Below, in pieces: positions 1 to 64,000 of a stretch of DNA of 64,000 nt. This DNA comes from Acetobacteraceae bacterium AT-5844 (GTDB lineage: Bacteria > Pseudomonadota > Alphaproteobacteria > Acetobacterales > Acetobacteraceae): contig JH600053.1 of assembly GCA_000245075.1 (NCBI GenBank), positions 17,753 to 81,752 on the forward strand, given 5' to 3'. The notes beneath the pieces are model-generated. The model had not been told where the DNA came from and made no database searches. It saw only the letters and a program-made list of their open reading frames with translations. A program made the position numbers and the translations under genes. The first letter of the stretch is position 1. Each line of letters opens with the position of its first letter.

Positions 1-105
1 GCGACCGGACCTGACCTCAACCAGCTCGAGAGCATCTACGGACGTCAAGTTGAGCCGTTAATGCGTCGGTTCACGGCGTATGAGCGGTTCTCGGTTCGAG
101 CCTGA
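1..105 (+). CDS. C-terminal end of an unidentified protein (5' end outside window)
   Basis: An open frame enters from the left edge and closes at a TGA after 34 codons. The visible tail contains LNQLESIYGRQVEPLMRRF and ends AYERFSVRA. No start codon or domain can be assigned from so little. The reading frame looks protein-like (charged, amphipathic) but the family is not recognised. Function unknown. Confidence 0.4.
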   Translation, partial: ATGPDLNQLESIYGRQVEPLMRRFTAYERFSVRA

Positions 106-277
106 AACCGACGAAGGCTGGCGCCGCCTTCATATCTCTGTCGGCTCAGGGCCCCGTTCGATCATTGAAGATGACTGCACGGTGCCTCCGAAGCGGACAT
201 GGCGGCGCGAGAGGCTAAGGACCGGGATGGATTGAGAGCGGACCGAAGCGTCAGCACCAAGAGCGTGCCCAGACGGA

Positions 278-667
278 CTATGCGGGCGGTAGATTGAGGC
301 CGTTCGGCAAGGAGATCCAGATGACGGTTTGCGCCTCTGGAGAATGGCGCGACAAATGGCCCTTGCCGTGTGTGTCCTCCACCAACACGAAGCTACCCGC
401 CTGAACTTGGCGCACCTCTCCGTCGCTCGTCTCGTATTCAACCGAACCATTCAGCCTAACAGTAAGGTTCGAGTCTGGGACTGTATGCCAGGCAACCTCG
501 CGCATCCCTGCCGGGATGTGGGTGATGCGGACACGGGATGCTGGATAACTGGCTGTAACATCGAACGGGACGGCATCGGGGTGGACCCGCCTTTTCGTCG
601 TTGGCAGTTCGACTTCGTCGAAATGCGACTCGCCATCCGGGGTGGCATAGATGCGCAGGCACTTCAT
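278..667 (-). CDS. Small cupin-domain protein
   Basis: A 129-residue single-domain protein with a cupin-like run of short beta strands: a conserved entry around SRVRITHIPAGM, then HTVPDSNLTVRLNGSVEY and a closing VQAGSFVLVEDTHGKGH. The later His residues (HGKGH, LSRH) could serve in metal binding, but I cannot confirm a complete His3Glu site. The start is set at 667 because AAGGAG lies 9 bases upstream; an ATG nine codons earlier has no comparable ribosome site. Single-domain cupins of this size are small-molecule binding proteins or simple dioxygenase/isomerase enzymes; substrate unknown. No operon partner is visible. Confidence 0.72.
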   Translation of the reverse strand: MKCLRIYATPDGESHFDEVELPTTKRRVHPDAVPFDVTASYPASRVRITHIPAGMREVAWHTVPDSNLTVRLNGSVEYETSDGEVRQVQAGSFVLVEDTHGKGHLSRHSPEAQTVIWISLPNGLNLPPA

Positions 668-1035
668 TGAGGATGACTCCTTCGGATTAGCCATGCCGAA
701 GCTTGGCTAGCATGAAGGAAGCTGATGGTCATCACGCGTCTGGTGCGAGAAACCGCTATGGGTCGAGAGCAGTCAAGTGTGATCTGCCATCGTATGTCTG
801 CTTCTTCGTTCCTCGCCCTGAAAGCGAACCGGCAGCTTCCGGCCAGTCCGGTCGTTTCTGCTTGGCGCTTGCTCTGGAGATCGTCGGCCAAAAATGTTCT
901 GACCAAAGATGGACATGGCTGAGCTCGCTTTAGATCGGCCTTGCGCTGCACTGGAGATCGGCGGGCGCGCAAGCGCCAGCGAAACAACAGTCTAATGCAA
1001 CTGGCCTTCCGCGGCGATTGACCATCCCCCGTCAT
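668..1035. other. Intergenic stretch without a supportable gene
   Basis: About 370 bases between the leftward cupin gene and the rightward MarR-GNAT gene. Both outer genes read away from it, so it must hold two divergent promoters. The open frames that cross it have no recognisable domain and no convincing ribosome site. Apart from the palindrome at its right edge I see no clear structure. Confidence 0.5.
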
Positions 1036-1058
1036 TATAGTTGTATGTTGCAACTATA
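1036..1058. promoter_or_regulatory. Perfect palindrome, candidate MarR operator
   Basis: TATAGTTG at 1036-1043 and its exact reverse complement CAACTATA at 1051-1058 are separated by 7 bases. The site ends two bases before the GGAGG ribosome site (1060-1064) of the MarR-GNAT gene. Size and symmetry fit MarR-family operators, so autorepression is inferred. Confidence 0.6.
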
Positions 1059-1070
1059 TGGAGGCCCCGC

Positions 1071-2033
1071 ATGACCGACGACCCGTCCACGGTCGCCAGT
1101 ATCCGCTCCGTTTCAAGACGCCTGGTGCGCGAGCTCGGCTTTATGGGCGGCCGCTTCGCGGGCACCGATCTGCCGCCGTCTGCGGTCCACTCCCTGATCG
1201 AGATCGGGGCCGCCCCCGGCATCACGGCGCGAGACCTCGGAGAGGTTCTCCGGCTGGAGAAATCCAGCGTCAGCCGGATGCTCCAGAAACTGGTCAGTTC
1301 GGGGCACGTCCTGGTTAAGGGCGACACGCGCGACAGCCGCGTGAAGCGGCTGTTCCTGAGCCCGGCGGGGGTCGAGCGCGTCGCTGCGATCCATGCCTTC
1401 GCTGATGGTCAGGTGAAGCAAGCCCTCGGCCGCCTGGCTGCCGGAGAAGACCGCACAGTGCTGGAGGGGCTTCGGCTGTACTCGGAAGCACTTGGATCTC
1501 CGGGGACGGGCAGCGCATCCACGCCGGAGATCGTCCGCGGCTACCGGCAGGGTATCATCGCCCGGGTCACTGAAATGCACGCGTCCTATTACGCGCGGAC
1601 CTCTGGCTTCGGGCAGCCGTTCGAATCGGTTGTCGCAGCAGGCCTGGCCGCTTTCTGCGACCGGCTTGGGAACAGCCGGAACGCGATCTGGTCTGCCGTG
1701 CAGGGCGGCAAGATCGTCGGCTCCGTTGCCGTCGACGGCGAGGACCTGGGCGACAACACCGCACACCTGCGATGGTTCATCGTCGATGACGGCGTGCGCG
1801 GCGGCGGGGTTGGCCGGAAACTGTTGTCTACCGCTCTCGCATTCGTCGATGAGCAGGACTTCACCGAGACCCAGTTGTGGACATTCAGCGGCCTGACGGC
1901 GGCGCGGAAGCTCTATGAAGCTCATGGCTTCGTCTGCGTCGAGGAACAGCCGGGCAGTCAGTGGGGGACCGAGGTCCTGGAACAGCGGTTCGTGAGACAG
2001 CGGGCTCGGCGGGGATCGCGCCCGAAATGCTGA
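1071..2033 (+). CDS. MarR-type winged helix regulator fused to GNAT acetyltransferase
   Basis: A 320-residue two-domain protein. Residues about 1-150 form a MarR winged helix: ITARDLGEVLRLEKSSVSRMLQKL is split by the recognition helix and followed by a wing with DTRDSRVKRLFLS. Residues about 165-310 form a GNAT domain with the acetyl-CoA loop VRGGGVGRKLL and a C-terminal ARKLYEAHGF strand-helix, both standard for the fold. Such fusions are a known family of regulator-acetyltransferases; the small molecule acetylated is unknown. The start at 1071 follows GGAGG with a 6-base gap; a TTG at 1041 in the same frame lies inside the palindrome and is less likely. The upstream palindrome suggests self-regulation. 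Confidence 0.88.
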   Translation: MTDDPSTVASIRSVSRRLVRELGFMGGRFAGTDLPPSAVHSLIEIGAAPGITARDLGEVLRLEKSSVSRMLQKLVSSGHVLVKGDTRDSRVKRLFLSPAGVERVAAIHAFADGQVKQALGRLAAGEDRTVLEGLRLYSEALGSPGTGSASTPEIVRGYRQGIIARVTEMHASYYARTSGFGQPFESVVAAGLAAFCDRLGNSRNAIWSAVQGGKIVGSVAVDGEDLGDNTAHLRWFIVDDGVRGGGVGRKLLSTALAFVDEQDFTETQLWTFSGLTAARKLYEAHGFVCVEEQPGSQWGTEVLEQRFVRQRARRGSRPKC

Positions 2034-2306
2034 CCGATTGCTATCGGTGAGGTCCTGCTGTTCCGCCCAGCGCCCATGTCCTCCGGCTCCTTAAACCCTC
2101 CTTTAACCTCCGTCTGGCAGATTACCCTCATTGCGGCGGCGCGACGGGCGCTCCAAGCGGGTACGGGCTCTCATTAGATCGCCACGGCCTCGGGGCCAGT
2201 GGGGAGGGAGCGCGCAGACCTCGCCGCCTGGTCGGGACAACCCGCTAGGCGGTTCGCACTTTCGACGCGGCCTTGGATCTCCCCTGCTCGCCCTCCGCCA
2301 GGCTGG

Positions 2307-3344
2307 TCAGGCGGTCACCGGCCCCGCCAATCTCTCCAGGGCGGCGAGATCCTCGGCTGCTATGGACACGCCCTCGCGTCGCTGGCGCCGGAGGGCATCG
2401 AACTCCGTGTCGCCTGGCAACCGGACCGGACGGGACGGCTCCGCAGCGGGGGTTGAGCGGATGATGTCCTTGAAGTCCTCCATTCGCCCGGCCAGCACGT
2501 CCGGCTGCGCAAGCCGCTTGGTGTCGATCAGGATGAAGAAGTGACCGAGGTCCTGGTGCGCCTCTGGCTCCTTGTCCCAGGCCTTCACGTGGGTGAGGTA
2601 GGAGGCGCCTGAGAGGAGCCCGGAGAGAAGGTCGACCATCAGTGCCAGGCCGTAGCCCTTGTGCCCGCCGAAAGGCAGGAGGAAGCCGGCGAGTGCGGCG
2701 GCCGGATCGGTGGTGGGCTTGCCCTCGGCATCGGTGGCCCAGCCCTCCGGCAGGGCGGCGCCGTCCTTCAGGGCGCGGCGGATCTTGGCGCGGGCCGCCA
2801 CACTCATCGCGAGATCCAGCAGAATGGGCTCGCCACCAGGCGTCGGCACGCCGATGCCGAGAGGGTTATTGCCCAGACGCGTGTCGCGCCCGCTCCAGGG
2901 GGCGATGGTCGTTGTGGCATTGGTGCCGATGATGGAGGCGAAGCCTTCCTCCGCCGCGATCAGGGCATAGGGCATGATCGGCCCGAAATGGTTGGAGGCC
3001 CGGGCAAAGGCCGCGCCGATGCCGACCTCGCGGGCAGAGGTCATGGCCGTTTCCAGCGCCCGCATCCCGACCAACGGACCAATGCCGTTGGCGCCATCCA
3101 CCATGGCAAGGCCGGGCGCGACGCGTGTCGCCTGCACTGGGGCGCGCGCGTCGATGCCGCCAACGCGGACACGATCCAGGTATTGCGCCACCCGGCTTAC
3201 CCCGTGGGTACGCAGGCCAAAGAGGTCGGCCAGGACCAGGACGCGCGCGACGGGTGCGGCATCCTCCCCGGTCATGCCGCCAGCGACGAGGGCGCGCGTG
3301 GCGAGCGCGAGGAGCTGGTCTTCCGCGATGATGGCGTCGGTCAT
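2307..3344 (-). CDS. Ldh_2 family malate/lactate dehydrogenase-like oxidoreductase
   Basis: A 345-residue protein of the Ldh_2 (malate/L-lactate/ureidoglycolate dehydrogenase) family, which uses NAD(P)H to interconvert 2-hydroxy and 2-oxo acids. Family hallmarks are visible: LFGLRTHGVSR near the N-terminus, VDGANGIGPLVG, the segment RASNHFGPIMPYALIAAE, GNNPLGIGVPT, and GGHKGYGLALMVDLL in the C-terminal half. Length is normal. It is the last gene of a leftward operon, overlapping the metallo-hydrolase by 4 bases. Together with the upstream Bug receptor the operon looks like uptake and oxidation of a small carboxylic acid; the substrate is not predictable. Confidence 0.88.
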   Translation of the reverse strand: MTDAIIAEDQLLALATRALVAGGMTGEDAAPVARVLVLADLFGLRTHGVSRVAQYLDRVRVGGIDARAPVQATRVAPGLAMVDGANGIGPLVGMRALETAMTSAREVGIGAAFARASNHFGPIMPYALIAAEEGFASIIGTNATTTIAPWSGRDTRLGNNPLGIGVPTPGGEPILLDLAMSVAARAKIRRALKDGAALPEGWATDAEGKPTTDPAAALAGFLLPFGGHKGYGLALMVDLLSGLLSGASYLTHVKAWDKEPEAHQDLGHFFILIDTKRLAQPDVLAGRMEDFKDIIRSTPAAEPSRPVRLPGDTEFDALRRQRREGVSIAAEDLAALERLAGPVTA

Positions 3345-4096
3345 GAGTGGCCCTCGGTCAGGTCGATAGGCGTGGTCAGGGAAAGGTCCTCGTCGAACCA
3401 GGCGGCGATGGCCGCCCGGCGCTCGCCGAGGTATTCGGGGCGGCCATCGGCATCGAGGCGCATGGACAGGTCATGCCCGGGCACAATGATCATGCCGGGC
3501 GTCTCGCGCCACAGCCTCCAGACGGTCTCCAGCGAGGCGCGGCTGGCATCGGCGTCCATGGTCATGTCGGTGCGGAGCGACAGCAGCTCCGCCCGGTTCT
3601 TGGCGGCGTCGCCGGTGAAGAGGATGGGCGGGTCGGAAGCGTCCAGCCGGAAGAGCAGGCAGCCAGGGGTATGACCCGGGGCCGCAATGGCGGTCAGGCC
3701 GGGCAGAAATTGCGCGCCATCCTCGATCAGTCGCACCCGGGGGGAGCGCGCCATATCCTGCACATAGAGTTCGGGCAGCGGGTTGAAGCCCGGCGGCACC
3801 TCCCGGGCCCACTCCAACTCCGTACGGCCGATCCAAACCGTGGCAGATGGAAAGAGGGTGTAATTCACGCTGTGATCGTAATGCGCATGCGTCAGTACGA
3901 CGTCGGTGACGCCGTCAGCCGAGACGCCCCGGGCGGCCAGCTGCTTCTCCAGCTCCTTGCGAACACCGAAGGCACCCACGTCAATCAGGATGACGCGGCC
4001 CTCTGCGCGCAGAAGGGCGATGGTGCTCCAGCCGAGGCCGCCATGGCACACGCTCTTGCCGGGATAGCCCTGCACGAGCACGTCCAGCTTGTACAT
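3341..4096 (-). CDS. MBL-fold metallo-hydrolase (lactonase-like)
   Basis: A 251-residue metallo-beta-lactamase-fold enzyme. The di-zinc motif HAHYDH is present at about residues 71-76 after VVLTHA, with further ligands in AAPGHTPGC, FTGDA and VPGHDLSM. The arrangement resembles N-acyl-homoserine-lactone lactonase-like enzymes, which open lactone or ester bonds in the cytoplasm; quorum quenching is possible but not implied by context. GAGGAG lies 7 bases before the ATG. The gene sits between the Bug receptor (11 bases upstream) and the Ldh_2 dehydrogenase (ATGA overlap), so it may hydrolyse a lactone or ester to the hydroxyacid oxidised by its neighbour. Confidence 0.88.
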   Translation of the reverse strand: MYKLDVLVQGYPGKSVCHGGLGWSTIALLRAEGRVILIDVGAFGVRKELEKQLAARGVSADGVTDVVLTHAHYDHSVNYTLFPSATVWIGRTELEWAREVPPGFNPLPELYVQDMARSPRVRLIEDGAQFLPGLTAIAAPGHTPGCLLFRLDASDPPILFTGDAAKNRAELLSLRTDMTMDADASRASLETVWRLWRETPGMIIVPGHDLSMRLDADGRPEYLGERRAAIAAWFDEDLSLTTPIDLTEGHS

Positions 4097-4107
4097 CGTC
4101 GTGCTCC

Positions 4108-5163
4108 TCAGTTCTCGGGACGGATTTCGGCGTCGCGGATCAACTGGCTGAGCTTTTCCGTTTCGGCCGTGACAAAAGCCCGGAACTCATCGGCTGGCAT
4201 TGGCGCGGGCTCGGCACCTTGCTCGGCGAGCTTGCGGATCAACTCAGGGTCGCGCAGCGCCTGAGTGGCGGCTGCGTGGAGGCGCTCCAGGGCCGGAGCC
4301 GGAGTCCCGGCGGGCGCAAAAAGCCCATACCAGTTGACCAGGTCGTAGGAGGCCAGGGCTGGTGTCTCGGACAGGGCCGGGATCTCGGGCAGGCTCGGCA
4401 GCCGCTCGCGCGAGGTCACCCCGAGCGGCCTGATCTTCCCGTCCCGGATCAGCGGCAGCAGTGCGGGGGCACCGGCGAAGGTCATGCTGACCCGTCCCGC
4501 CACCACGTCACCCAGGGTCGAGCCAGTACCCCGATAAGGGATGTGGATGGTATCGACCTGAGCCAGCCGGTTGAAGAGTTCGCCGTTCAGATGCTGAAGG
4601 TTGCCGACACCGGAGCTGGCATAGCTCAACTCTCCCGGCTGCCGCTTCGCGAGCTCGATGAGGTCGGCTGCGCTGCGCGCGGGGAGGGAACTGGACACCA
4701 CCAGGAGGTTCGGTACCCGAACGACCAAGGTGATGGGCGCGAGATTCTTGGCCGGATCGTAGGGAAGGTTCCTTCCGTAGAGCGCCGGGGCTGCGGCGAT
4801 CTCCCCCGCTGAGGCCAGCAGGATAGTGTAGCCGTCGGCCGGAGCCTGGGCGACGGTCTGCGCGCCGAGCTGGCCGCCCGCACCGCCCTTGTTCTCGATA
4901 ACGAGGGGTACAGCGCCGCTCGGGGTGAGGGCGGCGCGCATTGGCTCGGCGAGAAGGCGCGCCACGATATCCACTCCGCCGCCAGGCGCGAAAGGCACCA
5001 CCAGCCGGACCGGCCGCTCGGGAAAGGCGGGCTGCGCCCATGAGGAGGAAGGGAGGGTCGCGGCCAAGCCCGCCGCCCCCGCCGCCGCGGCAAGGAAAAG
5101 GCGCCTGCGGATTGGGCGTGAGGAGGAGATGTCTCCCGATCTGGGTGCGGCGAAGAAGGGCAT
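4108..5163 (-). CDS. Bug/TctC-family periplasmic solute receptor
   Basis: A 351-residue tripartite-tricarboxylate-type (Bug) receptor. The N-terminus has a Tat-like signal (IRRRLFLAAAAGAAGLA) and then the family entry FPERPVRLVVPFAPGGGVDIVARLLAEP. Later landmarks are VIENKGGAGGQLGA, the ligand-loop region and HIPYRGTGSTLGDVVAGRV. Such proteins bind carboxylic acids in the periplasm. No TctA/TctB membrane partners are encoded here, as is common for orphan Bug genes. The ATG at 5163 is chosen because GGAGGA lies just upstream; a TTG at 5178 would overlap that site. It is first in a three-gene operon and diverges from a GntR gene. Confidence 0.92.
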   Translation of the reverse strand: MPFFAAPRSGDISSSRPIRRRLFLAAAAGAAGLAATLPSSSWAQPAFPERPVRLVVPFAPGGGVDIVARLLAEPMRAALTPSGAVPLVIENKGGAGGQLGAQTVAQAPADGYTILLASAGEIAAAPALYGRNLPYDPAKNLAPITLVVRVPNLLVVSSSLPARSAADLIELAKRQPGELSYASSGVGNLQHLNGELFNRLAQVDTIHIPYRGTGSTLGDVVAGRVSMTFAGAPALLPLIRDGKIRPLGVTSRERLPSLPEIPALSETPALASYDLVNWYGLFAPAGTPAPALERLHAAATQALRDPELIRKLAEQGAEPAPMPADEFRAFVTAETEKLSQLIRDAEIRPEN

Positions 5164-5199
5164 GACAGATTCCTCCAAACTTTGATCTTGGGCGACTCA

Positions 5200-5223
5200 T
5201 GCATTTCATGCTCAACAAATGCA
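5200..5223. promoter_or_regulatory. Inverted repeat upstream of the Bug operon, candidate GntR operator
   Basis: TGCATTT (5200-5206) and AAATGCA (5217-5223) are perfect inverted arms with a 10-base spacer, 37 bases before the Bug start codon. It lies in the shared promoter region with the divergent GntR regulator, which is the likeliest binder. Inference only. Confidence 0.45.
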
Positions 5224-5401
5224 AATGGAATTTTGGGCCGCTATTGTGGGCAGGTCGGGGAGGCGCGAAGTGCCCTGAAGGCAGGCGGCGGTCCCGCCGG
5301 GCGTGCTAGGCCTTGCGAAGCGCAGGAAGATGGGGAGAAAGGTTCAGGGTGGACGTCTGGCAGGGATGGCCGGCAACAAAGGAATGGCCTTGGTTCAGCC
5401 G

Positions 5402-6343
5402 ATGAGTGACACGACGAGGCGGAGCGCGGGACGCGCGGTGACCGAGGCAGCAGGAGCGATTGCCGCCCTGGTCGCGGATGGCACTCTGAAGCCGGGAGAC
5501 CGCCTGTTGGCGCAGCGGCTCGCCGATCAGCTTGGGGTGTCCCGCTTTCCGATCGGGCAGGCTATGCGCCTCCTGGCCGACCGTGGACTTCTGACTGCAG
5601 ATCCAGGCCGGGGCTTCACTGTTGCTGCTGATGGGCCGGATCATGCCGCAGGCTGCCAGGAGGATACGCCAGGCGATGACTTGTCCACGGCCTACTTCCG
5701 CATTGCCGAGGACCGCCTGAACAGTGTCTTGCCTGATCGCATTTCGGAGCAGGCGATGCGGGAGCGCTATGGCTTGGCGCGCGGTCAGCTCGCGCAACTC
5801 CTCAGCCGGATCGCGGCCGAGGGCTGGGCCGAGCGCCGCCCTGGCTACGGCTGGAACTTCTCGGCCGTTCTGACCACACCCGCCTCCCTGGAGCAGAGCT
5901 ATCGGCTCCGAATGGCCATTGAACCGGCAAGCCTCCTGGAGCCGGGATACCACCTGGACAAGGACGTCCTGGCACGATGCCGCGCGCTGGAAGAACGCAT
6001 GCTCGAAGGCGGGATCGAGACGATGAGCGCCGATGCCCTCTATGAACGTGGCGCTCGGTTCCACGAGGCGATCGTCGGTGCCTCGGGAAACCCGTTTTTC
6101 CTCGAGGCCCTAAAGCGGGTGAATCGTATTCGCCGTCTCCTCGTGTATCGCTCACTGACGGACCGAAGCCGGTATCGGCAGCAGGCCATCGAGCACCTTC
6201 GGCTCCTCGAACTGATTGAGAGGGGTGCACAGGCCGAGGCGGCAGAACTGTTGCGTGCGCACTTGCAGGGCGTGATGGAGAAGTTGTCCACCGTACGTCC
6301 TCTGCTTGAGACAGGCCGCGCGCCACCAGGTGATGCCGCCTAA
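5402..6343 (+). CDS. GntR-family regulator with two winged helices and FCD domain
   Basis: A regulator of about 313 residues if started at the ATG at 5402. The first winged helix (residues about 10-65) contains LADQLGVSRFPIGQAMRLL followed by a GRGFTV wing. A second helix-turn-helix-like unit (about 95-150) contains ERYGLARGQLAQLLSRIAAEG and GYGWNF. The C-terminal part is an all-helical FCD-like ligand domain with RMAIEPASLLEP, RFHEAIV and a final HLQGVME. Upstream starts at 5303 (GTG), 5366 and 5384 are in frame; none has a good ribosome site, so the start is uncertain. It faces the Bug-MBL-Ldh operon and probably controls it. Confidence 0.8.
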   Translation: MSDTTRRSAGRAVTEAAGAIAALVADGTLKPGDRLLAQRLADQLGVSRFPIGQAMRLLADRGLLTADPGRGFTVAADGPDHAAGCQEDTPGDDLSTAYFRIAEDRLNSVLPDRISEQAMRERYGLARGQLAQLLSRIAAEGWAERRPGYGWNFSAVLTTPASLEQSYRLRMAIEPASLLEPGYHLDKDVLARCRALEERMLEGGIETMSADALYERGARFHEAIVGASGNPFFLEALKRVNRIRRLLVYRSLTDRSRYRQQAIEHLRLLELIERGAQAEAAELLRAHLQGVMEKLSTVRPLLETGRAPPGDAA

Positions 6344-6397
6344 TGCTTCGCCTCAGGATTGTCCTTGGCCTGCACAGGGGAAGCAGGGGTAGATGCG

Positions 6398-6819
6398 ATG
6401 AATGAAGAAAAATCAAGCAAGGTTAAGCTTCTGGCCGGTGGCAATCCGCAGATTTCAAAGGGCTCAGGCGATGCGCCGGTGCAGGCATACATTGAAGCCA
6501 TGCCTGGCTGGAAACGAACTGTGGGCGCCGCCTCGATGGGCTCATCACCAAGGTTGTCCCCGACGTCAAGAAGGCCGTCAAATGGAATTCCCCCCTCTAT
6601 GGCATCGAGGGTCAGGGTTGGTTCCTCGGGTATCACTGTCTCACCAAATACGTGAAAGTCGCGTTCTTCCGCGGTGCGGCTCTTCATCCGCTTCCTCCCG
6701 GTAAGTCGAAACAGCAGGACGTGCGCTATCTCGACATTTATGAGGATCGCCCATTCGATGAGGCGCAGTTCAGCGACTGGGTGAAGCAGGCGAGCCTGCT
6801 GCAGGGCGAGAATATGTGA
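6398..6819 (+). pseudogene. DUF1801 protein gene broken by a one-base deletion
   Basis: The frame starting MNEEKSSKVKLLAGGNPQIS runs to PGWKRTVG, after which the DUF1801 sequence continues one frame over as LDGLITKVVPDVKKAVKWN, then GIEGQGWFLGYHCLTKYVKVAFFRG and a C-terminal DWVKQASLLQGENM before TGA. Restoring one C near 6526 (GGGCGCCGC to GGGCCGCCGC) gives a continuous protein of about 140 residues with the expected VGRRLDGLI junction. DUF1801 (YdhG-like) proteins are small single-domain proteins of poorly defined role. A sequencing error could mimic this lesion, so gene loss is probable, not certain. Confidence 0.75.
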
Positions 6820-6955
6820 TTGCTGGCGCGCGAATCGTCCACCTCCCGCACGGCTCCGAAGGCTGTCCGCTATATGTGTCCGCCCGATAGGGCCGTGTTC
6901 GGGCTCCTGCATAAAGATCCTAAGTGCGAGATCTCCGCTTAGGCGGGCGATCTGA

Positions 6956-7112
6956 TCATCTTTGATGCAGATGCCAGGAGGCAGTGCATCCTCTTCCGCA
7001 GCCAAAGCGCTTGATCAGGATGTCCTCGACCAGGCGTTCACGGGGTGGAGCCGCCCGAGCACGATGTCCTCGATCAGTGCCGTGACGAGGGATGGAACAG
7101 TCAGGCCCTTAT
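6956..7112 (-). pseudogene. Fragment of a GntR regulator gene
   Basis: On the minus strand the translation VPSLVTALIEDIVLGRLHP matches the first helix of GntR winged-helix regulators. A one-base frame change near 7040 continues it as RERLVEDILIKRFG, the usual next element, after which similarity stops and a TGA follows at 6956-6958. Only the first half of the DNA-binding domain remains. It lies directly upstream of, and divergent from, a Bug receptor gene, the normal place for its regulator. The rest of 6820-7318 holds no supportable gene. Confidence 0.5.
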
Positions 7113-7318
7113 CGGGGCACGACGTCGGTGATTGCTTCGAGCATGCCCAGCACCTTGGTATCCTCACGGATCTGGTCGGCGCCGCATCCTGAGGGCCGTA
7201 GGACCCGGATTGTTGACGATATCGTCGATGGGAGTCTTGATGCCGGTCAGAGGAGAGGCGGTGGATGCGTGATGCCCCGAAAGAGGGCGGGTCCACCCCG
7301 GCGTTCAGGGAGGATAAC

Positions 7319-8329
7319 ATGATCAGACGGCGTGATTTTCACCGCGGCTTCCTGGGAGGCGTGGGCGCGACGAGCCTCGGCTTCGGGAACTCGATAAGGG
7401 CAGCCGGTGCGGCGACGGCATTCCCGGACCGCGTCATTACCCTGGTCGTCCCGTTCGCCGCGGGCGGCGCGACGGACCTCGCCGGACGCCTGCTGGCCGA
7501 GAAGCTAGGCCCCAACCTGGTGCAGGGTGGTCGTGCGATCGTGGACAACCGGCCCGGCGCCGGAAGTGCGCTCGGTGCAGATTTCGTGCGCAGGGCACGG
7601 CCTGACGGCTACACGCTCCTCGTGGGCTCAGCCTCCACCCTCGGCTGTGCCCCGGCCTCCGGAGCTCAGGCAGCACGCTACCATCCGACGGAAGACTTCA
7701 CGCCCATCACCCTGTTCGGCGTCAGCACCATGGGCGTCGTGGTGGCTCACGACAGCGGCATCACGACGCTGGGCCAGCTCGTCGCCAAACTGAAAGCTGA
7801 GCCGGGGAAGCACGGCTACGCGACATCCGGCGTGGGTGGCATCAGCCATCTTGCCTCGGCTGCCTTCGCGCTCGCGGCGGGCGTGGAGGTGATCCATGTA
7901 CCCTATCGAGGAGGGGCGCAGACGGCGGAAGCCATCCTCAAGGGCGACACGCTGTTCGCCATCGACACGCTGGGCTCCAACGTCAATCAGATCCGTGATG
8001 GAGCACTGCGCCTGCTCGCGGTCACGACGACCCGGCGGGATCCGAATTTCCCGGATGTGCCGACGCTCGCCGAGAGCGGGCTGGCTGGTTACGACATGTC
8101 CAGTTGGACTGTCCTGGTTGGGCCTGCGGGCCTGCCGGAAACCGTCACCAACGCGCTTAGCCGAGCCAGCAACCAGGCATTGAGCGACCCGACGGTGCGC
8201 GAGAGGCTGGACAGCACTGGCACCATCCCGGATGCGACCAGTACTCCCGCCAGCACTCGCGACTTCATAGACAAGCAGTTCGCCGTTCTTCAGGAGGTGT
8301 GCAAGAGGATCGGGCTGCAGGTCGATTGA
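7319..8329 (+). CDS. Bug/TctC-family periplasmic solute receptor
   Basis: A 336-residue receptor with a twin-arginine-like start (MIRRRDFHRGFLGG) and a hydrophobic signal segment. The mature protein begins FPDRVITLVVPFAAGGATDLAGRLLAEKLG, followed by IVDNRPGAGSALGADFV, the strand-loop YATSGVGGISHLASAAFA and HVPYRGGAQTAEAILKGD. GGAGG sits 5 bases before the ATG. The family captures small carboxylates in the periplasm. Its presumed GntR regulator upstream is decayed, and no membrane permease genes adjoin it. An SDR gene lies 455 bases downstream in the same direction but is probably transcribed separately. Confidence 0.92.
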   Translation: MIRRRDFHRGFLGGVGATSLGFGNSIRAAGAATAFPDRVITLVVPFAAGGATDLAGRLLAEKLGPNLVQGGRAIVDNRPGAGSALGADFVRRARPDGYTLLVGSASTLGCAPASGAQAARYHPTEDFTPITLFGVSTMGVVVAHDSGITTLGQLVAKLKAEPGKHGYATSGVGGISHLASAAFALAAGVEVIHVPYRGGAQTAEAILKGDTLFAIDTLGSNVNQIRDGALRLLAVTTTRRDPNFPDVPTLAESGLAGYDMSSWTVLVGPAGLPETVTNALSRASNQALSDPTVRERLDSTGTIPDATSTPASTRDFIDKQFAVLQEVCKRIGLQVD

Positions 8330-8784
8330 GCACCCGGAGGCAAGCCGAGGCACCGCTTGTGTGGGTCGGCTTGCGAGATTCGTGGGAGCGGCGCGACTGG
8401 AATGGTTGGTCAGCCTCGATAGCGAGGCAGACGGGCCCGCGGGGGGCCAGGACGACATGAGCCCCATCTATCTCGCCCCGCCGGCGGCCGGAGATCCGCG
8501 TTCGCTTTCAGGAGAGCTGCTTCGTTACCAGCTTCCGTCTCCAGGCCTGACGGCAGACCTGGTGCTCACCATTCACAGCCCGCCAATCGGCCCGGCGCTC
8601 ATAGCGGCCGTCAGCGCGTTGCGTTCGAACACCGTAAAGCGAACGTCAGGTACAACGTGAGAAGCTGGCCCTTGCTCTGAGCCGCTTCCCTCTTGCTGTC
8701 GTACAGAGTGCCGTCGAGAGTCGCCGCAACATCATCCGGCGTCAGGGGCCTGCCAGGGTAGCTGGCTGAAAAGGAAAGGCGGAT
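8330..8784. other. Intergenic stretch without a supportable gene
   Basis: About 455 bases between the Bug receptor and the SDR gene. Several short frames cross it but none has a recognisable domain. A minus-strand translation at about 8620-8770 containing PDDVAATLDGTLYDSKREA looks mildly protein-like and could be a relic, but I cannot place it in a family. Confidence 0.4.
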
Positions 8785-9567
8785 ATGGATATCAAGTTGG
8801 ACGGCCGTGTGGCCGTGGTGACCGGCGGCAGCAAAGGCCTTGGCCTGGCGATCGCGACCCGCATGGCAGCCAGCGGCGCGGATGTCGCGCTGCTGGCGCG
8901 TCGGACGGAAGTTCTTCAAGAGGCCTGGGAGGCGGTCAGCACGACGGCGCGTGGCCGCGTCCTGGCCGTGAGTTGCGACGTCTCCAATGCCCAGGATGTC
9001 GCACGCGCCTACGGCGAGGTGATGGCCGGGCTGGGCCGGGTAGACATTCTTGTGAACAACGCAGGCACCTCGCAGACCGGGGCCTTCACAACCATCACTG
9101 ACGAGGTGTGGCAGGCCGATCTCGACCTCAAGCTCTTCGCCGCCATCCGCCTCACACGCCTGGTCTGGCCGCAGATGGTGGAGCGGCGCTGGGGGCGGGT
9201 CATCAACGTGCTGAACACTGGTGCCAAGGCGCCCAAGGCCGGTAGCGCCCCCACCGCGGTGTCGCGGGCGGCGGGCATGGCCCTCACCAAGGTTCTGGCC
9301 GGAGAGGGCGCTGCCCATAACATCCTGGTCAATTCGCTGCATGTCGGCCTGATTGAGAGTGACCAGTGGGCCCGTCGGCATGCCCAGGCGCAGACCAGCC
9401 AGTCCTATGCCGGGTTCCTCGCGGATATGGGCAAGGGCATTCCCATGGGTAGGGTCGGGACTGCCGAGGAGTTCGCCAACGTGGCGTGCTTCCTGGCATC
9501 GGATGCGGCGAGCTATGTCACCGGCACGGCGATCAACGTGGACGGCAACCTATCGCCGGTGATGTAG
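8785..9567 (+). CDS. Short-chain dehydrogenase/reductase-like protein with altered active site
   Basis: A 260-residue Rossmann-fold SDR. The NAD(P) loop TGGSKGLG (residues 13-20), the CDV and NNAG motifs (91-94) and the C-terminal FLASDAASYVTGTAINVDGN are all present. The usual Ser-Tyr-Lys catalytic residues are not: the strand that normally ends INISS reads INVLNTG, and the YxxxK helix reads TAVSR, placing Thr157 and Arg161 where Tyr and Lys are expected. Oxidoreductase activity by the standard mechanism is therefore doubtful; a binding or non-redox role, or an unusual reductase subgroup, is possible. AAGG lies close before the ATG. Confidence 0.85.
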   Translation: MDIKLDGRVAVVTGGSKGLGLAIATRMAASGADVALLARRTEVLQEAWEAVSTTARGRVLAVSCDVSNAQDVARAYGEVMAGLGRVDILVNNAGTSQTGAFTTITDEVWQADLDLKLFAAIRLTRLVWPQMVERRWGRVINVLNTGAKAPKAGSAPTAVSRAAGMALTKVLAGEGAAHNILVNSLHVGLIESDQWARRHAQAQTSQSYAGFLADMGKGIPMGRVGTAEEFANVACFLASDAASYVTGTAINVDGNLSPVM

Positions 9568-9684
9568 GCGGTGAGCGTCCGCGCAGCCAACAAGGAGGCT
9601 GCGCCGCCGTCCCCAAGCCTGCCGCCCGAGAGCAGACCTTTGAACCGCGGCGGCAAAGCCGAGGCGCTTGACGGGGGCGCTCTT

Positions 9685-9705
9685 ATGTATCATTTGAAGA
9701 TACAT
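9685..9705. promoter_or_regulatory. Palindrome overlapping the Rrf2 start, candidate operator
   Basis: ATGTATC (9685-9691) and GATACAT (9699-9705) are exact inverted arms with a 7-base spacer. The right arm overlaps the first two bases of the Rrf2 start codon at 9704. A -35-like TTGACG lies at 9668-9673. GATAC-type palindromes are typical of Rrf2 repressors that control an adjacent oxidoreductase, so autoregulation is likely. Confidence 0.6.
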
Positions 9706-10165
9706 GAACCGCGACAGCCGCCTTTCTGCCATCCTGCACGCCTTGCTCCACATGGCCGAGCAGGACGGCCCCATGACATCCGAGGCCCTGGCCCGGTGCA
9801 TGCACACCAACGCAGCCGTAGTCCGCCGCACAATGGCAGGGCTGCGCGAGATGGGACTGGTCCATTCCGAGAAGGGGCATGGCGGCGGCTGGCAACTGGC
9901 CCGTGACCTTCGGAGCGTGACCCTGCGCGATATCTACGACGCACTTGGCGCTCCGCAGGTCTTCGCCATCGGCAACAAGACCGAGAACCCGATCTGCCTG
10001 GTTGAGCAAGCCGTGAACGCTGCCCTGAGCGAGGCCATGCAGGAAGCGGAGGCCTTGCTCGTACGGCGCCTCGGCGACGTCACGCTGGCGGCGCTCTCGG
10101 CCGATTTCCACCGCCGCCTCTCGGCCCGGGGCGGCCAGTCCGGAGACACCACCCATGCTGCTTGA
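9704..10165 (+). CDS. Rrf2-family transcriptional regulator
   Basis: A 153-residue Rrf2 regulator. The winged helix contains MTSEALARCMHTNAAVVRRTMAGLREMGLV and the wing GHGGGWQLARD, followed by the typical VTLRDIYDALG segment. The three clustered cysteines of iron-sulphur IscR/NsrR-type members are missing; only isolated Cys residues are present, so it probably responds to another signal, as YwnA-type members do. No ribosome site precedes the ATG, which sits directly after the palindrome, suggesting a leaderless transcript. It overlaps the next gene by 11 bases and very likely regulates it. Confidence 0.85.
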   Translation: MNRDSRLSAILHALLHMAEQDGPMTSEALARCMHTNAAVVRRTMAGLREMGLVHSEKGHGGGWQLARDLRSVTLRDIYDALGAPQVFAIGNKTENPICLVEQAVNAALSEAMQEAEALLVRRLGDVTLAALSADFHRRLSARGGQSGDTTHAA

Positions 10166-11054
10166 CGCCATCATCATCGGCGGCAGCTACAGCGGCATGG
10201 CCGCAGCCTTGCAACTCGCCCGGGCACGGCGCTACGTCCTGGTGGTGGATGCCGGGCAACGGCGCAACCGTTTCGCACGCCACTCACACGGCTTCCTGAC
10301 GCAGGATGGCGAGCCACCCGGCGCCATCGCGGCGCGCGCCCGCGAGCAGCTAATGCGGTATCCGACAGTGACCTGGATCGAAGGGACCGTCAGGTCAGCC
10401 GCCGCGGCCAAAGGCGGCTTCCAGGTGCAACTGGAAGGCGGCGCACAGCATGATGGGCGGCGCCTGGTGCTCGCGAGCGGAGTCGCTGACGAACTGCCTG
10501 ACCTGCCCGGTCTTCGCGAGCGCTGGGGCACCAGTGTCTTTCTCTGCCCCTACTGCGACGGGTACGAGCTGGCGCAAGGTCACCTGGGCGTGCTGGCGAC
10601 CGGCGCGTCCTGGTTCCATCAGGCCATGCTGATTCCGGAGTGGGGCCGCACCACGCTTTTCACCAACGGCATCCATCATCCGGACGCGGAGCAGCGCGCG
10701 GCACTGGCGACACGCGGGGTCAGCATCGAGGAAACGCCTGTCCGGAGTGTGAGCGGTGAACGTGCGACGATGCAGTTGGAGGATGGCCGTAGCATCCCGC
10801 TGGAGGGGCTCTTTCTTATACCTCGCACCCGGCTCACCAGCGCGGTGGCGGAAGGGCTGGGATGCGCGTTGGATGACGGGCATATGGGCCCCTTCATCCG
10901 CACGGATGCCAAGAAGGCCACGAGCGTGCCGGGCGTTTTCGCCTGCGGAGATGTGGCTCGTGCCGCAGGGTCCGTGTCCCTGGCGGTGGGTGATGGCGCC
11001 ATGGCAGGAGCGGCGGTGCACCAGTCCCTCGTCTTCGATAGCTCGTCGAAGTGA
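10155..11054 (+). CDS. Thioredoxin-reductase-like FAD-dependent oxidoreductase
   Basis: A 299-residue flavoprotein of the thioredoxin reductase superfamily. It has an N-terminal FAD motif variant IIGGSYSGMAAALQLARA, the redox-active CPYC pair (Cys131, Cys134) in FLCPYCDGYE, and the C-terminal FAD-binding segment GVFACGDVARAAGSVSLAVGDG. The central NADPH loop is atypical (GVLATGASWFHQA instead of a GGGxSA pattern), so the reductant may differ. The start overlaps the Rrf2 gene, forming a two-gene operon. Rrf2-flavoprotein pairs commonly deal with thiol or electrophile stress; the physiological substrate here is unknown. Confidence 0.88.
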   Translation: MLLDAIIIGGSYSGMAAALQLARARRYVLVVDAGQRRNRFARHSHGFLTQDGEPPGAIAARAREQLMRYPTVTWIEGTVRSAAAAKGGFQVQLEGGAQHDGRRLVLASGVADELPDLPGLRERWGTSVFLCPYCDGYELAQGHLGVLATGASWFHQAMLIPEWGRTTLFTNGIHHPDAEQRAALATRGVSIEETPVRSVSGERATMQLEDGRSIPLEGLFLIPRTRLTSAVAEGLGCALDDGHMGPFIRTDAKKATSVPGVFACGDVARAAGSVSLAVGDGAMAGAAVHQSLVFDSSSK

Positions 11055-11312
11055 GCAGGAGCCAGCTTCGGCGGCTCCGCGCCTTCAGAGGCCGCCCGCT
11101 CCACCTTATCGCCATTCCGGAAACGGACACGACCATTCGGGCAGCCTAGACTGTGTGGAAGCGGAGATGACCCCGGCATGCGGCTTCGCGCCCATAGGAA
11201 CATCGGTTTCTCATCCGTGATGGCTGCCGTAACTTAGCCCCAGTACGGGATGTACCAGCCCGCGCGCAGGAGAACGCATGTGCTGTTGCTGTAGCTCGAG
11301 AGGAATCATGGC

Positions 11313-12464
11313 TTGATCAGGACGCTTGCCGTGTCTGGCTACCGGTCGCTTCGTGACCTCGGTGTTTCGTTAGGCAGCCTGACCGTGGTCACGGGCGCCA
11401 ATGGTAGCGGCAAGACCAGCCTCTACCGCTCCCTCCGCCTTCTGTCCGAGGCAGCGCAGGGACGGCTCGTTGCAACCCTCGCCGCGGAAGGCGGACTGTC
11501 CTCCACGCTCTGGGCTGGTCCTGAGGCGATCGGTCGGAGCGTGCGCACGGGTCTTCATCCGGTCCAGGGCACGGCACGCAAGGCACCAGTCACCCTCCGG
11601 ATGGGCTTCTCGGGCGATGACTATGGCTACGCGATTGACCTCGGCCTCCCGGTTCCTAGCTACCCGTTTCCACTCGATCCGGCGATCAAGGTCGAAGCGA
11701 TGTGGACCGGCGAGTTGCTCGGCCGCACCAATCTCTTCGCCGAGCGTCGTGGTCCTCTCGTCCAGCTCCGCCGTGCACGTGATGGAACCTGGCGCGACGT
11801 GATGACCAACCTGTCGCCCTTCGATTCCATGGTGACGCATTGCGCCGATCCGGAGGACGGTGCTGAACTCTTCAACGCGCGTGAGCGCATGCGGAACTGG
11901 CGCTTCTACGACGCGCTGCGCACCGATCCGGACGCACCGGCACGCCGCCCGGGGGTCATAACCTACACGCCGGTGCTCAGCGGTGACGGAGCCGATCTCT
12001 CAGCAGCGATCGCCACAATCCATGCGATTGGCGATGCAGCGGCGCTGGAGGAGGCGGTGGACCAAGCCTTCCCTGGCTCGCGTCTGGAGATCGGGCCTGG
12101 GGACCGCGGCGGTCTCCTCCTGCACCAGCATGGCTTGCTACGTCCTCTAGGTCCGGCCGAGTTCTCCGATGGCACGCTGCGCTACCTTCTGCTCGTGGCG
12201 GCGTTGCTGTCACCGCGGCCGCCGGAGCTGATGGTGCTGAACGAACCCGAGGGCAGCCTCCACCCCTCGCTGATGAGATCCCTCGCGCGGCTTCTTCTGG
12301 CCGCTTCGCGTCGCTGTCAGATCATTGTTGTGAGCCATAACGAGGCACTAATAGGCGCCCTCCATAGCGAAGGGGACGTGGCGGCGGTGCGGCTGCACAA
12401 GGACTTTGGCGAGACAGTCGCACCTGACGTCGAGACGCCGCGCTGGGTCTGGCCGAAGCGGTAG
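11313..12464 (+). CDS. RecF/OLD-like AAA ATPase, stand-alone
   Basis: A 383-residue ATPase of the AAA_21/SMC-like type. It opens IRTLAVSGYRSLRDLGVSLG and has Walker A GANGSGKTS at 28-36, a long middle insertion, the signature-like region FSDGTLRYLLLVAALL, Walker B LMVLNEPEGSLHP and a final IIVVSHNEALIGAL. No TOPRIM or nuclease domain follows, so it is not a full OLD nuclease. The start is a TTG at 11313 with GAGAGGA 8 bases upstream; a nearer ATG at 11308 is followed at once by a stop. Related predicted ATPases occur alone in many proteobacteria with unknown roles. No partner gene adjoins it. Confidence 0.8.
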   Translation: MIRTLAVSGYRSLRDLGVSLGSLTVVTGANGSGKTSLYRSLRLLSEAAQGRLVATLAAEGGLSSTLWAGPEAIGRSVRTGLHPVQGTARKAPVTLRMGFSGDDYGYAIDLGLPVPSYPFPLDPAIKVEAMWTGELLGRTNLFAERRGPLVQLRRARDGTWRDVMTNLSPFDSMVTHCADPEDGAELFNARERMRNWRFYDALRTDPDAPARRPGVITYTPVLSGDGADLSAAIATIHAIGDAAALEEAVDQAFPGSRLEIGPGDRGGLLLHQHGLLRPLGPAEFSDGTLRYLLLVAALLSPRPPELMVLNEPEGSLHPSLMRSLARLLLAASRRCQIIVVSHNEALIGALHSEGDVAAVRLHKDFGETVAPDVETPRWVWPKR

Positions 12465-12547
12465 GACGTGTCTACGTCAGATGTATCGAGGCGGGGGCGG
12501 CCGCTTCGGGTGGCCTTCGCGTTCCCCACCGCTACCCCTCTGCTTCT

Positions 12548-12582
12548 CTAGCCGCCCTGTCGGACGGCGGACAGACGGCTAG
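12548..12582. terminator. Hairpin between convergent genes, possible bidirectional terminator
   Basis: CTAGCCG (12548-12554) pairs exactly with CGGCTAG (12576-12582), and an inner CTGTC/GACAG pair extends the stem across a small bulge. It lies between the ends of the ATPase and the FAD oxidoreductase genes. No T-run follows on either strand, so termination is suggested by position only. Confidence 0.4.
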
Positions 12583-12686
12583 CGGCCCACTCCGGCCATG
12601 TCGGCCTCGCGCCCTTCTCGGACGCTGAACAGCCTTTCTCTTCTCCCGAAAAGCGGACCTAACCTTTCTCGGTGGTTGCCATCCAC

Positions 12687-14327
12687 TTAGCGCGGCGTCG
12701 ATGGCGGCCGGTAGCCGGTCCGCGTGCGCGGTGTCAGTGCACCGTAGCTCGGCCAGGCGATCGGGGCTCCAAGCCCGGCCAGCGTCGCCTGGAACTCCGC
12801 CAGCAGGTCCGGCTTGGCACGGACGGTGCGCGGCGGCACGCTCCGAGCCATGGAGAAGGCCGCCAACGCGCCGCTAGCCTCGCCGATGCTCCATTCCACC
12901 GGGTGCACCCGCGCCGCGCCGTTGGTGACGCGCGTGGTGCCGAGGTTCTTGCAGGCGGGCAGGAAGTTTTCCACCCGCACCGGCAGCAGGGTGCCGATGG
13001 GAATCTGGAACGGAAAGCAGTCGATATCCACCGTGTCGCGGTTGCCCACCGTGCTGGGGTGCAGGTCGATGCGATAGGCGCCGATGGCGACGCTGTCCGT
13101 GAAGGCTTCCGCCGCCGTCGCGCCGGGCCGCGCGGCGACACCGATATGCTGCTCCAGCAGCCGCTGCTCTGGGATGATGCGATAGCCCTCCCGCCAGTAG
13201 ACGTTCTGCGCCAGGCCATCCTGGGTGCCCAACACGTCGCCCCGGGGGCGCAGGCCGGGATATCCCTGGCCGCCGTCGTGTCGCGGGGCCTCGGTTTGCA
13301 TCCAGTACAGGAAGGACAAGGAGCAGCGGCGGCATTCGTCCAGTGCGCGCTTCCGGTCCTGCTCCGGCACGCCCAGGGCAGGGCGCCACCAGTAGTCCAT
13401 CTGCGGCCAGTTCGCGATGGTGATGTCGCTTTCATAGGCCCCGTCCTCGAAGCCGCGCCGCCAAGCAATGCGCCGCGCGTGCCACAGGTCGAACAGGGTG
13501 GGCGCGTCGCTATCGCCCGCAAAGAGCGGGCGCTCCAGCGGCTCGTGCGTGACGTGGTTGCTGACGGTCCAGCCGAAGAGCGGGCCCGGCCAGAAGGGGG
13601 GACGGAAGTCACGGAAGGCTTCGTAGCCTTCGGGCTTATCGATCCGGTGATCCTCGCCAGGGTGGTGGGACAGCGCCAGGCACCAGGTCAGCGCCTGCTG
13701 GTCCAGGGGATTCGCCGGGCCGTCCACCGCATGCAGCTCGCCCGTGTCGTCGCGCGCCTCAGCACCCAGCACGTGCTCCACCCCGGCCAGGGGCAACAGC
13801 TCGCCGGTTTCCGTGGCGTCGATGACGAAGTCGGCCTCCACCACCCGCTCGCGCCCGGTCACCAGGTCGAGGAAGGTGACGGCCTGCAGGCGGTCTCCCG
13901 CTGCCCCCGCCGCGACGGGCCGGTGCCGCCGCAGGATGGTGAGCCGACCAGCACCCTGCCAGGGGCCGAGCATCTCCTCAATCACCCGCACGGCAACGGC
14001 AGGTTCGGCGCAGAGAGTGCCGACGTTGCCCATGCCAGGGTTCAGCACCGGCGCGCGAAGCTGTGCCCCGGTCAGCGGGAAGCGGCGACGGTACTGCTCC
14101 CGGATGCCCTGGCGCAGTGTGGCGTAGGAGCGCGAGCCGACGCCACTCTCGATCCAGGGACCTTCGTCCAGCGGCACGCCCTGGCTGGTGAGCTGGCCGC
14201 CGAGCCAGTCGAACTCTTCCGTGAGTACCACCCTGGTCGCACCGAGCGACAAAGCCGCGATCGCCGCAGACACACCGCCCAGGCCGCCGCCTGCGATCAG
14301 GATGGAGGCCCGTTGGTTCCCGCTCAT
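12687..14327 (-). CDS. FAD-dependent oxidoreductase (FAD_oxidored family)
   Basis: A 546-residue flavoprotein. The dinucleotide-binding motif ILIAGGGLGGVSAAIAAL is at residues about 9-25, followed by EEFDWLGGQLTSQGV, typical of the large FAD_oxidored family. The middle has FVIDATETGELLPLAGVE, a second FAD contact, and the C-terminal part has FLPACKNLGTTRVTNGAAR and HPVEWSIGEASGALAAF, which close the FAD site. The ATG at 14327 overlaps the stop codon of the upstream Bug gene (ATGA), so the two are one operon. It probably oxidises or reduces the solute caught by that receptor; the substrate is unknown. Confidence 0.87.
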   Translation of the reverse strand: MSGNQRASILIAGGGLGGVSAAIAALSLGATRVVLTEEFDWLGGQLTSQGVPLDEGPWIESGVGSRSYATLRQGIREQYRRRFPLTGAQLRAPVLNPGMGNVGTLCAEPAVAVRVIEEMLGPWQGAGRLTILRRHRPVAAGAAGDRLQAVTFLDLVTGRERVVEADFVIDATETGELLPLAGVEHVLGAEARDDTGELHAVDGPANPLDQQALTWCLALSHHPGEDHRIDKPEGYEAFRDFRPPFWPGPLFGWTVSNHVTHEPLERPLFAGDSDAPTLFDLWHARRIAWRRGFEDGAYESDITIANWPQMDYWWRPALGVPEQDRKRALDECRRCSLSFLYWMQTEAPRHDGGQGYPGLRPRGDVLGTQDGLAQNVYWREGYRIIPEQRLLEQHIGVAARPGATAAEAFTDSVAIGAYRIDLHPSTVGNRDTVDIDCFPFQIPIGTLLPVRVENFLPACKNLGTTRVTNGAARVHPVEWSIGEASGALAAFSMARSVPPRTVRAKPDLLAEFQATLAGLGAPIAWPSYGALTPRTRTGYRPPSTPR

Positions 14328-15298
14328 TCCGCGCGCAGCCCCAACTCGCGGATCAACCCGCTCCATCGTTCTGTCTCCGTCCGCAGCAAGGTCTGGAAGG
14401 GTTCAACCGGCCCGCTCATGGGATCGAGGCCGAGTTCCCGGAGGCGGGGCTGCACCGTGGCATCGGCCAGGGCCGCGTTGATGTCGCGGTTGAGGCGCAT
14501 GATCGCGGGGGCCGGTGTTGCAGCCGGGGCCAGGACGCCAAACCAGCCATTCACATCGAAGCCGGGCGCCACCGTCTCGGCCAGCGTTGGCACGCCCGGC
14601 AGGCGCGGGGACCGTTGGGCGGACGTGACGGCAAGGCCGCGCATCCGCCCGCCCTCGATCTGGCTGACGGCGCTGGACAGAGTATCCACCAGGAAGTCGA
14701 GGTCGCCGCTGAGCAAGGCGGTCTGGCTCGGGGCGCTGCCGGGATAGTTCACCGCCTCAGCCTGAAGGCTTGTGGCCCGCTTCAGCAACACGGCGGACAT
14801 GGCCGTTAGCGTGGCGCCGCTGCCGCCCGCGCCGAAGTTGAGGCCACCCTGTCGCCTGCGCGCATCAGCAATCAGGTCCTGTATGCTGCGGTAGGGTGAG
14901 TCCGCCCGCACCAGTACGATGTTGGGCGTGCTGGCCACCGAGGCGACGGCGGCGAAGTCACGCTCCGGGCTGTAGGGCAGGTTGCCGTAGAGGGCGCCGG
15001 TGCCCGCATGGCCGCTGGTGACGAACAGCAGGGTGCGCCCATCCGCTGGGGCGTGGGCTACCGCATTGGCGGCGATGGTACCGCCCGCTCCGGCACGGTT
15101 CTCTACCACGACCGGCAGGCCGAGCGAGGCGGAGAGGGGATTCGCCAGCAGCCGCGCCAGGGTGTCGGCCGGGCCTCCGGCTGCGAAGCCGATCACCAAG
15201 CGCACCGGCCCGCGGCCGGGCAGCTCGTCCTGCGCGAGGCCAGGACCTAAGGACACGCCGAATATGGCAAGCGAGGCGAGAAGCGTTCGGCGGTGCAT
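14324..15298 (-). CDS. Bug/TctC-family periplasmic solute receptor
   Basis: A 324-residue receptor with a Sec-type signal (MHRRTLLASLAIFGVSLGPGLAQ). Family landmarks are PVRLVIGFAAGGPADTLARLLA, VVENRAGAGGTIAANAVA, LPYSPERDFAAVASVA and the late PRLPGVPTLAETVAPGFDVNGWFG. The usual HxPYRG loop is replaced by AVNYPGSAPSQTALLSGD, a common family variant that may mark a different ligand. AGGAGG is 5 bases before the ATG. It leads an operon with the FAD oxidoreductase and diverges from an IclR gene whose candidate operators lie between them. Confidence 0.9.
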   Translation of the reverse strand: MHRRTLLASLAIFGVSLGPGLAQDELPGRGPVRLVIGFAAGGPADTLARLLANPLSASLGLPVVVENRAGAGGTIAANAVAHAPADGRTLLFVTSGHAGTGALYGNLPYSPERDFAAVASVASTPNIVLVRADSPYRSIQDLIADARRRQGGLNFGAGGSGATLTAMSAVLLKRATSLQAEAVNYPGSAPSQTALLSGDLDFLVDTLSSAVSQIEGGRMRGLAVTSAQRSPRLPGVPTLAETVAPGFDVNGWFGVLAPAATPAPAIMRLNRDINAALADATVQPRLRELGLDPMSGPVEPFQTLLRTETERWSGLIRELGLRAE

Positions 15299-15329
15299 GG
15301 ATGCCTCCTGGGTTGGCGCATAGCCTTTT

Positions 15330-15345
15330 GTTCATCTACGTGAAC
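15330..15345. promoter_or_regulatory. Inverted repeat, candidate IclR operator 1
   Basis: GTTCA (15330-15334) and TGAAC (15341-15345) with a 6-base spacer, 32 bases upstream of the leftward Bug gene. Arm core and spacing match the second palindrome beside the IclR gene, suggesting that one regulator binds both. Confidence 0.55.
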
Positions 15346-15417
15346 TGCGCCGCATCCTTGCGGGACTCAATAGATGGTTCAACCCTGAATCTACCGGGTG
15401 TAAAGAATGAGTTTGTG

Positions 15418-15439
15418 TTTGTTCATGATATTGAACAAA
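15418..15439. promoter_or_regulatory. Perfect palindrome, candidate IclR operator 2
   Basis: TTTGTTCA (15418-15425) and TGAACAAA (15432-15439) are exact inverted arms with a 6-base spacer, directly abutting the IclR start at 15441. The shared core with the upstream site is GTTCA-N6-TGAAC. Binding here would block initiation of the IclR gene, implying autorepression. Confidence 0.65.
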
Positions 15440-15440
15440 A

Positions 15441-16217
15441 ATGCTTTTTATGCCCCAGCTGTCATCGAACCCTGGCCTTGTCCGGTCCGCGCTCCGCGCA
15501 CTTGACCTTCTCGTCCTCCTGAACCGAACGGGACCGATGACCCACGCTGCGTTGGCCAAGGCCATGGAGATGCCCAAGAGCAGCCTGACCTTGCTGCTGC
15601 GTACCCTGGCCGAGGAGGGCTACCTTGTGGCCGACGGGCGTGCCTGGCGCACCGGCCCGGCCCTGTCCAATCTCGCCGCACCAAAACCTGGGCTGGACCT
15701 CGCCGCGTTGGCGCGTCCTGTGGTGCGCCGACTATCGGATGAGGCGGAGGAGAGCGCAGGCTTCGTTGTGCTGGAAGGCACGGTGGGACGCGTGCTCGCC
15801 TCGGCCGTGGCGCGCCACCCGCTGACCTATGCCTACCGCGTAGGGCAGCGCTTGCCGCTGCACGCTACCTCCTGGGGAAAGGTCCTCCTGGCCGCCATGC
15901 CCGAGGCCGAGTTGGAGGACTACCTCGCCCGGACATCGCGCGAGCACTTCACGCCGCACACTATCACTGATGCCGCATCTCTACGTGCGGAGATCGAGCG
16001 CACCGGGCCGGACGGGCTGGGCCGCAGCCGGGAGGAACGCCATCTCGGCATCATTGGCCTCGCCCGCCTGGCACGCGACGGCAGCGGCGCCGCGGTTGGC
16101 GCATTCAACGTGGCGCTGCCGAGCGTGCGCTTCTCCGACGTGGCCGAGGCGCGCATCGTCGCGGCGCTGGATCGAGCTACGGCCAGCCTCGCAGCTCAGC
16201 TCGTGGGCCGAGCCTGA
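15441..16217 (+). CDS. IclR-family transcriptional regulator
   Basis: A 258-residue IclR regulator. The N-terminal winged helix contains MTHAALAKAMEMPKSSLTLLLRTLAEEGYL; the C-terminal ligand domain contains RRLSDEAEESAGFVVLEG, a RVGQRLPLHATSWGKVLLAAM stretch diagnostic of the family, and GLGRSREERHLGIIGLA. Length is typical. Two ATGs (15441 and 15450) are possible and neither has a ribosome site, so the mRNA may be leaderless. It diverges from the Bug/FAD-oxidoreductase operon and is its likely regulator. A broken LysR gene starts 31 bases downstream. Confidence 0.9.
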   Translation: MLFMPQLSSNPGLVRSALRALDLLVLLNRTGPMTHAALAKAMEMPKSSLTLLLRTLAEEGYLVADGRAWRTGPALSNLAAPKPGLDLAALARPVVRRLSDEAEESAGFVVLEGTVGRVLASAVARHPLTYAYRVGQRLPLHATSWGKVLLAAMPEAELEDYLARTSREHFTPHTITDAASLRAEIERTGPDGLGRSREERHLGIIGLARLARDGSGAAVGAFNVALPSVRFSDVAEARIVAALDRATASLAAQLVGRA

Positions 16218-16248
16218 CCGTGCCTGGCGCCCGGAGGGAACCGTCGCC

Positions 16249-17164
16249 ATGCTGACACTGCGGCAGATCAAGGCTTTCCGTGCGGTGCTGCGCGCAGGGA
16301 GGTTGGTGGGCGCGGCCCGTGAGCTGGGTATCGCGCAACCCGCCGTCACCCGCATCGTGGCGCGCATGCTTGGCGAAGGGATACGGCGTCTGGCTGTTCC
16401 GGCAAGTCGGACGCAGCATCGAGTTGACCGATCTCGGCCAGCGGCTGCGTGGCATCACGGGCCGCCTCTACGCGGCGCAGGAAGAGGCGCGGACGCTGCT
16501 GGCAGGGCATCGCAAACTCGTCGGCGGGCACCTGCGCACCGGCGCGGTGGCCCCTTTTCATGTCATGCCGATCCTGCAGAAGCTGAAGGGTATCCACCCG
16601 GAGGTGGCGTTCTCCCTGCGCTTCGGCAACTCCGCGGCAGTCCTCAGGTCCATGCAGCGCTACGAGGTCGACATCGGCATCCTCGCCAACCTGAGGGTCG
16701 GCGATGCCAGGTTGCATATCCAATTCCTGCGCCGGGACGAAGTGGTGCTGCTGATGCGGTGCGACCATCCGCTGGCCCGCCGCGCCAGCGTTACCTACTA
16801 GGACTTGCAGGAGCAGACACTGATCATCCGCGAAGAGGGGTCGGCGACCCGCAGCATCTTCCTGGAAGCCGCTGCTGGCACCGACACACAGCTGAGCCGG
16901 ATCGTCGAAATCGAGTCTCGCGAGGCGGCCAAGGAGGCTGTCGCATATGGGATGGGAATTGCTCCAGTGCTGCGCTCGGAAGCCGGGCAGGATGACCGTT
17001 GCAGCATCGTGTCCCTTGCGGCACCTGCACCTTACTTCGATGAGTTCGTCGCCTGCCCAGCCGACCTACGGCGTATGCCGCTGGTCCGCAGCTTCCTGGA
17101 TGTCGCGGAAGCCGTGGCGGAGGAGCTGGCTCTCGCCGGGGTAGGTGCGGAAGCACGGCTTTAG
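16249..17164 (+). pseudogene. LysR-family regulator gene with a frameshift and a nonsense codon
   Basis: The start MLTLRQIKAFRAVLRAGRLV and the helix GIAQPAVTRIVARML are a standard LysR DNA-binding domain. Between about 16367 and 16381 the frame shifts, and the domain continues as YGVWLFRQVGRSIELTDLG and then a LysR substrate domain (GAVAPFHVMPILQKLKG and onward). A TAG at 16799-16801 interrupts that frame after RRASVTY, and the protein resumes in the same frame as DLQEQTLIIREEGSATRSI to a normal C-terminus. Total length (about 305 codons) is that of an intact LysR protein. Two independent lesions make a true pseudogene likely. Confidence 0.85.
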
Positions 17165-17358
17165 AGATACGACGTTCGCTCCCTCCGGAAGGTAAACCAC
17201 CGGCGAGGAGAAACTGTAACCCATGTACCGTCTGTTTGTAGCTGCTCACTATCAAAAGCGGCCAGGCAGCTAACGACAGGCCACGCCCGACTTCCAGAGA
17301 GCGGGCGCGGTCGGGCCCACGCCGGCGGCATATCGTGGGCGCAAACTGGTTCGGGAGC

Positions 17359-17378
17359 CGCCACCCGCGAGGGTGGCG
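17359..17378 (-). terminator. GC-rich hairpin after a Bug gene
   Basis: CGCCACCC (17359-17366) and GGGTGGCG (17371-17378) form a perfect 8-bp stem with a 4-base loop, 10 bases beyond the stop of the leftward Bug gene at 17389. No T-run follows, so it may protect a 3' end or need Rho rather than act as an intrinsic terminator. Confidence 0.4.
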
Positions 17379-17388
17379 ACTGCTCTAT

Positions 17389-18357
17389 TTACTGCTTTTC
17401 GATACCTGCCTGGGTGACAACCGCCTGCCACTTTGCGACCTCGTCGCGGACAAAAGACTGCGCCTGCTCCGGAGTGCTGCCCACCGGGGTGGCTCCCAGC
17501 GCCTCCAGCCGCTCTTTGACCGAGGCGACCTGGAGCTGCGCCGCGGCGTCGGTCGCGATCTTCGAAGCGATTGGCGCGGGCAGACCGGCCGGGGCGATGA
17601 TGGCGCCCCAGGTGGAGGCTTCAAAGCCAGGGAAGCCGCTTTCGGCCACGGTCGGCAAATTAGGCAGCAGAGGAAGGCGTTGGGCAGCGGTCGTTGCCAG
17701 CGCCTTCAGCTTTCCGGTCTGCACATGGCCGATGACCGCTGGCAGCGTGTCGAACATCACATCGACTCTGCGGCCAATGACGTCCGGATGCGCGGCGGTG
17801 GAGCCGCGATAGGGGACATGCACCATTGGGGCGCCGACCTTATGCGCGAACATCTCCGCCGCCAGATGAACCGCGCCGCCTGTGCCGGCGAAGGTGACGG
17901 AGCCGGGCTTCGCCTTCACCAAGGCGGCGAGCTCCTGAACCGTGTTGGCAGGGAACTCCGGCGCCGCGACCAGCACCAGTGGAACAGAGTAGATGATCGA
18001 AAGTACTGAGAAATCCTTCAACGTATCGAAGGGTGTGGTATAGAGCGCCGCATTCACCGCGTGATTTACCGACACAAAGCCAAGTGTCGAACCATCCGGC
18101 GGAGACTTTGCCACAGCTTCGCTGCCAACGATGCCGTTGGCTCCAGTGCGGTTTTCGACCACCACAGACTGCTTCCAGAGCGGCGTCAACTTCTCCGCCA
18201 GCAGGCGCGCTGCGATATCGGAGGCGCCGCCTGGGCTGTAGGGGACAATGATGCGGACTGTCTGGCTGGGGAAACTGCCTTGTGCCTGGCCTGAAGTGGG
18301 GCGGACCGCCGCCAGGGCGAAGGGCGCAGCAAGAGCTGCACGACGTGAGAATTGCAT
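17389..18357 (-). CDS. Bug/TctC-family periplasmic solute receptor
   Basis: A 322-residue receptor. The signal region is MQFSRRAALAAPFALAAV, then the mature entry FPSQTVRIIVPYSPGGASDIAARLLAEKL. Further landmarks are VVENRTGANGIVGSEAVA, FAGTGGAVHLAAEMFA, HVPYRGSTAAHPDVIGRRVD and LPLLPNLPTVAESGFPGFE. The start at 18357 gives a proper signal peptide; the frame is open much further upstream but that part is not protein-like. It lies downstream of the leftward GntR/FCD regulator gene (106-base gap). No other transport genes adjoin it; the substrate is unknown. Confidence 0.91.
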   Translation of the reverse strand: MQFSRRAALAAPFALAAVRPTSGQAQGSFPSQTVRIIVPYSPGGASDIAARLLAEKLTPLWKQSVVVENRTGANGIVGSEAVAKSPPDGSTLGFVSVNHAVNAALYTTPFDTLKDFSVLSIIYSVPLVLVAAPEFPANTVQELAALVKAKPGSVTFAGTGGAVHLAAEMFAHKVGAPMVHVPYRGSTAAHPDVIGRRVDVMFDTLPAVIGHVQTGKLKALATTAAQRLPLLPNLPTVAESGFPGFEASTWGAIIAPAGLPAPIASKIATDAAAQLQVASVKERLEALGATPVGSTPEQAQSFVRDEVAKWQAVVTQAGIEKQ

Positions 18358-18463
18358 GGCCTCTGACCTTTTGCTTGTTCGCTCGGACGTTCGTATCAGC
18401 GGGGACAGGCCTTCCCCTCTTCCCCTCGGCGTATCAAGGACGCCGGGAGAATTTGCCGGTGGC

Positions 18464-19171
18464 CTAGGCGCTGCCTCCTTGGGTTTCGAAGACCTCGAGT
18501 ATGCCACTCGTCTCCAGCGAGCGCTGAACATGCGCCCGCATCCGGATTTCGGCTCTGCGGTGATCTCTACGGCGGATGGCCGCGAGGATAGCAGCGTGCT
18601 CCCGCCATGCCCGCCTCGGTTCCTGAGGGGTCGATCGTAGCGCCCGGAGCCGGCCGAAGTGGTCGTAGGCGCGGATCGCCTCCAGCGACCGGATCAGGAA
18701 ATTGTTGCCCGCCAGCTGGTTGATCAGCGCGTGGAAATGCTCGTTGGCCTCGGCAAGCGCGGCAATGTCGCCGGCGCAGCCGAGGCTGTGCATAAGGCGA
18801 AGCTGCCGATACAGCTCTTCTACACGGGCGGGCTCGGCACGGCGGGCCGCAAGGGCGGCCGCGGTGCCTTCCAAAGCGACCCGGATAAGTCCCATCTCCG
18901 CAAGCCGCTCAGGACCGAACTCTGTGACGAGCGTGCCGCGACGGGGGAGGGTGACCACCATGCCCTCCGCTTCCAGCCGACGCAGCGCTTCCCGCACGGG
19001 CTGGGCCGAGATTCCGAGGCTCTGTGCCAGCGACCGTTCCGATACGCGCTCCCCTCCAGGCAGGCTGCCGTCGACGATCGCGTCGCGTAGTCGCCGGTAG
19101 GCACGGTCTGCCACTGACAGCACGTCTTCCATCGTTAAGGGCTCAAGGCCTGACGGCGGCGTCTTCCACAT
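18464..19171 (-). CDS. GntR-family regulator, FCD subfamily
   Basis: A 235-residue regulator. The winged helix includes YRRLRDAIVDGSLPGGERVSE, then LAQSLGISAQPVREALRRLEAEGMV and wing LPRRGTLV. The C-terminal helical FCD domain shows the metal-binding pattern in RVALEGTAAALAA, EANEHFHALI and WREHAAILAAI, so a carboxylate ligand with a metal ion is plausible. A 9-bp-arm palindrome lies 29 bases upstream of the start. It lies between the Bug receptor gene (same strand) and a divergent aldehyde dehydrogenase gene, either of which could be a target. Confidence 0.9.
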   Translation of the reverse strand: MWKTPPSGLEPLTMEDVLSVADRAYRRLRDAIVDGSLPGGERVSERSLAQSLGISAQPVREALRRLEAEGMVVTLPRRGTLVTEFGPERLAEMGLIRVALEGTAAALAARRAEPARVEELYRQLRLMHSLGCAGDIAALAEANEHFHALINQLAGNNFLIRSLEAIRAYDHFGRLRALRSTPQEPRRAWREHAAILAAIRRRDHRRAEIRMRAHVQRSLETSGILEVFETQGGSA

Positions 19172-19199
19172 GTCTTCACGCTAACAGTCGGGATGTGAC

Positions 19200-19222
19200 A
19201 TCTGCAATATCACATTGCAGAT
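19200..19222. promoter_or_regulatory. Perfect palindrome, candidate GntR/FCD operator
   Basis: ATCTGCAAT (19200-19208) and ATTGCAGAT (19214-19222) are exact inverted arms with a 5-base spacer. The site lies 29 bases upstream of the GntR start and 185 bases before the divergent aldehyde dehydrogenase. It is the longest perfect operator-like palindrome in the left half of the window. Confidence 0.6.
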
Positions 19223-19406
19223 ATCGGTCCGGGGGGTGACCGTTAGCTCGGCTGTTCCGTTGAAATCGGTGGGGCAAAGGGGGCCGGGTGGCGCAGAACT
19301 GCAACAGATCCAGGCCTTCGGTTGCCGCTTCCTCTTCCCCTCCGCGGTCCGAATTGAGGAAAACTCCTCCTACGCAGCCCGAACGGGCGCTTAAACGGAG
19401 GAAACG

Positions 19407-20924
19407 ATGACCAAGGTTGAATTCGACCGGACCGCCCAGCCGCCCTTCGAGGCACGCTATGGCAACTTCATCAATGGTGCCTGGCAGGCTCCGGCCGGCG
19501 GGCGCTATTTCCAGAACACCTCGCCCATCGATGGCCGGGTATTGTGCGAAGTGGCCCGGTCCGATGCCGAGGACATTGAAAAGGCGCTGGACGCCGCTCA
19601 TGCGGCCAAAGAGGGCTGGGGGCGGACTCCGGCGGCGGAGCGGTCCCGACTGCTCCTGCGCATTGCACAGAAAATGGAAGACAACCTGCCGCTCCTGGCG
19701 GCAGCGGAGACCTGGGATAATGGCAAACCGATCCGTGAGACAACGGCTGCAGATCTGCCGCTCGCCATTGATCACTTCCGCTACTTCGCGGGCTGTATCA
19801 GGGCGCAGGAGGGCGGCATCTCCGAGATTGATCCGGACACCGTCGCATATCACTTCAATGAACCGCTGGGCGTGGTGGGCCAGATTATCCCCTGGAACTT
19901 TCCTCTGCTAATGGCCTGCTGGAAGCTGGCGCCGGCCCTGGCCGCCGGTAACTGCGTCGTGCTGAAGCCAGCCGAGCAGACGCCGGCCTCAATCCTGCTG
20001 CTGGCTGAGATGATCGCCGACATACTGCCGCCCGGCGTTGTGAACGTCGTCAATGGATTTGGATTGGAGGCAGGCAAGCCCTTGGCCTCTAGCAAGCGGA
20101 TTGCAAAGATAGCCTTTACTGGCGAGACGACGACTGGCCGCTTGATCATGCAGTACGCCAGCCAGAACCTGATTCCGGTAACGCTGGAGTTAGGAGGCAA
20201 ATCGCCGAACATCTTCTTCAGCGACGTAGCCTCGGAGGACGATGACTTCCTCGATAAGGCTGTCGAGGGCTTTGTCATGTTCGCGCTGAATCAGGGCGAG
20301 GTCTGCACCTGCCCATCACGAGCGTTGATCCACGAGTCCATTTACGACCGTTTCATGGAGAAGGCGCTGGCGCGTGTAGCGGCCATTGTCCAGGGTAACC
20401 CTCTCGATCCGGCCACGATGATCGGCGCGCAGGCCTCCAGCGAGCAGATGGAGAAAATCCTGAGCTACATCGATATTGGCAGGCAGGAAGGCGCCCAGAT
20501 TCTTGCCGGAGGTGCGCGGAACGAATTCGAGGGAGCCCTGGCCGGAGGCTACTATGTCAAGCCCACGGTGTTTAAGGGCCATAATGGCATGCGCATCTTC
20601 CAGGAGGAGATCTTTGGCCCTGTCGTGTCTGTAGCCACCTTCCGCGATGACGAAGAGGCGCTCTCCATAGCCAACGACACGCTCTACGGCCTGGGCGCCG
20701 GCGTATGGACGCGCGATGTCAACCGGGCGTACCGCTTTGGGCGGGCGATTCAGGCAGGCAGGGTCTGGACAAACTGCTATCACGCCTACCCTGCCCATGC
20801 GGCTTTCGGCGGCTATAAGCAGTCCGGCATCGGAAGGGAGAACCATAGCATGATGCTGAGCCACTATCAGAATACGAAGAATATCCTGATGAGCTATAGC
20901 CCCAGAAAACTGGGCTTCTTCTGA
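19407..20924 (+). CDS. Aldehyde dehydrogenase, ExaC/AcoD type
   Basis: A 505-residue NAD-dependent aldehyde dehydrogenase, the standard length for acetaldehyde dehydrogenases of the ExaC/AcoD group. Landmarks in order are [51 protein letters not shown], the catalytic Glu in [13 protein letters not shown], the catalytic Cys in [14 protein letters not shown], the [10 protein letters not shown] signature and [13 protein letters not shown] near the end. It converts aldehydes such as acetaldehyde to acids in the cytoplasm. GGAGG is 5 bases before the ATG. It stands alone and may be read from the region shared with the divergent GntR gene. Confidence 0.93.
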
Positions 20925-21043
20925 CGCTGCGGAGGGAGGGGAGTGCCCATGGAGCGCTCCCGTCTCCGCGGATCTCAGAGCTGTCTCCCCGCGGCTCATA
21001 AAATCACTTCCGCGTCGCTCAAAGGTTTCCTATATGTACCTAT

Positions 21044-21703
21044 ATGAGCGACGCGCACAGGCCAGCCCGTGGCGGCTATCCCTGGGATCTGCATCCGGCC
21101 CTGACCGAAGAAAGGCTGGTGGCCGCCGCTCGCCTCCTCGTTCGGGGCCGCGAGCGAGCGCTCGAGATGGCAGACTACGAAGCCGGTGACGACCCCTGGT
21201 CAGTTGGTTGTCGGGCTTATTCCTTCAGCCGCCATCAGGTAAAGGCGGCAGCCGAGGCTGGCCGCTATCCATGGCTGAAGGTGCTGGATGCCACTCACCA
21301 TTTCGTCTTTCTGATTGAGGGAGTGCCTGTCAGGTTTTTCCGTGGTGACGCGGAAGAGCCCAACAAGCGCACCCTGCGGCTTCAGGAAGACGAGGCAGCG
21401 CAGATGGCCCTGGCCTTCGGACATGAGGCTGAAAAGGACGGGTTGATGTTCCGCCTGGCCCTGGAAACCAAAGAGCGCGGCGCTATTGAGCGTGTTGTCT
21501 TCCTGGCTCTGAGGGGAGAGGAAGGCAAGGCTGAATGCTTCTGGCCCGTTCCCCTGCCTGTTGAAGCCCCCGCCATGGAGCCGGTTGTTCGCCCTCGCCA
21601 TACTGAACCGATGGCGTTGCAATTGGCATTGTTGCCCGGTGTTGCCCCCGTCAGTGGCCTGGGGGGACGGCGGAGGCGGAGCCATGCCCGCAATGCGGCC
21701 TGA
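21044..21703 (+). CDS. Hypothetical protein, unknown function
   Basis: A 219-residue soluble protein not recognised as a named family. It has an N-terminal RGGYPWDLHPALTEERLVAAARLL, a central DPWSVGCRAYSFSRHQ and HHFVFLIEGVPVRFFRG, then VFLALRGEEGKAECFWPVPL. The last 40 residues are basic and low in complexity. There is no signal peptide or membrane segment. Codon use and GC match the host, so it is likely a genuine vertically held gene. A short direct repeat (CTATATG twice) lies just upstream at its start. Confidence 0.6.
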   Translation: MSDAHRPARGGYPWDLHPALTEERLVAAARLLVRGRERALEMADYEAGDDPWSVGCRAYSFSRHQVKAAAEAGRYPWLKVLDATHHFVFLIEGVPVRFFRGDAEEPNKRTLRLQEDEAAQMALAFGHEAEKDGLMFRLALETKERGAIERVVFLALRGEEGKAECFWPVPLPVEAPAMEPVVRPRHTEPMALQLALLPGVAPVSGLGGRRRRSHARNAA

Positions 21704-21910
21704 CAGCCTGCATTCGTCCGGTCCCGGGTCCTCTCGAGCTGATTTTTAGGGCTGCCTCTTACGGGAAGGGAGAGGTCTAGGGCGAGAGTGGCCACTCTGC
21801 TCGAATTGTCGGATGCCGTCGCTAGGCTATCTGTGGCTTTGCCATTCTTATAACGCTCTCAGCCTATCCTAGCCCTTTAGGTTAAAGGGAAATCCGAGCG
21901 CTCTAGTGGG

Positions 21911-23557
21911 CTATCGGTCACTGGTGATGTAAGTTTTGTACCTGCGCCATCCTGCCAGGAGGGCCGCTAACTGCTCTTCCTGCGAGACCTCATCCCGCCG
22001 CAGCCTCTGCAACTGGGAGCGAAGGCCAAGAACAGGGTGCCCGGCCGCAAGGTCGGCGCCTGTGCTAAGGGCATGCAGAAACTGCCCCGCCAGGTCGGGG
22101 TCATCACGCTCGATCACATAAGCTCCGTAGCCCATAACAGAGGAGCGGCCATACTCCACCATTCGTCTGGCAAAGCTGCGCAGCTCCATCAACCGCGGAT
22201 GGTTCCTTAAAATATCAGCTATCTCACTGCGGCTTGCCCTGCGATGTTTGGTCGATGGGGTTTTCATTTCAAACCGCCAGAGCAGGTTGGCCATAGCTGT
22301 CACGAGCGCCTGGTCTCCAAATTTCTTTTCTGCCTGGACGGGAAAGAGATTTCGGCGTGGTGCAAAGTCGTAGGTGGCCGCAGCGTCAGCCGTGAGGCCA
22401 CTAACGACGAAGCTCTCGATGGCCTGACCTGCTGCCAGAACAGCGAGCAGGCGATGCTGACCGTTAAGCAGACGGCCATCCTCCGCGAAACAGATGGGCT
22501 GTCCGCAGAGGCGCCAGCGGCCTGCTCGGATCTCCTGAGCCAGGGAGTCTACCTGGGGCTGAACTGGAAGGCGTCCGTATCGGGGGAGGGAGAGATATCG
22601 TGCTGCGGCTTCAGGGTCGATCCGCTCAACGCGCCAGCACATGCGGCTTGTCGAAGTCTCCATCGGCGTGATCAAGCCTGTAAGACCCGCGTATCCCCGA
22701 AGCCGTGGCAAGGGCGTGGCCTCCCCTTGGCTCGAACGAGGCATATTCAAACGGCGTAGTTCCTTGCCTTCAAGCGCGGCGTTTAGAGCTTTAATCGAAA
22801 GCGCGAGGAGAGTGCCATTATCCACATCCCGGGTTTTAAGGCGATCAATCTCCAACCTCAACAGGACACCTGGTTCAGTGACGCTGAAGCGATCTGGCTC
22901 CTGCTCGGCCAATAGCAGCCTGTTAGTCAGGTTGCGGTCAACTTGATATCCCATGAAGATCAACGCTGCGCGGACTAACAGCGGTAATTTCGAACTGGGC
23001 ATGGACGCCGCAGTTGCCACAGCCTCGAGAGGCGCGGGAGAGTTCGTTACGACACGCAGCAATTGTGTCCAGGACAATGGTGAAGTCCCAGGCCTAAGGG
23101 AAGGACCAAAATCATAGCGTAAAAGTAAGTAGAGAAGACTCGATAGGAGCCGGGGGTATCCGAAGCCAAGCGATTTCAGGACACCCGAGAAAGTTCGACG
23201 ATGGTGCTGGTCAATTGCAGCGAAGGCTTCGTCCTCGATATTCTCTGCAACAAGGGTTTCAAGGGGAATGCGCGTTTCTACGCAGGCAAGCAAACGCTGC
23301 ACGCCGTCGAGAACCTTCTTGCTCGTTGAGAGAACGATCGGAGATCCGTTGTTGATCCAGCAACCATCGCGCATCGCGCGGCTGTAAACACGGACCAATT
23401 CTTCATCGCGACGCGCCCCAGGATGCAATCGATTCAGTAAAATACGTGCCGCGTGCGGAGACAGCGTTGTGAGGCGCAACGAGGGAGCGGGGACGCTCCG
23501 TGGCTCATCGAAGACGCTGAAGGTTGTATTTGTGGTTTCCACGATCAATTGGCGCAT
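21911..23557 (-). CDS. Protein with two ParB/DGQHR-like halves
   Basis: A 548-residue protein built from two related halves. Residues about 50-150 contain an RAMRDGCWINNGSPIVLS strand and a DGVQRLLACVE motif (84-93); residues about 335-440 contain EIRAGRWRLCGQPICFAEDG and NGQHRLLAVLAAGQ (365-378). Both are followed by an acidic ID/YDF turn, then RRxF and a helical segment. This DGQHR/NGQHRLLA pattern belongs to a ParB-like fold common in phages, plasmids and genomic islands, usually as a single copy; no catalytic role is established. The first copy has lost the QHR histidine (GVQR). Its neighbour is an AT-rich gene-poor tract, consistent with acquired DNA. Confidence 0.7.
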   Translation of the reverse strand: MRQLIVETTNTTFSVFDEPRSVPAPSLRLTTLSPHAARILLNRLHPGARRDEELVRVYSRAMRDGCWINNGSPIVLSTSKKVLDGVQRLLACVETRIPLETLVAENIEDEAFAAIDQHHRRTFSGVLKSLGFGYPRLLSSLLYLLLRYDFGPSLRPGTSPLSWTQLLRVVTNSPAPLEAVATAASMPSSKLPLLVRAALIFMGYQVDRNLTNRLLLAEQEPDRFSVTEPGVLLRLEIDRLKTRDVDNGTLLALSIKALNAALEGKELRRLNMPRSSQGEATPLPRLRGYAGLTGLITPMETSTSRMCWRVERIDPEAAARYLSLPRYGRLPVQPQVDSLAQEIRAGRWRLCGQPICFAEDGRLLNGQHRLLAVLAAGQAIESFVVSGLTADAAATYDFAPRRNLFPVQAEKKFGDQALVTAMANLLWRFEMKTPSTKHRRASRSEIADILRNHPRLMELRSFARRMVEYGRSSVMGYGAYVIERDDPDLAGQFLHALSTGADLAAGHPVLGLRSQLQRLRRDEVSQEEQLAALLAGWRRYKTYITSDR

Positions 23558-24777
23558 AGTAAGGGCGCGGGGCCGCGCTGTTCGCTATATGGCTTTCTCT
23601 CAGCCCCAACCAGCGCGCGATAAATGAGATGAGCAAAAAAAGACACGAGGACGGATAAATGGCGTCCCATTCTCGTTATACGAGAAGCGTCGTGCATGGG
23701 CGGGACGGAGAATATCAGGGTGATACTCTCTGTACACGACATAAGATGAATTCAACTCCCTCGGTAAGAAAAGATACTTCCGGAATTCTAGGGAGTGAAG
23801 CTGGGACGGGACAACAAAAATCGTATTGATCACGAAACGGTGAGGTAATGGGCGACGGCGAGGAAGCGAGCTTGTGCTCTGCCGAAAGTTTGGAAGCGTA
23901 AAGGTGCTGATATTTTTTTCGTAAAACGTAAGGCTATGTTTGACATAGGCAGTGAAGGAAAGCGTCAGAAAAATTGACAACCTAATCACGGCCTTTCCGG
24001 CTCCCTAAAACCCCTCAGCTGTAGCTTAACTCATGCACTGCGGTGATCGCCGCATCGATTCCGATCTTGAGATTTTATCTCCTTAGATCAATAACATGGA
24101 CGTCGGTCCTCAGTTCCCTTTACGGGTTGAGCCCTCGGTTATGTTCAGCAAAGAATTCAAATTCGCCGCTGCACGATCTTGATTTATCGCATTCAGATAT
24201 CACGTTTTTGTGCTAAAAAAAATAACGAAATATAGAGGATTGATGTAATAATCGTCTGTATTTAGTAAGTAAAAACATCAATTGAGAAAGAGGGTTTTCC
24301 GATTTTTAGGAGTCCTTGCAGAAGAAGTTCCGAAATTACTTCTGGTATGCATTGATCACGCTTCTGGTGATATGCAAAAATATAAAAAACATATTAAAGT
24401 ATAAAAATATAAACAGATCAGAACTTCCTACTTGGCCCCTGGTGGCTTCTCGTGCCGCCACGCACGAGTTTGCACCCCAGCAGTGGCTGTGGGATTCGCA
24501 GTTCGCAGATAAGCAAACGGTTCCCACCCATGAGATTTGCCTGTTTCATGCTTCGTAACGATGTGATGCCCCGGCGCATTAGATGCTGCTTTGGGCGTTA
24601 TATTGCGAAGCAGGGAGGCAAATGGTTGACGACGGCAGAAATCGAGTTGTCCTCATCCTGGCGGGCTTCGTCATACGCTAGGTTCGTAACGATGAGGCTG
24701 GCAACACGTGCCATGTCCAGACCATACCGCCGGCACGATATTAACCTGCCCAGGAACGTGTTGATGGGAGTTTCGTC
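23558..24777. other. AT-rich, gene-poor tract
   Basis: About 1.2 kb between the ParB-like gene and the XRE gene, clearly richer in A+T than the surroundings, most strongly from about 24170 to 24430 where runs such as AAAAATATAAAAAAC occur. Short open frames cross it (for example 24316-24558 with a hydrophobic start) but none has a family match or good ribosome site. It could carry the promoters of both flanking genes and be a target for AT-binding silencers of the MucR/Ros kind. No repeats, attachment site or transposase relic were recognised. Confidence 0.55.
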
Positions 24778-25191
24778 ATGAAGAATCGTGGCCCTACTAC
24801 TTCGGACTCCGCCGTGGGCCGTGAGATCCGCCAATATCGTCGCTCTGCCGGCATGACGCAGAAGCAGATCGCCAGTATGATCGGCGTTACCGGCGCCCAG
24901 CTACATCGCTATGAAACGGGCTCGACCCGGATCGCAGCAAGTCGGCTGATCGCCATTGCTAATGCTTTGGGTGTAAGGCCGGACACTCTTCTGGCTACAG
25001 CGGCAGCAAGTCACCCTGGCCAAGACAATGTTGTGTCCTCGCTTGCCGGCAACAGCAGTGAGGAGATCGTTGAACTTATCCAGATGTTCGGCAACATCAG
25101 CGATCCACGTCACCGTACCGCGCTTGTGGCTGTGGCGAGGATGATGACGACCCAAGCAACCCAGCGCAGCGGAACGGAAGAGCCGTCCTGA
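24778..25191 (+). CDS. XRE-family helix-turn-helix regulator
   Basis: A 137-residue regulator. Residues about 13-68 form a Cro/C1-type helix-turn-helix: VGREIRQYRRSAGMTQKQIA followed by GVTGAQLHRYETGSTRIAASRL and IANALGVRPDTLL. The C-terminal part is a short helical tail (EEIVELIQMFGNI) of the kind that helps dimerise. GGGAG is 7 bases before the ATG. It stands at the edge of the exopolysaccharide locus and ends in a strong terminator, so it is a single-gene unit. A link to polysaccharide control is suggested only by position. Confidence 0.85.
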   Translation: MKNRGPTTSDSAVGREIRQYRRSAGMTQKQIASMIGVTGAQLHRYETGSTRIAASRLIAIANALGVRPDTLLATAAASHPGQDNVVSSLAGNSSEEIVELIQMFGNISDPRHRTALVAVARMMTTQATQRSGTEEPS

Positions 25192-25217
25192 ACGACCGTT
25201 GACGTCCGCGGGTGAGG

Positions 25218-25244
25218 AGGCGCAGCTCAGGCTGCGCCTTTTTT
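25218..25244 (+). terminator. Intrinsic terminator of the XRE gene
   Basis: AGGCGCAGC (25218-25226) pairs exactly with GCTGCGCCT (25231-25239) around a 4-base loop, followed by a T-run to 25244. It lies 27 bases after the XRE stop. The hairpin also contains the last codons and stop of the convergent glycosyltransferase gene, but there is no T-run in that direction. Confidence 0.85.
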
Positions 25245-26375
25245 CCAGTTAGAATGGTAGGGGCGAAGGCTGGCCTGGCGCGTCCTGTCAATCAGTTCGG
25301 CATACTGCGTCAGCATTCTACCTTGATCGTAGGCGGAGACTGCTCTGTCTCTGTTTGCTTGACCAATGCTGAGCCGCAGACACCTGTCCGAAACAAGGGA
25401 GGCCAGCGCTTCAGCCAAGTCGCTGTCGCTACCAGGGACAATGTAAGGCGCGTTCTCTCTGGCTACCATATGGCGAATATCGCCCGCATTGGTGCTGGCT
25501 ATCGGCAGCCCACTCGCCATGGCCTCCAATACGGAAAACGGCATCTGCTCCGTGTCCGAGGACAAAGCAAAAATATCGAAGCCACGATAATAGGCAGCGG
25601 GGTCAGTCCGATGGCCGGTGAACCTGACGACCTCCGTTAGCCCTAAACCTTCGCATGTGCTTTCCAGGGTCTGCCGTTCTGGCCCGTCTCCCAGAATTGT
25701 AAGGCGAAATTCGTGGCCGTTTGTCCGCATCAGGGCCGCGGCACGGAGCAAGCGGGCCAGGTTTTTCTCGGGGCGGAGCGCTGCGACGGTGCCGATATGG
25801 GGAATGCTACGGTCGGGCCAGACTGTTTCCTTCTGGCCGTTACGGTTGAAGAGGCCCAGATCTAACCCATTGGCGATGTAATGCACCTTTTGGCCGCTGA
25901 GCCGCCATTCGCTGAGAGCCGCTTTCAGCAAAGCCTGCGAGGGTAGCACGATCGTACTCCAGCGTAGCGCGATCTGCCGCGTCAGGACGCGCCTCGGAAT
26001 CTGCCGAGTGCTTTCTTCCGGGCCGAAGCCGTCTTCCGTATGAAGATGTGGAAGAGAAGGGATAAGCAGCTTGGCTATCGCCCACTCGATGCTGCCCCAA
26101 TTGCTGGTGACGAGAAGATCGGGCTTCAGTCTCACGAGTATTTTTCGGATATCCGCGAGCCGCTGTGCCAGATGTCTATCTTTGACAGGTGGCGCTGGTA
26201 TGAGCGTTATGTCGACGTCTGCATCAATTCGTTCCAGGCATTCGGTTTGCCCATCCAGCGCTACGACGGCGTGGCGCCACCGGCTGCCAAAATGATTGGC
26301 AAGCTTCGCAAAGCGTACCTGGGCCCCACCGACATTGAAGCTGGGGAATATGTGCAGCAGCAGCGGCGGCCTCAC
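25227..26375 (-). CDS. Glycosyltransferase family 4
   Basis: A 382-residue GT-B glycosyltransferase. The N-terminal domain begins LLLHIFPSFNVGGAQVRFAKLANHF, the donor-side domain has IGTVAALRPEKNLARLLRA and ILGDGPERQTLE, and the EX7E-type motif region is FALSSDTEQMPFSVLEAMASGLPI. It transfers a sugar from a nucleotide donor onto a lipid-linked acceptor at the inner face of the membrane. It is the last gene of a leftward operon, overlapping the previous glycosyltransferase by 4 bases, and its stop lies inside the terminator of the convergent XRE gene. Sugar specificity is not predictable. Confidence 0.9.
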   Translation of the reverse strand: MRPPLLLHIFPSFNVGGAQVRFAKLANHFGSRWRHAVVALDGQTECLERIDADVDITLIPAPPVKDRHLAQRLADIRKILVRLKPDLLVTSNWGSIEWAIAKLLIPSLPHLHTEDGFGPEESTRQIPRRVLTRQIALRWSTIVLPSQALLKAALSEWRLSGQKVHYIANGLDLGLFNRNGQKETVWPDRSIPHIGTVAALRPEKNLARLLRAAALMRTNGHEFRLTILGDGPERQTLESTCEGLGLTEVVRFTGHRTDPAAYYRGFDIFALSSDTEQMPFSVLEAMASGLPIASTNAGDIRHMVARENAPYIVPGSDSDLAEALASLVSDRCLRLSIGQANRDRAVSAYDQGRMLTQYAELIDRTRQASLRPYHSNWKKGAA

Positions 26376-27535
26376 GGCGCCTGCCTCATGGACACTGAGG
26401 CTTGTCCGCGTAAGGCAGATGCCAGTGATAAGACCCTTCGGGCATTGCCTTCCCAGGTCAGGTCGCGGCTAAAAACTTCGGCTCTTGCGGCTTCACCCAA
26501 GCGCTGCCTTAACCCTGGGTCTTGTGCCAGCCTTACGACAGCGCTCCACATATCGTTGACGTCACCAGGCTGGAACAGAAGTGCGGTACGATCGTGTTCC
26601 AAGATTTCTCTCAGATTGGGCTGATCGGGCGCCACAATGGCGCGGGCTGCAGCCATGTATTCAAATACCTTGAGCGGCGACGCGTACGGCACTGCCGCGG
26701 GCTGGAGGGCAATATCGAAGCGGCGCACCAGCTCAGGAATATGTTGCCGGTGCGTCAGCCCGGTAAACTGGACCTGGGAGATGACCCCCAACTCTCTGGC
26801 GAGCTGCTCAAGCTCGCCCCGCGCGGGCCCATCGCCGACGATCTGCAGCGTCAGTTTTGGCTTGCCGCTATACTGAGCCAGCGACCGTATGACGTGATCG
26901 AGTCCGTGCCAGCCCCTTACAAAGCCTACAAAGCCCAACACCACCTCCTCCCGGGAGGGACCCTGCGACAACGCCTTGGGAAAGTCAGCAAGGTCTATGC
27001 CGTTGGGCACCACGGAGATCCGAGATTGCGGCACTCCGGCCTCGGCAATGCGCTGGGCCAGCACATCAGTCACAGGCAGCACCCGGGTGGCACGGCGCCA
27101 TGCAAGGCGCTCGATTGCCCCGGCGATTCTCCGTAACTTGAGCTGCCCGAAGCGAGCGCGCTCCTCCGCCAAGGGTGCATTAACCTCCAGAAGAAGCGGG
27201 ATGCCTCGCCGCGCGGATACCCACGCCCCGGCAAGGTGAAAGAGATTGGCGCGTTCATAGATGATGTCCGGCTTCAACTCGGCTGCCGCGCGGGAAAGGC
27301 GCAGGGTCGAGGGCACGACATAGGCAAGCTCGGCGAGCTCTCCGACCCAGGAGGGCAGCATCTGGCGCAGTAACGTGACAACGCGGTTGTCTTGCCCCAG
27401 CGCCGTGTCCGCGAAGCTGGCAGGACCGACAACCTGGACGGTGTGGCCCGCGGCGCGCAGGGCCGCCACCATGGCTTCCAGATGTACGCCCTGCCCATCG
27501 CGGGAGCCGATGCGGTGGCTATAGAGGATTTTCAT
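26372..27535 (-). CDS. Glycosyltransferase family 4
   Basis: A 387-residue GT-B enzyme. It starts MKILYSHRIGSRDGQGVHLE and has the family elements ISVVPNGIDLADF, LGFVGFVRGWHGLDHVIRSL, IVGDGPARGELEQLA, and the nucleotide-sugar loop YASPLKVFEYMAAARAIVAP. The ATG at 27535 is preferred over one 15 bases upstream because GAAGG lies 7 bases before it. It overlaps the upstream GNAT/FemAB-like gene by 17 bases and the next glycosyltransferase by 4, so all are co-transcribed and translationally coupled. It likely adds one sugar of the exopolysaccharide repeat. Confidence 0.9.
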   Translation of the reverse strand: MKILYSHRIGSRDGQGVHLEAMVAALRAAGHTVQVVGPASFADTALGQDNRVVTLLRQMLPSWVGELAELAYVVPSTLRLSRAAAELKPDIIYERANLFHLAGAWVSARRGIPLLLEVNAPLAEERARFGQLKLRRIAGAIERLAWRRATRVLPVTDVLAQRIAEAGVPQSRISVVPNGIDLADFPKALSQGPSREEVVLGFVGFVRGWHGLDHVIRSLAQYSGKPKLTLQIVGDGPARGELEQLARELGVISQVQFTGLTHRQHIPELVRRFDIALQPAAVPYASPLKVFEYMAAARAIVAPDQPNLREILEHDRTALLFQPGDVNDMWSAVVRLAQDPGLRQRLGEAARAEVFSRDLTWEGNARRVLSLASALRGQASVSMRQAP

Positions 27536-28598
27536 CACGGCGCCTTCCAATCCACTGTAGCGCTTGTCGTCTGCCTCGCCCGGCCGCTTGCCGCGCGACA
27601 GCCATCAGCCCGGCGGGACGCAACGGATTAGCCAGAAGAACGCCCATGCGCTGCCGCCTTTGCTGGACCCACAGCGGCTTATACGCGTCATCGCCACGTC
27701 CGAGATCCAGCGCAGCAACCCGCTCCTGGTCAATGAGCCATTCGATCATGCGTGCCGTCAGAACCGTGCCGGGAGAGGCCTTCCGCTCTGCCTCCACATG
27801 CGCAAGTTTAAGCAGTGCCGCGTGACTGCCGGACGTCACCCAGTATTGCGCAGCGAGTGCCCGCCCACAGCTGCTTCGCAGCACGCCTAGGCGGAGGGCC
27901 CCGCAGCGGGAGGCGGCGCGCATCAAAGCGGCATCGAAAGCAGGGAATGGTTCGTGAGGCTTCCAGCTTTTTGCGCGGACCTCTTCGTATGCTTGAATCC
28001 CGGCTTCAAGTTCGGCCCCGGGGCAGGAAATCAACTCGAAACGACTTTCCCGCTGAGCTCGGGCAAGCTTGCGCTGGATGGTTGCCCGCAACGGCGGAGG
28101 CCGGCCGTCCAGATACTGTGCCCAGCTTGTCCCTTTCTCGAGCTGCTGCCACCAGTTTCCGAAATGTCTGAAGGTCATCGGAAGAAATCCCGCCGCCCGC
28201 ATACCGTTCAGAAGACTGTCCAGACCGGGGAGTTCCGCATCCAACGTGTCGAGCTGCACCAGCGGCTCGCTCCGCAAGCGCTGCCCAAGGGCTCGCGCTG
28301 CTCCCCCGATATCCTCCTTCCGGGTCGCAAGGGGCCGCCAGCTCAGCGTATAGGGCGTGCTGAGGCTACGAAGCCGCCCGCCCCCCTCCCGCAGGAGGGG
28401 AAGCAGGAGGCAATCCTCACCCACAGCCAACAGGGGCTGGCTACCCTGCGGCAGGGCATGAGCCAGGACGGTATCGTACCAGGCGCGGCTGGCGAAGAAG
28501 TCGCCAGATCCGGCGGGAGCAAGGAAGCGATCGCACCAGCTTGGGAGACCCTGATGATGCAGCGGGAGCAGACGTGGAAGATCAGTCGCGGAGGGCAT
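27519..28598 (-). CDS. GNAT/FemAB-like acyltransferase (CelD/BcsL type)
   Basis: A 359-residue protein of the GNAT_6/FemAB-like group often found in polysaccharide clusters. Visible features are FFASRAWYDTVLAHAL, ATIQRKLARAQRES, the acceptor-side segment SKSWKPHEP-like AKSWKPHEPFPAFD, AAQYWVTSGSHAALLKLAHVEAERKASPG (19 residues of which form the core strand) and LDLGRGDDAYKPLWV, which matches the FemAB-type end of the acyl-CoA domain. The probable role is acylation of a sugar or amino-sugar residue in the polymer. It overlaps the YdcF gene upstream and the glycosyltransferase downstream by 17 bases each. Confidence 0.82.
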   Translation of the reverse strand: MPSATDLPRLLPLHHQGLPSWCDRFLAPAGSGDFFASRAWYDTVLAHALPQGSQPLLAVGEDCLLLPLLREGGGRLRSLSTPYTLSWRPLATRKEDIGGAARALGQRLRSEPLVQLDTLDAELPGLDSLLNGMRAAGFLPMTFRHFGNWWQQLEKGTSWAQYLDGRPPPLRATIQRKLARAQRESRFELISCPGAELEAGIQAYEEVRAKSWKPHEPFPAFDAALMRAASRCGALRLGVLRSSCGRALAAQYWVTSGSHAALLKLAHVEAERKASPGTVLTARMIEWLIDQERVAALDLGRGDDAYKPLWVQQRRQRMGVLLANPLRPAGLMAVARQAAGRGRRQALQWIGRRRDENPL

Positions 28599-29325
28599 AG
28601 ACCAGCCTCCCCGTCCATTCCCGAAGTGCGAACCAGCTTTCTGCCAGATGGTCCGGCCGTGCGATCCAGTCCGACCAACGGAAGGATGCGGCCCTGGCTG
28701 GTCTTACTGGAACGCCGACGGTTTCGAGACCGTGGCGTTGAAATGCGGCAAGCGCACGAGGCAGGTGCCATCCATGGGTGACGATGTAGGCCGCTCCAAC
28801 GCCTGCGTCCCGCAAGAGGGCTATGCTGAAGGTAGCGTTGCCCCGCGTATCTGGCGCGCGCGGCTCTATCCACCGGACCGGAACGCCGAAATCAGTGTTG
28901 AGACTGGCAGCCATAAGCTTGGCAAGTGGTGGCGTCGCGGCCGAAAGCACTCCGCCCGTCACTAAAACCGGCAGGCCAGTGCGGCGATGCAGGGCCGCGC
29001 CGGCTCGCAGCCTCTCCAGCGTCAGGGGGCCGACATCGACGCCGTTCCGGCTGCCGACGATCTCCGCGCCCAAAATCACGATGGCCCCGGGCGCCATATC
29101 AGGCAGGGCTGGCGTGTCTTCCCGTTCCAACGACCCCATCAGCAGGTTGGCCGCCAGCGGCGTGGAAAGAAGGAAGAGGCCGAAGGCCATCAGGACGGCT
29201 CCCAGCCCCGCCAGGCGGCGGCCGCGCCAAGCCAGTAGCCCACACAGCCCGCCTATCAGAGCCAATCCGAGGGGCGGCAGAAGAAAGGACGTCAGTACCT
29301 GTTGCAGCAGCAGAGGTGATGTCAT
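28582..29325 (-). CDS. YdcF/ElyC-family (DUF218) membrane protein
   Basis: A 247-residue inner-membrane protein. Two N-terminal hydrophobic segments (LTSFLLPPLGLALIGGLCGL and LAGLGAVLMAFGLFLLSTPL) precede the DUF218 domain, which shows GAIVILGAEIV, LERLRAGAALHRRTGLPVLV, the WIEPRAPDTRGNATFS signature and IVTHGWHLPRALAAF. DUF218 proteins act in envelope biogenesis (ElyC influences lipid-carrier-dependent polymer synthesis), so a role in balancing lipid carrier use for exopolysaccharide is reasonable. It overlaps its operon neighbours on both sides (4 and 17 bases). Confidence 0.88.
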   Translation of the reverse strand: MTSPLLLQQVLTSFLLPPLGLALIGGLCGLLAWRGRRLAGLGAVLMAFGLFLLSTPLAANLLMGSLEREDTPALPDMAPGAIVILGAEIVGSRNGVDVGPLTLERLRAGAALHRRTGLPVLVTGGVLSAATPPLAKLMAASLNTDFGVPVRWIEPRAPDTRGNATFSIALLRDAGVGAAYIVTHGWHLPRALAAFQRHGLETVGVPVRPARAASFRWSDWIARPDHLAESWFALREWTGRLVYALRD

Positions 29326-31529
29326 GCCATCCCGCCCTGCGCATTACCGAAGCGGACGTCGCGCCAGCTGCCGTTACGGCCGCCGATTTCCTCACGGAAG
29401 AAAGTATAGAACTCGTCGAGCCAGTCGAGGAAACGGTCGCGCTGTATCGGGGTGCGGACGTAGGGCGTATTGCCCGGCTGTAGCGAGGGGGAATGATAGG
29501 TGAGAAGGAAGACGCGGTGGCCCTGGCCGAGCATGTGATGGACCAGCCGCTTGGCCTCCGGGACCGTCATGCCCTCCGGCGTGAGTCGGATGCGTTCTAA
29601 CAAGCCAAGGCGCGACATGGCGCCCGCGAGAGGAAAATACCGAGGCCAGCGGTGGAATACCCATGGTGCCAGCACTGCGCCGTGGCGCGCCAAACGACCT
29701 ACCAGGGCGGCGGAAACAGGTATTTCCAGCAGGGTGCGTTCCGGATCCGTCCAGTAAGGTGTTGGCGTTGTTGCCCAGGCCGCGGGACTGTGCTTGAGGG
29801 CTGGCGTAGGCCAGCATGGAGCGAGGCTGCTGTCGGCCTGATAGCCGAGAGCCTTCAGGACATCACCCGTACGATGGCCCGCACCATAGCGGCCGGTGCG
29901 ATAGATCCGCGGTATCTCTCCGAAGGCTTCGGCCAGAGCATCGGTTAGCCGCCGGGCCTTCTCCAGCTCCAACTCAGCAGGGAGATTGCCGGCATAGCTG
30001 TTGTTCTCGTCCGGCGTTTCGACAAACGGGGGCGTAACCCATGGGTGCATATGTGCGCCGATCTCGCACAACCCGCTCTGCAACAACTCGCGGAGTGGGC
30101 CACGCCCTGCATCCTGCGCAGCCACGGGATAGTCCGCCAGGTACAATGGCTTGACACCATGGCGCGAGAAAACCCGATGAGCCAGATGCTGGCACGCCAT
30201 GGAGGATACGTCCGTCGAACATCTGGAGAAGGGGCCGGACCAGTCGAAGGCTTCCTCCGCGTCAACTGTCGTTAGTAGGAGGGGGGCCATGGTGTTGGCG
30301 GGCTTGGTCGGGGCATGGAAGCGGCTATCTGTAATGGAGGCGCCGTAACCAAGGCCTGTCTCCGCATGGTCGGCATCGCCCTTCCGTACCGGCACGCCGT
30401 AGATCGACAGGTAACGCGCTGCTGCCTGCCGCATGCCGAAACGCGCAGTGGCAAGTGCCTTGCCAGCGGCGCCGATGCGTGCCCTCAGGGCAGGATCGGC
30501 GGCTAGCTGAAACACGGTGTCGAGGTAGCGGCCGGCGTCGTTGAATAGAAAGCCGGTTTCGCCGTCTTTCACAAAGTCGTCGTTCACACCCGGGAGATGG
30601 CGGACGACGACAGGCAGCCCATGCGCCATGGCTTCCGGTACGACCGTCCCGAATCCCTCCAGGCGCGAGGCAAAGACCATGATGTCGGCGGCCTCGAACC
30701 AGGGGTGAGGGTCCAGGCGTTCACCGGCGAAGACCACCGCATGGCCGATACGGGCTGCCGCGACAGCCTGCTCCATGGCGTGGACGTAGGCTGCCTCAAT
30801 GGGAGGGCCAACTAAAATGAGACGGGCTCGTGGATGACGGGCAAGGACGCCAGGCATCGCGTCAATCAGGAAGCGTGGATCCTTTCGCTCGCACAGTCCC
30901 CCCACGAAGAGCAGAACGGGATCTTCCGGGGCGATGCCAAGTGAGGCACGCAACGCTTCCCGCTCTCCAGGCTTGCTGGGTGGAAGCGTGATGCCACATG
31001 CCACAAGATGGCATCGCGCGGGATCGACACCGGAGGCGCTGGTCTGCTGAAAAAGTTTCGGGCTGATGCTGATGAAAGCATCGAAAAGCTGGAAGCCACG
31101 CATTGCAAAGGCCCTGAGACTCGGCCGGTAGTGGTTGACCAATACCGGAACGCTGTCATCGAGCGTTGCGGAGAGCACGAGGCGCCGCTTGGTCAAGGCG
31201 CTCAGCAGGTACGTCACGAAGTACCAGTCTGCATGACACCGATAATGAATGATGTCGTAGCGATGCATATTGCGGACAAACCACCATACCAAGACAACTT
31301 GACGCCAGGTCGGGCTGACTCTTTTCGAGGTCAGGTAGAACACATGGCGCAAGGTTGAACACACCGACGGTGGCTCTGCCGGGCGTGGCGTGTTCGTCAC
31401 CAAAAGGTCGTGTTCGATCTCAGGCGCGAGCTCTTGCATGACGGCGCTGGAGCGCTCCAGGAACACGCCTTCTCCTGCAAAATGCGGGCGGTAATACTTC
31501 AGAATGTGCAGAATCCGGCCCTTGTTCAT
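29322..31529 (-). CDS. Fusion of family 4 glycosyltransferase and polysaccharide deacetylase
   Basis: A 735-residue two-domain protein. Residues 1-380 are a GT-B family 4 glycosyltransferase: HILKYYRPHFAGEGVFLERS at the start, LLFVGGLCERKDPRFLIDAM, and the EX7E motif Glu291/Glu299 in EGFGTVVPEA. A linker of about 35 residues leads to a WalW-like polysaccharide deacetylase domain from about 415: LLLTTVDAEEAFDW, CEIGAHMHPWVTPP with metal-ligand histidines, YRTGRYGAGHRT and a final FLLTYHSPSLQPGNTPYV. Normally these are separate proteins. It heads the leftward operon to 25.2 kb and overlaps YdcF by 4 bases. A combined sugar transfer and N-deacetylation is inferred. Confidence 0.88.
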   Translation of the reverse strand: MNKGRILHILKYYRPHFAGEGVFLERSSAVMQELAPEIEHDLLVTNTPRPAEPPSVCSTLRHVFYLTSKRVSPTWRQVVLVWWFVRNMHRYDIIHYRCHADWYFVTYLLSALTKRRLVLSATLDDSVPVLVNHYRPSLRAFAMRGFQLFDAFISISPKLFQQTSASGVDPARCHLVACGITLPPSKPGEREALRASLGIAPEDPVLLFVGGLCERKDPRFLIDAMPGVLARHPRARLILVGPPIEAAYVHAMEQAVAAARIGHAVVFAGERLDPHPWFEAADIMVFASRLEGFGTVVPEAMAHGLPVVVRHLPGVNDDFVKDGETGFLFNDAGRYLDTVFQLAADPALRARIGAAGKALATARFGMRQAAARYLSIYGVPVRKGDADHAETGLGYGASITDSRFHAPTKPANTMAPLLLTTVDAEEAFDWSGPFSRCSTDVSSMACQHLAHRVFSRHGVKPLYLADYPVAAQDAGRGPLRELLQSGLCEIGAHMHPWVTPPFVETPDENNSYAGNLPAELELEKARRLTDALAEAFGEIPRIYRTGRYGAGHRTGDVLKALGYQADSSLAPCWPTPALKHSPAAWATTPTPYWTDPERTLLEIPVSAALVGRLARHGAVLAPWVFHRWPRYFPLAGAMSRLGLLERIRLTPEGMTVPEAKRLVHHMLGQGHRVFLLTYHSPSLQPGNTPYVRTPIQRDRFLDWLDEFYTFFREEIGGRNGSWRDVRFGNAQGGMA

Positions 31530-31594
31530 AGACCGGCCTCCAGAGCCGCAGTTTTCGGTTTCTTTTGTCGGGCTGGACGGGCACTCTGCACACC

Positions 31595-32653
31595 GTGCAA
31601 GTTCATTTCGTGCCTGTTCGGGACATTGCTGAAATTGAATCGGAGTGGCGCGCGCTCGAAGCCCGCGTGCCGACCCTTTCTTTCTTCCAGTCCTGGGTTT
31701 GGGTCGGTTGCCTGGCTGCGGAGAGGTTCCCCCATCCTGTAATGCTGCGAGCGGAGCGGGAGGGTCAGACGGTGGGGCTCGCGCTCTTCAACCGCTATCG
31801 CCGCCGGCTTCATCTGACGTCGAGCGGTATCGCCGCGCTGGATGCGCCGTTCGTCGAGTACAATGCGCCGCTCGCCATGGGGCCGGATATATCTGCTGCC
31901 CTGCTGCGAGCCGCCTGGAAGGCGCGAGGCATTGGGAAGCTTGTACTGGACGGAAGTGACGCCGCCACCGTGGCCGGCGCTGGCGGCGTACCCTGGCGGA
32001 TGCAGCGGCGCATTGCCCCCAGGGTTGTTCTTGGCGCCATCCGAGCAGCGGGCCTCGACTACATCGGCAGCCGCAGCGGTAATACGCGCTACCAGCTGCG
32101 GCGATCCCTGCGTGCTTATGAGCGACGAGGCGTGGTGACCCTCGAGCGTGCAGCGCGGCCGGCCGAGGCGCTGGACTGGCTCTCGGCCATGATCGCCTTG
32201 CATGAAGCTCGCTGGCAAGCGCAGGGCAGCCCGGGTGCATTTGCCAGCGATTACCTGCTGCGGTTCCACCGGACGTTGGTGGTTCGTGCCCTGGCGGAGG
32301 ATATGTTGGACATGAACCGCGTCCGGGCAGGAGGAGATACACTGGGGTATCTCTACAATTTTCGCCTGCGAGGGCACGTATACGCGTACCAGAGCGGATT
32401 CTCTGCTTCCATGGGCCACGAGAAGCCAGGACTGACCTGTCATGCCTTGGCCATCCAGCATGCCTTGACCGCCGGCGACGAGGTTTATGACTTCCTCGGA
32501 GGAAACGACCGATACAAGCGCAGCCTGGCCAATGCCGAGAACTCTCTGCTGTGGGCGGAGCTGGTGCCGGCACTGTCCCCTGCCGGCATAGCGGCGCGCC
32601 TGGGAGCCATGTGGGGATGGCGTCCTGATCATGCCGTCTCCATCAGCAGGTAG
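31595..32653 (+). CDS. GNAT/FemAB-like acyltransferase
   Basis: A protein of about 352 residues of the GNAT_6 (CelD/BcsL-like) group. Landmarks are EIESEWRALEARVPTLSFFQ, SWVWVGCLAAERFP, RSGNTRYQLRRSLRAYERRG, LHEARWQAQGSPGAF, and the terminal AYQSGFSASMGHEKPGLTCH and YDFLGGNDRYKRSLAN, which is the typical FemAB-like finish. The start is uncertain: GTG at 31595 gives a normal N-terminus, a TTG at 31565 adds ten residues. It diverges from the glycosyltransferase-deacetylase fusion and its 3' end overlaps the convergent glycosyltransferase by 25 bases. Likely an acyl modification step in polymer synthesis. Confidence 0.82.
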   Translation: MQVHFVPVRDIAEIESEWRALEARVPTLSFFQSWVWVGCLAAERFPHPVMLRAEREGQTVGLALFNRYRRRLHLTSSGIAALDAPFVEYNAPLAMGPDISAALLRAAWKARGIGKLVLDGSDAATVAGAGGVPWRMQRRIAPRVVLGAIRAAGLDYIGSRSGNTRYQLRRSLRAYERRGVVTLERAARPAEALDWLSAMIALHEARWQAQGSPGAFASDYLLRFHRTLVVRALAEDMLDMNRVRAGGDTLGYLYNFRLRGHVYAYQSGFSASMGHEKPGLTCHALAIQHALTAGDEVYDFLGGNDRYKRSLANAENSLLWAELVPALSPAGIAARLGAMWGWRPDHAVSISR

Positions 32654-33615
32654 GCGGTAAGAGAGGAGTTGTCCGGCGGTGGGGGCGCCTGCCGCATCTG
32701 CCGGAGCGCGAGGGCCGCGAAGGGGTCTTTCCACCACCTCGGTGTCCGGCCCTTCGGTTCCTGTGCCAACCACTCCAGTACTCTCTGATCCGCCAGGGGG
32801 GGCAGAGCCGCGAAGCCGGCGGCAGGAGGAGGCAAGGTGCCGTCGTAGATGGCCGCGCGGACGGCGAGCCACTGTAGCCTTCCGCGTCCCTGCTGAAGCA
32901 ATCGGCGCCACAGTCTACGAGCATCGCGCCATCGCCAGGGCCGCAATGTGGGCCCGGTCCAGGTGGCTCGCGGTTCGACAACCACGCGTTCCCGCTGCCA
33001 TTTTCCGCCGAGGGCGTCCAGGTCGTGGAAGACGAGGGAACCAATCAGGCCGTCGCCGCGATACATGCCCAATGGCAGCCTCAGCCCTTGCTCTGCGAGC
33101 CGGTCCACAAACTGTCCGCGAAGGGCGAAGAGCGAACCGTGGAGGCCGCCATACCGCTGCATGTCATGGCGCAGGCGTGCCGCGCTGCGGCCGGTACTGG
33201 GCACGGCGGCTGCGCCATTGGCGCAGGGCGCCTCCTTGAGGGCGAGCGCCAGCAGTGCCAGGGCATCTGGGGCAACGGCGGCGTAGGCGTCCACGAAAAC
33301 ATAGGTCTCCGCGGGTGGCCTTACCACATGCAAGAACTGGTTGATGGCGTTGGACTTGTCAGCATGCGGGATGAGATAGACACGCCCCTGTAGGCCCGCT
33401 GCTCGCAGTCCCTCCATAGCGATGGCGGGTGACGCATCGGTCGTGCCATTCAGCAATACGGTGACGTCCATCACCCGGCCCCGCCCAGCCACGGCCAGCG
33501 CGGCGAGGCAGCGGCGCAGGAAGGCCGCCTCGTTGTAGCCAAACACCGCGACAGACCACTCGATAGTCTGTTGCTGTTGTTTAGCTGCCAGGGTTTGGGC
33601 GAGGGCGTGCATCAT
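32629..33615 (-). CDS. Glycosyltransferase family 2
   Basis: A 328-residue GT-A enzyme. After a short tail (MMHALAQTLAAKQQQQTIE) the fold begins WSVAVFGYNEAAFLRRCLAAL, with the nucleotide-binding LLNGTTDASPAIAME, and the DxD-like FVDAYAAVAPDAL. A later RGDGLIGSLVFHDLDALGG could provide the catalytic acid. Members transfer sugars from nucleotide donors at the inner membrane. The ATG shares an A with the stop of the Wzx gene (TAATG), so the two are translationally coupled. The open frame continues far upstream in the same frame but that part overlaps the flippase and is not real. Confidence 0.85.
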   Translation of the reverse strand: MMHALAQTLAAKQQQQTIEWSVAVFGYNEAAFLRRCLAALAVAGRGRVMDVTVLLNGTTDASPAIAMEGLRAAGLQGRVYLIPHADKSNAINQFLHVVRPPAETYVFVDAYAAVAPDALALLALALKEAPCANGAAAVPSTGRSAARLRHDMQRYGGLHGSLFALRGQFVDRLAEQGLRLPLGMYRGDGLIGSLVFHDLDALGGKWQRERVVVEPRATWTGPTLRPWRWRDARRLWRRLLQQGRGRLQWLAVRAAIYDGTLPPPAAGFAALPPLADQRVLEWLAQEPKGRTPRWWKDPFAALALRQMRQAPPPPDNSSLTAYLLMETA

Positions 33616-35144
33616 TAACCCCCCCGCAGCGTGGCGATTTGGCGATCGGCCACCAGTCGGCTCAGCAGCCGCCGCAGAAAGCGCAGCAGATCCATTTCCG
33701 CACCTGGCGGCCGGCCCGCCAGGCTCCAGAGCATCGCCACGGCAACCGTAAAGGTTGCGACGCCCAACCCAATGCCGCCCATGATCTGCCACAGGGCTTC
33801 CGATGCCGACGCAGGCGGTGCCGCCCAGCCGAGGCCGCTGGCCCAGAGCGCGGCCGTCATGGCGCCGGAGGCCAGCAACGGGCGGGCCACACGGGCCAGC
33901 AAGGCTCCGAAGGACAATTTCAGCTGATGCAGGGCGAAGGCCATGAGCGCGCATTGTTCGGCTGCCATCACTATCCCCACTGCGATGGCGGCACCCGTCA
34001 GCCCGTGGCTCGGGATGAGAAGCAGGAGAAAAGGCAGCCGTAATAGGGCGGAGACGGCGGAGATCACGAGAATTGTGCGGAGCATGGTGCGCGCGCTGAG
34101 CAGGGCGATACTGACATTGCCGAAGAGCGTTGTGGTCCAGGCTACCCCCAGGATTGCCACCACCGGGATTGCGTCCAGCCAGGCCTGCCCGAATCCCAGC
34201 GTGACCACCGGGGCGGAGATCAGGGAGATTCCGAAGCCAGCAGGCAGGGTGAGGAGGCCGATCAGCGACAGGATGCGCAAATAGGCGTCGGCTACCTCTT
34301 CGGGGCCGCCGGTTCGCAATGCTGCGGCGAAGCCGGGCATGCAGGCCCGGCAGATAGGATCCACCACTTCCGTCGTCGGTAGTGTGGCCACCTCCACGCC
34401 CACGGTGAAGACGCCTACCTGGACCGGCGCCATGGTGCGGCCGATGACAAAGCTGTCCATCCTGTCGCGGATCACTGCCGTTGTGCTGATCGCCCAGCTC
34501 CAGAAGGAGACGCCGGCAAGCTCCCGCCACGCGGAGAGATCCAGGCGCGGACGATAAGGATGCAGCATGTAGCTCATGATCACCACGCCGAAGCGGTTGA
34601 CCAGAATGCCCAGCACAAGCGCCCAGTGGTTGCGCAGAATAGCTGCCCCGCCGATCGTGACCGCGATGCCCAGAAGGCGTGGCAACAGCTGCAGCCAGAA
34701 TTCCTTATGGAACATCAGATGCCGGCGGAAATCGACGACCCCGACATTGGTCAAGCCGGTTGCCGCGGCCGAAACGGCAATGGCAAGCAACACGTCTTCC
34801 AGCCGCATGTCACCGAAAAACCTCGCGGCGGGAGCGGCGGCAATGGCCACAGCGACGGCCACGAAGACGCCTCGAAGCAGATTCAGCGTGAAGGCGGTGT
34901 TGTAGAGTGCGGGCCGTGGATCGCGTGCCCGGACAATCTGGTCTTCGACGCCCAGCGAGAGGCAGACGTCCAGCGTTGCGGCGAAGGCGGCTGCAAGCGC
35001 AACAAGGCCGAAATCATCTGGCGCCAACAGGCGAACCAGGACCAGGGTGCTGGCAAGACCCAGCAGACGCGTCAGCATGCGCCAGGCCACGACCCAGCCG
35101 GCTCCTCGCATGGTGCGGCCGAGAATGCTTTCCTGGCCGCTCAT
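33615..35144 (-). CDS. Wzx-type polysaccharide flippase
   Basis: A 509-residue integral membrane protein of the MATE/MOP (polysaccharide transporter) superfamily. It starts ILGRTMRGAGWVVAWRMLTR, and repeated hydrophobic spans follow (for example LLGLASTLVLVRLLAPDDFG, VFVAVAVAIAAAPAARFF, IPVVAILGVAWTTTLFGNVS), giving about 12-14 predicted helices. Flippases of this kind move lipid-linked sugar repeats across the inner membrane. It overlaps the amidotransferase by 4 bases and couples to the downstream glycosyltransferase. With the O-antigen-ligase-like protein and Wza it points to a Wzx/Wzy-type export route. Confidence 0.9.
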   Translation of the reverse strand: MSGQESILGRTMRGAGWVVAWRMLTRLLGLASTLVLVRLLAPDDFGLVALAAAFAATLDVCLSLGVEDQIVRARDPRPALYNTAFTLNLLRGVFVAVAVAIAAAPAARFFGDMRLEDVLLAIAVSAAATGLTNVGVVDFRRHLMFHKEFWLQLLPRLLGIAVTIGGAAILRNHWALVLGILVNRFGVVIMSYMLHPYRPRLDLSAWRELAGVSFWSWAISTTAVIRDRMDSFVIGRTMAPVQVGVFTVGVEVATLPTTEVVDPICRACMPGFAAALRTGGPEEVADAYLRILSLIGLLTLPAGFGISLISAPVVTLGFGQAWLDAIPVVAILGVAWTTTLFGNVSIALLSARTMLRTILVISAVSALLRLPFLLLLIPSHGLTGAAIAVGIVMAAEQCALMAFALHQLKLSFGALLARVARPLLASGAMTAALWASGLGWAAPPASASEALWQIMGGIGLGVATFTVAVAMLWSLAGRPPGAEMDLLRFLRRLLSRLVADRQIATLRGG

Positions 35145-37063
35145 GCTTCGGCCAGGCTGTAGGACGAAAGGCGGTGGTCAGGCCGGCCTTCCGCTGAAAG
35201 GAAGCCCTCCAGCACCAACAAATGCCATAGGGCCTGGCTGTGGTCGTGCCGCCCACTGTTGTGGCGGTCCACCATCGCGGCAAGGGCCGCCGGGTCGAAT
35301 AGCCCCGAATCCAGCATAGCAGGACCCAGAAGCCGCTGGCGGATGGTGGTGGCCTGAGCCCGCAGCTGCCCGGCGATCGTGGCAGCAAAACCCTGCTTCG
35401 GGCCCTCGAGAATGCTGCGCGGCAGCAGATGTGCCATGGCTTGGCGCAGTACATACTTGCCCTGACCACGGCGGAGTTTGAGAGATGCCGGCAGGGACAT
35501 GCCCCACTCCACCAGTGTGTGGTCAAGCAGGGGAGGCCGGACCTCAAGCGAGACGGCCATGCTCATCCTGTCCACCTTGGTCAGGATATCTCCAGGCAAA
35601 TAGGTATGCAGATCGGCGTATTGTGCCTGCAGTAACGGAGCGTCCGCGTCACAGGCTTCCATAAGCGCTGGGAAGCGGTCCGCTGGGTCATATCCGTCGA
35701 GCGCGGTCCTCAGGCTGGGGGAGAGAAGGGAACGCCGCTGCTCGGCATGCAGGCGGCAAACGGTGCGGTAATAGCCGACCGCACTCTCCAGGCTGATTTC
35801 CGTCAGGGTGTGCTTGGCTCGCAGCCAGCGAGGAGCACGGTCCAGTTTCGGATAAAAAGCCGCAAGGGTCCCCAGCACCCGCCGTCGGGCAGTGGCCGGC
35901 ACGGACGCCCGGACAGCCTCGGCGAGTTGATGCCAGCGGTAGCGGCGATAACCCGCGAAAACCTCGTCTCCACCGTCGCCGGACAGCGCGACCGTCACCC
36001 GCTGACGAGCCAGTCGGCATACGGCCAGGGTGGGAACCGAGGAGTGGTCTCCGAATGGTTCCCCAAACAGCGCTGCCTGGTCCCGCGCCGCTGCGACGTA
36101 GTCGATGTCACCGGCTTCGCTGCAATGCCGTGTTCCCAGCCGGGCGGCCATAGCGGCTGCCGCAGGGCGCTCGTCGCTGGCGCCAGGAAATCCGATGGTG
36201 AAGGTCTGCATGGCCGCCGAGGCGCGTGCCGCCAGCGCCGTGACCGCGCTGGAATCAACCCCGCCTGAAAGGAAGCTGCCCAAGGGGACATCGGACATCA
36301 GCCGCATGCGGACTGAGGCGTCGAGCCGAGACGCCAGCTGCCCGGCTGCGTCTGTCCGCAACGTATTCGTCGTCGTCGGGGGAGCCCAGTACCGCCGGGG
36401 CGGCGGCAGTGTGGCGGTGCCAGGGCGGCGCAGTAGCAGGAAATGGCCGGGTGGCAGGCGTCGGATGCCGCTATAGATCGTATCCGGGTCAGGTACATAT
36501 CCCAGCGCCAGAAAATCCTCGAGCGCCACCGGGTTGAGCCGGCGCGGCAAGCCAGGGATGGCCAGCAACCCCCCGATCTCCGAGGCGAAAGCAACAGTGC
36601 CGTCGGTCAGCTGAGTATAGTGAAGAGGCTTCTCGCCCAGCCGGTCACGAGCAAGGAGCAGTTGGCCGCTTCTGCGGTCCCACAAGGCGAAGGCGAACAT
36701 GCCGTTCAGGCGGTCAAGGCACCCAACTCCCCATTCACGCCAGCCGTGCAGAATAGCCTCGGTATCGGAGCGGGTCAGGAACCGGTGCCCGACCGCTTCC
36801 AACTCCCGCCGCAGCGCCTCGTGGTTGTAGATTTCCCCATTGAAAACAATGATGACAGAGCCATCCGGCGTGGCCATTGGCTGGTGGCCGCCAGCCAGAT
36901 CGACGATGGCGAGCCGCCGGTGCCCAAATCCCACTCCGCCTTCTGTATGGAAACCTTCGCCATCCGGACCTCGATGACGCAGCGCGTCAGTCATGCGCCG
37001 AAGGACGCCGGCATCCGGCTCGGCATCACCGGAAAAGCGGAACAAGCCTGTCAGACCGCACAT
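35141..37063 (-). CDS. XrtA-system amidotransferase, asparagine synthase family
   Basis: A 640-residue protein with an N-terminal class II glutaminase domain: the nucleophile is Cys2 in MCGLTGLFRFSG, with LRHRGPDGEG, GHRRLAIVDL, NGEIYNHEALR and FAFALWDRRSGQLLLARDRL. The C-terminal synthetase domain has the ATP pyrophosphatase loop FLSGGVDSSAVTALAA and ALSGDGGDEVFAGYRRYRW. The length and sequence fit the exosortase-A-associated amidotransferase family (TIGR03108-like), which probably amidates a carboxylate sugar in the polymer. It overlaps Wzx by 4 bases. A 200-base gap separates it from the epimerase upstream on the same strand. Confidence 0.93.
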   Translation of the reverse strand: MCGLTGLFRFSGDAEPDAGVLRRMTDALRHRGPDGEGFHTEGGVGFGHRRLAIVDLAGGHQPMATPDGSVIIVFNGEIYNHEALRRELEAVGHRFLTRSDTEAILHGWREWGVGCLDRLNGMFAFALWDRRSGQLLLARDRLGEKPLHYTQLTDGTVAFASEIGGLLAIPGLPRRLNPVALEDFLALGYVPDPDTIYSGIRRLPPGHFLLLRRPGTATLPPPRRYWAPPTTTNTLRTDAAGQLASRLDASVRMRLMSDVPLGSFLSGGVDSSAVTALAARASAAMQTFTIGFPGASDERPAAAAMAARLGTRHCSEAGDIDYVAAARDQAALFGEPFGDHSSVPTLAVCRLARQRVTVALSGDGGDEVFAGYRRYRWHQLAEAVRASVPATARRRVLGTLAAFYPKLDRAPRWLRAKHTLTEISLESAVGYYRTVCRLHAEQRRSLLSPSLRTALDGYDPADRFPALMEACDADAPLLQAQYADLHTYLPGDILTKVDRMSMAVSLEVRPPLLDHTLVEWGMSLPASLKLRRGQGKYVLRQAMAHLLPRSILEGPKQGFAATIAGQLRAQATTIRQRLLGPAMLDSGLFDPAALAAMVDRHNSGRHDHSQALWHLLVLEGFLSAEGRPDHRLSSYSLAEA

Positions 37064-37139
37064 GCAATGCTTATCCTGCTGACACAGAGCGCAAAGGCGG
37101 GTAGGTCCGGCGCGCTTAGAGAGAAAAGGTGAGGGGCGG

Positions 37140-37283
37140 ATGGAGCCTCAGGAACATGGCGGACCCCCGGGCGGCGGTCTGGAACGGCGCTGGTCGTGGC
37201 CGAGAGCCGCGCTGTTCATTATCGTCTGCTCCGTCCTGGGCTGGCTGCTCATTGTGTGGCTGCTCAGGGGCGTTCTGCACTGA
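37140..37283 (+). CDS. Small single-pass membrane protein (47 residues)
   Basis: A 47-residue frame with a GAGGGG ribosome-like site 3 bases before the ATG. It has a Pro/Gly-rich start (MEPQEHGGPPGGGLERRW) and one clear membrane span (AALFIIVCSVLGWLLIVWLL). It lies antisense between the leftward epimerase and amidotransferase genes and overlaps the end of the epimerase by 20 bases. Small membrane proteins of this type are easily missed. No family is recognised. The short ribosome spacing is a weakness. Confidence 0.45.
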   Translation: MEPQEHGGPPGGGLERRWSWPRAALFIIVCSVLGWLLIVWLLRGVLH

Positions 37284-38238
37284 CTGGCAAGGACCCTTGC
37301 TGTTCCGCCAAACCGGGGCAGCCCGCGGCCATCCAGCCAAGGGTTTCCGCCAGCCCTTGCCGTAGGCTGGTGGCCGCCTCCACACCCAATTTCCAGGACG
37401 CCAGAGCCGGCTGCCCCAGGGAGTGACGGATCTCGCCAGCGCGGGGAGGTTGATGACGCACCTCCAAGGCCGTGCCGCACAACTCGGCGACGGTGGCGGC
37501 CAGCTCCAACACTGAGGTCGGCTTGCCAGTGCAGACATTGTACACGGGCGCCGACACGGAAGCGGCCGGCATGGCGGCGAGCAGCATCCGCACCACGTCG
37601 CCGACATAGACGAAGTCGCGCGTCTGTTGACCGTCCCCGAACACGTCCACCGCCTCACCGCGCAGAAGCCGGTCGCAAAAGACGGAGATCACTCCAGAAT
37701 AAGGCGACCGAGGATCCTGTCGAGGACCGTACACGTTGAAAAACCGCAGGCCCGCCGTGGCGACTCCATGAGTATGGCCTGCCACCAGGGCGTGCTGCTC
37801 ACAGCCGAGCTTGTCCGCGCCATAGGCGGAGAGGGGACGCGGTCTTGCCTCCTCATGCAGCGGCAGGGAGTCATTGTCGCCATAGATCGCGGCGGACGAG
37901 GCGTACACCACCGGAATGCCGTGCCGGCGAGCTTCCTCCAGCAGCGCAATAGTGCCGGAGAGGTTGGCGCGATGCGTCCCGAACCAATCCTGTACGCCAC
38001 GCTGTACCGAAGCGACCGCCGCCAGGTGGTAGCATTCATCCACGCCTGACAGCGCCTGCCGGACCGTAGCGGGGCGAGAAACGTCGCCAATCAGCAAAGC
38101 CGCGCCGGGTGCGAGATTCGCTTCAGACCCACTCGATAGATCGTCCAGCACGCGGACGCGGTCACCTCTCGCACGCAGCGCCGCACAGAGGTGAGAGCCG
38201 ATGAAGCCGCAGCCGCCTGTGACAAGAACGGTCGCCAT
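37264..38238 (-). CDS. NAD-dependent nucleotide-sugar epimerase/dehydratase
   Basis: A 324-residue extended SDR. The NAD loop is VTGGCGFIGSHL, followed by RVLDDLSSGSEANL; the catalytic triad shows Ser in VYASSAAIYGD and the Tyr-Lys pair in SAYGADKLGCE. RFFNVYGPRQDPRSPYSG and RDFVYVGDVVRML are standard for UDP-glucose 4-epimerase-like enzymes. It likely supplies a UDP-sugar for the polymer. ATG at 38238 is preferred (GGAAGG 10 bases upstream); an ATG at 38262 is possible. It starts the leftward run that includes the amidotransferase, flippase and GT2, and its promoter must lie in the AT-rich gap upstream. Confidence 0.88.
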   Translation of the reverse strand: MATVLVTGGCGFIGSHLCAALRARGDRVRVLDDLSSGSEANLAPGAALLIGDVSRPATVRQALSGVDECYHLAAVASVQRGVQDWFGTHRANLSGTIALLEEARRHGIPVVYASSAAIYGDNDSLPLHEEARPRPLSAYGADKLGCEQHALVAGHTHGVATAGLRFFNVYGPRQDPRSPYSGVISVFCDRLLRGEAVDVFGDGQQTRDFVYVGDVVRMLLAAMPAASVSAPVYNVCTGKPTSVLELAATVAELCGTALEVRHQPPRAGEIRHSLGQPALASWKLGVEAATSLRQGLAETLGWMAAGCPGLAEQQGSLPVSAERP

Positions 38239-38533
38239 GTTTGTAAGGCCTTCCGACATCATTGCCGATGCGGAATGCTATATAAGTATTGGTGTGGGAT
38301 GAAGTGTAAAAAACGCCAAAAAACGAGTTACTCAAAGAATATATATCTTATGTTATAAGTAAAAAACTTTCTTAGAAGGGGAAAGAGACGGCAAAATTTG
38401 CGAATTTGCCGCGTTGGCAGGTGAGTCTCGGCAGTCCGGTGGCCGATCAACAAAGTGTGGACACGGAAGACCTCCGGGTCAGTCCGCCCGCGACAATCGG
38501 ATAGGAACACGAAGCCTGCGCTGGCCAAGCCCG
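38239..38533. promoter_or_regulatory. AT-rich promoter region with an interrupted inverted repeat
   Basis: About 295 bases between the glycosyltransferase and epimerase genes, both leftward, with A+T-rich runs at about 38275-38375. CGGCAAA (38389-38395) and TTTGCCG (38405-38411) are inverted, and the pairing extends inward around one bulged A. There is no T-run after it in the leftward direction. It could be an operator or a weak terminator. I did not find a convincing sigma-54 (-24/-12) site here. Confidence 0.45.
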
Positions 38534-39739
38534 TCAGGGATGCGGAGAGGATTTGAGCCGGCTCCGTAGGGCGAGATACGGAGTCAAATGAATGCTGGAC
38601 CAGCCCCGCTGCGCGGGAGGCACCGCCACAAGTTGGTCGTAAAGGGCATGGAAGCCCTCGACCATGCGCTTCCCATCGAACTCCCGTGCGATTCGGGCGC
38701 GCGCGGCGGCGCCAAGCGCCGAACGTTGCGCCTCATTTTGGCTCAAAGCCGACAGGTGCAACGAGAGACTCTCGGAGAGGCTTTCCTCTGTTCCTTCCTC
38801 CACCAGAAGCCCCGTGACGCCATCCTCGATCACTTCCGTAACCCCGCCGCCGCGCACTCCTACGGCAGGCAGGCTGCAAAGGCCGGCTTCAGCAAAGACA
38901 AGGCCGAAGGTTTCCTTATAGGAAGCAAGGGCAAAGCAATCCACATCCGCATAGACGCTTGCCAGAGCCGGCCAGGAACCCGGCAGGTGCACGCGCTTCG
39001 AAAGGCCAAGTTCGCGCACACGCTGTTCCAGAGGTTCCCGTAGTTCCCCCTCTCCCAGGATCACCAAATGGGAGGTCTCCGACATGCGCGAAACTGCATC
39101 GATCAAGAGGTGGTGCCGCTTCCGGCTTATCAGCGAGCCCACCGCCAGGATCACGAAGGCGTCCTGGGGTATCTCCAGTCTTTCACGCAGGCCCTGCCCA
39201 GGGATGCCGAGGCGAGCGGCGTCCACGCCGTTGAGAATGACCTGTGTTCTGCCTGGCGGAATCCCGTCTTCGCGGAGCCCTGTCAGCGCATGCTGGGAGG
39301 CGCCAACAATGCGGTGGGCGAGGTGGAGCAGGCAGACATAGCGCGAGCGGGTCAGGTAGCTCGCATGCAGATGTACGACCAAAGGCAGCCTGAGACTGCG
39401 CGCGGCGGGCGCCAGCCACTGGCAGGGCGCCGCACTGTTGGCCTGCACCAACTCTACCTTCTCCTGCCGTATGAGCCGCCGTGCGTCGGATAGTAGCCGC
39501 GCAAAGCACCGTGGCGAGAAGCGAGGAGAAGAATAATCCAGAAAATACGCCATGGGAGAAACATGCGTGGCAATACCAAGCGCTTTTGCTTCTCTCGCCA
39601 TGGCCTCCGCATTGCACCACAGGACAGGGCGGATGCGACGCTTATCAAGGCCTGCGAGAAGATCGAGCAGAACACGCTCGCTCCCTCGAATCCAGTTTTC
39701 GCCGTAGTGTACGAACAGGACGGTGCGGCACGTTGTCAT
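38534..39739 (-). CDS. Glycosyltransferase family 4
   Basis: A 401-residue GT-B enzyme. It begins TVLFVHYGENWIRGSERVLL and contains VQANSAAPCQWLAPAARSLR, VILNGVDAARLG, ILAVGSLISRKRHHLLIDAV, VILGEGELREPLEQRV and a donor-binding region FALASYKETFGLVFAEAGL, where Glu and Glu eight residues apart fit the EX7E motif. The frame is open a long way upstream but that part overlaps the next gene; the ATG at 39739 fits. It follows the secreted-protein gene by 16 bases in the same operon and ends just before the AT-rich gap. Sugar specificity is unknown. Confidence 0.9.
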   Translation of the reverse strand: MTTCRTVLFVHYGENWIRGSERVLLDLLAGLDKRRIRPVLWCNAEAMAREAKALGIATHVSPMAYFLDYSSPRFSPRCFARLLSDARRLIRQEKVELVQANSAAPCQWLAPAARSLRLPLVVHLHASYLTRSRYVCLLHLAHRIVGASQHALTGLREDGIPPGRTQVILNGVDAARLGIPGQGLRERLEIPQDAFVILAVGSLISRKRHHLLIDAVSRMSETSHLVILGEGELREPLEQRVRELGLSKRVHLPGSWPALASVYADVDCFALASYKETFGLVFAEAGLCSLPAVGVRGGGVTEVIEDGVTGLLVEEGTEESLSESLSLHLSALSQNEAQRSALGAAARARIAREFDGKRMVEGFHALYDQLVAVPPAQRGWSSIHLTPYLALRSRLKSSPHP

Positions 39740-39755
39740 CGGCCTTGTGCACCGT

Positions 39756-41849
39756 TCAGGTTGTACAGCGCCCGGCGGCGCGCGGTACGATATTAAAGAC
39801 GGGGTCGCGCCGAAAATCCTGCGGGCTGATGAAAGGCGCGCCGGACGCCGCCAGCCAGGCGTGGGCCGCCCTGGCCTCTCGTGTGCCAAGAATGTCGACA
39901 AGAGCTGCAAGCGATTGCAGGGCGAGCTGCGCATAGTCGCCGTCCGTCCTGCGCCAGCTGCCCGCATTCGAAAGCCCTCTGGCCCGCATGGCCTGGCCAG
40001 TTTCGGCCCAGCTACGTAACGGTATGGCTTCGCCGCGCACCTCTCTTGCTGCGATCAAATAAGCAACGCCGTCACGTGGGTCGAACCCCTTCGAGGCGGA
40101 GAGGAAGCGCCCGGCGAGGAAGTTGCTCATCCAGAGAAGGACTTCCCTGGCATCACCGTTGCCCCGGCGGGCGGCAGATGCGGCACTGGAGGCGAAATAG
40201 TCCTGCTGCCAGGGAGGCATGGTATTCGGTGTGCCATAGACGCCGGGGATGCAGCCTCGCAGTTCCCCTTGCTCGTTGGTCCAGGCTGGAATGCGTGAGC
40301 GCAGCCATGACCAGTTGCTCTCCGCGCAAGCACGGAAATAGGGCAGGTTCGGGTCATCCGCTGGAGTGGCCCAGGCTGCGTTGTCCAACTGGCGCATGGA
40401 CCAGGCCGCGCCGCGGACCTGATTTCCGCGCACGACATTCAGCCCTTCCGCCGGCCCCGAATTGGCCGGATGGCCCCGCGTATCGGGCCATTGCGACACC
40501 ACGCACCATGCGGCCTGAGCCTGCAACTCATCCAGAAACGCACGCCTTCCCGTCAGCAGGTAGGGGACAAAACTGAGATCGGGCTGATGCGCGGAATCCG
40601 GAACCCAGCCGGTATCGCTGGCAACGGGTTGCAAAAGGCCGCCAGGCGGCGGTCCACCGCGGGGGTCGGTCCACAGTCGCGGCCATCGCCGGGCATCCAG
40701 CCAACCTCCGCTGCCGCGCCCGCCAGAAACATCCCAGAAGTGCCAGGGAATGCTGCCAGCAGCTTCCGCCTGCCCGATGGCGAAAGCGGCGGCACGGAGG
40801 TCGCCCGTCATCAGCCAGATGGCCTGGGCTTGGGTGGCGGGGCCGATATCCGGTCGCCCGCCCGTCTGTGTCATGTCCTGAGTAACGCCCCGTGCGCCGA
40901 GGATGGCTCCCCAGCCAGGCGCCGCCACATTCGACGCCATACGTGAGAGGAGCGCGTCATCAACGCCTGTCGACACGTCATAGCGGGCTACCGCGCCCGT
41001 ATCCGCGAGGTATCCGGCGTCGTGGCGGATATGGGGAGGCGTGCCCTGGGCGCCGGTGGTGAAAAGACGACCCCAGGCGGTGTACTGCGCCTGCCGCGGA
41101 ATATCGAAGCGCCCGGCCTCCTGGCCATCGAGCAACAGCCTTGCGGAGTACCGTGCCGGGCCTCCGCCGCCACGCATGGCGATATCATTGCGGAACCAGA
41201 GATCCACAAGCAGCGCGCCATCGGCGTGTACGGCGACATCTGCCACCACGCGCAGCGAACTGACCCCGCCGGTCATGCGTGGCGGTACCCCTGCTTCCAG
41301 GCGGCCCTGCACGGCCAGCGGACCCGACTGCCAGAGCGTGCCCGTCAAGGCGCGGGGCAACAGATCGAGCTTCCAGACGCCGCCCGCCGCGCTCGCCACC
41401 TCCAGTATGGCCTGCCGCCCTTCCCAGGAGAGCGGAGATGCAGGCGCCTCCGGCTCTGCGGCCAGCAGCACCAGCGCGCGCTGTCGGGCCGATAGAGCGG
41501 GCGCCGCGAGGGCAATCTGGCCCAGCCGGACCGAACCATCCGGATGACGGTTGCGAATATCGAGTTGAACCCGGACTGGCTGGCCATTGCTGAGCCTTGC
41601 CACCAGCCCGCGGCCAGCGGGTACATCACCCGGGCGGAATGCCTGGCCAAAAACGACGACGGTGCCCGCCGGATTGCCGCGCCCTTCCAATACCAACCCG
41701 ACGATATCCCCCGGTCGCGCTGGGCAAGGCGGCCGCTGCTGGGATACCTGGGCCTGGGCACATCCAGCGGGAGAGAGGAGGCCACATAGGCCCAGAAGCG
41801 CTTGCCGCCGCCCCGGCCCTCTAGAGGGGGTTATTTTCTCGGCTGTCAC
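39756..41849 (-). CDS. Large secreted protein of unknown function in the exopolysaccharide operon
   Basis: A 697-residue protein with an N-terminal export signal (RRQALLGLCGLLSPAGCAQAQ); the Cys may be a lipobox but this is uncertain. The first 300 residues are beta-rich, with TVVVFGQAFRPGDVPAGRGL and RHPDGSVRLGQIAL, faintly like RIFT-barrel N-domains of sugar-degrading or rhamnogalacturonan-related enzymes. The remainder is helical with aromatic and acidic patches such as AESNWSWLRSRIPAW and IPWHFWDVSGGRGSGGWLDAR, suggesting an alpha-toroid fold. It is sandwiched in the operon between two glycosyltransferases and overlaps one by 4 bases. A polysaccharide lyase, hydrolase or binding protein is plausible; not proven. 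Confidence 0.6.
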   Translation of the reverse strand: MTAEKITPSRGPGRRQALLGLCGLLSPAGCAQAQVSQQRPPCPARPGDIVGLVLEGRGNPAGTVVVFGQAFRPGDVPAGRGLVARLSNGQPVRVQLDIRNRHPDGSVRLGQIALAAPALSARQRALVLLAAEPEAPASPLSWEGRQAILEVASAAGGVWKLDLLPRALTGTLWQSGPLAVQGRLEAGVPPRMTGGVSSLRVVADVAVHADGALLVDLWFRNDIAMRGGGGPARYSARLLLDGQEAGRFDIPRQAQYTAWGRLFTTGAQGTPPHIRHDAGYLADTGAVARYDVSTGVDDALLSRMASNVAAPGWGAILGARGVTQDMTQTGGRPDIGPATQAQAIWLMTGDLRAAAFAIGQAEAAGSIPWHFWDVSGGRGSGGWLDARRWPRLWTDPRGGPPPGGLLQPVASDTGWVPDSAHQPDLSFVPYLLTGRRAFLDELQAQAAWCVVSQWPDTRGHPANSGPAEGLNVVRGNQVRGAAWSMRQLDNAAWATPADDPNLPYFRACAESNWSWLRSRIPAWTNEQGELRGCIPGVYGTPNTMPPWQQDYFASSAASAARRGNGDAREVLLWMSNFLAGRFLSASKGFDPRDGVAYLIAAREVRGEAIPLRSWAETGQAMRARGLSNAGSWRRTDGDYAQLALQSLAALVDILGTREARAAHAWLAASGAPFISPQDFRRDPVFNIVPRAAGRCTT

Positions 41850-43051
41850 GACAGGACCTTGCGGAATAGCGCCAGCTGGCCGGCTGTCGTGTCGTCCCAG
41901 CTGAAGGTCTCGGCATATGCGCGCGTCGCCTCCCGGTCCGGCGGCGCGGCCAGCAGGCGGTCGATGGCTGCCGCCAGGGCTTCAGGTGTCGCTTCGTCAA
42001 CAACCAGCCCTGCCTCAACCCGGCTGACGGCCTCCCGGCTGCCCCAGGCAGGGGTTGTAACCACTGGCGTACCACAGGCCATGGCTTCAAGGAGGACATT
42101 GGCCCAGCCTTCCCGGCTCGAAGCCAATACAAGGACGTCGGCTGCGCCGTAATAGAGAGGAAGGCGCGTATGGGGCTGCGCGCCTTCCAGATGCACCCTG
42201 TCCTCAACGCCGAGGCTGCGGGCCAAGGCCTGCAGCGCATGCCGCTCTGGGCCCTCGCCGACGATCAGCAGCCTGCATGCGGGCAACTTGGCCAGGGCCT
42301 GGATGACCTTGTGATGGCCTTTTCGTTCTATCAGGTGCCCCACCGAAAGCAGTACCTTCGCTTCTCCAAGACCAAGGGCAGTACGTGCGTCGGCCCGTGA
42401 TTCGGGCGGCCGGAAGAGGTCGAGGTTTACGCCGTTCCGCAGCACTGTGACCTTGCCCGCCGGGGCACCCAGAGCGACCAACCCATCTTTGAGGCCGGTG
42501 CTGACGGCAATCAGCGCATCTGCTTCCTGGATCGTCCGGCGGATCGCGCGGCGCGGGATGCGGTAGCTCGGCAACTGGCTCGTATCGGAGCCTCGCGCCG
42601 TCACCACGACTGGTAGACCGAATTCCCGCCCGAGCCGGACCGCCGCTACGCCATCTGGGTAGAGGTAGTGGGCATCGATGGCATCGAAGCGCAACCCTTG
42701 CTCCAACATCCGCCGCAGAGCCGTTCGAGCGGCGTGATACAGACAGGCGGGGCCAGTCAGCATGCCGAGGCGTGGCGGCGCTGGAAAGGGTGGATGATGG
42801 ACGTCCAGCCCGTGCCGGTTTTCCCGCCGCGGGACGGCGGCATAACGCGCCCATGCCCCAAAATATGGCGACGTCCAAGGGAACCAAGGTACCGGCGCCA
42901 GTACGACGCTGGATACGTCACCGCTTGCGACCAGATGGCGCAGCCGATTTTCGACGAACACGCCATGATTGGGTTGGACGGCGTTGGGGAAGAGAGTGGT
43001 GAAGGTGAGCAGGCGGATGCGCCCGATTGCGCCATCCTTCTGTTGAAGCAT
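41846..43051 (-). CDS. Glycosyltransferase family 4
   Basis: A 401-residue GT-B enzyme. It begins RIRLLTFTTLFPNAVQPNHG, a start often seen in exosortase-A clusters, and has LVASGDVSSVVLAPVPWFPW, AIDAHYLYPDGVAAVRLG, VVTARGSDTSQL, VTVLRNGVNLDLFRPPESR, SVGHLIERKGHHKVIQAL, IVGEGPERHALQALA and LASSREGWANVLLEAMACGTPVV. The start is uncertain: ATG at 43051 (with GGAGG 12 bases upstream) or 43090. Both overlap a small membrane-protein frame. It is followed with a 4-base overlap by the large secreted protein. Confidence 0.88.
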   Translation of the reverse strand: MLQQKDGAIGRIRLLTFTTLFPNAVQPNHGVFVENRLRHLVASGDVSSVVLAPVPWFPWTSPYFGAWARYAAVPRRENRHGLDVHHPPFPAPPRLGMLTGPACLYHAARTALRRMLEQGLRFDAIDAHYLYPDGVAAVRLGREFGLPVVVTARGSDTSQLPSYRIPRRAIRRTIQEADALIAVSTGLKDGLVALGAPAGKVTVLRNGVNLDLFRPPESRADARTALGLGEAKVLLSVGHLIERKGHHKVIQALAKLPACRLLIVGEGPERHALQALARSLGVEDRVHLEGAQPHTRLPLYYGAADVLVLASSREGWANVLLEAMACGTPVVTTPAWGSREAVSRVEAGLVVDEATPEALAAAIDRLLAAPPDREATRAYAETFSWDDTTAGQLALFRKVLS

Positions 43052-43208
43052 GCCGGCGACGGTCCTCCGGCGGGGGGCCAGAGCGTTCATCTGTCGTTGG
43101 TTCCCGCATCTCGAAGGGGGACCAGAGCTGCGATATCGAGGTGACGGAACTCCACCATACCAGCCAGGTAATGCCGGCCAGCATGGCCAGGAAGTACAGG
43201 CTGTCCAT
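42918..43208 (-). CDS. Small membrane-anchored protein (96 residues)
   Basis: A 96-residue frame with an N-terminal membrane span (MDSLYFLAMLAGITWLVWW) followed by SPFEMREPTTDERS and a Pro/Arg-rich hydrophilic tail. CAAGGA lies 8 bases before the ATG. It sits between the ligase and a glycosyltransferase in the leftward operon and overlaps the glycosyltransferase start by about 134 bases in another frame, which is unusually long. Either the overlap is real, or a frameshift has lengthened the small frame. Position suggests a role with the polymer-assembly machinery; function unknown. Confidence 0.5.
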   Translation of the reverse strand: MDSLYFLAMLAGITWLVWWSSVTSISQLWSPFEMREPTTDERSGPPPEDRRRHASTEGWRNRAHPPAHLHHSLPQRRPTQSWRVRRKSAAPSGRKR

Positions 43209-43235
43209 GACGCGAATCCTTGCTGTGGAGAGTGA

Positions 43236-44564
43236 TCATGCACTTGCTCCCTTCGCCCAGGTCGGCCGCCAGTCCCGCGCACGGCGCCGCCAACCCAGCG
43301 TCGCTTCCTCCCGTGCTTGTTCGGTCGCCAGTGCGCGCCGCGCCAGGGCATGGGTCGCTGCAACGACGACCAGCAGTGTCCAGTAAAAGTCCCAGTACGA
43401 GAGAGAAAGGAACGTGCCGCTGACCATGTAGGCGATGATGGAAACCTGGGCCATGCGGCCAAGGTCGTGGGCCCAGGCAAGGTCGGGCCTGTTGCGCGTC
43501 ATACGCGCCAACCGCACGGAGAGGATCAGGCCGAATACAGTCAGGCCACACCAGAGCACGAAAGTCGGGAAGCCATGTTCGCCGAGTAGTTCGAACCAGA
43601 TACTATGGACGGCGCGGGCCGGCCCTTCAGGTGCCACCGTATCCACCACGGAGCGTGTGTAGGGGCCTGTAAAACCTGAACCGACCAAAGGCCGATCCTG
43701 TGCAAGTTTCAGCGAGATTCCCCAGAGCACAAGCCGTTCGGTAGCCGAGCCATCCTGCTGATAGGCTCCGATACTGTGCATCCGCTCCATCCACGCCTCT
43801 GGCATGAAGCTGACAGCGCCTGCCAGGCATATGGCCAGGACAGCGGCAGAAAGAATTTTACGTTTACTGCGAAGCCACATGACACCGCTAATGGCCACCA
43901 GCGCCAGCAAGGCGCCCCGGGAATAGCTGCCTACGGCGGCAAGCAGTGTCAGTACCAGGGCGATGAGCAGCACATTTCTGACGATGCGGTGGGCTGAATG
44001 CAGGCGCAGGTAGTGCATCAGCGGCATGGTTACCAGGAGCGCGGCGGCGAGGTGGTTGTTGTCGGTGATCATCGACTGATCCGGCCCCCACACGCGGTAA
44101 TTGCCGCCGGTGAGAACTGAGAAGATACCGCCGCGAACACCATAATATCCCAGTGAGATCACCATCACCCATATCAGGGCATGAACCCGCTTCCGCTCGG
44201 TCAGGAAGGCCGCGGTGAGGAGAAGCCCTGCCAGAACCTTCGTCACATGTTCCCATTTGGCCCAGACAGCGGGCGGGTCTCCGAGCGCGGCGAAGGTTGT
44301 CGCCGTGAAGCAGAGCATCAGTGCCAACAGAAGAATAGTGATCGGATTGAGTGGCAGTTTGCGCGGCTCGCCCGCCACAAGGCAGCCGATGAGCGTGGCG
44401 ACGAAAACCGCCATGGCCCAAGGTAGGTCCAAGGCCACGCCCCACACCAGGCGGTGGGGATTCATGAAAGAGATCCAGCACCACAGCAGAACGCCGGCAA
44501 ATGGGCGCAGCAGGGCCAGAGGCAGCAGCCCCATCATGGCCAGAACGAAGACCGCGTCGCGCAT
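43236..44564 (-). CDS. O-antigen-ligase-like protein, exosortase A-associated
   Basis: A 442-residue multispan inner-membrane protein. It begins RDAVFVLAMMGLLPLALLRP, with LLWCWISFMNPHRLVWGVAL, a motif typical of the exosortase-A-associated putative O-glycosylation ligase (TIGR03097-like). About ten hydrophobic segments and a large periplasmic loop (ERMHSIGAYQQDGSATERL, then GSGFTGPYTRS and HSIWFELLGEHGFPTFVLWC) are seen; that loop carries the conserved His of Wzy/WaaL folds. It probably polymerises or ligates lipid-linked glycan in the periplasm. It lies one base after the PrsT stop and is clearly co-transcribed. Confidence 0.92.
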   Translation of the reverse strand: MRDAVFVLAMMGLLPLALLRPFAGVLLWCWISFMNPHRLVWGVALDLPWAMAVFVATLIGCLVAGEPRKLPLNPITILLLALMLCFTATTFAALGDPPAVWAKWEHVTKVLAGLLLTAAFLTERKRVHALIWVMVISLGYYGVRGGIFSVLTGGNYRVWGPDQSMITDNNHLAAALLVTMPLMHYLRLHSAHRIVRNVLLIALVLTLLAAVGSYSRGALLALVAISGVMWLRSKRKILSAAVLAICLAGAVSFMPEAWMERMHSIGAYQQDGSATERLVLWGISLKLAQDRPLVGSGFTGPYTRSVVDTVAPEGPARAVHSIWFELLGEHGFPTFVLWCGLTVFGLILSVRLARMTRNRPDLAWAHDLGRMAQVSIIAYMVSGTFLSLSYWDFYWTLLVVVAATHALARRALATEQAREEATLGWRRRARDWRPTWAKGASA

Positions 44565-44565
44565 C

Positions 44566-47352
44566 TCAGCGCTGACCGCGCAGTTCGGCCAGAAGCCGGG
44601 TAGCCTCCGCGCGCTCAGGGAAGGCGGCGGCCCCGGCCAGGGCCGGCGTCAATACAGCGAGCGCCTCTTCCTTGGCGCCGGCCGCGCGCAGGGCATAGGC
44701 AAGGCGAAACGCGGCCGCAGGGTCCGCGCTGCGCGCAGCCACCGAGCGCCGGAGCAGCGGCACGGCGCGATCAGCCTGCCCATTACGGGCCAGGATCCAG
44801 CCCAGCGTATCCGCGGTTTCGGGGTTGGGAGCGAGAAAGAAGGCCCGCTCCGCAAGCGCCTGTGCCTCCCGCCCGCCGCGTTGACCGATGACCCAGGCAA
44901 GGTTGTTGAGCGCGACCACATCCTGAGGCCGGTGCTCCGCGGCTGACTTCAGTGCCCGCTCAGCCTCCGTCAGCCTGTTCCCCTCGATATGGAGCTGGCC
45001 CAGCAAAAGCAGGGCATCGGCATCGTCCGGCGACTTTGCCAGCCACGCATTCAAGACGCGCAGGGCATCTGCGGATTTGCCCGCACGCCTCCAAGCGGTT
45101 GCCTCCCGTATGGTCAGGGCAGAGGAGGGCGCGATCTTGGCCGAGGCTGCATAGGCCCGGGCCGCTTCTTCCGGCTTTCCGGCGGTGATCAGCAGGTCGC
45201 CGGGCAAGTTGAGAGAGGCGGGACGAGCGCTGGCTTGTTGCGACAGGCGCTCCGCCACGGCCATGGCCGCAGGCAAACCTTGCGATTGCAGGATTAGGCC
45301 GGCCAGCGTCTGTTGCAGCATCACGTCATTCGGTTTGGCGCGGAGACCTTGCTGAAGCAGTGTCTCCGCTCCCCTTGTATCGCCAGCCCGCGCCATGAGA
45401 GCGGCGAGCTGGCGGTGGGCTGCCGTGGAGTCCGGCGCCGCAGCAAGCGCCTCACGGCTGGCTCTCTCGGCTTCCGCCCATTGCCCCGCTGCCGCATGCG
45501 CCTCGGCGCGCGCCAACAGGAGCCTGACATCTGCCTGATTGTGCAACGGCTCGGCATCCAGCAGCACGATGGCCTGGGCCGTTTGGCCGTGCCGTAACAA
45601 CAGAGTTGCCGTCGTGAGCGCAAGAAGTGGTTCCCCGGGCGCGGCCGCCTGCAGCGCGACCATCTCCGCCAACACGGCCTGGGCGCGGGGCGCGCCCGGC
45701 GCGGCGGCTGCTGCCAACTGGGCGGCCGCCTCTGCATGGCCGGGTTCCCGCCGTAGGATCTCCGTGAGCAGTTGCTCCGCCTCCGCCGGCGCATCTTGTA
45801 GGCTGGCCACGCGAGCCAGGCCAAGGCGTGCGGAGCTGGAGTGCGGGTTCACCTGGAGCGCGCCTGAGAAGGCCGCGCGTGCCGCAGCCAGGTCCATGCG
45901 GGCAAGCTTCAGGCTACCGTCCAGAACCCGGCCGGCTTCGCTTTGCTGTTCCTGGGGACTCAGTTTCTCGAACTCCGACGCCGCCGCAGCGGCGTCGCCG
46001 CGGAACAGCGCCGCATAAGCCAGCATCTGCCGCGCCGCTGGCGTGCCGGGCCCCGCTTGCAAGGCCTGGGAAGCGGCCGCGGTGGTTCCCGCTGTGTCGC
46101 CGAGCGCCAGTCTCGCCGCAGCCAGCCGGCCTAGGATACCAGCGTTACCAGGCGCCAAGGCGGCTGCTGCTTCCAGCGCTTCGGCAGCCTCGCGGTGCCT
46201 GTTCAGACTGGCATGGATGCGTCCGAGCATGTCGAGCGTGTCGGCATCAGCCTGGCCACGGGCGGCCAGCGCAGACAGCGTGGCAACTGCATCGTCAGGC
46301 CGGTTGCCTTCCAGCTCCAGAGTTGCCAGGAGCCGGGCACCGCGCGGATCTCCAGGTTGCCGCGCCACGAACCGGCGGGCCGCGTCCTCGGCCTGAGCGG
46401 CCTGCCCGAGGCCGCGTTTGGTCGTCGCCAGAACGAGGTAACCGTCGGAAAACCCACCAATCGCCCCGCCCAGCTTCTGAAAGCTGGAATCCGCCGCCGC
46501 CCAGTCCCTCGCCCGCACCTGCAGCACGCCCAACATGTAGATGCCGGGAGCGCTGGTCGGCAGGTTACGCAGCGCCGCCTCCACGTCGGCGCGCGCACGG
46601 ACGTCATCACTCATCTGCAAGTAAGTCTCCGCCCGCCGCAGACGAGCCGCGACGAAGCCGGGTGCTTGGTCCAGAATGCGAGTGAACGTCGCGGCCGCTG
46701 CTTGCGGCTCCCGTCGCTCGAATTGGAAGCTTCCCTTGCGCAGAAGGGCATCGGCGTTATTCGGATCCCGAGCCAGGACAGCGTCTATCGCCGCCTCTGC
46801 CGCCACCCGATCTCCCCCTGCAAGCGCCACGGCGCTCGCCGCCATGTTGGGCTCGGGTGCCGCGGGCGCGAGTTGCATAGCCTGCGCCGCTGCCTGCCGT
46901 GCGTCATCCAGCCGCCTTAGCGCCAGGAGTGCTTGTGCACGGGCCGCCGCGACCTGCGCACCGACCGCCGCCGGCTTCTCAGCCACAGGAAAATCGCGCA
47001 ACAGTTCCTCGAAGCGTCCAGATGCGAGATAGGCGCGCAACAGCATGGCTGTCGCCGCGGCCTGATCGAAACCTCGCTCCAGAGCCGCCCGCGCTTCCCG
47101 CTCAGCCAGTTCGGTATCGCCTATTTCCAGGCTGATGGCGGCAAGCGCCGCGCGGGCGCCGGCGGAATCCGGCTTTTCCCGTACGGTATTGCGCCACTCC
47201 AACTGTGCCGCGCGGAGATCGCCCCGCGCCTGGGCGGCCTCAGCGCGCTCCTGCGGCCCGGCCCATGCCGGCGTCATTCCCAGCGAAAGAGCGAGCACCA
47301 CCGGCACGGCACGGAGCGAGCAAGGCGCGGCGGAGAAAAAGGCTCGACGCAT
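44566..47352 (-). CDS. prsT: PrsT, XrtA-system TPR protein
   Basis: A 928-residue protein made almost entirely of tetratricopeptide-like helical repeats (for example AAQLEWRNTVREKPDSAGAR, LLRKGSFQFERREPQAAAA, LGQLHIEGNRLTEAERALKS), matching the length and repeat architecture of the PrsT family of exosortase-A loci. A signal sequence (VPVVLALSLGMTPAWA) places it in the periplasm or outer membrane; unlike many relatives no clear lipobox cysteine follows the signal. CAGGAG is 7 bases before the ATG. It lies 17 bases after the regulator gene. PrsT proteins are thought to scaffold assembly or localisation of the exopolysaccharide/PEP-CTERM machinery. Confidence 0.92.
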   Translation of the reverse strand: MRRAFFSAAPCSLRAVPVVLALSLGMTPAWAGPQERAEAAQARGDLRAAQLEWRNTVREKPDSAGARAALAAISLEIGDTELAEREARAALERGFDQAAATAMLLRAYLASGRFEELLRDFPVAEKPAAVGAQVAAARAQALLALRRLDDARQAAAQAMQLAPAAPEPNMAASAVALAGGDRVAAEAAIDAVLARDPNNADALLRKGSFQFERREPQAAAATFTRILDQAPGFVAARLRRAETYLQMSDDVRARADVEAALRNLPTSAPGIYMLGVLQVRARDWAAADSSFQKLGGAIGGFSDGYLVLATTKRGLGQAAQAEDAARRFVARQPGDPRGARLLATLELEGNRPDDAVATLSALAARGQADADTLDMLGRIHASLNRHREAAEALEAAAALAPGNAGILGRLAAARLALGDTAGTTAAASQALQAGPGTPAARQMLAYAALFRGDAAAAASEFEKLSPQEQQSEAGRVLDGSLKLARMDLAAARAAFSGALQVNPHSSSARLGLARVASLQDAPAEAEQLLTEILRREPGHAEAAAQLAAAAAPGAPRAQAVLAEMVALQAAAPGEPLLALTTATLLLRHGQTAQAIVLLDAEPLHNQADVRLLLARAEAHAAAGQWAEAERASREALAAAPDSTAAHRQLAALMARAGDTRGAETLLQQGLRAKPNDVMLQQTLAGLILQSQGLPAAMAVAERLSQQASARPASLNLPGDLLITAGKPEEAARAYAASAKIAPSSALTIREATAWRRAGKSADALRVLNAWLAKSPDDADALLLLGQLHIEGNRLTEAERALKSAAEHRPQDVVALNNLAWVIGQRGGREAQALAERAFFLAPNPETADTLGWILARNGQADRAVPLLRRSVAARSADPAAAFRLAYALRAAGAKEEALAVLTPALAGAAAFPERAEATRLLAELRGQR

Positions 47353-47369
47353 GGCGTATCTCCTGCGTG

Positions 47370-48782
47370 CTACGGCACGTCGTTGTCGGAGGGCGCGGGG
47401 TCCCGGTTGGTGCCTTCGCTGGTGCTTTGGCTTGGCGAGAGGCGATGCGTTTCAAGCAGGCCATAGATCGTCGGGCGGCTGACGCCGAGCAACCGCGCCG
47501 CCGCGGCGAGGCTGCCGTTGCTCCGTGCCAACGCACGCTCGATGGTCGCTCGCTCAGCGCGAAGGCGCGCGGCACGCAGATCCAGATCGGTATCCGACGT
47601 TGAGGGAGGCGCGCTAAGCTCAAGGTCCGCCGCGGAGATGGTCTGTCCCTCCGACATGAGAGCCGCCCGGCGAACTCTATTGCCCAGCTCGCGTACATTG
47701 CCCGGCCACCGATAGGTCGTCACGGCCTCGACCGCCGATGCGTCCAGCCCGCGCAGGCGCCGCCCGAATTCCTTGGCGTATCGTGCGAGGAACCAGCGAG
47801 CGAGCAGGAGCGAGTCTTCACCTCGGTCACGCAGGGGAGGAATGCGGATTGTCAGCGAATTGAGCCTGTAGAGCAGGTCCGCCCGGAAACGCCCGGTCTC
47901 CGTCAGCTCCTCCAGCGGCTGGTTGGTCGCTGAAACGATGCGGACATCGACATGAATGGACGTCCGGCCACCGATACGTTCAATGACCTGATCCTGGAGA
48001 AAGCGAAGCAGCTTCGCCTGCAAGGAGGGAGGTAGATCTCCCACCTCGTCGAGAAACAAGGTGCCGCCATTTGCAGCCTCTATGCGGCCCGTCACTTGCT
48101 TCACCGCGCCCGTGAATGCGCCGCGCTCGTGGCCGAACAGCTCGCTCTCCAGCAACGGCTCTGGAATGGCAGCGCAATTGATGGCCACAAAAGGCTTACG
48201 CGCGCGGGGGCCCATATCGTGCAGGGCGCGCGCCAGCGCTTCTTTGCCAGTACCGCTCTCGCCTAGCAGGAGAACGGGCACCGAGACCTGGCTCAACCGC
48301 TCAATGGTATGGCAGATCCGTAGCATCGATTCGTCTGCCGTCACGATCTCACGGATCGGGCTCGGCCGGGGCATCGCTGCCAGGCGAAGATTCTCTTCCT
48401 CGAGAGCCCTCAGGCGCAGTGCGCGATCCACGATCGTACGAAGCACGTCGAGATCTACGGGCTTCTCGAAGAAATCATAGGCGCCCAGGCCGATGGCGCG
48501 GAGGGTATGTTCCCGCTGACCTTGACCACTTGCCACGATAATCGGCATTCCGGGTTGCAAGCGGTTCAGTGCAGCGAGAGTAGCAAATCCCTCGCTTACT
48601 CCCTCTTCATCCGGTGGCAGGCCGAGATCCAGGAGAGCGGCAGTGGGCTGTTCCGCCCGCGCGATCTGCTCAGCCTGTCGGCGGTCGCTTGCCAGCAGAA
48701 CACGGCAGTTCGGAAACGCCCAGCGGTACTGGGCGCTGAGCGCAGCATCATCCTCAACGATCAACAGCTTGGGTCGGCTCAT
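47370..48782 (-). CDS. prsR: PrsR, sigma-54-type response regulator of the XrtA system
   Basis: A 470-residue NtrC-like activator. The receiver domain has acidic DD (11-12), phospho-acceptor Asp52 in ALLDLGLPP and Lys in FFEKPVD. The AAA+ domain has Walker A GESGTGKE (174-181), the sigma-54 contact loop GAFTGA (221-226), Walker B GGTLFLDEVGDLP and ARG-finger region DVRIVSATNQPLEEL. A Fis-type helix-turn-helix (LARSNGSLAAAARLLGVSRP) ends the protein. This matches the PEP-CTERM-box regulator family. The GTG/ATG at 48782 overlaps PrsK by 4 bases. It should activate sigma-54 promoters of the locus and of PEP-CTERM genes elsewhere. Confidence 0.95.
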   Translation of the reverse strand: MSRPKLLIVEDDAALSAQYRWAFPNCRVLLASDRRQAEQIARAEQPTAALLDLGLPPDEEGVSEGFATLAALNRLQPGMPIIVASGQGQREHTLRAIGLGAYDFFEKPVDLDVLRTIVDRALRLRALEEENLRLAAMPRPSPIREIVTADESMLRICHTIERLSQVSVPVLLLGESGTGKEALARALHDMGPRARKPFVAINCAAIPEPLLESELFGHERGAFTGAVKQVTGRIEAANGGTLFLDEVGDLPPSLQAKLLRFLQDQVIERIGGRTSIHVDVRIVSATNQPLEELTETGRFRADLLYRLNSLTIRIPPLRDRGEDSLLLARWFLARYAKEFGRRLRGLDASAVEAVTTYRWPGNVRELGNRVRRAALMSEGQTISAADLELSAPPSTSDTDLDLRAARLRAERATIERALARSNGSLAAAARLLGVSRPTIYGLLETHRLSPSQSTSEGTNRDPAPSDNDVP

Positions 48783-50827
48783 TGCAGCGCGGCCTCGGGC
48801 TGGGGTGGGGCCTCTGCCGGGGCCCCGGCGATCGGCAATGTCAGGCGCATGGTCGTGCCATGGCCCGGGCGGCTCAGGACCGTGACATCGCCGCCAGCTC
48901 GGCGCAGCAACTCTCGCGCCTGCCACGCGCCAACTCCGGTACCGTTAGGCTTCCGAGTCTCAAGCGGACGAAAGAGGGCATCACGGATAAACTCCGGCGT
49001 CATGCCCGCTCCATGATCGACAATATCGATTGTCAACCGCCGTTGCCCGGAACGGCAGCGTATCTCGACCACCTTTCCGAGGGGGGATGCTTCAACAGCA
49101 TTGTTGAATAGATGTCTGAAGGCGGCATCAAATGCTTCTGTCGTCATAACAACACTGGGTAGCGGCGCATCCTCCCCGAAGATCCGGACCGGATGAGGTT
49201 GCCCGTTGACCATAGTTTTGATGCGCTGAAGGGCGTCGATACCAGGTGCAGTCGTGGCTGCCGCCGCATCAGGTTGGCGCAGCCGAGCGATAAGGGTGTT
49301 GATACGCTTTGCCGATGCCCGCACGGTGAGCAGCATGTCGCGCTGAAAGTCAGGATCATGAATGTGATGCTCAGCATTTGCCAGAAGCATCGTAAGCTGA
49401 CTGGCAACTGTCTTGACATCGTGGGCGACGAAGGCAAACCGCTGCGCATGATCGTGAAGGTGTTGCTGTTCGCTCAGGCGCTCGGCGCTACGACGCTCGG
49501 CAAGAAACATGGTTACTTCCCGACCCAGGCTTTTCAGGAGATCGAGAACCTCATTGTCGAGAGCCAACGCGGCCCGCGGCGGAGCGAGCAGGACGATGCC
49601 CAGCAGCCCTTCCCGATGATGCAGAAGTGGAACGGCGATCCAAACAGCTCCGAAGCTTGCCTCAAGCTCAGGAAGATCTCCTGGCTGAAGCTCTGCAACC
49701 TCTTCCCCCCCGCGAAGCCTGGCAACGACCGGAGCCTCGGCAGAAAGAGAAATCCCTTCTGCCGGACGATTCCAAGATCCAGCCCACGTAAATTCTGGCT
49801 CGCCTGCATCACGAAGCAGAAGTACCCCTGCTGGGCTATCCACCGGATCAGCCAGTGCACGAATCGCTCTCGTGGAGGCCGGTGAGTCTGGCTCCGAGAG
49901 AGTCGTCACACAACGGAGCCATTCCGCCCGATAGTCGAACCGAGCCATAAAAAAGTGATCGACGATGGTCCGGCGCAGGCGAGAGCGTAGGGAGCGTGCT
50001 GTCACCGCTACGACCATGACAATCGCCGCACCGGCCCAAAGGCTTATTTCCGCCGCCCGTGTCCAGTCAGCGCCGAGATGCCGCAGCGCCTCTCCAATGG
50101 CACCTACGGCAAGGAGAAAGCTGCCCGCGATGAGAAGCGTGGCGCCATGAAAAACGACCTGACGTGAAACGGGAGGGTTGCGCCGCCAGCGGCGGTCCCG
50201 AACGGCGGCCACAGCAAGAAGAGGGGAAACAAGAGCCGTCAGGACCGCACGTGCATCCAGAAGGGAGTCGGAAACATCGCCGGATATGGCTGCATGCGCG
50301 TAAAGGACGAGATCGAAGGCCGCGAGTCCACCTAATGTCACGCATGGGAGAACGACATGCCACCGGGTGGCGTCATCAGCGTTCCTGTAAAGATTCTCGG
50401 CTACGATGACGATCATAAGAACAAGGAAGAGCCTCGTCAGAACTACTGGGGATCCAACCGACGGCCAAGTGAGCGCAGCTGCGATCTGTGGAACAAGGGT
50501 AATGGCAGCTAGCGTTGCAGCAACGCCAGACGCGATGGCGAAGCGGCGCAACAATGCCCGGCCGTCTCGCGCCGTTACGCGGTTGCCTAGAATCAGGAGG
50601 ACGCCAAGCCAAGAGCAGGCGCGTGCAACCTCCAGGCCCCCGGCGGCGCCCGCGAATGGGGCATGCGGCGACAGGGCGACGGAGGCGGCCCAGAAAGCGG
50701 TGATGACGCAGGCGGCGGCGGCTGGCCAAGCCCTCACGCCGCGCCCTGTCGAAAGCACCAAGATGCCCCAGGCCATGCACGCGACAGCGCATCCGGCGTA
50801 AAGATACGGCGAGGCCACGGGGCTCAT
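48779..50827 (-). CDS. prsK: PrsK, membrane sensor histidine kinase of the XrtA system
   Basis: A 682-residue kinase. The N-terminal half holds about eight membrane spans (for example YLYAGCAVACMAWGILVLST, TLLIAGSFLLAVGAIGEALR). A GAF-like domain follows, then a linker with SAERLSEQQHLHDHAQRF, the phospho-acceptor His in FVAHDVKTVASQLTMLL, and an ATPase domain with N-box AFRHLFNNAVEASPLG, DHGAGMTPEFI and GTGVGAWQARELLRRAGGD. The shape is that of the PrsK family, which senses an envelope signal and phosphorylates PrsR. It overlaps PrsR by 4 bases and the sugar transferase by 4, so all three are coupled. Confidence 0.95.
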   Translation of the reverse strand: MSPVASPYLYAGCAVACMAWGILVLSTGRGVRAWPAAAACVITAFWAASVALSPHAPFAGAAGGLEVARACSWLGVLLILGNRVTARDGRALLRRFAIASGVAATLAAITLVPQIAAALTWPSVGSPVVLTRLFLVLMIVIVAENLYRNADDATRWHVVLPCVTLGGLAAFDLVLYAHAAISGDVSDSLLDARAVLTALVSPLLAVAAVRDRRWRRNPPVSRQVVFHGATLLIAGSFLLAVGAIGEALRHLGADWTRAAEISLWAGAAIVMVVAVTARSLRSRLRRTIVDHFFMARFDYRAEWLRCVTTLSEPDSPASTRAIRALADPVDSPAGVLLLRDAGEPEFTWAGSWNRPAEGISLSAEAPVVARLRGGEEVAELQPGDLPELEASFGAVWIAVPLLHHREGLLGIVLLAPPRAALALDNEVLDLLKSLGREVTMFLAERRSAERLSEQQHLHDHAQRFAFVAHDVKTVASQLTMLLANAEHHIHDPDFQRDMLLTVRASAKRINTLIARLRQPDAAAATTAPGIDALQRIKTMVNGQPHPVRIFGEDAPLPSVVMTTEAFDAAFRHLFNNAVEASPLGKVVEIRCRSGQRRLTIDIVDHGAGMTPEFIRDALFRPLETRKPNGTGVGAWQARELLRRAGGDVTVLSRPGHGTTMRLTLPIAGAPAEAPPQPEAALQ

Positions 50828-52164
50828 CGCGCGCCTTCCTGCAGTAGCACTACCCGTACCGTGGCAATAAGGATCAGCAGGTCCAGAAACAGGCTCCTGT
50901 GACGCACGTAGTAGAGGTCATAGGAAAGCTTCATGCGGGCATCCTCGACAGACGCACCGTATGGATAATTAACCTGAGCCCAGCCTGTAATGCCCGGCTT
51001 CACGCAAGCCCTGTCGTGATAGTGAGGGATGGCCCGGGCGAGCTCCTCCACGAAGGATGGACGCTCTGGGCGAGGGCCCACAATGGCCATGTCCCCCTTT
51101 AGCACATTGAAGATCTGTGGGAGCTCATCGATCCGCGTAAGGCGAATAAAGCGACCGAAGCGTGTCACGCGGTCGTCCTTCAGGCTCGCCCACCGCGCGA
51201 CGCCACCTGCCTCAGCATCCACTCTCATGCTGCGGAACTTGACCAGGGTGAAGACCTTACCGTGCTGTCCTACCCTCTGCTGCCTGTAAAAGACGGGTCC
51301 GGGACTGTCGAGCTTAATGACAGCAGCGGCAACGGCCATTACAGGGAGAGTCAGAACGAGGAGAAACAGGCTGACAGTAATGTCAAACCCACGACGCAAG
51401 GCCCGTTGTACATTTCCCTCGTAAAGACCTTCGGCCGAAGACAGCCAGTCAGGAGCGAGATTCTCGCACATCAGTCTATTGAGCCTGCACTCGTGGTACT
51501 CGGAGTCATCGAGAACACGTATGCCGGCGGCAAGGCACCGGTTACGTGTCTCGGCGTCCAGAGCCGAGGGTGCCGCCACGATGGCCCAGACGCGTTGGGC
51601 TCGGAGCAGATCAGCCTGCCTCAACATGGCCTTGGCATCGTCGCCTGACGGAAGCGCCGCAACTTCAAAGACGTCGTTGGACTCGAGCCCTTCTCTCATG
51701 AGGGAAGTTGTTGCGGAAGGCAGAACCAGAATTCTTCGCTTCAGAAATCCGCCCCGAAGAAGCAGGACAAAGGCAAATCGGGTCAGCACGACCGCGCCAA
51801 TGCAGCCCAGCAGAATTTCCAGCAATATGCCCGACGCCGCTGGACGTAAGTCAGCGGGAGTGGTCAGCAGCAGGCTCAGCCACACAGCGAGCAAGAGCAG
51901 AAGTGCTGCAAGGCTGATGCCTGCCCAGATCCGTCTTCTACGAGTCAGAAGTTCAGGTTGATAGAGTCCACTTGCGCTGCACACCAGGCCTGAACAGAGC
52001 GCCAGCATGCCGGCCATCATGGATGCTCTCACATGATCGACAGGGTATTCAGGTGTGTTGGCCGAGACCATGAGTACATAAACCGCCAAAAAAACGGCTA
52101 GAGTCTCGGCCAAGTAAAGGAGGACCAGGTCGGAGCGGATGTTGTGGCCAAACATGCTCGTCAT
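50824..52164 (-). CDS. EpsB2-type polyprenyl-phosphate sugar-1-phosphate transferase
   Basis: A 446-residue initiating transferase of the PEP-CTERM-associated EpsB_2 family (TIGR03013-like). Four N-terminal membrane spans (for example LYLAETLAVFLAVYVLMVSA) precede a Rossmann-like regulatory domain, then the catalytic bacterial-sugar-transferase domain from residue 255: RGFDITVSLFLLVLTLPVMA, a membrane-inserted helix with KLDSPGPVFYRQQRVG, FTLVKFRSMR, TRIDELPQIFNVLKGDM and KPGITGWAQVNYPYG. It loads the first sugar-phosphate on undecaprenyl phosphate. GAGG is 7 bases before the ATG. It begins the long leftward operon with PrsK, PrsR and PrsT. Confidence 0.94.
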   Translation of the reverse strand: MTSMFGHNIRSDLVLLYLAETLAVFLAVYVLMVSANTPEYPVDHVRASMMAGMLALCSGLVCSASGLYQPELLTRRRRIWAGISLAALLLLLAVWLSLLLTTPADLRPAASGILLEILLGCIGAVVLTRFAFVLLLRGGFLKRRILVLPSATTSLMREGLESNDVFEVAALPSGDDAKAMLRQADLLRAQRVWAIVAAPSALDAETRNRCLAAGIRVLDDSEYHECRLNRLMCENLAPDWLSSAEGLYEGNVQRALRRGFDITVSLFLLVLTLPVMAVAAAVIKLDSPGPVFYRQQRVGQHGKVFTLVKFRSMRVDAEAGGVARWASLKDDRVTRFGRFIRLTRIDELPQIFNVLKGDMAIVGPRPERPSFVEELARAIPHYHDRACVKPGITGWAQVNYPYGASVEDARMKLSYDLYYVRHRSLFLDLLILIATVRVVLLQEGAR

Positions 52165-52507
52165 CGAAGGACCTCACGAGGGAGCGCTAGGAGCTTGATG
52201 CAGAATCGTTAGCATTGTTTCGGTTGGTCATGGAAGAGGATCAGTAATACAAAGTATTTTCCTTTAAGGAAAATCTCTGGACCTCCGTTATTTTCGCAGT
52301 CTTGGCGGGAAGTTTTTTTTCTTCAGAGTAGATATACTCTTGGCCGAGTCCGAAATTTTCCCGACATATATTTTTTGGTGAGGTGTAAATTGTAGATTGC
52401 AGGGGGCGGCTCATCTGTTAACGTCGGCACCAGGCCAGGCAGACGGGCCTCCGCACCGGCTGCTCACCCAAGTCCAACTGACCGTCAAGCGAAGCAAGGC
52501 CACACAG
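52165..52507. promoter_or_regulatory. Divergent promoter region with two palindromes
   Basis: 343 AT-rich bases between the leftward sugar transferase operon and the rightward export operon. ATTTTCCTT-T-AAGGAAAAT (52256-52274) is a perfect palindrome with 9-bp arms and a single central base. AGAGTA-GATA-TACTCT (52325-52340) is another exact one. Both lie between the divergent starts and could be operators for a common regulator. I looked for a GG-N10-GC sigma-54 site for PrsR on both strands and saw none convincing, so the promoter class is open. Confidence 0.55.
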
Positions 52508-53137
52508 ATGACCTCTCGTTTCATTGAAGTATCGTTTGGTTTGTTGTGCATTGCGGGATTGGCAGGCTGTGGCGGTGGCTCGCCGTCTTCCACGCTGCTG
52601 GCCCAAGAGACTGCTTCCGTGAATTCAGAATACGTCCTGGGGGCGGGGGACACGTTGAGCGTCTTCGTCTATCGCTCTCCCGAGCTCAGTGCGGCAGAAC
52701 TGCCTATCCGCCCGGATGGCCGACTGTCCTTGCCGCTGGTTCCGGATATCGAGGCCGCAGGACGTACACCGACCGAGCTCGCGAAGCATATCGAACAGCG
52801 CCTCAAGGAATACGTCCGTGACCCTCTGGTCACGGTCATGGTGCGCTCCTTCCAAGGGCCGCCGAGCCGCCAGATACGCGTCATCGGTGAAGCGACCCAG
52901 CCAATGGGCATGCCCTACCGCGAGGGGCAGACGGTACTTGATGTGATGATCGCCGCGAAGGGCCTTACCCGGTATGCCGCAGGCAACCGTGCGGAGATTA
53001 TTCGTCGAGAGAGGGACGATCTCCCCGCTACAGTCATCCCGGTTCGCCTGTCTGATCTGCTGAAGGACGGCGACATGTCGCAAGATATCCCGATGCGGCC
53101 GGGGGATACCTTGGTTATCCCTCAAGGGTGGTTCTGA
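52508..53137 (+). CDS. Wza-like exopolysaccharide export lipoprotein (PEP-CTERM type)
   Basis: A 209-residue outer-membrane polysaccharide export protein. A lipoprotein signal (FGLLCIAGLAGC, Cys21) anchors it; then the Poly_export domain YVLGAGDTLSVFVYRSPELS, IRPDGRLSLPLVPDIEAAGR, and two SLBB-like segments (VIGEATQPMGMPYREGQTV, LVIPQGWF). The domain order and length match the exosortase-A-associated export family (TIGR03027-like). It forms the outer-membrane passage for the polymer. The ATG at 52508 has AAGG 8 bases upstream; the frame is open earlier but lacks a start with a signal. It begins a rightward operon of ten genes. Confidence 0.93.
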   Translation: MTSRFIEVSFGLLCIAGLAGCGGGSPSSTLLAQETASVNSEYVLGAGDTLSVFVYRSPELSAAELPIRPDGRLSLPLVPDIEAAGRTPTELAKHIEQRLKEYVRDPLVTVMVRSFQGPPSRQIRVIGEATQPMGMPYREGQTVLDVMIAAKGLTRYAAGNRAEIIRRERDDLPATVIPVRLSDLLKDGDMSQDIPMRPGDTLVIPQGWF

Positions 53138-53140
53138 CCG

Positions 53141-54637
53141 ATGGACGTTCTTGCAGCGGTGCGGCGTTACGCCGCAGTCGGATGGCGGCAACGCTGGAAA
53201 GCACTGGCCGTAGGCTGGATCGTATGCCTGATGGGATGGGCCGGCGTGTATACCATTCCCAACCAATTTGAGTCCAGCGCCCGGATCTATGCCGACGCTG
53301 ACGCGGTCCTCGGCCTGCTCCTGAGAGGCATTGCCATAGACAGCTCGCCCGCCGGTCAGGTCGAAGTTCTGCAGCGCACGTTATTAAGCCGGCCAAACCT
53401 CGAGAAGGTCATTGTCCGGACGGATCTTGATCATCGCGTTCAGACCCCAGCCGAGCGCGATGCCCTGGTCCAAAGCCTTGCGCGAGATATTCGGATTACC
53501 CCTCAGACCCGGAATCTTTTCACGATCGAGTATAGGGACCGGGACCCGAAAGTGGCGCAGGCCGTTGTTCAGACAGCGCTGACCTTATTCATGGAAGCGG
53601 CCACCGCAACGGACCGCCAACAGATGGAGAGCGCACGAGTTTTCGTTGCGCAGCAGCTGGCCGCCTATGAGGTACAGCTTAGGCAGGCGGAGAGACGCAG
53701 AGCTGAGTTTCAGGCGCGATACATCGATCTGCTTCCGTCGGAAGCTCTTGGGGGCTCGTCTCGACTGGAAGCAGCGCGTGCGAGGCTAGCCCAGGTCCAA
53801 GGCGAACTTCAGGATGCGCGGATGCGGCGTAATCTAACGCAGCAGCAGATCGACGCCATTCCAGCACGTTTGCCCCAAGAGGCGAGGGGGGGCACCGGTG
53901 GCCGGCTAGCGGAAGCCGAGCGGGATCTCCGGGAGCTTCGGCTGCGTTATACAGAGCAGCATCCAGATGTCGCGGCGGCGCGTAGTGCGGTTGCTGCGCT
54001 GAGGAGTCAGGGAGGAGGTGGCCGCAGCGGAGCGGCACCTTCAGCACCGCGAGCAAATCCGCTCTATGAGACTCTGAAGGTACGCTTGGTCGATGTGGAT
54101 GCAGAGATTGCATCGCTTGAGCGCCAGGAGACCGACGGACGGGCCGAAGTTGATCGGCTTGACGCCATCGCCCGAGCGGAGCCTGAACTACAAGCACAGT
54201 TTCTCAACCTGGACAGAGACTATGCCGTGCTTCGCAAGAATTACGAAGAACTTCTGGCACGGCGAGAATCCATCCAGATCGCAGGAGCTGCCCGCACCAG
54301 TTCGGACCGCGTCAGGCTCGAGATCATTGACCCGCCGACCTTGCCGACGCGTCCCGCGGCTCCCAACAGGCCACTGCTGTTTTCGGCGGTCTTGGTCGCC
54401 GGACTAGGAGCGGCCCTGGCCGCGACAGTCGGCTTCGTACATCTCGATCAGACCTTTTACACAGTGCACGACCTCCGACGTCTGGGCCTCCCTGTTCTCG
54501 GGGGTGTATCGAGCATCACTCCTCGCAGGAATGCGGGCGCGGCTTTTCGGTTTGGGATGGGGGTTATCGCTCTGTTCGCCGCCTTTGGTGCCGTCCTGGC
54601 AGGTATGCCGGGTATGATCGTGAGGCTTTTCGCATGA
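53141..54637 (+). CDS. XrtA-system polysaccharide chain-length determinant (Wzz type)
   Basis: A 498-residue inner-membrane protein of the PEP-CTERM chain-length family (TIGR03007-like). It has an N-terminal membrane span near residue 25-40 (ALAVGWIVCLMGWAGVYTIP), a long coiled-coil periplasmic region (VRQAERRRAEFQARY-like, LAEAERDLRELRLRYTEQHP, ETDGRAEVDRLDAIAR) and a second span near the C-terminus (LLFSAVLVAGLGAALAATVG) preceded by Pro-rich PPTLPTRPAAPNRP. No kinase domain is attached; it partners the separate kinase-like ATPase whose gene overlaps by 4 bases. It sets polymer length and links the assembly to export. Confidence 0.93.
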   Translation: MDVLAAVRRYAAVGWRQRWKALAVGWIVCLMGWAGVYTIPNQFESSARIYADADAVLGLLLRGIAIDSSPAGQVEVLQRTLLSRPNLEKVIVRTDLDHRVQTPAERDALVQSLARDIRITPQTRNLFTIEYRDRDPKVAQAVVQTALTLFMEAATATDRQQMESARVFVAQQLAAYEVQLRQAERRRAEFQARYIDLLPSEALGGSSRLEAARARLAQVQGELQDARMRRNLTQQQIDAIPARLPQEARGGTGGRLAEAERDLRELRLRYTEQHPDVAAARSAVAALRSQGGGGRSGAAPSAPRANPLYETLKVRLVDVDAEIASLERQETDGRAEVDRLDAIARAEPELQAQFLNLDRDYAVLRKNYEELLARRESIQIAGAARTSSDRVRLEIIDPPTLPTRPAAPNRPLLFSAVLVAGLGAALAATVGFVHLDQTFYTVHDLRRLGLPVLGGVSSITPRRNAGAAFRFGMGVIALFAAFGAVLAGMPGMIVRLFA

Positions 54638-55476
54638 CCATCCCCATCCGTGATCGGGCTCATCTCGTTGAGCGCGCGGTCGAGGCGTTCGGATCTGCGC
54701 CGCCTTCGCCACCGCAGTCCCGCGTTCACAGCACTGAGAGGGAGACGAAGGGGCCGGCCATCCAGTTGGCGTCGCTGATCCGAGCGGGGCTGGTGGTACT
54801 ACCAAACCATCATCAGCGGAGCCGGGTCGCAGAGGAGATGACGGTCATCCAGCAGCAGGTCCTTCGCGGCATGGAGCAAAGCGAGTCCAGCCGGAACCGC
54901 TTCATCGTCGTGACGAGTGCCAGGCCCGGTGAAGGCAAGACTTTCATCGCCCTTAATCTGGCGGCCTGTATCTCCGCGAATACGGCATACAAGGTGGTGC
55001 TGGTCGACGCGGACGGAAAACGAGATTCAATTAGCCAGAAGCTGAGCTGTGGGGAGTTTCTTGGTCTTCGCTGGCTCACTGCACAGACGGGGGGCGTGTC
55101 GCCAATTCTGGATACCGAGGTTCAGAACCTCGGGTTCCTGCCGTATGGGCGGGGCGAGACCGACTCGCAGGCGGTCCCAGCAGGGTCGTTGATCGCAGCA
55201 TCGCTCTCGCGTCTGTCGCGTTCGTTGCCCCAGCACATTTTCATCGTCGACACTCCCCCCAGCCTTTCGACGAGCGACGCCAATGCCCTGTCGGCAATTG
55301 CGGGTCAGGTTGTCATGGTTGTCGACGCGGAGAAGACGCGGAGGAACGAGGTTGAGGCCGCTCTCGACATGATGGAAGCCTGCCCTCTCCTGCAGCTTTT
55401 ACTAAACAAGGTCGGCGTAACAGCAAACGACAGCTTCGGTGCCTACGGTCAGTATGGGGCTATTCATGCCGGCTGA
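54634..55476 (+). CDS. XrtA-system tyrosine-kinase-like ATPase (CpsD/Wzc C-domain type)
   Basis: A 280-residue cytoplasmic ATPase of the exosortase TyrK/CpsD family (TIGR03018-like). Walker A is in VVTSARPGEGKTFIALNLA, Walker A' in VVLVDADGKRDSI and Walker B in HIFIVDTPPSLSTSDANALS. The C-terminal tyrosine cluster of Wzc-type kinases is reduced to two Tyr (AYGQYGAIHAG). It likely works with the chain-length protein to control polymerisation. It overlaps that gene by 4 bases and the next by 11, if the barrel protein starts at 55466. Confidence 0.92.
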   Translation: MTIPIRDRAHLVERAVEAFGSAPPSPPQSRVHSTERETKGPAIQLASLIRAGLVVLPNHHQRSRVAEEMTVIQQQVLRGMEQSESSRNRFIVVTSARPGEGKTFIALNLAACISANTAYKVVLVDADGKRDSISQKLSCGEFLGLRWLTAQTGGVSPILDTEVQNLGFLPYGRGETDSQAVPAGSLIAASLSRLSRSLPQHIFIVDTPPSLSTSDANALSAIAGQVVMVVDAEKTRRNEVEAALDMMEACPLLQLLLNKVGVTANDSFGAYGQYGAIHAG

Positions 55477-57154
55477 CTTTGCGCAACGGAAAGCGCTGAC
55501 CATGGTTTCGGTCGCGTTGGTCGGCATGGCAGGACCAGCGTTGGCGCAGGTGCCCCCATTGCCGGATGTGCGCACTCCGTCGGTGTTTCCAGCGACACCA
55601 AATCCATACACACCGGACAGCCCTTCGGATTATGAGGCCCCTTGGCCTGCTGCCAGCCCAGTCCAGCCGGGAGGTTTCAACTTTCCATACGGCGCTGTAG
55701 ATTCGCCGTCTCCCGACCCTGCACCGGGGTGGACAATTCAGCCGAGTCTTTCGCTACAGATTCTGGCAACGGACAACTATTATCAGACACGGCATGACCG
55801 CCGCTCGGAATTCGTAACCACTCTGACCCCGGGCATTCTTGTCACTGCTGATACTGCCAGAATCCGCGGCGTGGTGGCATACGAGCCGGCCCTTGAACTC
55901 CATGCTTATGGCAACGGTGACAATGGAATCTACCACAATCTCAATGGGCAGGTTCTGGTAACGGCGATTCCTGAAACTCTGTTCCTGGATCTCCGTGGAA
56001 GCGCCTATGTCCAACCTGCGGGCGGCGGCTATGCTGCATATGGTCCGACTGAGACCAGCGGACGTAATCAGGTTCAGACTTCCAGTTTTCAGCTCTCACC
56101 ATACCTCGTTCGCAGGTTCGGTGGCCTTGCCACGATGCAGGTAGGTTACGCTTTTCAGTCGGTGACTGAGGATACGAGGGATACCTCGGGCGTTTTCCTG
56201 ACCCCCTCCGGTCAGCCTTACTATTCTGATCAGAGCTTCACTGCTCACGAATTTTACGCCGTCGTCCGGACGGGCGAGAATTTCGGGCGGTTGGCGATGG
56301 AGGCCCGGGGCATATCGACAGACTATAATGGAAGCGGTGTGTTGGATGGAGCTTACCGCCGCATTGCGGCCGTAGAGGCCCGGTATGCGATCAACCGGCT
56401 GGTAGCAATACTAGGCGAGATCGGATACGAGGAGCAGAAATACAACGGAATTCCCCCGTTTCATATTTCTGAGCCAGTATGGTCAGCCGGTGTGAGGCTT
56501 TCATTCTCTCCCGACAGCTTCATTACTGCGCGGTATGGCAGGCATGACGGATTTAATTCAGCTCGCCTGGACGCCGTTCTGTCGGTGGGTGGAAGGACCA
56601 GGATTTTTGCCAACTATTCGGAGAGCCTGACAACCTCTGCTCAACGTTCAGTGGACCTTCTCAGCACCACCACGTTGGACGAGTTGGGGAATCCCGTTGA
56701 TGCTATCACGGGGGCGCCGTCTGTCTTGCCCTTTTCCAATTCTCTTCTCGGTATTCAGAGCGGCCTTATGCGTGTCCGTAGCGGCTCGGCATCGATTAGT
56801 CAGAACTGGGACCGCGACACCTTCACGCTTACGTTCCTGCGTGAGGAAAGAAGCCCTGTGTCCATCGAGCCAGGAACCTCGGCGGCGCGGCAAAGCGGCA
56901 CCTCCGGGAGCATCAGTTGGGCTCATATTCTGACGCCGGACACAACGGCGATTGGCTTTCTACAGTATGGTTCCTTCGATTCCCCGGCATATGGCAACGG
57001 TGATGTCTACACCATCGGGGCCAGCTTGGTGACCGAGCTCATGCCCGGCCTAGCCGCCACCGTCCAGCTGACGACCAGTAGCAGATCTGACGATACGTCG
57101 GGTGGGCGGTCGCTGCAGAACACTGTTATCGCAGGTCTGCGCAAGACCTTTTAA
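55466..57154 (+). CDS. XrtA-system outer-membrane beta-barrel protein
   Basis: A 562-residue secreted protein. A signal peptide (FAQRKALTMVSVALVGMAGPALAQ) leads to a Pro-rich linker (VRTPSVFPATPNPYTPDSPS) and then a repeated pattern of amphipathic beta strands (WTIQPSLSLQILATDNYYQT, ARYAINRLVAILGEIGYEEQ, LTFLREERSPVSIEPG) ending in Phe (GLRKTF), as expected for an outer-membrane barrel. It corresponds to the PEP-CTERM-associated outer-membrane family (TIGR03016-like). It may form or assist the export pore beside the Wza-like protein. The start is uncertain: 55439 (GTG), 55454 and 55466 are in frame. Confidence 0.88.
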   Translation: MPADFAQRKALTMVSVALVGMAGPALAQVPPLPDVRTPSVFPATPNPYTPDSPSDYEAPWPAASPVQPGGFNFPYGAVDSPSPDPAPGWTIQPSLSLQILATDNYYQTRHDRRSEFVTTLTPGILVTADTARIRGVVAYEPALELHAYGNGDNGIYHNLNGQVLVTAIPETLFLDLRGSAYVQPAGGGYAAYGPTETSGRNQVQTSSFQLSPYLVRRFGGLATMQVGYAFQSVTEDTRDTSGVFLTPSGQPYYSDQSFTAHEFYAVVRTGENFGRLAMEARGISTDYNGSGVLDGAYRRIAAVEARYAINRLVAILGEIGYEEQKYNGIPPFHISEPVWSAGVRLSFSPDSFITARYGRHDGFNSARLDAVLSVGGRTRIFANYSESLTTSAQRSVDLLSTTTLDELGNPVDAITGAPSVLPFSNSLLGIQSGLMRVRSGSASISQNWDRDTFTLTFLREERSPVSIEPGTSAARQSGTSGSISWAHILTPDTTAIGFLQYGSFDSPAYGNGDVYTIGASLVTELMPGLAATVQLTTSSRSDDTSGGRSLQNTVIAGLRKTF

Positions 57155-57165
57155 AGGAGGCGGAG

Positions 57166-58125
57166 ATGCATCTGGACCGATACGGGTTTCGCGAGCCGCC
57201 TTTCCAGATGACGCCGGATGCTCGCGTGTTTTTCCCCAGCACTGTCCACCGGCGAGCCTATGCCCATCTTATGTATGGCTTGGCGCAGAAAGAGGGCTTT
57301 GTCGTTGTCACAGGTGAAGTGGGGGCGGGGAAGACAACGCTCATAGAGCGTCTCTGTGGTGAACTGGATTCAGGCGGATTCGTTATTGCCCGGATTGTCA
57401 CCACGCAGGTCTCCGGCGATGACATTCTCCGCCTGGTGGCCCACGCTTTTGGGGCGCCGTCGGAGGGAACAAAGGCAGCGATCCTGCTAGGAATCACTGC
57501 CGTCCTCCGGCAAGGAGACCGGCGGCATCTCTTGATCATCGACGAGGCGCAGGCTCTCCCCCCGCAGGCGCTCGAGGAACTGCGGATGCTGTCCAACATC
57601 ACTGCGCCGGGTGAGGCGCCTCTGCAGACCATCTTGATGGGGCAGCCGCAGCTTCGGAGGCTGATGGGGCATCCGGATCTGTCGCAGCTTCGCCAGAGGG
57701 TGCTTGCCTCTTATCATCTTTCGGGCCTATCCCTCGAGGAAACACACGCCTATGTCGAGCACCGTTTGCGCGCTGTGGGATGGGCTGGAATTCCGTCTTG
57801 GGAGCCAGCGGCACTTGACATGGTGCACCGGTACAGTGGCGGAATTCCACGTCGTATCAACCGCCTTTGCTCTCGGGTCCTGCTGGGAGGAATGCTCGAC
57901 GGTAGTGACGTGATGACAGGTGAATTGGTCGAGGCGACGGCCCTCGAGCTGGAGGAGGATCTCGGATCACCCTTCGATCTGGAGGCGGCGAGGTCGCCCG
58001 TCGAGGACGAGACGCTTGAGAAACTATCGCTTCGGATAGATGCGCTCGAGAGGCTCGTGGCGCGACGGGAGCGGGTGTTCGCTCGAATCTCCGATCTTTT
58101 TACCTCGGGCGACAGGGGGCGTTGA
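57166..58125 (+). CDS. XrtA-associated secretion ATPase (ExeA-like)
   Basis: A 319-residue AAA ATPase. It starts MHLDRYGFREPPFQMTPDAR with Walker A GEVGAGKTT at residues 50-58, Walker B LLIIDEAQALPPQALEELRM, sensor-1 TILMGQPQLRRLM and the arginine-rich end YSGGIPRRINRLCSRVLLGG, matching the ExeA/GspA-like exosortase-A ATPase family (TIGR03015-like). The tail has a short coiled-coil (LEKLSLRIDALERLVARRE). It is thought to power assembly of the envelope export complex. AGGAGG lies close before the ATG. It starts 11 bases after the barrel gene. Confidence 0.93.
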   Translation: MHLDRYGFREPPFQMTPDARVFFPSTVHRRAYAHLMYGLAQKEGFVVVTGEVGAGKTTLIERLCGELDSGGFVIARIVTTQVSGDDILRLVAHAFGAPSEGTKAAILLGITAVLRQGDRRHLLIIDEAQALPPQALEELRMLSNITAPGEAPLQTILMGQPQLRRLMGHPDLSQLRQRVLASYHLSGLSLEETHAYVEHRLRAVGWAGIPSWEPAALDMVHRYSGGIPRRINRLCSRVLLGGMLDGSDVMTGELVEATALELEEDLGSPFDLEAARSPVEDETLEKLSLRIDALERLVARRERVFARISDLFTSGDRGR

Positions 58126-58126
58126 C

Positions 58127-58990
58127 ATGGTCCGCAACGCGATGAGTGTGGATGTAGAGGATTGGTTTCAGGTCCAGGCCTTTGCCGATGTGATTCGCCG
58201 GGAGGACTGGGACGGGCTTGATTCTCGTGTTGTGCCAAACACTGAAAACGTCCTCGGCCTGTTATCTGAGTACAATGTGAAGGCGACGTTCTTTGTTCTC
58301 GGGTGGGTGGCAGACCGCTATCCGCAGCTTGTCCGTTCCATCGGTGGCGCGGGCCATGAGGTGGCCAGTCACGGATACGGGCATGAGCTGGTCAGCCATA
58401 TCGGTCCTGAGCGGTTCCAGCAGGATATCCGGCGTGCAAAGCAGAGGTTAGAGGACTGTTCCGGACAACGCGTCGTGGGGTACAGGGCTCCAACCTTTTC
58501 GATAGGAGAAGCCGAGAGCAGCTGGGCATACTCTATACTCGGGGAAGAAGGATACCTCTACAGCTCGTCCATATTTCCCATAAGCCATGACCTCTACGGT
58601 TCTCCTCAGGCTCCTCGGCGGCCGCACCGGCCCAAGGAAGAAGCCGTTCTCGAGATCCCAATGACAACCGTGAAATTGGGACAGCGAAATTGGCCCTGCT
58701 CCGGCGGAGGGTGGTTCAGGATACTACCTTACGCGCCATTCAGAGCCGGAATACGGCACGTTAACGGTGCTGAAGGAGAGCCAGCGATTTTCTATTTCCA
58801 CCCCTGGGAGATCGATCCTGGTCAGCCGCGCGTGCGCCAGGCGAGTAGATTCTCGCAGTTCCGTCACTATACTGGCCTTGATCGAATGCGGAATCGTCTG
58901 AGGCGACTTCTAAAGGAATTTGATTGGGGTCGCATGGACGAGGTTTTTGCCAGAGATATACGAGGCCATGCGGAGGCGGACATAAGATGA
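58127..58990 (+). CDS. XrtA-system polysaccharide deacetylase
   Basis: A 287-residue NodB-fold deacetylase of the DUF3473/PEP-CTERM family (TIGR03006-like). Near the start is MSVDVEDWFQVQAF with the metal-binding Asp pair; then NVKATFFVLGWVADRYPQLV, the HxxxH metal ligands in EVASHGYGHELVSH, RVVGYRAPTFSIG and the late FYFHPWEIDPGQPRV. It likely removes N-acetyl groups from the polymer. The ATG at 58127 follows the ATPase stop by one base; a second ATG five codons later is also possible. It overlaps the FemAB gene by 4 bases. Confidence 0.94.
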   Translation: MVRNAMSVDVEDWFQVQAFADVIRREDWDGLDSRVVPNTENVLGLLSEYNVKATFFVLGWVADRYPQLVRSIGGAGHEVASHGYGHELVSHIGPERFQQDIRRAKQRLEDCSGQRVVGYRAPTFSIGEAESSWAYSILGEEGYLYSSSIFPISHDLYGSPQAPRRPHRPKEEAVLEIPMTTVKLGQRNWPCSGGGWFRILPYAPFRAGIRHVNGAEGEPAIFYFHPWEIDPGQPRVRQASRFSQFRHYTGLDRMRNRLRRLLKEFDWGRMDEVFARDIRGHAEADIR

Positions 58991-60021
58991 GTATACGCCT
59001 GCGCGAGATGCGATACGTTGATGAAGGGGCTTGGGACAGCTTCGTGAATCGCCATTCCCAGGCAACGTTCTTTCACCTGTCCCCATGGAGGCGGGCGATC
59101 GAAGATGTCTTCGGGCACAAGGCGCATTATCTACTGGCGGAGCAGGATGGCGACATCGTGGGTGTACTGCCGCTTGCCAGGATGAAGACCCGGCTGTTCG
59201 GCGATGCTTTGATATCGACGCCGTTTTGCGTTTACGGTGGCCCGTTGACGACTTCGCCTGAAGCCGACGCGGCGCTCGAGCGACATGCCTTGGAACTTCT
59301 TGCCCGCCTGGGCTCGTCGAGTGTTGAGCTACGTAATCTTCATGCGCCATGGATGAACTGGGGCGTCCGCGAAAGTCTATATTATACCTTCAGGAAGCCC
59401 ATGACAGGTGTGGCCGACGCCGATATGAAGGCCATCCCGCGGAAGCAACGAGCCATGGTGCGGAAGGCCGTCCAGCTTGGCTTGAAGTCGACCGCGAACT
59501 CGGACACAAGAGCGCTTTACCGCGTCTATGCCGAAAGCGTCCGCAATCTGGGAACGCCGGTCTTTTCGAAAAAATACTTTGAATATATTAGCCACGCTTT
59601 TCCTGGGATGTTCGATGTTATGATCGTACATGAAGGGGAGGAGGCTGTAGCTGCGGTTCTCAACTTCTATTTTAGAGATGAGGTTCTCCCGTATTACGGA
59701 GGTGGAACCCGGCGGGCGCGGCAAGTCGCGGCAAATGATTTTATGTATTGGGAGGTGATGCGCCGGGCGGGGTCGGAGCGAGGGTGCCGTTTGTTTGATT
59801 TTGGTCGGAGCAAGATTAACACTGGAGCGTTCGACTTCAAAAAGAACTGGGGTTTCAGCCCCGCCCCACTTCACTACTGCTACAGGCTTAGGCCTGGCGC
59901 TAAGCTCGCCGAGAATAATCCTAATAATCCAAAGTACAGATTGCTTATATCTGCTTGGAGGCATCTCCCTCTTCCTGTGGCCAACTTGCTGGGCCCACCA
60001 ATAGTTCGGGGGTTGGGATAA
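58987..60021 (+). CDS. XrtA-system FemAB-like protein
   Basis: A 344-residue protein of the exosortase-A FemAB family (TIGR03019-like). Landmarks are FVNRHSQATFFHLSPWRRAI, GHKAHYLLAEQDGDIVGVLP, FCVYGGPLTTSP, the FemAB signature KAIPRKQRAMVRKAVQLGL, LNFYFRDEVLPYYGGGTRR, and the closing FDFGRSKINTGAFDFKKNWG. Such proteins transfer an acyl or aminoacyl group onto a glycan or glycan precursor in the cytoplasm. ATG overlaps the deacetylase stop (ATGA). A sugar-transferase gene follows after 5 bases. Confidence 0.94.
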   Translation: MSIRLREMRYVDEGAWDSFVNRHSQATFFHLSPWRRAIEDVFGHKAHYLLAEQDGDIVGVLPLARMKTRLFGDALISTPFCVYGGPLTTSPEADAALERHALELLARLGSSSVELRNLHAPWMNWGVRESLYYTFRKPMTGVADADMKAIPRKQRAMVRKAVQLGLKSTANSDTRALYRVYAESVRNLGTPVFSKKYFEYISHAFPGMFDVMIVHEGEEAVAAVLNFYFRDEVLPYYGGGTRRARQVAANDFMYWEVMRRAGSERGCRLFDFGRSKINTGAFDFKKNWGFSPAPLHYCYRLRPGAKLAENNPNNPKYRLLISAWRHLPLPVANLLGPPIVRGLG

Positions 60022-60026
60022 AATCC

Positions 60027-61277
60027 ATGCCGAATCTTCTTTTCCTTTGCCACCGTATTCCATATCCTCCCGACAAAGGAGACAAGATCCGGGCCTGGAA
60101 TATCTTGAATCATCTCTCCAAGCAGTGGGAGATCGACCTTGGATGCCTGATCGATGATGCGGCCGATATCCAACACGTCCCGTTTTTAAAGAGTCGATGC
60201 CGGTCGGTAGGGGCTTTCCGAATGAATTCGCGGCTGTCGCTCTGGTTCCAGACGCTGCGCAGGATGAAGCCAGGCCAGCCCCTGAGTGTTGGATGGTTTC
60301 ACGACCCGGCCCTATGGAACTGGGTCAATGAGCGGATCTCTACGCGGCACTACGATGCGGTTTACGCCTTTTCGGCTGCCATGGCACCGTATCTGGTTGG
60401 GCCAAATCATCCCGGCCGCTCATGCCGCCGAATTCTGGATATGGTAGACGTGGATTCGGAGAAATGGTCGGAGTATGCGAAGAACTCCTCATCGCCAATG
60501 AAGTTCGTATGGAGGCGGGAAGGTAGAACCTTGCTCGCTTTCGAGCGATGGGCGGCGAGGCAGTTCGATCTCTGTACTTTCGTGTCGACAAAGGAAAGAG
60601 ACCGCTTCGGCCAGCTGGCGCCTGAAGCCGATGAGTATATCGACTGGGTGGAAAATGGGGTGGACATGGTCTACTTCAGCCCTGATCGGCAGTATGAGAA
60701 CCCTTACCGCGCCGGCGGGCCGGCCATTGTGTTTACCGGTACAATGGACTATCGGCCGAACGTGGAGGCTGTGACCTGGTTTGCAACTGAGGTTATGCCT
60801 CTTCTGCGCAAGCGGGCAGGAAAATACTCACCCACGTTCCACATCGTTGGCGCAAAGCCGGCCCGTTCTGTGTCCGAATTGGCGCAGATGCCGGGTGTTT
60901 ATGTGACCGGCGCTGTTCCAGATGTTCGTCCATATCTCGCGCATGCAGATGTCGCTGTAGCACCATTGATGATTGCTCGGGGCATTCAGAATAAAGTGCT
61001 TGAGGCGATGGCGCTCGGACGGCCGGTCGTTGCATCGTCCGCTGCTTTTGAAGGCGTGCGGGCGCGGCCCGGCCTTGATGTTCTGGTGGCGGACGGGGCA
61101 GTCGATACCGCCAGAGCTGTCGATGAAGTTCTGGATGGGAAATGGGGCGGGTTAGGCGCTGCGGCGCGCAGCACCATGTTGGCGAATTACCAGTGGTCGT
61201 CGACGCTGGCGCGTCTGGACGCGATGCTGGCAACAAATCGAGACGGCCAGGCGCCGGCTCTTGGAGCGGTCGCGTGA
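60027..61277 (+). CDS. XrtA-system sugar transferase (Stp1 family)
   Basis: A 416-residue GT-B glycosyltransferase of the PEP-CTERM/EpsH1-associated family (TIGR03087-like). The diagnostic start is LLFLCHRIPYPPDKGDKIRA with WNILNHL. Further landmarks are GCLIDDAADIQHVPFLKSRC, DAVYAFSAAMAPYLV, LDMVDVDSEKWSEYA, VENGVDMVYFSPDRQ, VFTGTMDYRPNVEAVTWFA and APLMIARGIQNKVLEAMALG. It probably adds a sugar to the lipid-linked repeat. ATG at 60027 follows the FemAB stop by 5 bases; the longer upstream frame is out of place. The next gene's GTG overlaps its stop by 4 bases. Confidence 0.94.
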   Translation: MPNLLFLCHRIPYPPDKGDKIRAWNILNHLSKQWEIDLGCLIDDAADIQHVPFLKSRCRSVGAFRMNSRLSLWFQTLRRMKPGQPLSVGWFHDPALWNWVNERISTRHYDAVYAFSAAMAPYLVGPNHPGRSCRRILDMVDVDSEKWSEYAKNSSSPMKFVWRREGRTLLAFERWAARQFDLCTFVSTKERDRFGQLAPEADEYIDWVENGVDMVYFSPDRQYENPYRAGGPAIVFTGTMDYRPNVEAVTWFATEVMPLLRKRAGKYSPTFHIVGAKPARSVSELAQMPGVYVTGAVPDVRPYLAHADVAVAPLMIARGIQNKVLEAMALGRPVVASSAAFEGVRARPGLDVLVADGAVDTARAVDEVLDGKWGGLGAAARSTMLANYQWSSTLARLDAMLATNRDGQAPALGAVA

Positions 61278-62755
61278 GTTCCGCTCAATTTGCGCCGGCA
61301 TTGCCTGCCACGAGAGGTGTGACATGGCTGCGCGCAGTTTGTGCGATGTGCATGGCTTTGTTCGTTATTGGCTTTGCTTTTTTTGATGAGATCGAGGCCG
61401 CGTTGCGGACTTGGGATAGCTCTACAGCGTACAATCATTGCTGGTTAGTACTTCCGGTGGCGGGTTGGCTGGCATGGTCTCGCAGAGACCGGTTGAAGGC
61501 CATAAGGCCTGAGCCATGGCCCGCCGGCACTTTCGGTGTAGCAGCGGCCGCGATAGCGTGGGTGGCAGCCGAACGACTGGGAATTATGGAGGGGCGTCAG
61601 CTGGCCGTGATCGGGATGGTGTGGGCGCTGGTACTTTCAGTGTTCGGTTGGCCCTTCGTCAAGGCCATGGCCGCGCCGCTGTCTTACCTGGTGTTCCTTG
61701 TGCCGTTTGGTGAGTTCATGGTGCCATCCCTGCAACGGTGGACTGCATGGTTCATCGTCGGGGGCCTGAATGTTCTGGGTATCCCTAACTATCACGATGA
61801 TCTTGTCATTGAGATTCCCGCTGGATCTTTTCTCGTAGCCGAAGCCTGTGCAGGTCTGCGCTTCATGGTTGCGGCTTTGGCCTTTGGCGCTTTGTATGCT
61901 TTCACGATGTTCCAAAGCCCTTGGCGCAGGGTAGCGGTCATGGCATTGGCCGTGATTGTGCCTCTCGTTGCCAATGGAGCGCGTGCGCTTGGTATCGTGC
62001 TGCTCGGGCATTATGTCGGGAATGCAGAGGCTGCTGCGGCTGATCATGTGGTCTACGGCTGGGTATTCTTTTCCGTCGTAATTCTCTTGTTAGTTCTGGT
62101 GGGGATGCCTTTCCGGGAGGACCGCGACCGCGCTCTGGTCATCTTGTCAGCTTACCCGGGAAGTCAGCGAGGCATGGCGTCGCTGGTGAGTTCCGCCCTA
62201 TTATGCAGTATGCTGGCGGTAGGCGCGCCGGCCTTCGCCCATATTCTGGATAGCGGCGAACCGCCTACCACCTTGCCGTTCCAGCTGTCGCTGGCGGGGG
62301 GATGCGGGAGTGGATCGAACGAGGCAGTCGATCGGTGTGAAAATGCGGTGGTGACGGCGAGCTTGGTGGTGTTTTCGCCGAGGACGACCTGGGCGAAGGT
62401 GTCAGCCGAGCGCCGAAAACTCATGATTCAGAGCGATGAGGCCCTGACCTTTAGCATAGCCACCGACGGCGCTGTGTGGCACGCCCGGCAGGATCGCGAC
62501 GGAGGAACCGTTGTTGCCCTTGCCTCCTGGTTGAACGGTCGTCCAGCTGGGGATGGCCTGCGCAGCCGGCTCGTCCAGGCGCTCAACAGCCTATTTGGGG
62601 GCAGGGGCCAGCCTGTCATTGGGGTTGTCGCGGTACAGCCTGGGGTAAGCATCACGAATGCGGCGGCCCAGCAGCGGTATCGCGCCTGGATACGGAAGCT
62701 GGTGGAAGCGGGCGCAACCTCTATGACGACGGAGGGCTTGGCCCTTTCACGCTAA
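61274..62755 (+). CDS. xrtA: Exosortase A with EpsI-like C-terminal domain
   Basis: A 493-residue inner-membrane transpeptidase-like protease. Residues 1-290 contain about eight hydrophobic spans. The exosortase triad is present: Cys192 in VAEACAGLRFMVAAL, Arg237 in VANGARALGIVLLG, His258 in DHVVYGWVFF. This type removes PEP-CTERM tails and anchors the proteins. Residues about 315-493 are an EpsI-like domain with one span then a periplasmic region (TTWAKVSAERRKLMIQSDE, VWHARQDRDGGTVVALASW). In many bacteria EpsI is a separate gene; here it is fused. The GTG at 61274 overlaps the upstream stop. No PEP-CTERM substrate lies nearby. Confidence 0.95.
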   Translation: MSSAQFAPALPATRGVTWLRAVCAMCMALFVIGFAFFDEIEAALRTWDSSTAYNHCWLVLPVAGWLAWSRRDRLKAIRPEPWPAGTFGVAAAAIAWVAAERLGIMEGRQLAVIGMVWALVLSVFGWPFVKAMAAPLSYLVFLVPFGEFMVPSLQRWTAWFIVGGLNVLGIPNYHDDLVIEIPAGSFLVAEACAGLRFMVAALAFGALYAFTMFQSPWRRVAVMALAVIVPLVANGARALGIVLLGHYVGNAEAAAADHVVYGWVFFSVVILLLVLVGMPFREDRDRALVILSAYPGSQRGMASLVSSALLCSMLAVGAPAFAHILDSGEPPTTLPFQLSLAGGCGSGSNEAVDRCENAVVTASLVVFSPRTTWAKVSAERRKLMIQSDEALTFSIATDGAVWHARQDRDGGTVVALASWLNGRPAGDGLRSRLVQALNSLFGGRGQPVIGVVAVQPGVSITNAAAQQRYRAWIRKLVEAGATSMTTEGLALSR

Positions 62756-63068
62756 GAAAAATGGAACGCCTTATTCCGCGAGGCGTCGGCCTGCGGTGGT
62801 CGAGGTTGGTGCCAAGGCGTCGGAGTAGAGCATGAAGGCTTTGACATCCTCGGGCGGCAGCCGAGGCGGCACCTTCCTCTGCCGTATCGTGCTGACGCCT
62901 TTTTGTGTGGGAGCCGTGGCAGGACATTCCTTGCCTATGCCTTAAGGCAGGCAGGGCGAGCCTGGGAGACGCCGCTGAGCCCCAGATACACAAGGCCGTG
63001 GATCGCTTGAACGCCGATAACCTTCGCCGGATTGCGGGGTTCGATTCGCATAATGTGGAGTCAGCGAC
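62756..63068. other. Intergenic stretch after exosortase A
   Basis: About 310 bases with no supportable gene. It includes a perfect 12-bp palindrome TGCCTTAAGGCA (62938-62949) and a sigma-54-like TGGCAGG...TTGCC (62917-62935) whose GG-GC spacing is 13 rather than 10, so it is not accepted as a promoter. It must contain the promoter of the small lipoprotein if that gene is separate from the exosortase operon. Confidence 0.45.
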
Positions 63069-63272
63069 ATGCGAATCCTTACCCTGGCAACGGCAGCTTC
63101 CATCCTGGCCCTGATGGCTTGCGCCGATCGCAGCAGACCAGTGGGCGCCCCGGGCAATCCAAACCTAACCGCGCCGGGTGTGGCGTCGCCGCAAGGCGGG
63201 TTGCGCGGCGGCGGGGAGGGCGGATCGGGCGGCCAGTCAGGCCAGTCCGGTCAGTCCGGCCAGGGTCGATAG
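63069..63272 (+). CDS. Small lipoprotein with Gly/Ser/Gln-rich tail
   Basis: A 67-residue predicted lipoprotein. The signal MRILTLATAASILALMAC has a lipobox ending at Cys18; the mature part is short, Pro/Gly-rich and closes with three SGQ-type repeats (GGQSGQSGQSGQGR). TGGAG is 8 bases before the ATG. No family is recognised. Its position after the exosortase gene may be chance. The composition makes a surface-exposed flexible tail likely. Confidence 0.6.
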   Translation: MRILTLATAASILALMACADRSRPVGAPGNPNLTAPGVASPQGGLRGGGEGGSGGQSGQSGQSGQGR

Positions 63273-63490
63273 TATCCGGAGGCCGCACTGCTCATGGAGA
63301 AGGCCTGGGGCGAAGCGTCTGTGGGCCCAGCAGAGCGGCTTTCGCCACGCCTGGCAGGGCGCGCTGACCTTGCCTTAGGAGCGGAGCAATCCCGGCGGCA
63401 ACGGCATAATCAGAGGCGGATGCCTTGGAGGGCGATCGTGTTGCCCCGCGATAAGGGAAGCCCTTCCGCAGGTACTCTCAAGGTTTCTCC

Positions 63491-63575
63491 TCAGGCCGTG
63501 GCGGCTTCCGGCAACGCATGCATCCGGCTGCTGTGCGCGCAGGCCTCGCCCATCAGCAGCAAGGCCGGGCCATTC
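63491..63575 (-). pseudogene. Last codons of an apparent uroporphyrinogen-III methyltransferase gene
   Basis: In one minus-strand frame the translation NGPALLLMGEACAHSSRMHA runs on to LPEAATA and a TGA (63491-63493). The NGPALLLMGE motif is typical of the C-terminus of uroporphyrinogen-III C-methyltransferase (CobA/SUMT), which supplies sirohaem to nitrite reductase and is often next to nitrate assimilation genes. It directly follows a truncated nitrate reductase in a different frame. Only about 27 codons remain, so it is a remnant. Confidence 0.5.
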
Positions 63576-64000
63576 CGTCACGCCACGGCACGCGCAGACG
63601 GTGCGGGAAGGCGGCGACCCATCCGGCGGGCCGCCGGCCAGCAGGGCGGCGAGCCAATCGCGCGCCGGCAGCGTGGCGGCCTCCGGCGCCGGGCTCGGCG
63701 AGCAGGTCGCGCAGCCGGCCGAAGGCGTCCTCCGGCGTGTCCTGCCCGGCCAGTTCATGCCGCCAGAAGCCGCCGGGCAGAGGTGCGCGGTTCAACAGCG
63801 CGCCGCTGCCATCCGGCAGTTCGGCGGCGGAAAGAACAAAACCGTGCCAGCGTGCGGCCCAGGGGCGGATGGCGACGGGCGCGTGCTTCAACTCAGGCTG
63901 GGCGCTGACCGGGTCGGTGGCCGCCGGCAGCAGTGGATCGGCGCGGCCGGTGGCGGCCAGGCGGTCCGTCCAGTGCATCGGCAGGAAGGCCACGCCGCGC
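63571..64000 (-). pseudogene. nasA: 3' part of an assimilatory nitrate reductase gene, frameshifted and truncated
   Basis: From the right edge the minus strand reads GVAFLPMHWTDRLAATGRAD and DPVSAQPELKHAPVAIRPWA, the molybdopterin-dinucleotide-binding end of NasA-type nitrate reductases. Near 63691-63693 the frame changes: removing one C from a CCC run continues the protein as PEAATLPARDWLAALLAG and then RTVCACRGVTE, the start of the C-terminal BFD-like [2Fe-2S] domain. That domain stops after the first CxC pair and the CobA-like remnant follows. Both lesions together indicate loss of function, though a sequencing error could account for the single-base change. Confidence 0.6.

Follow-up and report, generated by a model that had tools for sequence, protein, structure and literature searches.

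To our knowledge, exosortase A (XrtA) loci are common among environmental Proteobacteria, yet few of the polymers that belong to them have a known chemistry. The window studied here, which is the whole stretch of 64,000 nucleotides that was analysed, holds a complete XrtA exopolysaccharide locus. Among its glycosyltransferase genes lies one for a 697-residue protein with an apparent export signal. What does such a protein do in the middle of a locus for polymer synthesis? We consider it probable that the product of this gene is an exported enzyme that cuts the exopolysaccharide of the surrounding locus. Below we set out the evidence for this reading, and the other roles that the protein could have.

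The gene and its exosortase A locus

The gene occupies 39756..41849 on the minus strand and begins with a GTG codon. As the initial annotation had described, it is tightly packed between two glycosyltransferase genes: a 4-nt overlap (GTGA) joins its start codon to the TGA of the upstream gene, and its own TGA lies exactly 16 nt before the ATG (39739) at which the downstream one begins. Full-length homologs, 35-71% identical, are found across dozens of genomes, therefore this is not a chance open reading frame. The downstream neighbour is a GT4 glycosyltransferase (38534..39739, minus strand). On the other side, and also on the minus strand, lie a GT4 glycosyltransferase reading frame (41846..43480), the listed start of which is perhaps too early, the XrtA-system O-ligase (TIGR03097; 43236..44564), the TPR protein PrsT (TIGR02917; 44566..47352) and the regulators PrsR and PrsK (TIGR02915 and TIGR02916; 47370..50827). 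The plus strand carries the export protein, chain-length determinant and tyrosine autokinase (52397..55476), followed by the XrtA polysaccharide deacetylase, FemAB, the stp1 glycosyltransferase and exosortase A (58040..62755). A priming transferase, an outer membrane protein and an ATPase are also present, with the priming transferase, the kinase and the ATPase scoring below the curated cut-offs of their models. The XrtA/PEP-CTERM assignment is based on finding exosortase A, PrsK/PrsR, PrsT, the O-ligase and the export and chain-length genes in one region.

Two further reading frames of this locus deserve a mention. A 461-aa frame at 31526-32911 (minus strand) has zero Pfam or NCBIfam matches and has homologs of about 30% identity in several related loci; it is another unnamed component of the locus. 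A coding stretch of about 320 aa (32629-33614, minus strand), located between the flippase and this frame, likewise has homologs in related loci.

That the 697-aa protein is exported, as the initial annotation had proposed, is upheld by inspection of its N-terminus. Judged by eye, residues 1 to about 34 (41748..41849, minus strand) form a signal of the twin-arginine type (GRRQALLG...AQA), with an RR pair, a hydrophobic stretch and AQA. When 29 operon-type relatives were checked with a simple pattern, at least 24 had the RR and the hydrophobic stretch. We rejected a lipoprotein reading, as the PAGC of this protein is not a good lipobox; LAGC is present in a few relatives.

The protein matches no named NCBIfam family, which agrees with the earlier view that it is not one of the standard XrtA-locus families, and searches of PDB sequences with the single sequence or with a profile found no relative. 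Homologs are present in 35 of 200 genomes from the same taxonomic family and in 10 of 289 genomes sampled across the class. The hosts are mainly Acetobacteraceae/Roseomonadaceae, with further examples in Acidiphilium, Reyranella, Elioraea and Skermanella. An XrtA O-ligase above the cut-off occurs in 31 of the 35 genomes with the gene family and in 38 of the 165 without it (Fisher p 3e-13, kinship ignored), and neither occurs in three other members of the genus of the window's species. Within the operon clade the gene adjoins XrtA-locus genes in 28 of 30 members, the window included, and in other alphaproteobacterial families it again lies near XrtA regulators (L170-L173). The proposed tie to an exopolysaccharide locus is supported by both this neighbourhood and this co-occurrence. 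The initial annotation took presence in organisms without any such locus as evidence against its proposal. Four of the 35 genomes (G012, G097, G137 and G147), all of them multi-contig drafts, have no O-ligase above the cut-off, and in Skermanella one copy is found on a plasmid, away from any locus of this kind; the remaining 31 genomes do have the ligase.

One irregular copy was seen in genome G088, whose XrtA operon holds the family gene in three different frames (L060:8474-10839); the copy may be defective, or the sequence may contain an error. This genome has a second, longer copy.

Predicted fold and its relation to PL26

The AlphaFold model covers residues 39-697 (pLDDT 95.5, pTM 0.95). 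It consists of roughly 237 residues of strands (residues 39-275; 41025..41735, minus strand) followed by an alpha/alpha toroid, the putative catalytic domain (residues 276-697; 39759..41024, minus strand). The beta-rich N-terminal domain and helical C-terminal part that had been suspected from the sequence are thus both seen in the model. The suspected faint likeness to RIFT-barrel lyase domains is real, albeit below the cut-off: residues 59-119 (41493..41675, minus strand) match PcRGLX_1st with an E of 0.0018 and 18.5 bits, against a Pfam cut-off of 22.1. This is the sole match of the protein in the curated libraries. The same weak match is found in 39 of 72 relatives, some of which exceed the cut-off (e.g. 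L075), and a paralog from the window's own genome scores 20.2 bits, or 24.1 in a six-frame search.

When the model was compared with the PDB using Foldseek, six chains had an E < 0.001, and all are PcRGLX, an exo-rhamnogalacturonan lyase of polysaccharide lyase family PL26 (E 6.5e-7 to 3e-5). The best of these has a probability of 1.00, yet a TM-score of about 0.3 and an rmsd of about 15 Å; the agreement with PL26 therefore concerns the order and type of the parts, and is not a tight superposition. PL26 (PcRGLX, PDB 5xqg; Pfam PF19501, PF21345 and PF21346) shares with our protein a RIFT-type domain, a further beta domain and an alpha/alpha toroid, in this order. The toroid modelled on its own has no significant match in the PDB: the search gave only generic alpha/alpha barrels, the highest-ranking of which included weak hits to GH76, GH88 and GH105 enzymes.

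Membership of PL26 itself was rejected. The domains PcRGLX_2nd (beta-sandwich) and PcRGLX_3rd (toroid) are absent from 72 of 72 members at an E of 1, and a profile comparison with true PL26 aligns just 54 columns, in the RIFT domain alone. In contrast, all three PcRGLX domains are found with E below 1e-100 in true PL26 proteins of other genomes, one of which also matches 5xq3 very strongly. The proteins also differ in size, with about 660 residues here and about 880 in PL26, and the gene described here sits in a synthesis locus. Because the toroid alone has no significant match and is not recognisably related, we regard the family as a new, PL26-like one. The predicted structure of the 697-aa protein has the build of a PL26-type enzyme, and the protein may work as such an enzyme does. 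The earlier label of an unknown fold class needs to be revised: the predicted fold resembles PL26, although there is no clear match to one known family. In the literature library that was searched, no paper dealt with PcRGLX, or with PL26 as part of exopolysaccharide loci.

An alignment of 26 bacterial and phage members identifies a conserved set of residues, all within the toroid. R332, H421, R479, W483 and R486 are invariant (26/26), D334 is found in 25 of 26 members and D550 in 21 of 23. R332 and D334 belong to a GGRxDIG motif (codons at 40848..40856), H421 to HQPDLS (40587..40589), the residues from R479 to R486 to VRGxAWxLR (40392..40415) and D550 to PWQQD (40200..40202), all on the minus strand. 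Judging from the sequence, the arginines and the histidine would suit a lyase, and a hydrolase is also conceivable given D334 and D550.

Short, long and phage-borne forms

Operon-type members are short (about 700 aa), begin with the export signal and end directly after the toroid. The other, long members have about 850-1800 aa and are mostly without a visible signal at the start; among 15 that were scanned, seven have RTX repeats and five have CBM60. A tree places the operon-type members in a single clade of 30 with a support of 100. Across the entire tree there are five switches between the short and long labels, which means that the two forms do not correspond to one clade each, and a few of the rows labelled short are contig-truncated. 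Many genomes pair a signal-bearing form with a signal-less one. The window's genome has both, the second being a 918-aa paralog on contig C104, 47% identical, which carries CBM60 and not RTX and lies away from the XrtA locus. Type I secretion genes would be expected beside every long form, but HlyB/HlyD genes were seen near the family gene at a few loci only (L151, L110, L118 and L172), and the window's own genome has one HlyD gene above the cut-off. The opposite arrangement to that of the Acetobacteraceae long form occurs in other alphaproteobacterial families: in L171, L172, L173 and L174 an N-terminal extension of at least several hundred residues precedes the family domain.

Homologs are also encoded by phages. 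The protein gp39 of EBPR siphovirus 1 is homologous over nearly the whole length (profile E 3.5e-89), and its gene (JF412302.1:18511-20850; L204:11026-13365) adjoins an annotated glycosyl hydrolase gene. In IMG/VR, 24 contigs have relatives that are up to 50% identical, and a scan of viral contigs based on gp39 gave no matches. The viral contigs L205-L214 carry homologs of the toroid; in L205-L212 the toroid is kept and the N-terminal part has no match to the family. In L210, a baseplate wedge gene lies a few genes upstream and a lipase/esterase gene immediately upstream. Only this contig is firm as a tail module, since the phage copies tested have no PHROGs family and most neighbouring genes in L205 and L211 are without a named function. 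The setting in L210 recalls that of tail-borne capsule and exopolysaccharide depolymerases. Most known capsule depolymerases are beta-helical, whereas here the phage protein is an alpha/alpha toroid with an exchanged N-terminal part.

Proposed role and its alternatives

Several lines of evidence point to a depolymerase: the only significant fold matches are lyase chains, the gene is fixed beside XrtA-locus genes and co-occurs with the XrtA O-ligase, long paralogs carry RTX or the carbohydrate-binding CBM60, and phage homologs keep the toroid with its invariant polar set. Counting against it are the low TM-score to PL26, the lack of a significant match for the toroid, the short 54-column profile overlap, the plasmid copy outside exopolysaccharide loci and the position of the long form of this genome away from the locus. 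There are also precedents. Sinorhizobium meliloti has two depolymerases for succinoglycan, ExoK and ExsH, one of which is secreted by a type I system (PMC1403797), and the alginate lyase AlgL of Pseudomonas aeruginosa is coded in the polymer synthesis locus and acts in the periplasm (PMC8829089). The pairing of a signal-bearing form with a signal-less, often RTX-bearing one resembles ExoK and ExsH; unlike these, the two forms here have a single, unrelated fold in common, and neighbouring type I secretion genes were found at only a few loci. AlgL may, by analogy, be a model for the short form, although it belongs to another polymer and system.

In the mechanism that we propose, a Tat- or Sec-type signal would take the short form into the periplasm, and the toroid of this form, which follows the beta-rich part with the RIFT-related domain, would carry the active site. 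R332, D334, H421, R479, R486 and D550 may bind the polymer backbone and cleave it; beta-elimination at a uronic acid would be the most likely reaction. The operon-borne form could trim the polymer or clear misrouted polymer during synthesis, as AlgL does. The long paralog, with RTX or CBM60 and no signal peptide, would act outside on the mature polymer. Such a division of labour would be that of ExoK and ExsH on succinoglycan.

The same role could be filled with a different chemistry, if the toroid were a glycoside hydrolase using carboxylates such as D334 and D550. Both are nearly invariant, and the toroid-only search places GH76, GH88 and GH105 near the top; yet none of these matches is significant, and once the beta part is included the only significant matches are to a lyase family, which makes a hydrolase unlikely in our view. 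Lyases and C5-epimerases have a common chemistry, so an enzyme that modifies the polymer without cutting it, e.g. a uronic acid C5-epimerase, also has to be weighed. A periplasmic and RTX-bearing pair would recall AlgG and AlgE, some long forms do have RTX repeats, and a glucuronyl C5-epimerase is among the weak toroid matches. That match is not significant, however, and the phage copies, one of them in a tail module, favour depolymerisation, leaving an epimerase improbable.

That phages hold on to enzymes for opening the surface polymers of their hosts also argues for depolymerisation over a role in binding or export. A non-catalytic protein that binds the polymer or assists the secretion machinery would fit a gene inside a synthesis operon, coupled to a glycosyltransferase, and the CBM60 of some relatives. 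Nevertheless, the invariant Arg/His set is retained by phage copies in which the N-terminal part has been replaced, and neither the secreted long forms nor those of phages would have any part in export. We therefore think this very improbable; the export factor suggested by the initial annotation finds no support, and a pure binding protein is disfavoured. Least credible of all is that the enzyme scavenges polysaccharides of foreign, plant origin and is in the locus by chance. PL26 does act on plant rhamnogalacturonan and CBM60 is described as xylan-binding, but the place of the gene in the synthesis operon is fixed, it overlaps the preceding glycosyltransferase gene, and it co-occurs with XrtA genes.

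The family is a recurrent, unnamed, enzyme-like component of XrtA loci, and no NCBIfam model naming a depolymerase in such loci matched in this analysis. Locus-encoded exopolysaccharide depolymerases are already known as a kind, of which a PL26-like family in XrtA loci would be a new variant, as far as sequence and predicted structure can tell. More tentatively, we propose as quite possible a new polysaccharide lyase family, remotely PL26-like and recurring in exosortase A loci, that forms a periplasmic and extracellular pair cutting the cell's own polymer, has moved between bacteria and phages as a depolymerase borne on the tail, and is matched in Gammaproteobacteria by a more remote PL26-like protein in loci of this type. 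If the protein is a depolymerase, it offers a reagent to identify the XrtA-locus polymer and to disperse such biofilms, and a large unnamed family with extracellular and phage versions becomes linked to a directly testable function.

The gammaproteobacterial proteins have about 830-915 aa and a PcRGLX_1st domain above or near the cut-off. Over the toroid they are not detectably of the same family, and using them as a bridge did not lengthen the alignment. They are found in XrtA-type loci, including L201 (7196-9805), L202 (8439-10934) and L240, and in three genomes (L239, L241 and L242) they directly adjoin an exosortase A homolog. These proteins may represent a parallel PL26-like solution.
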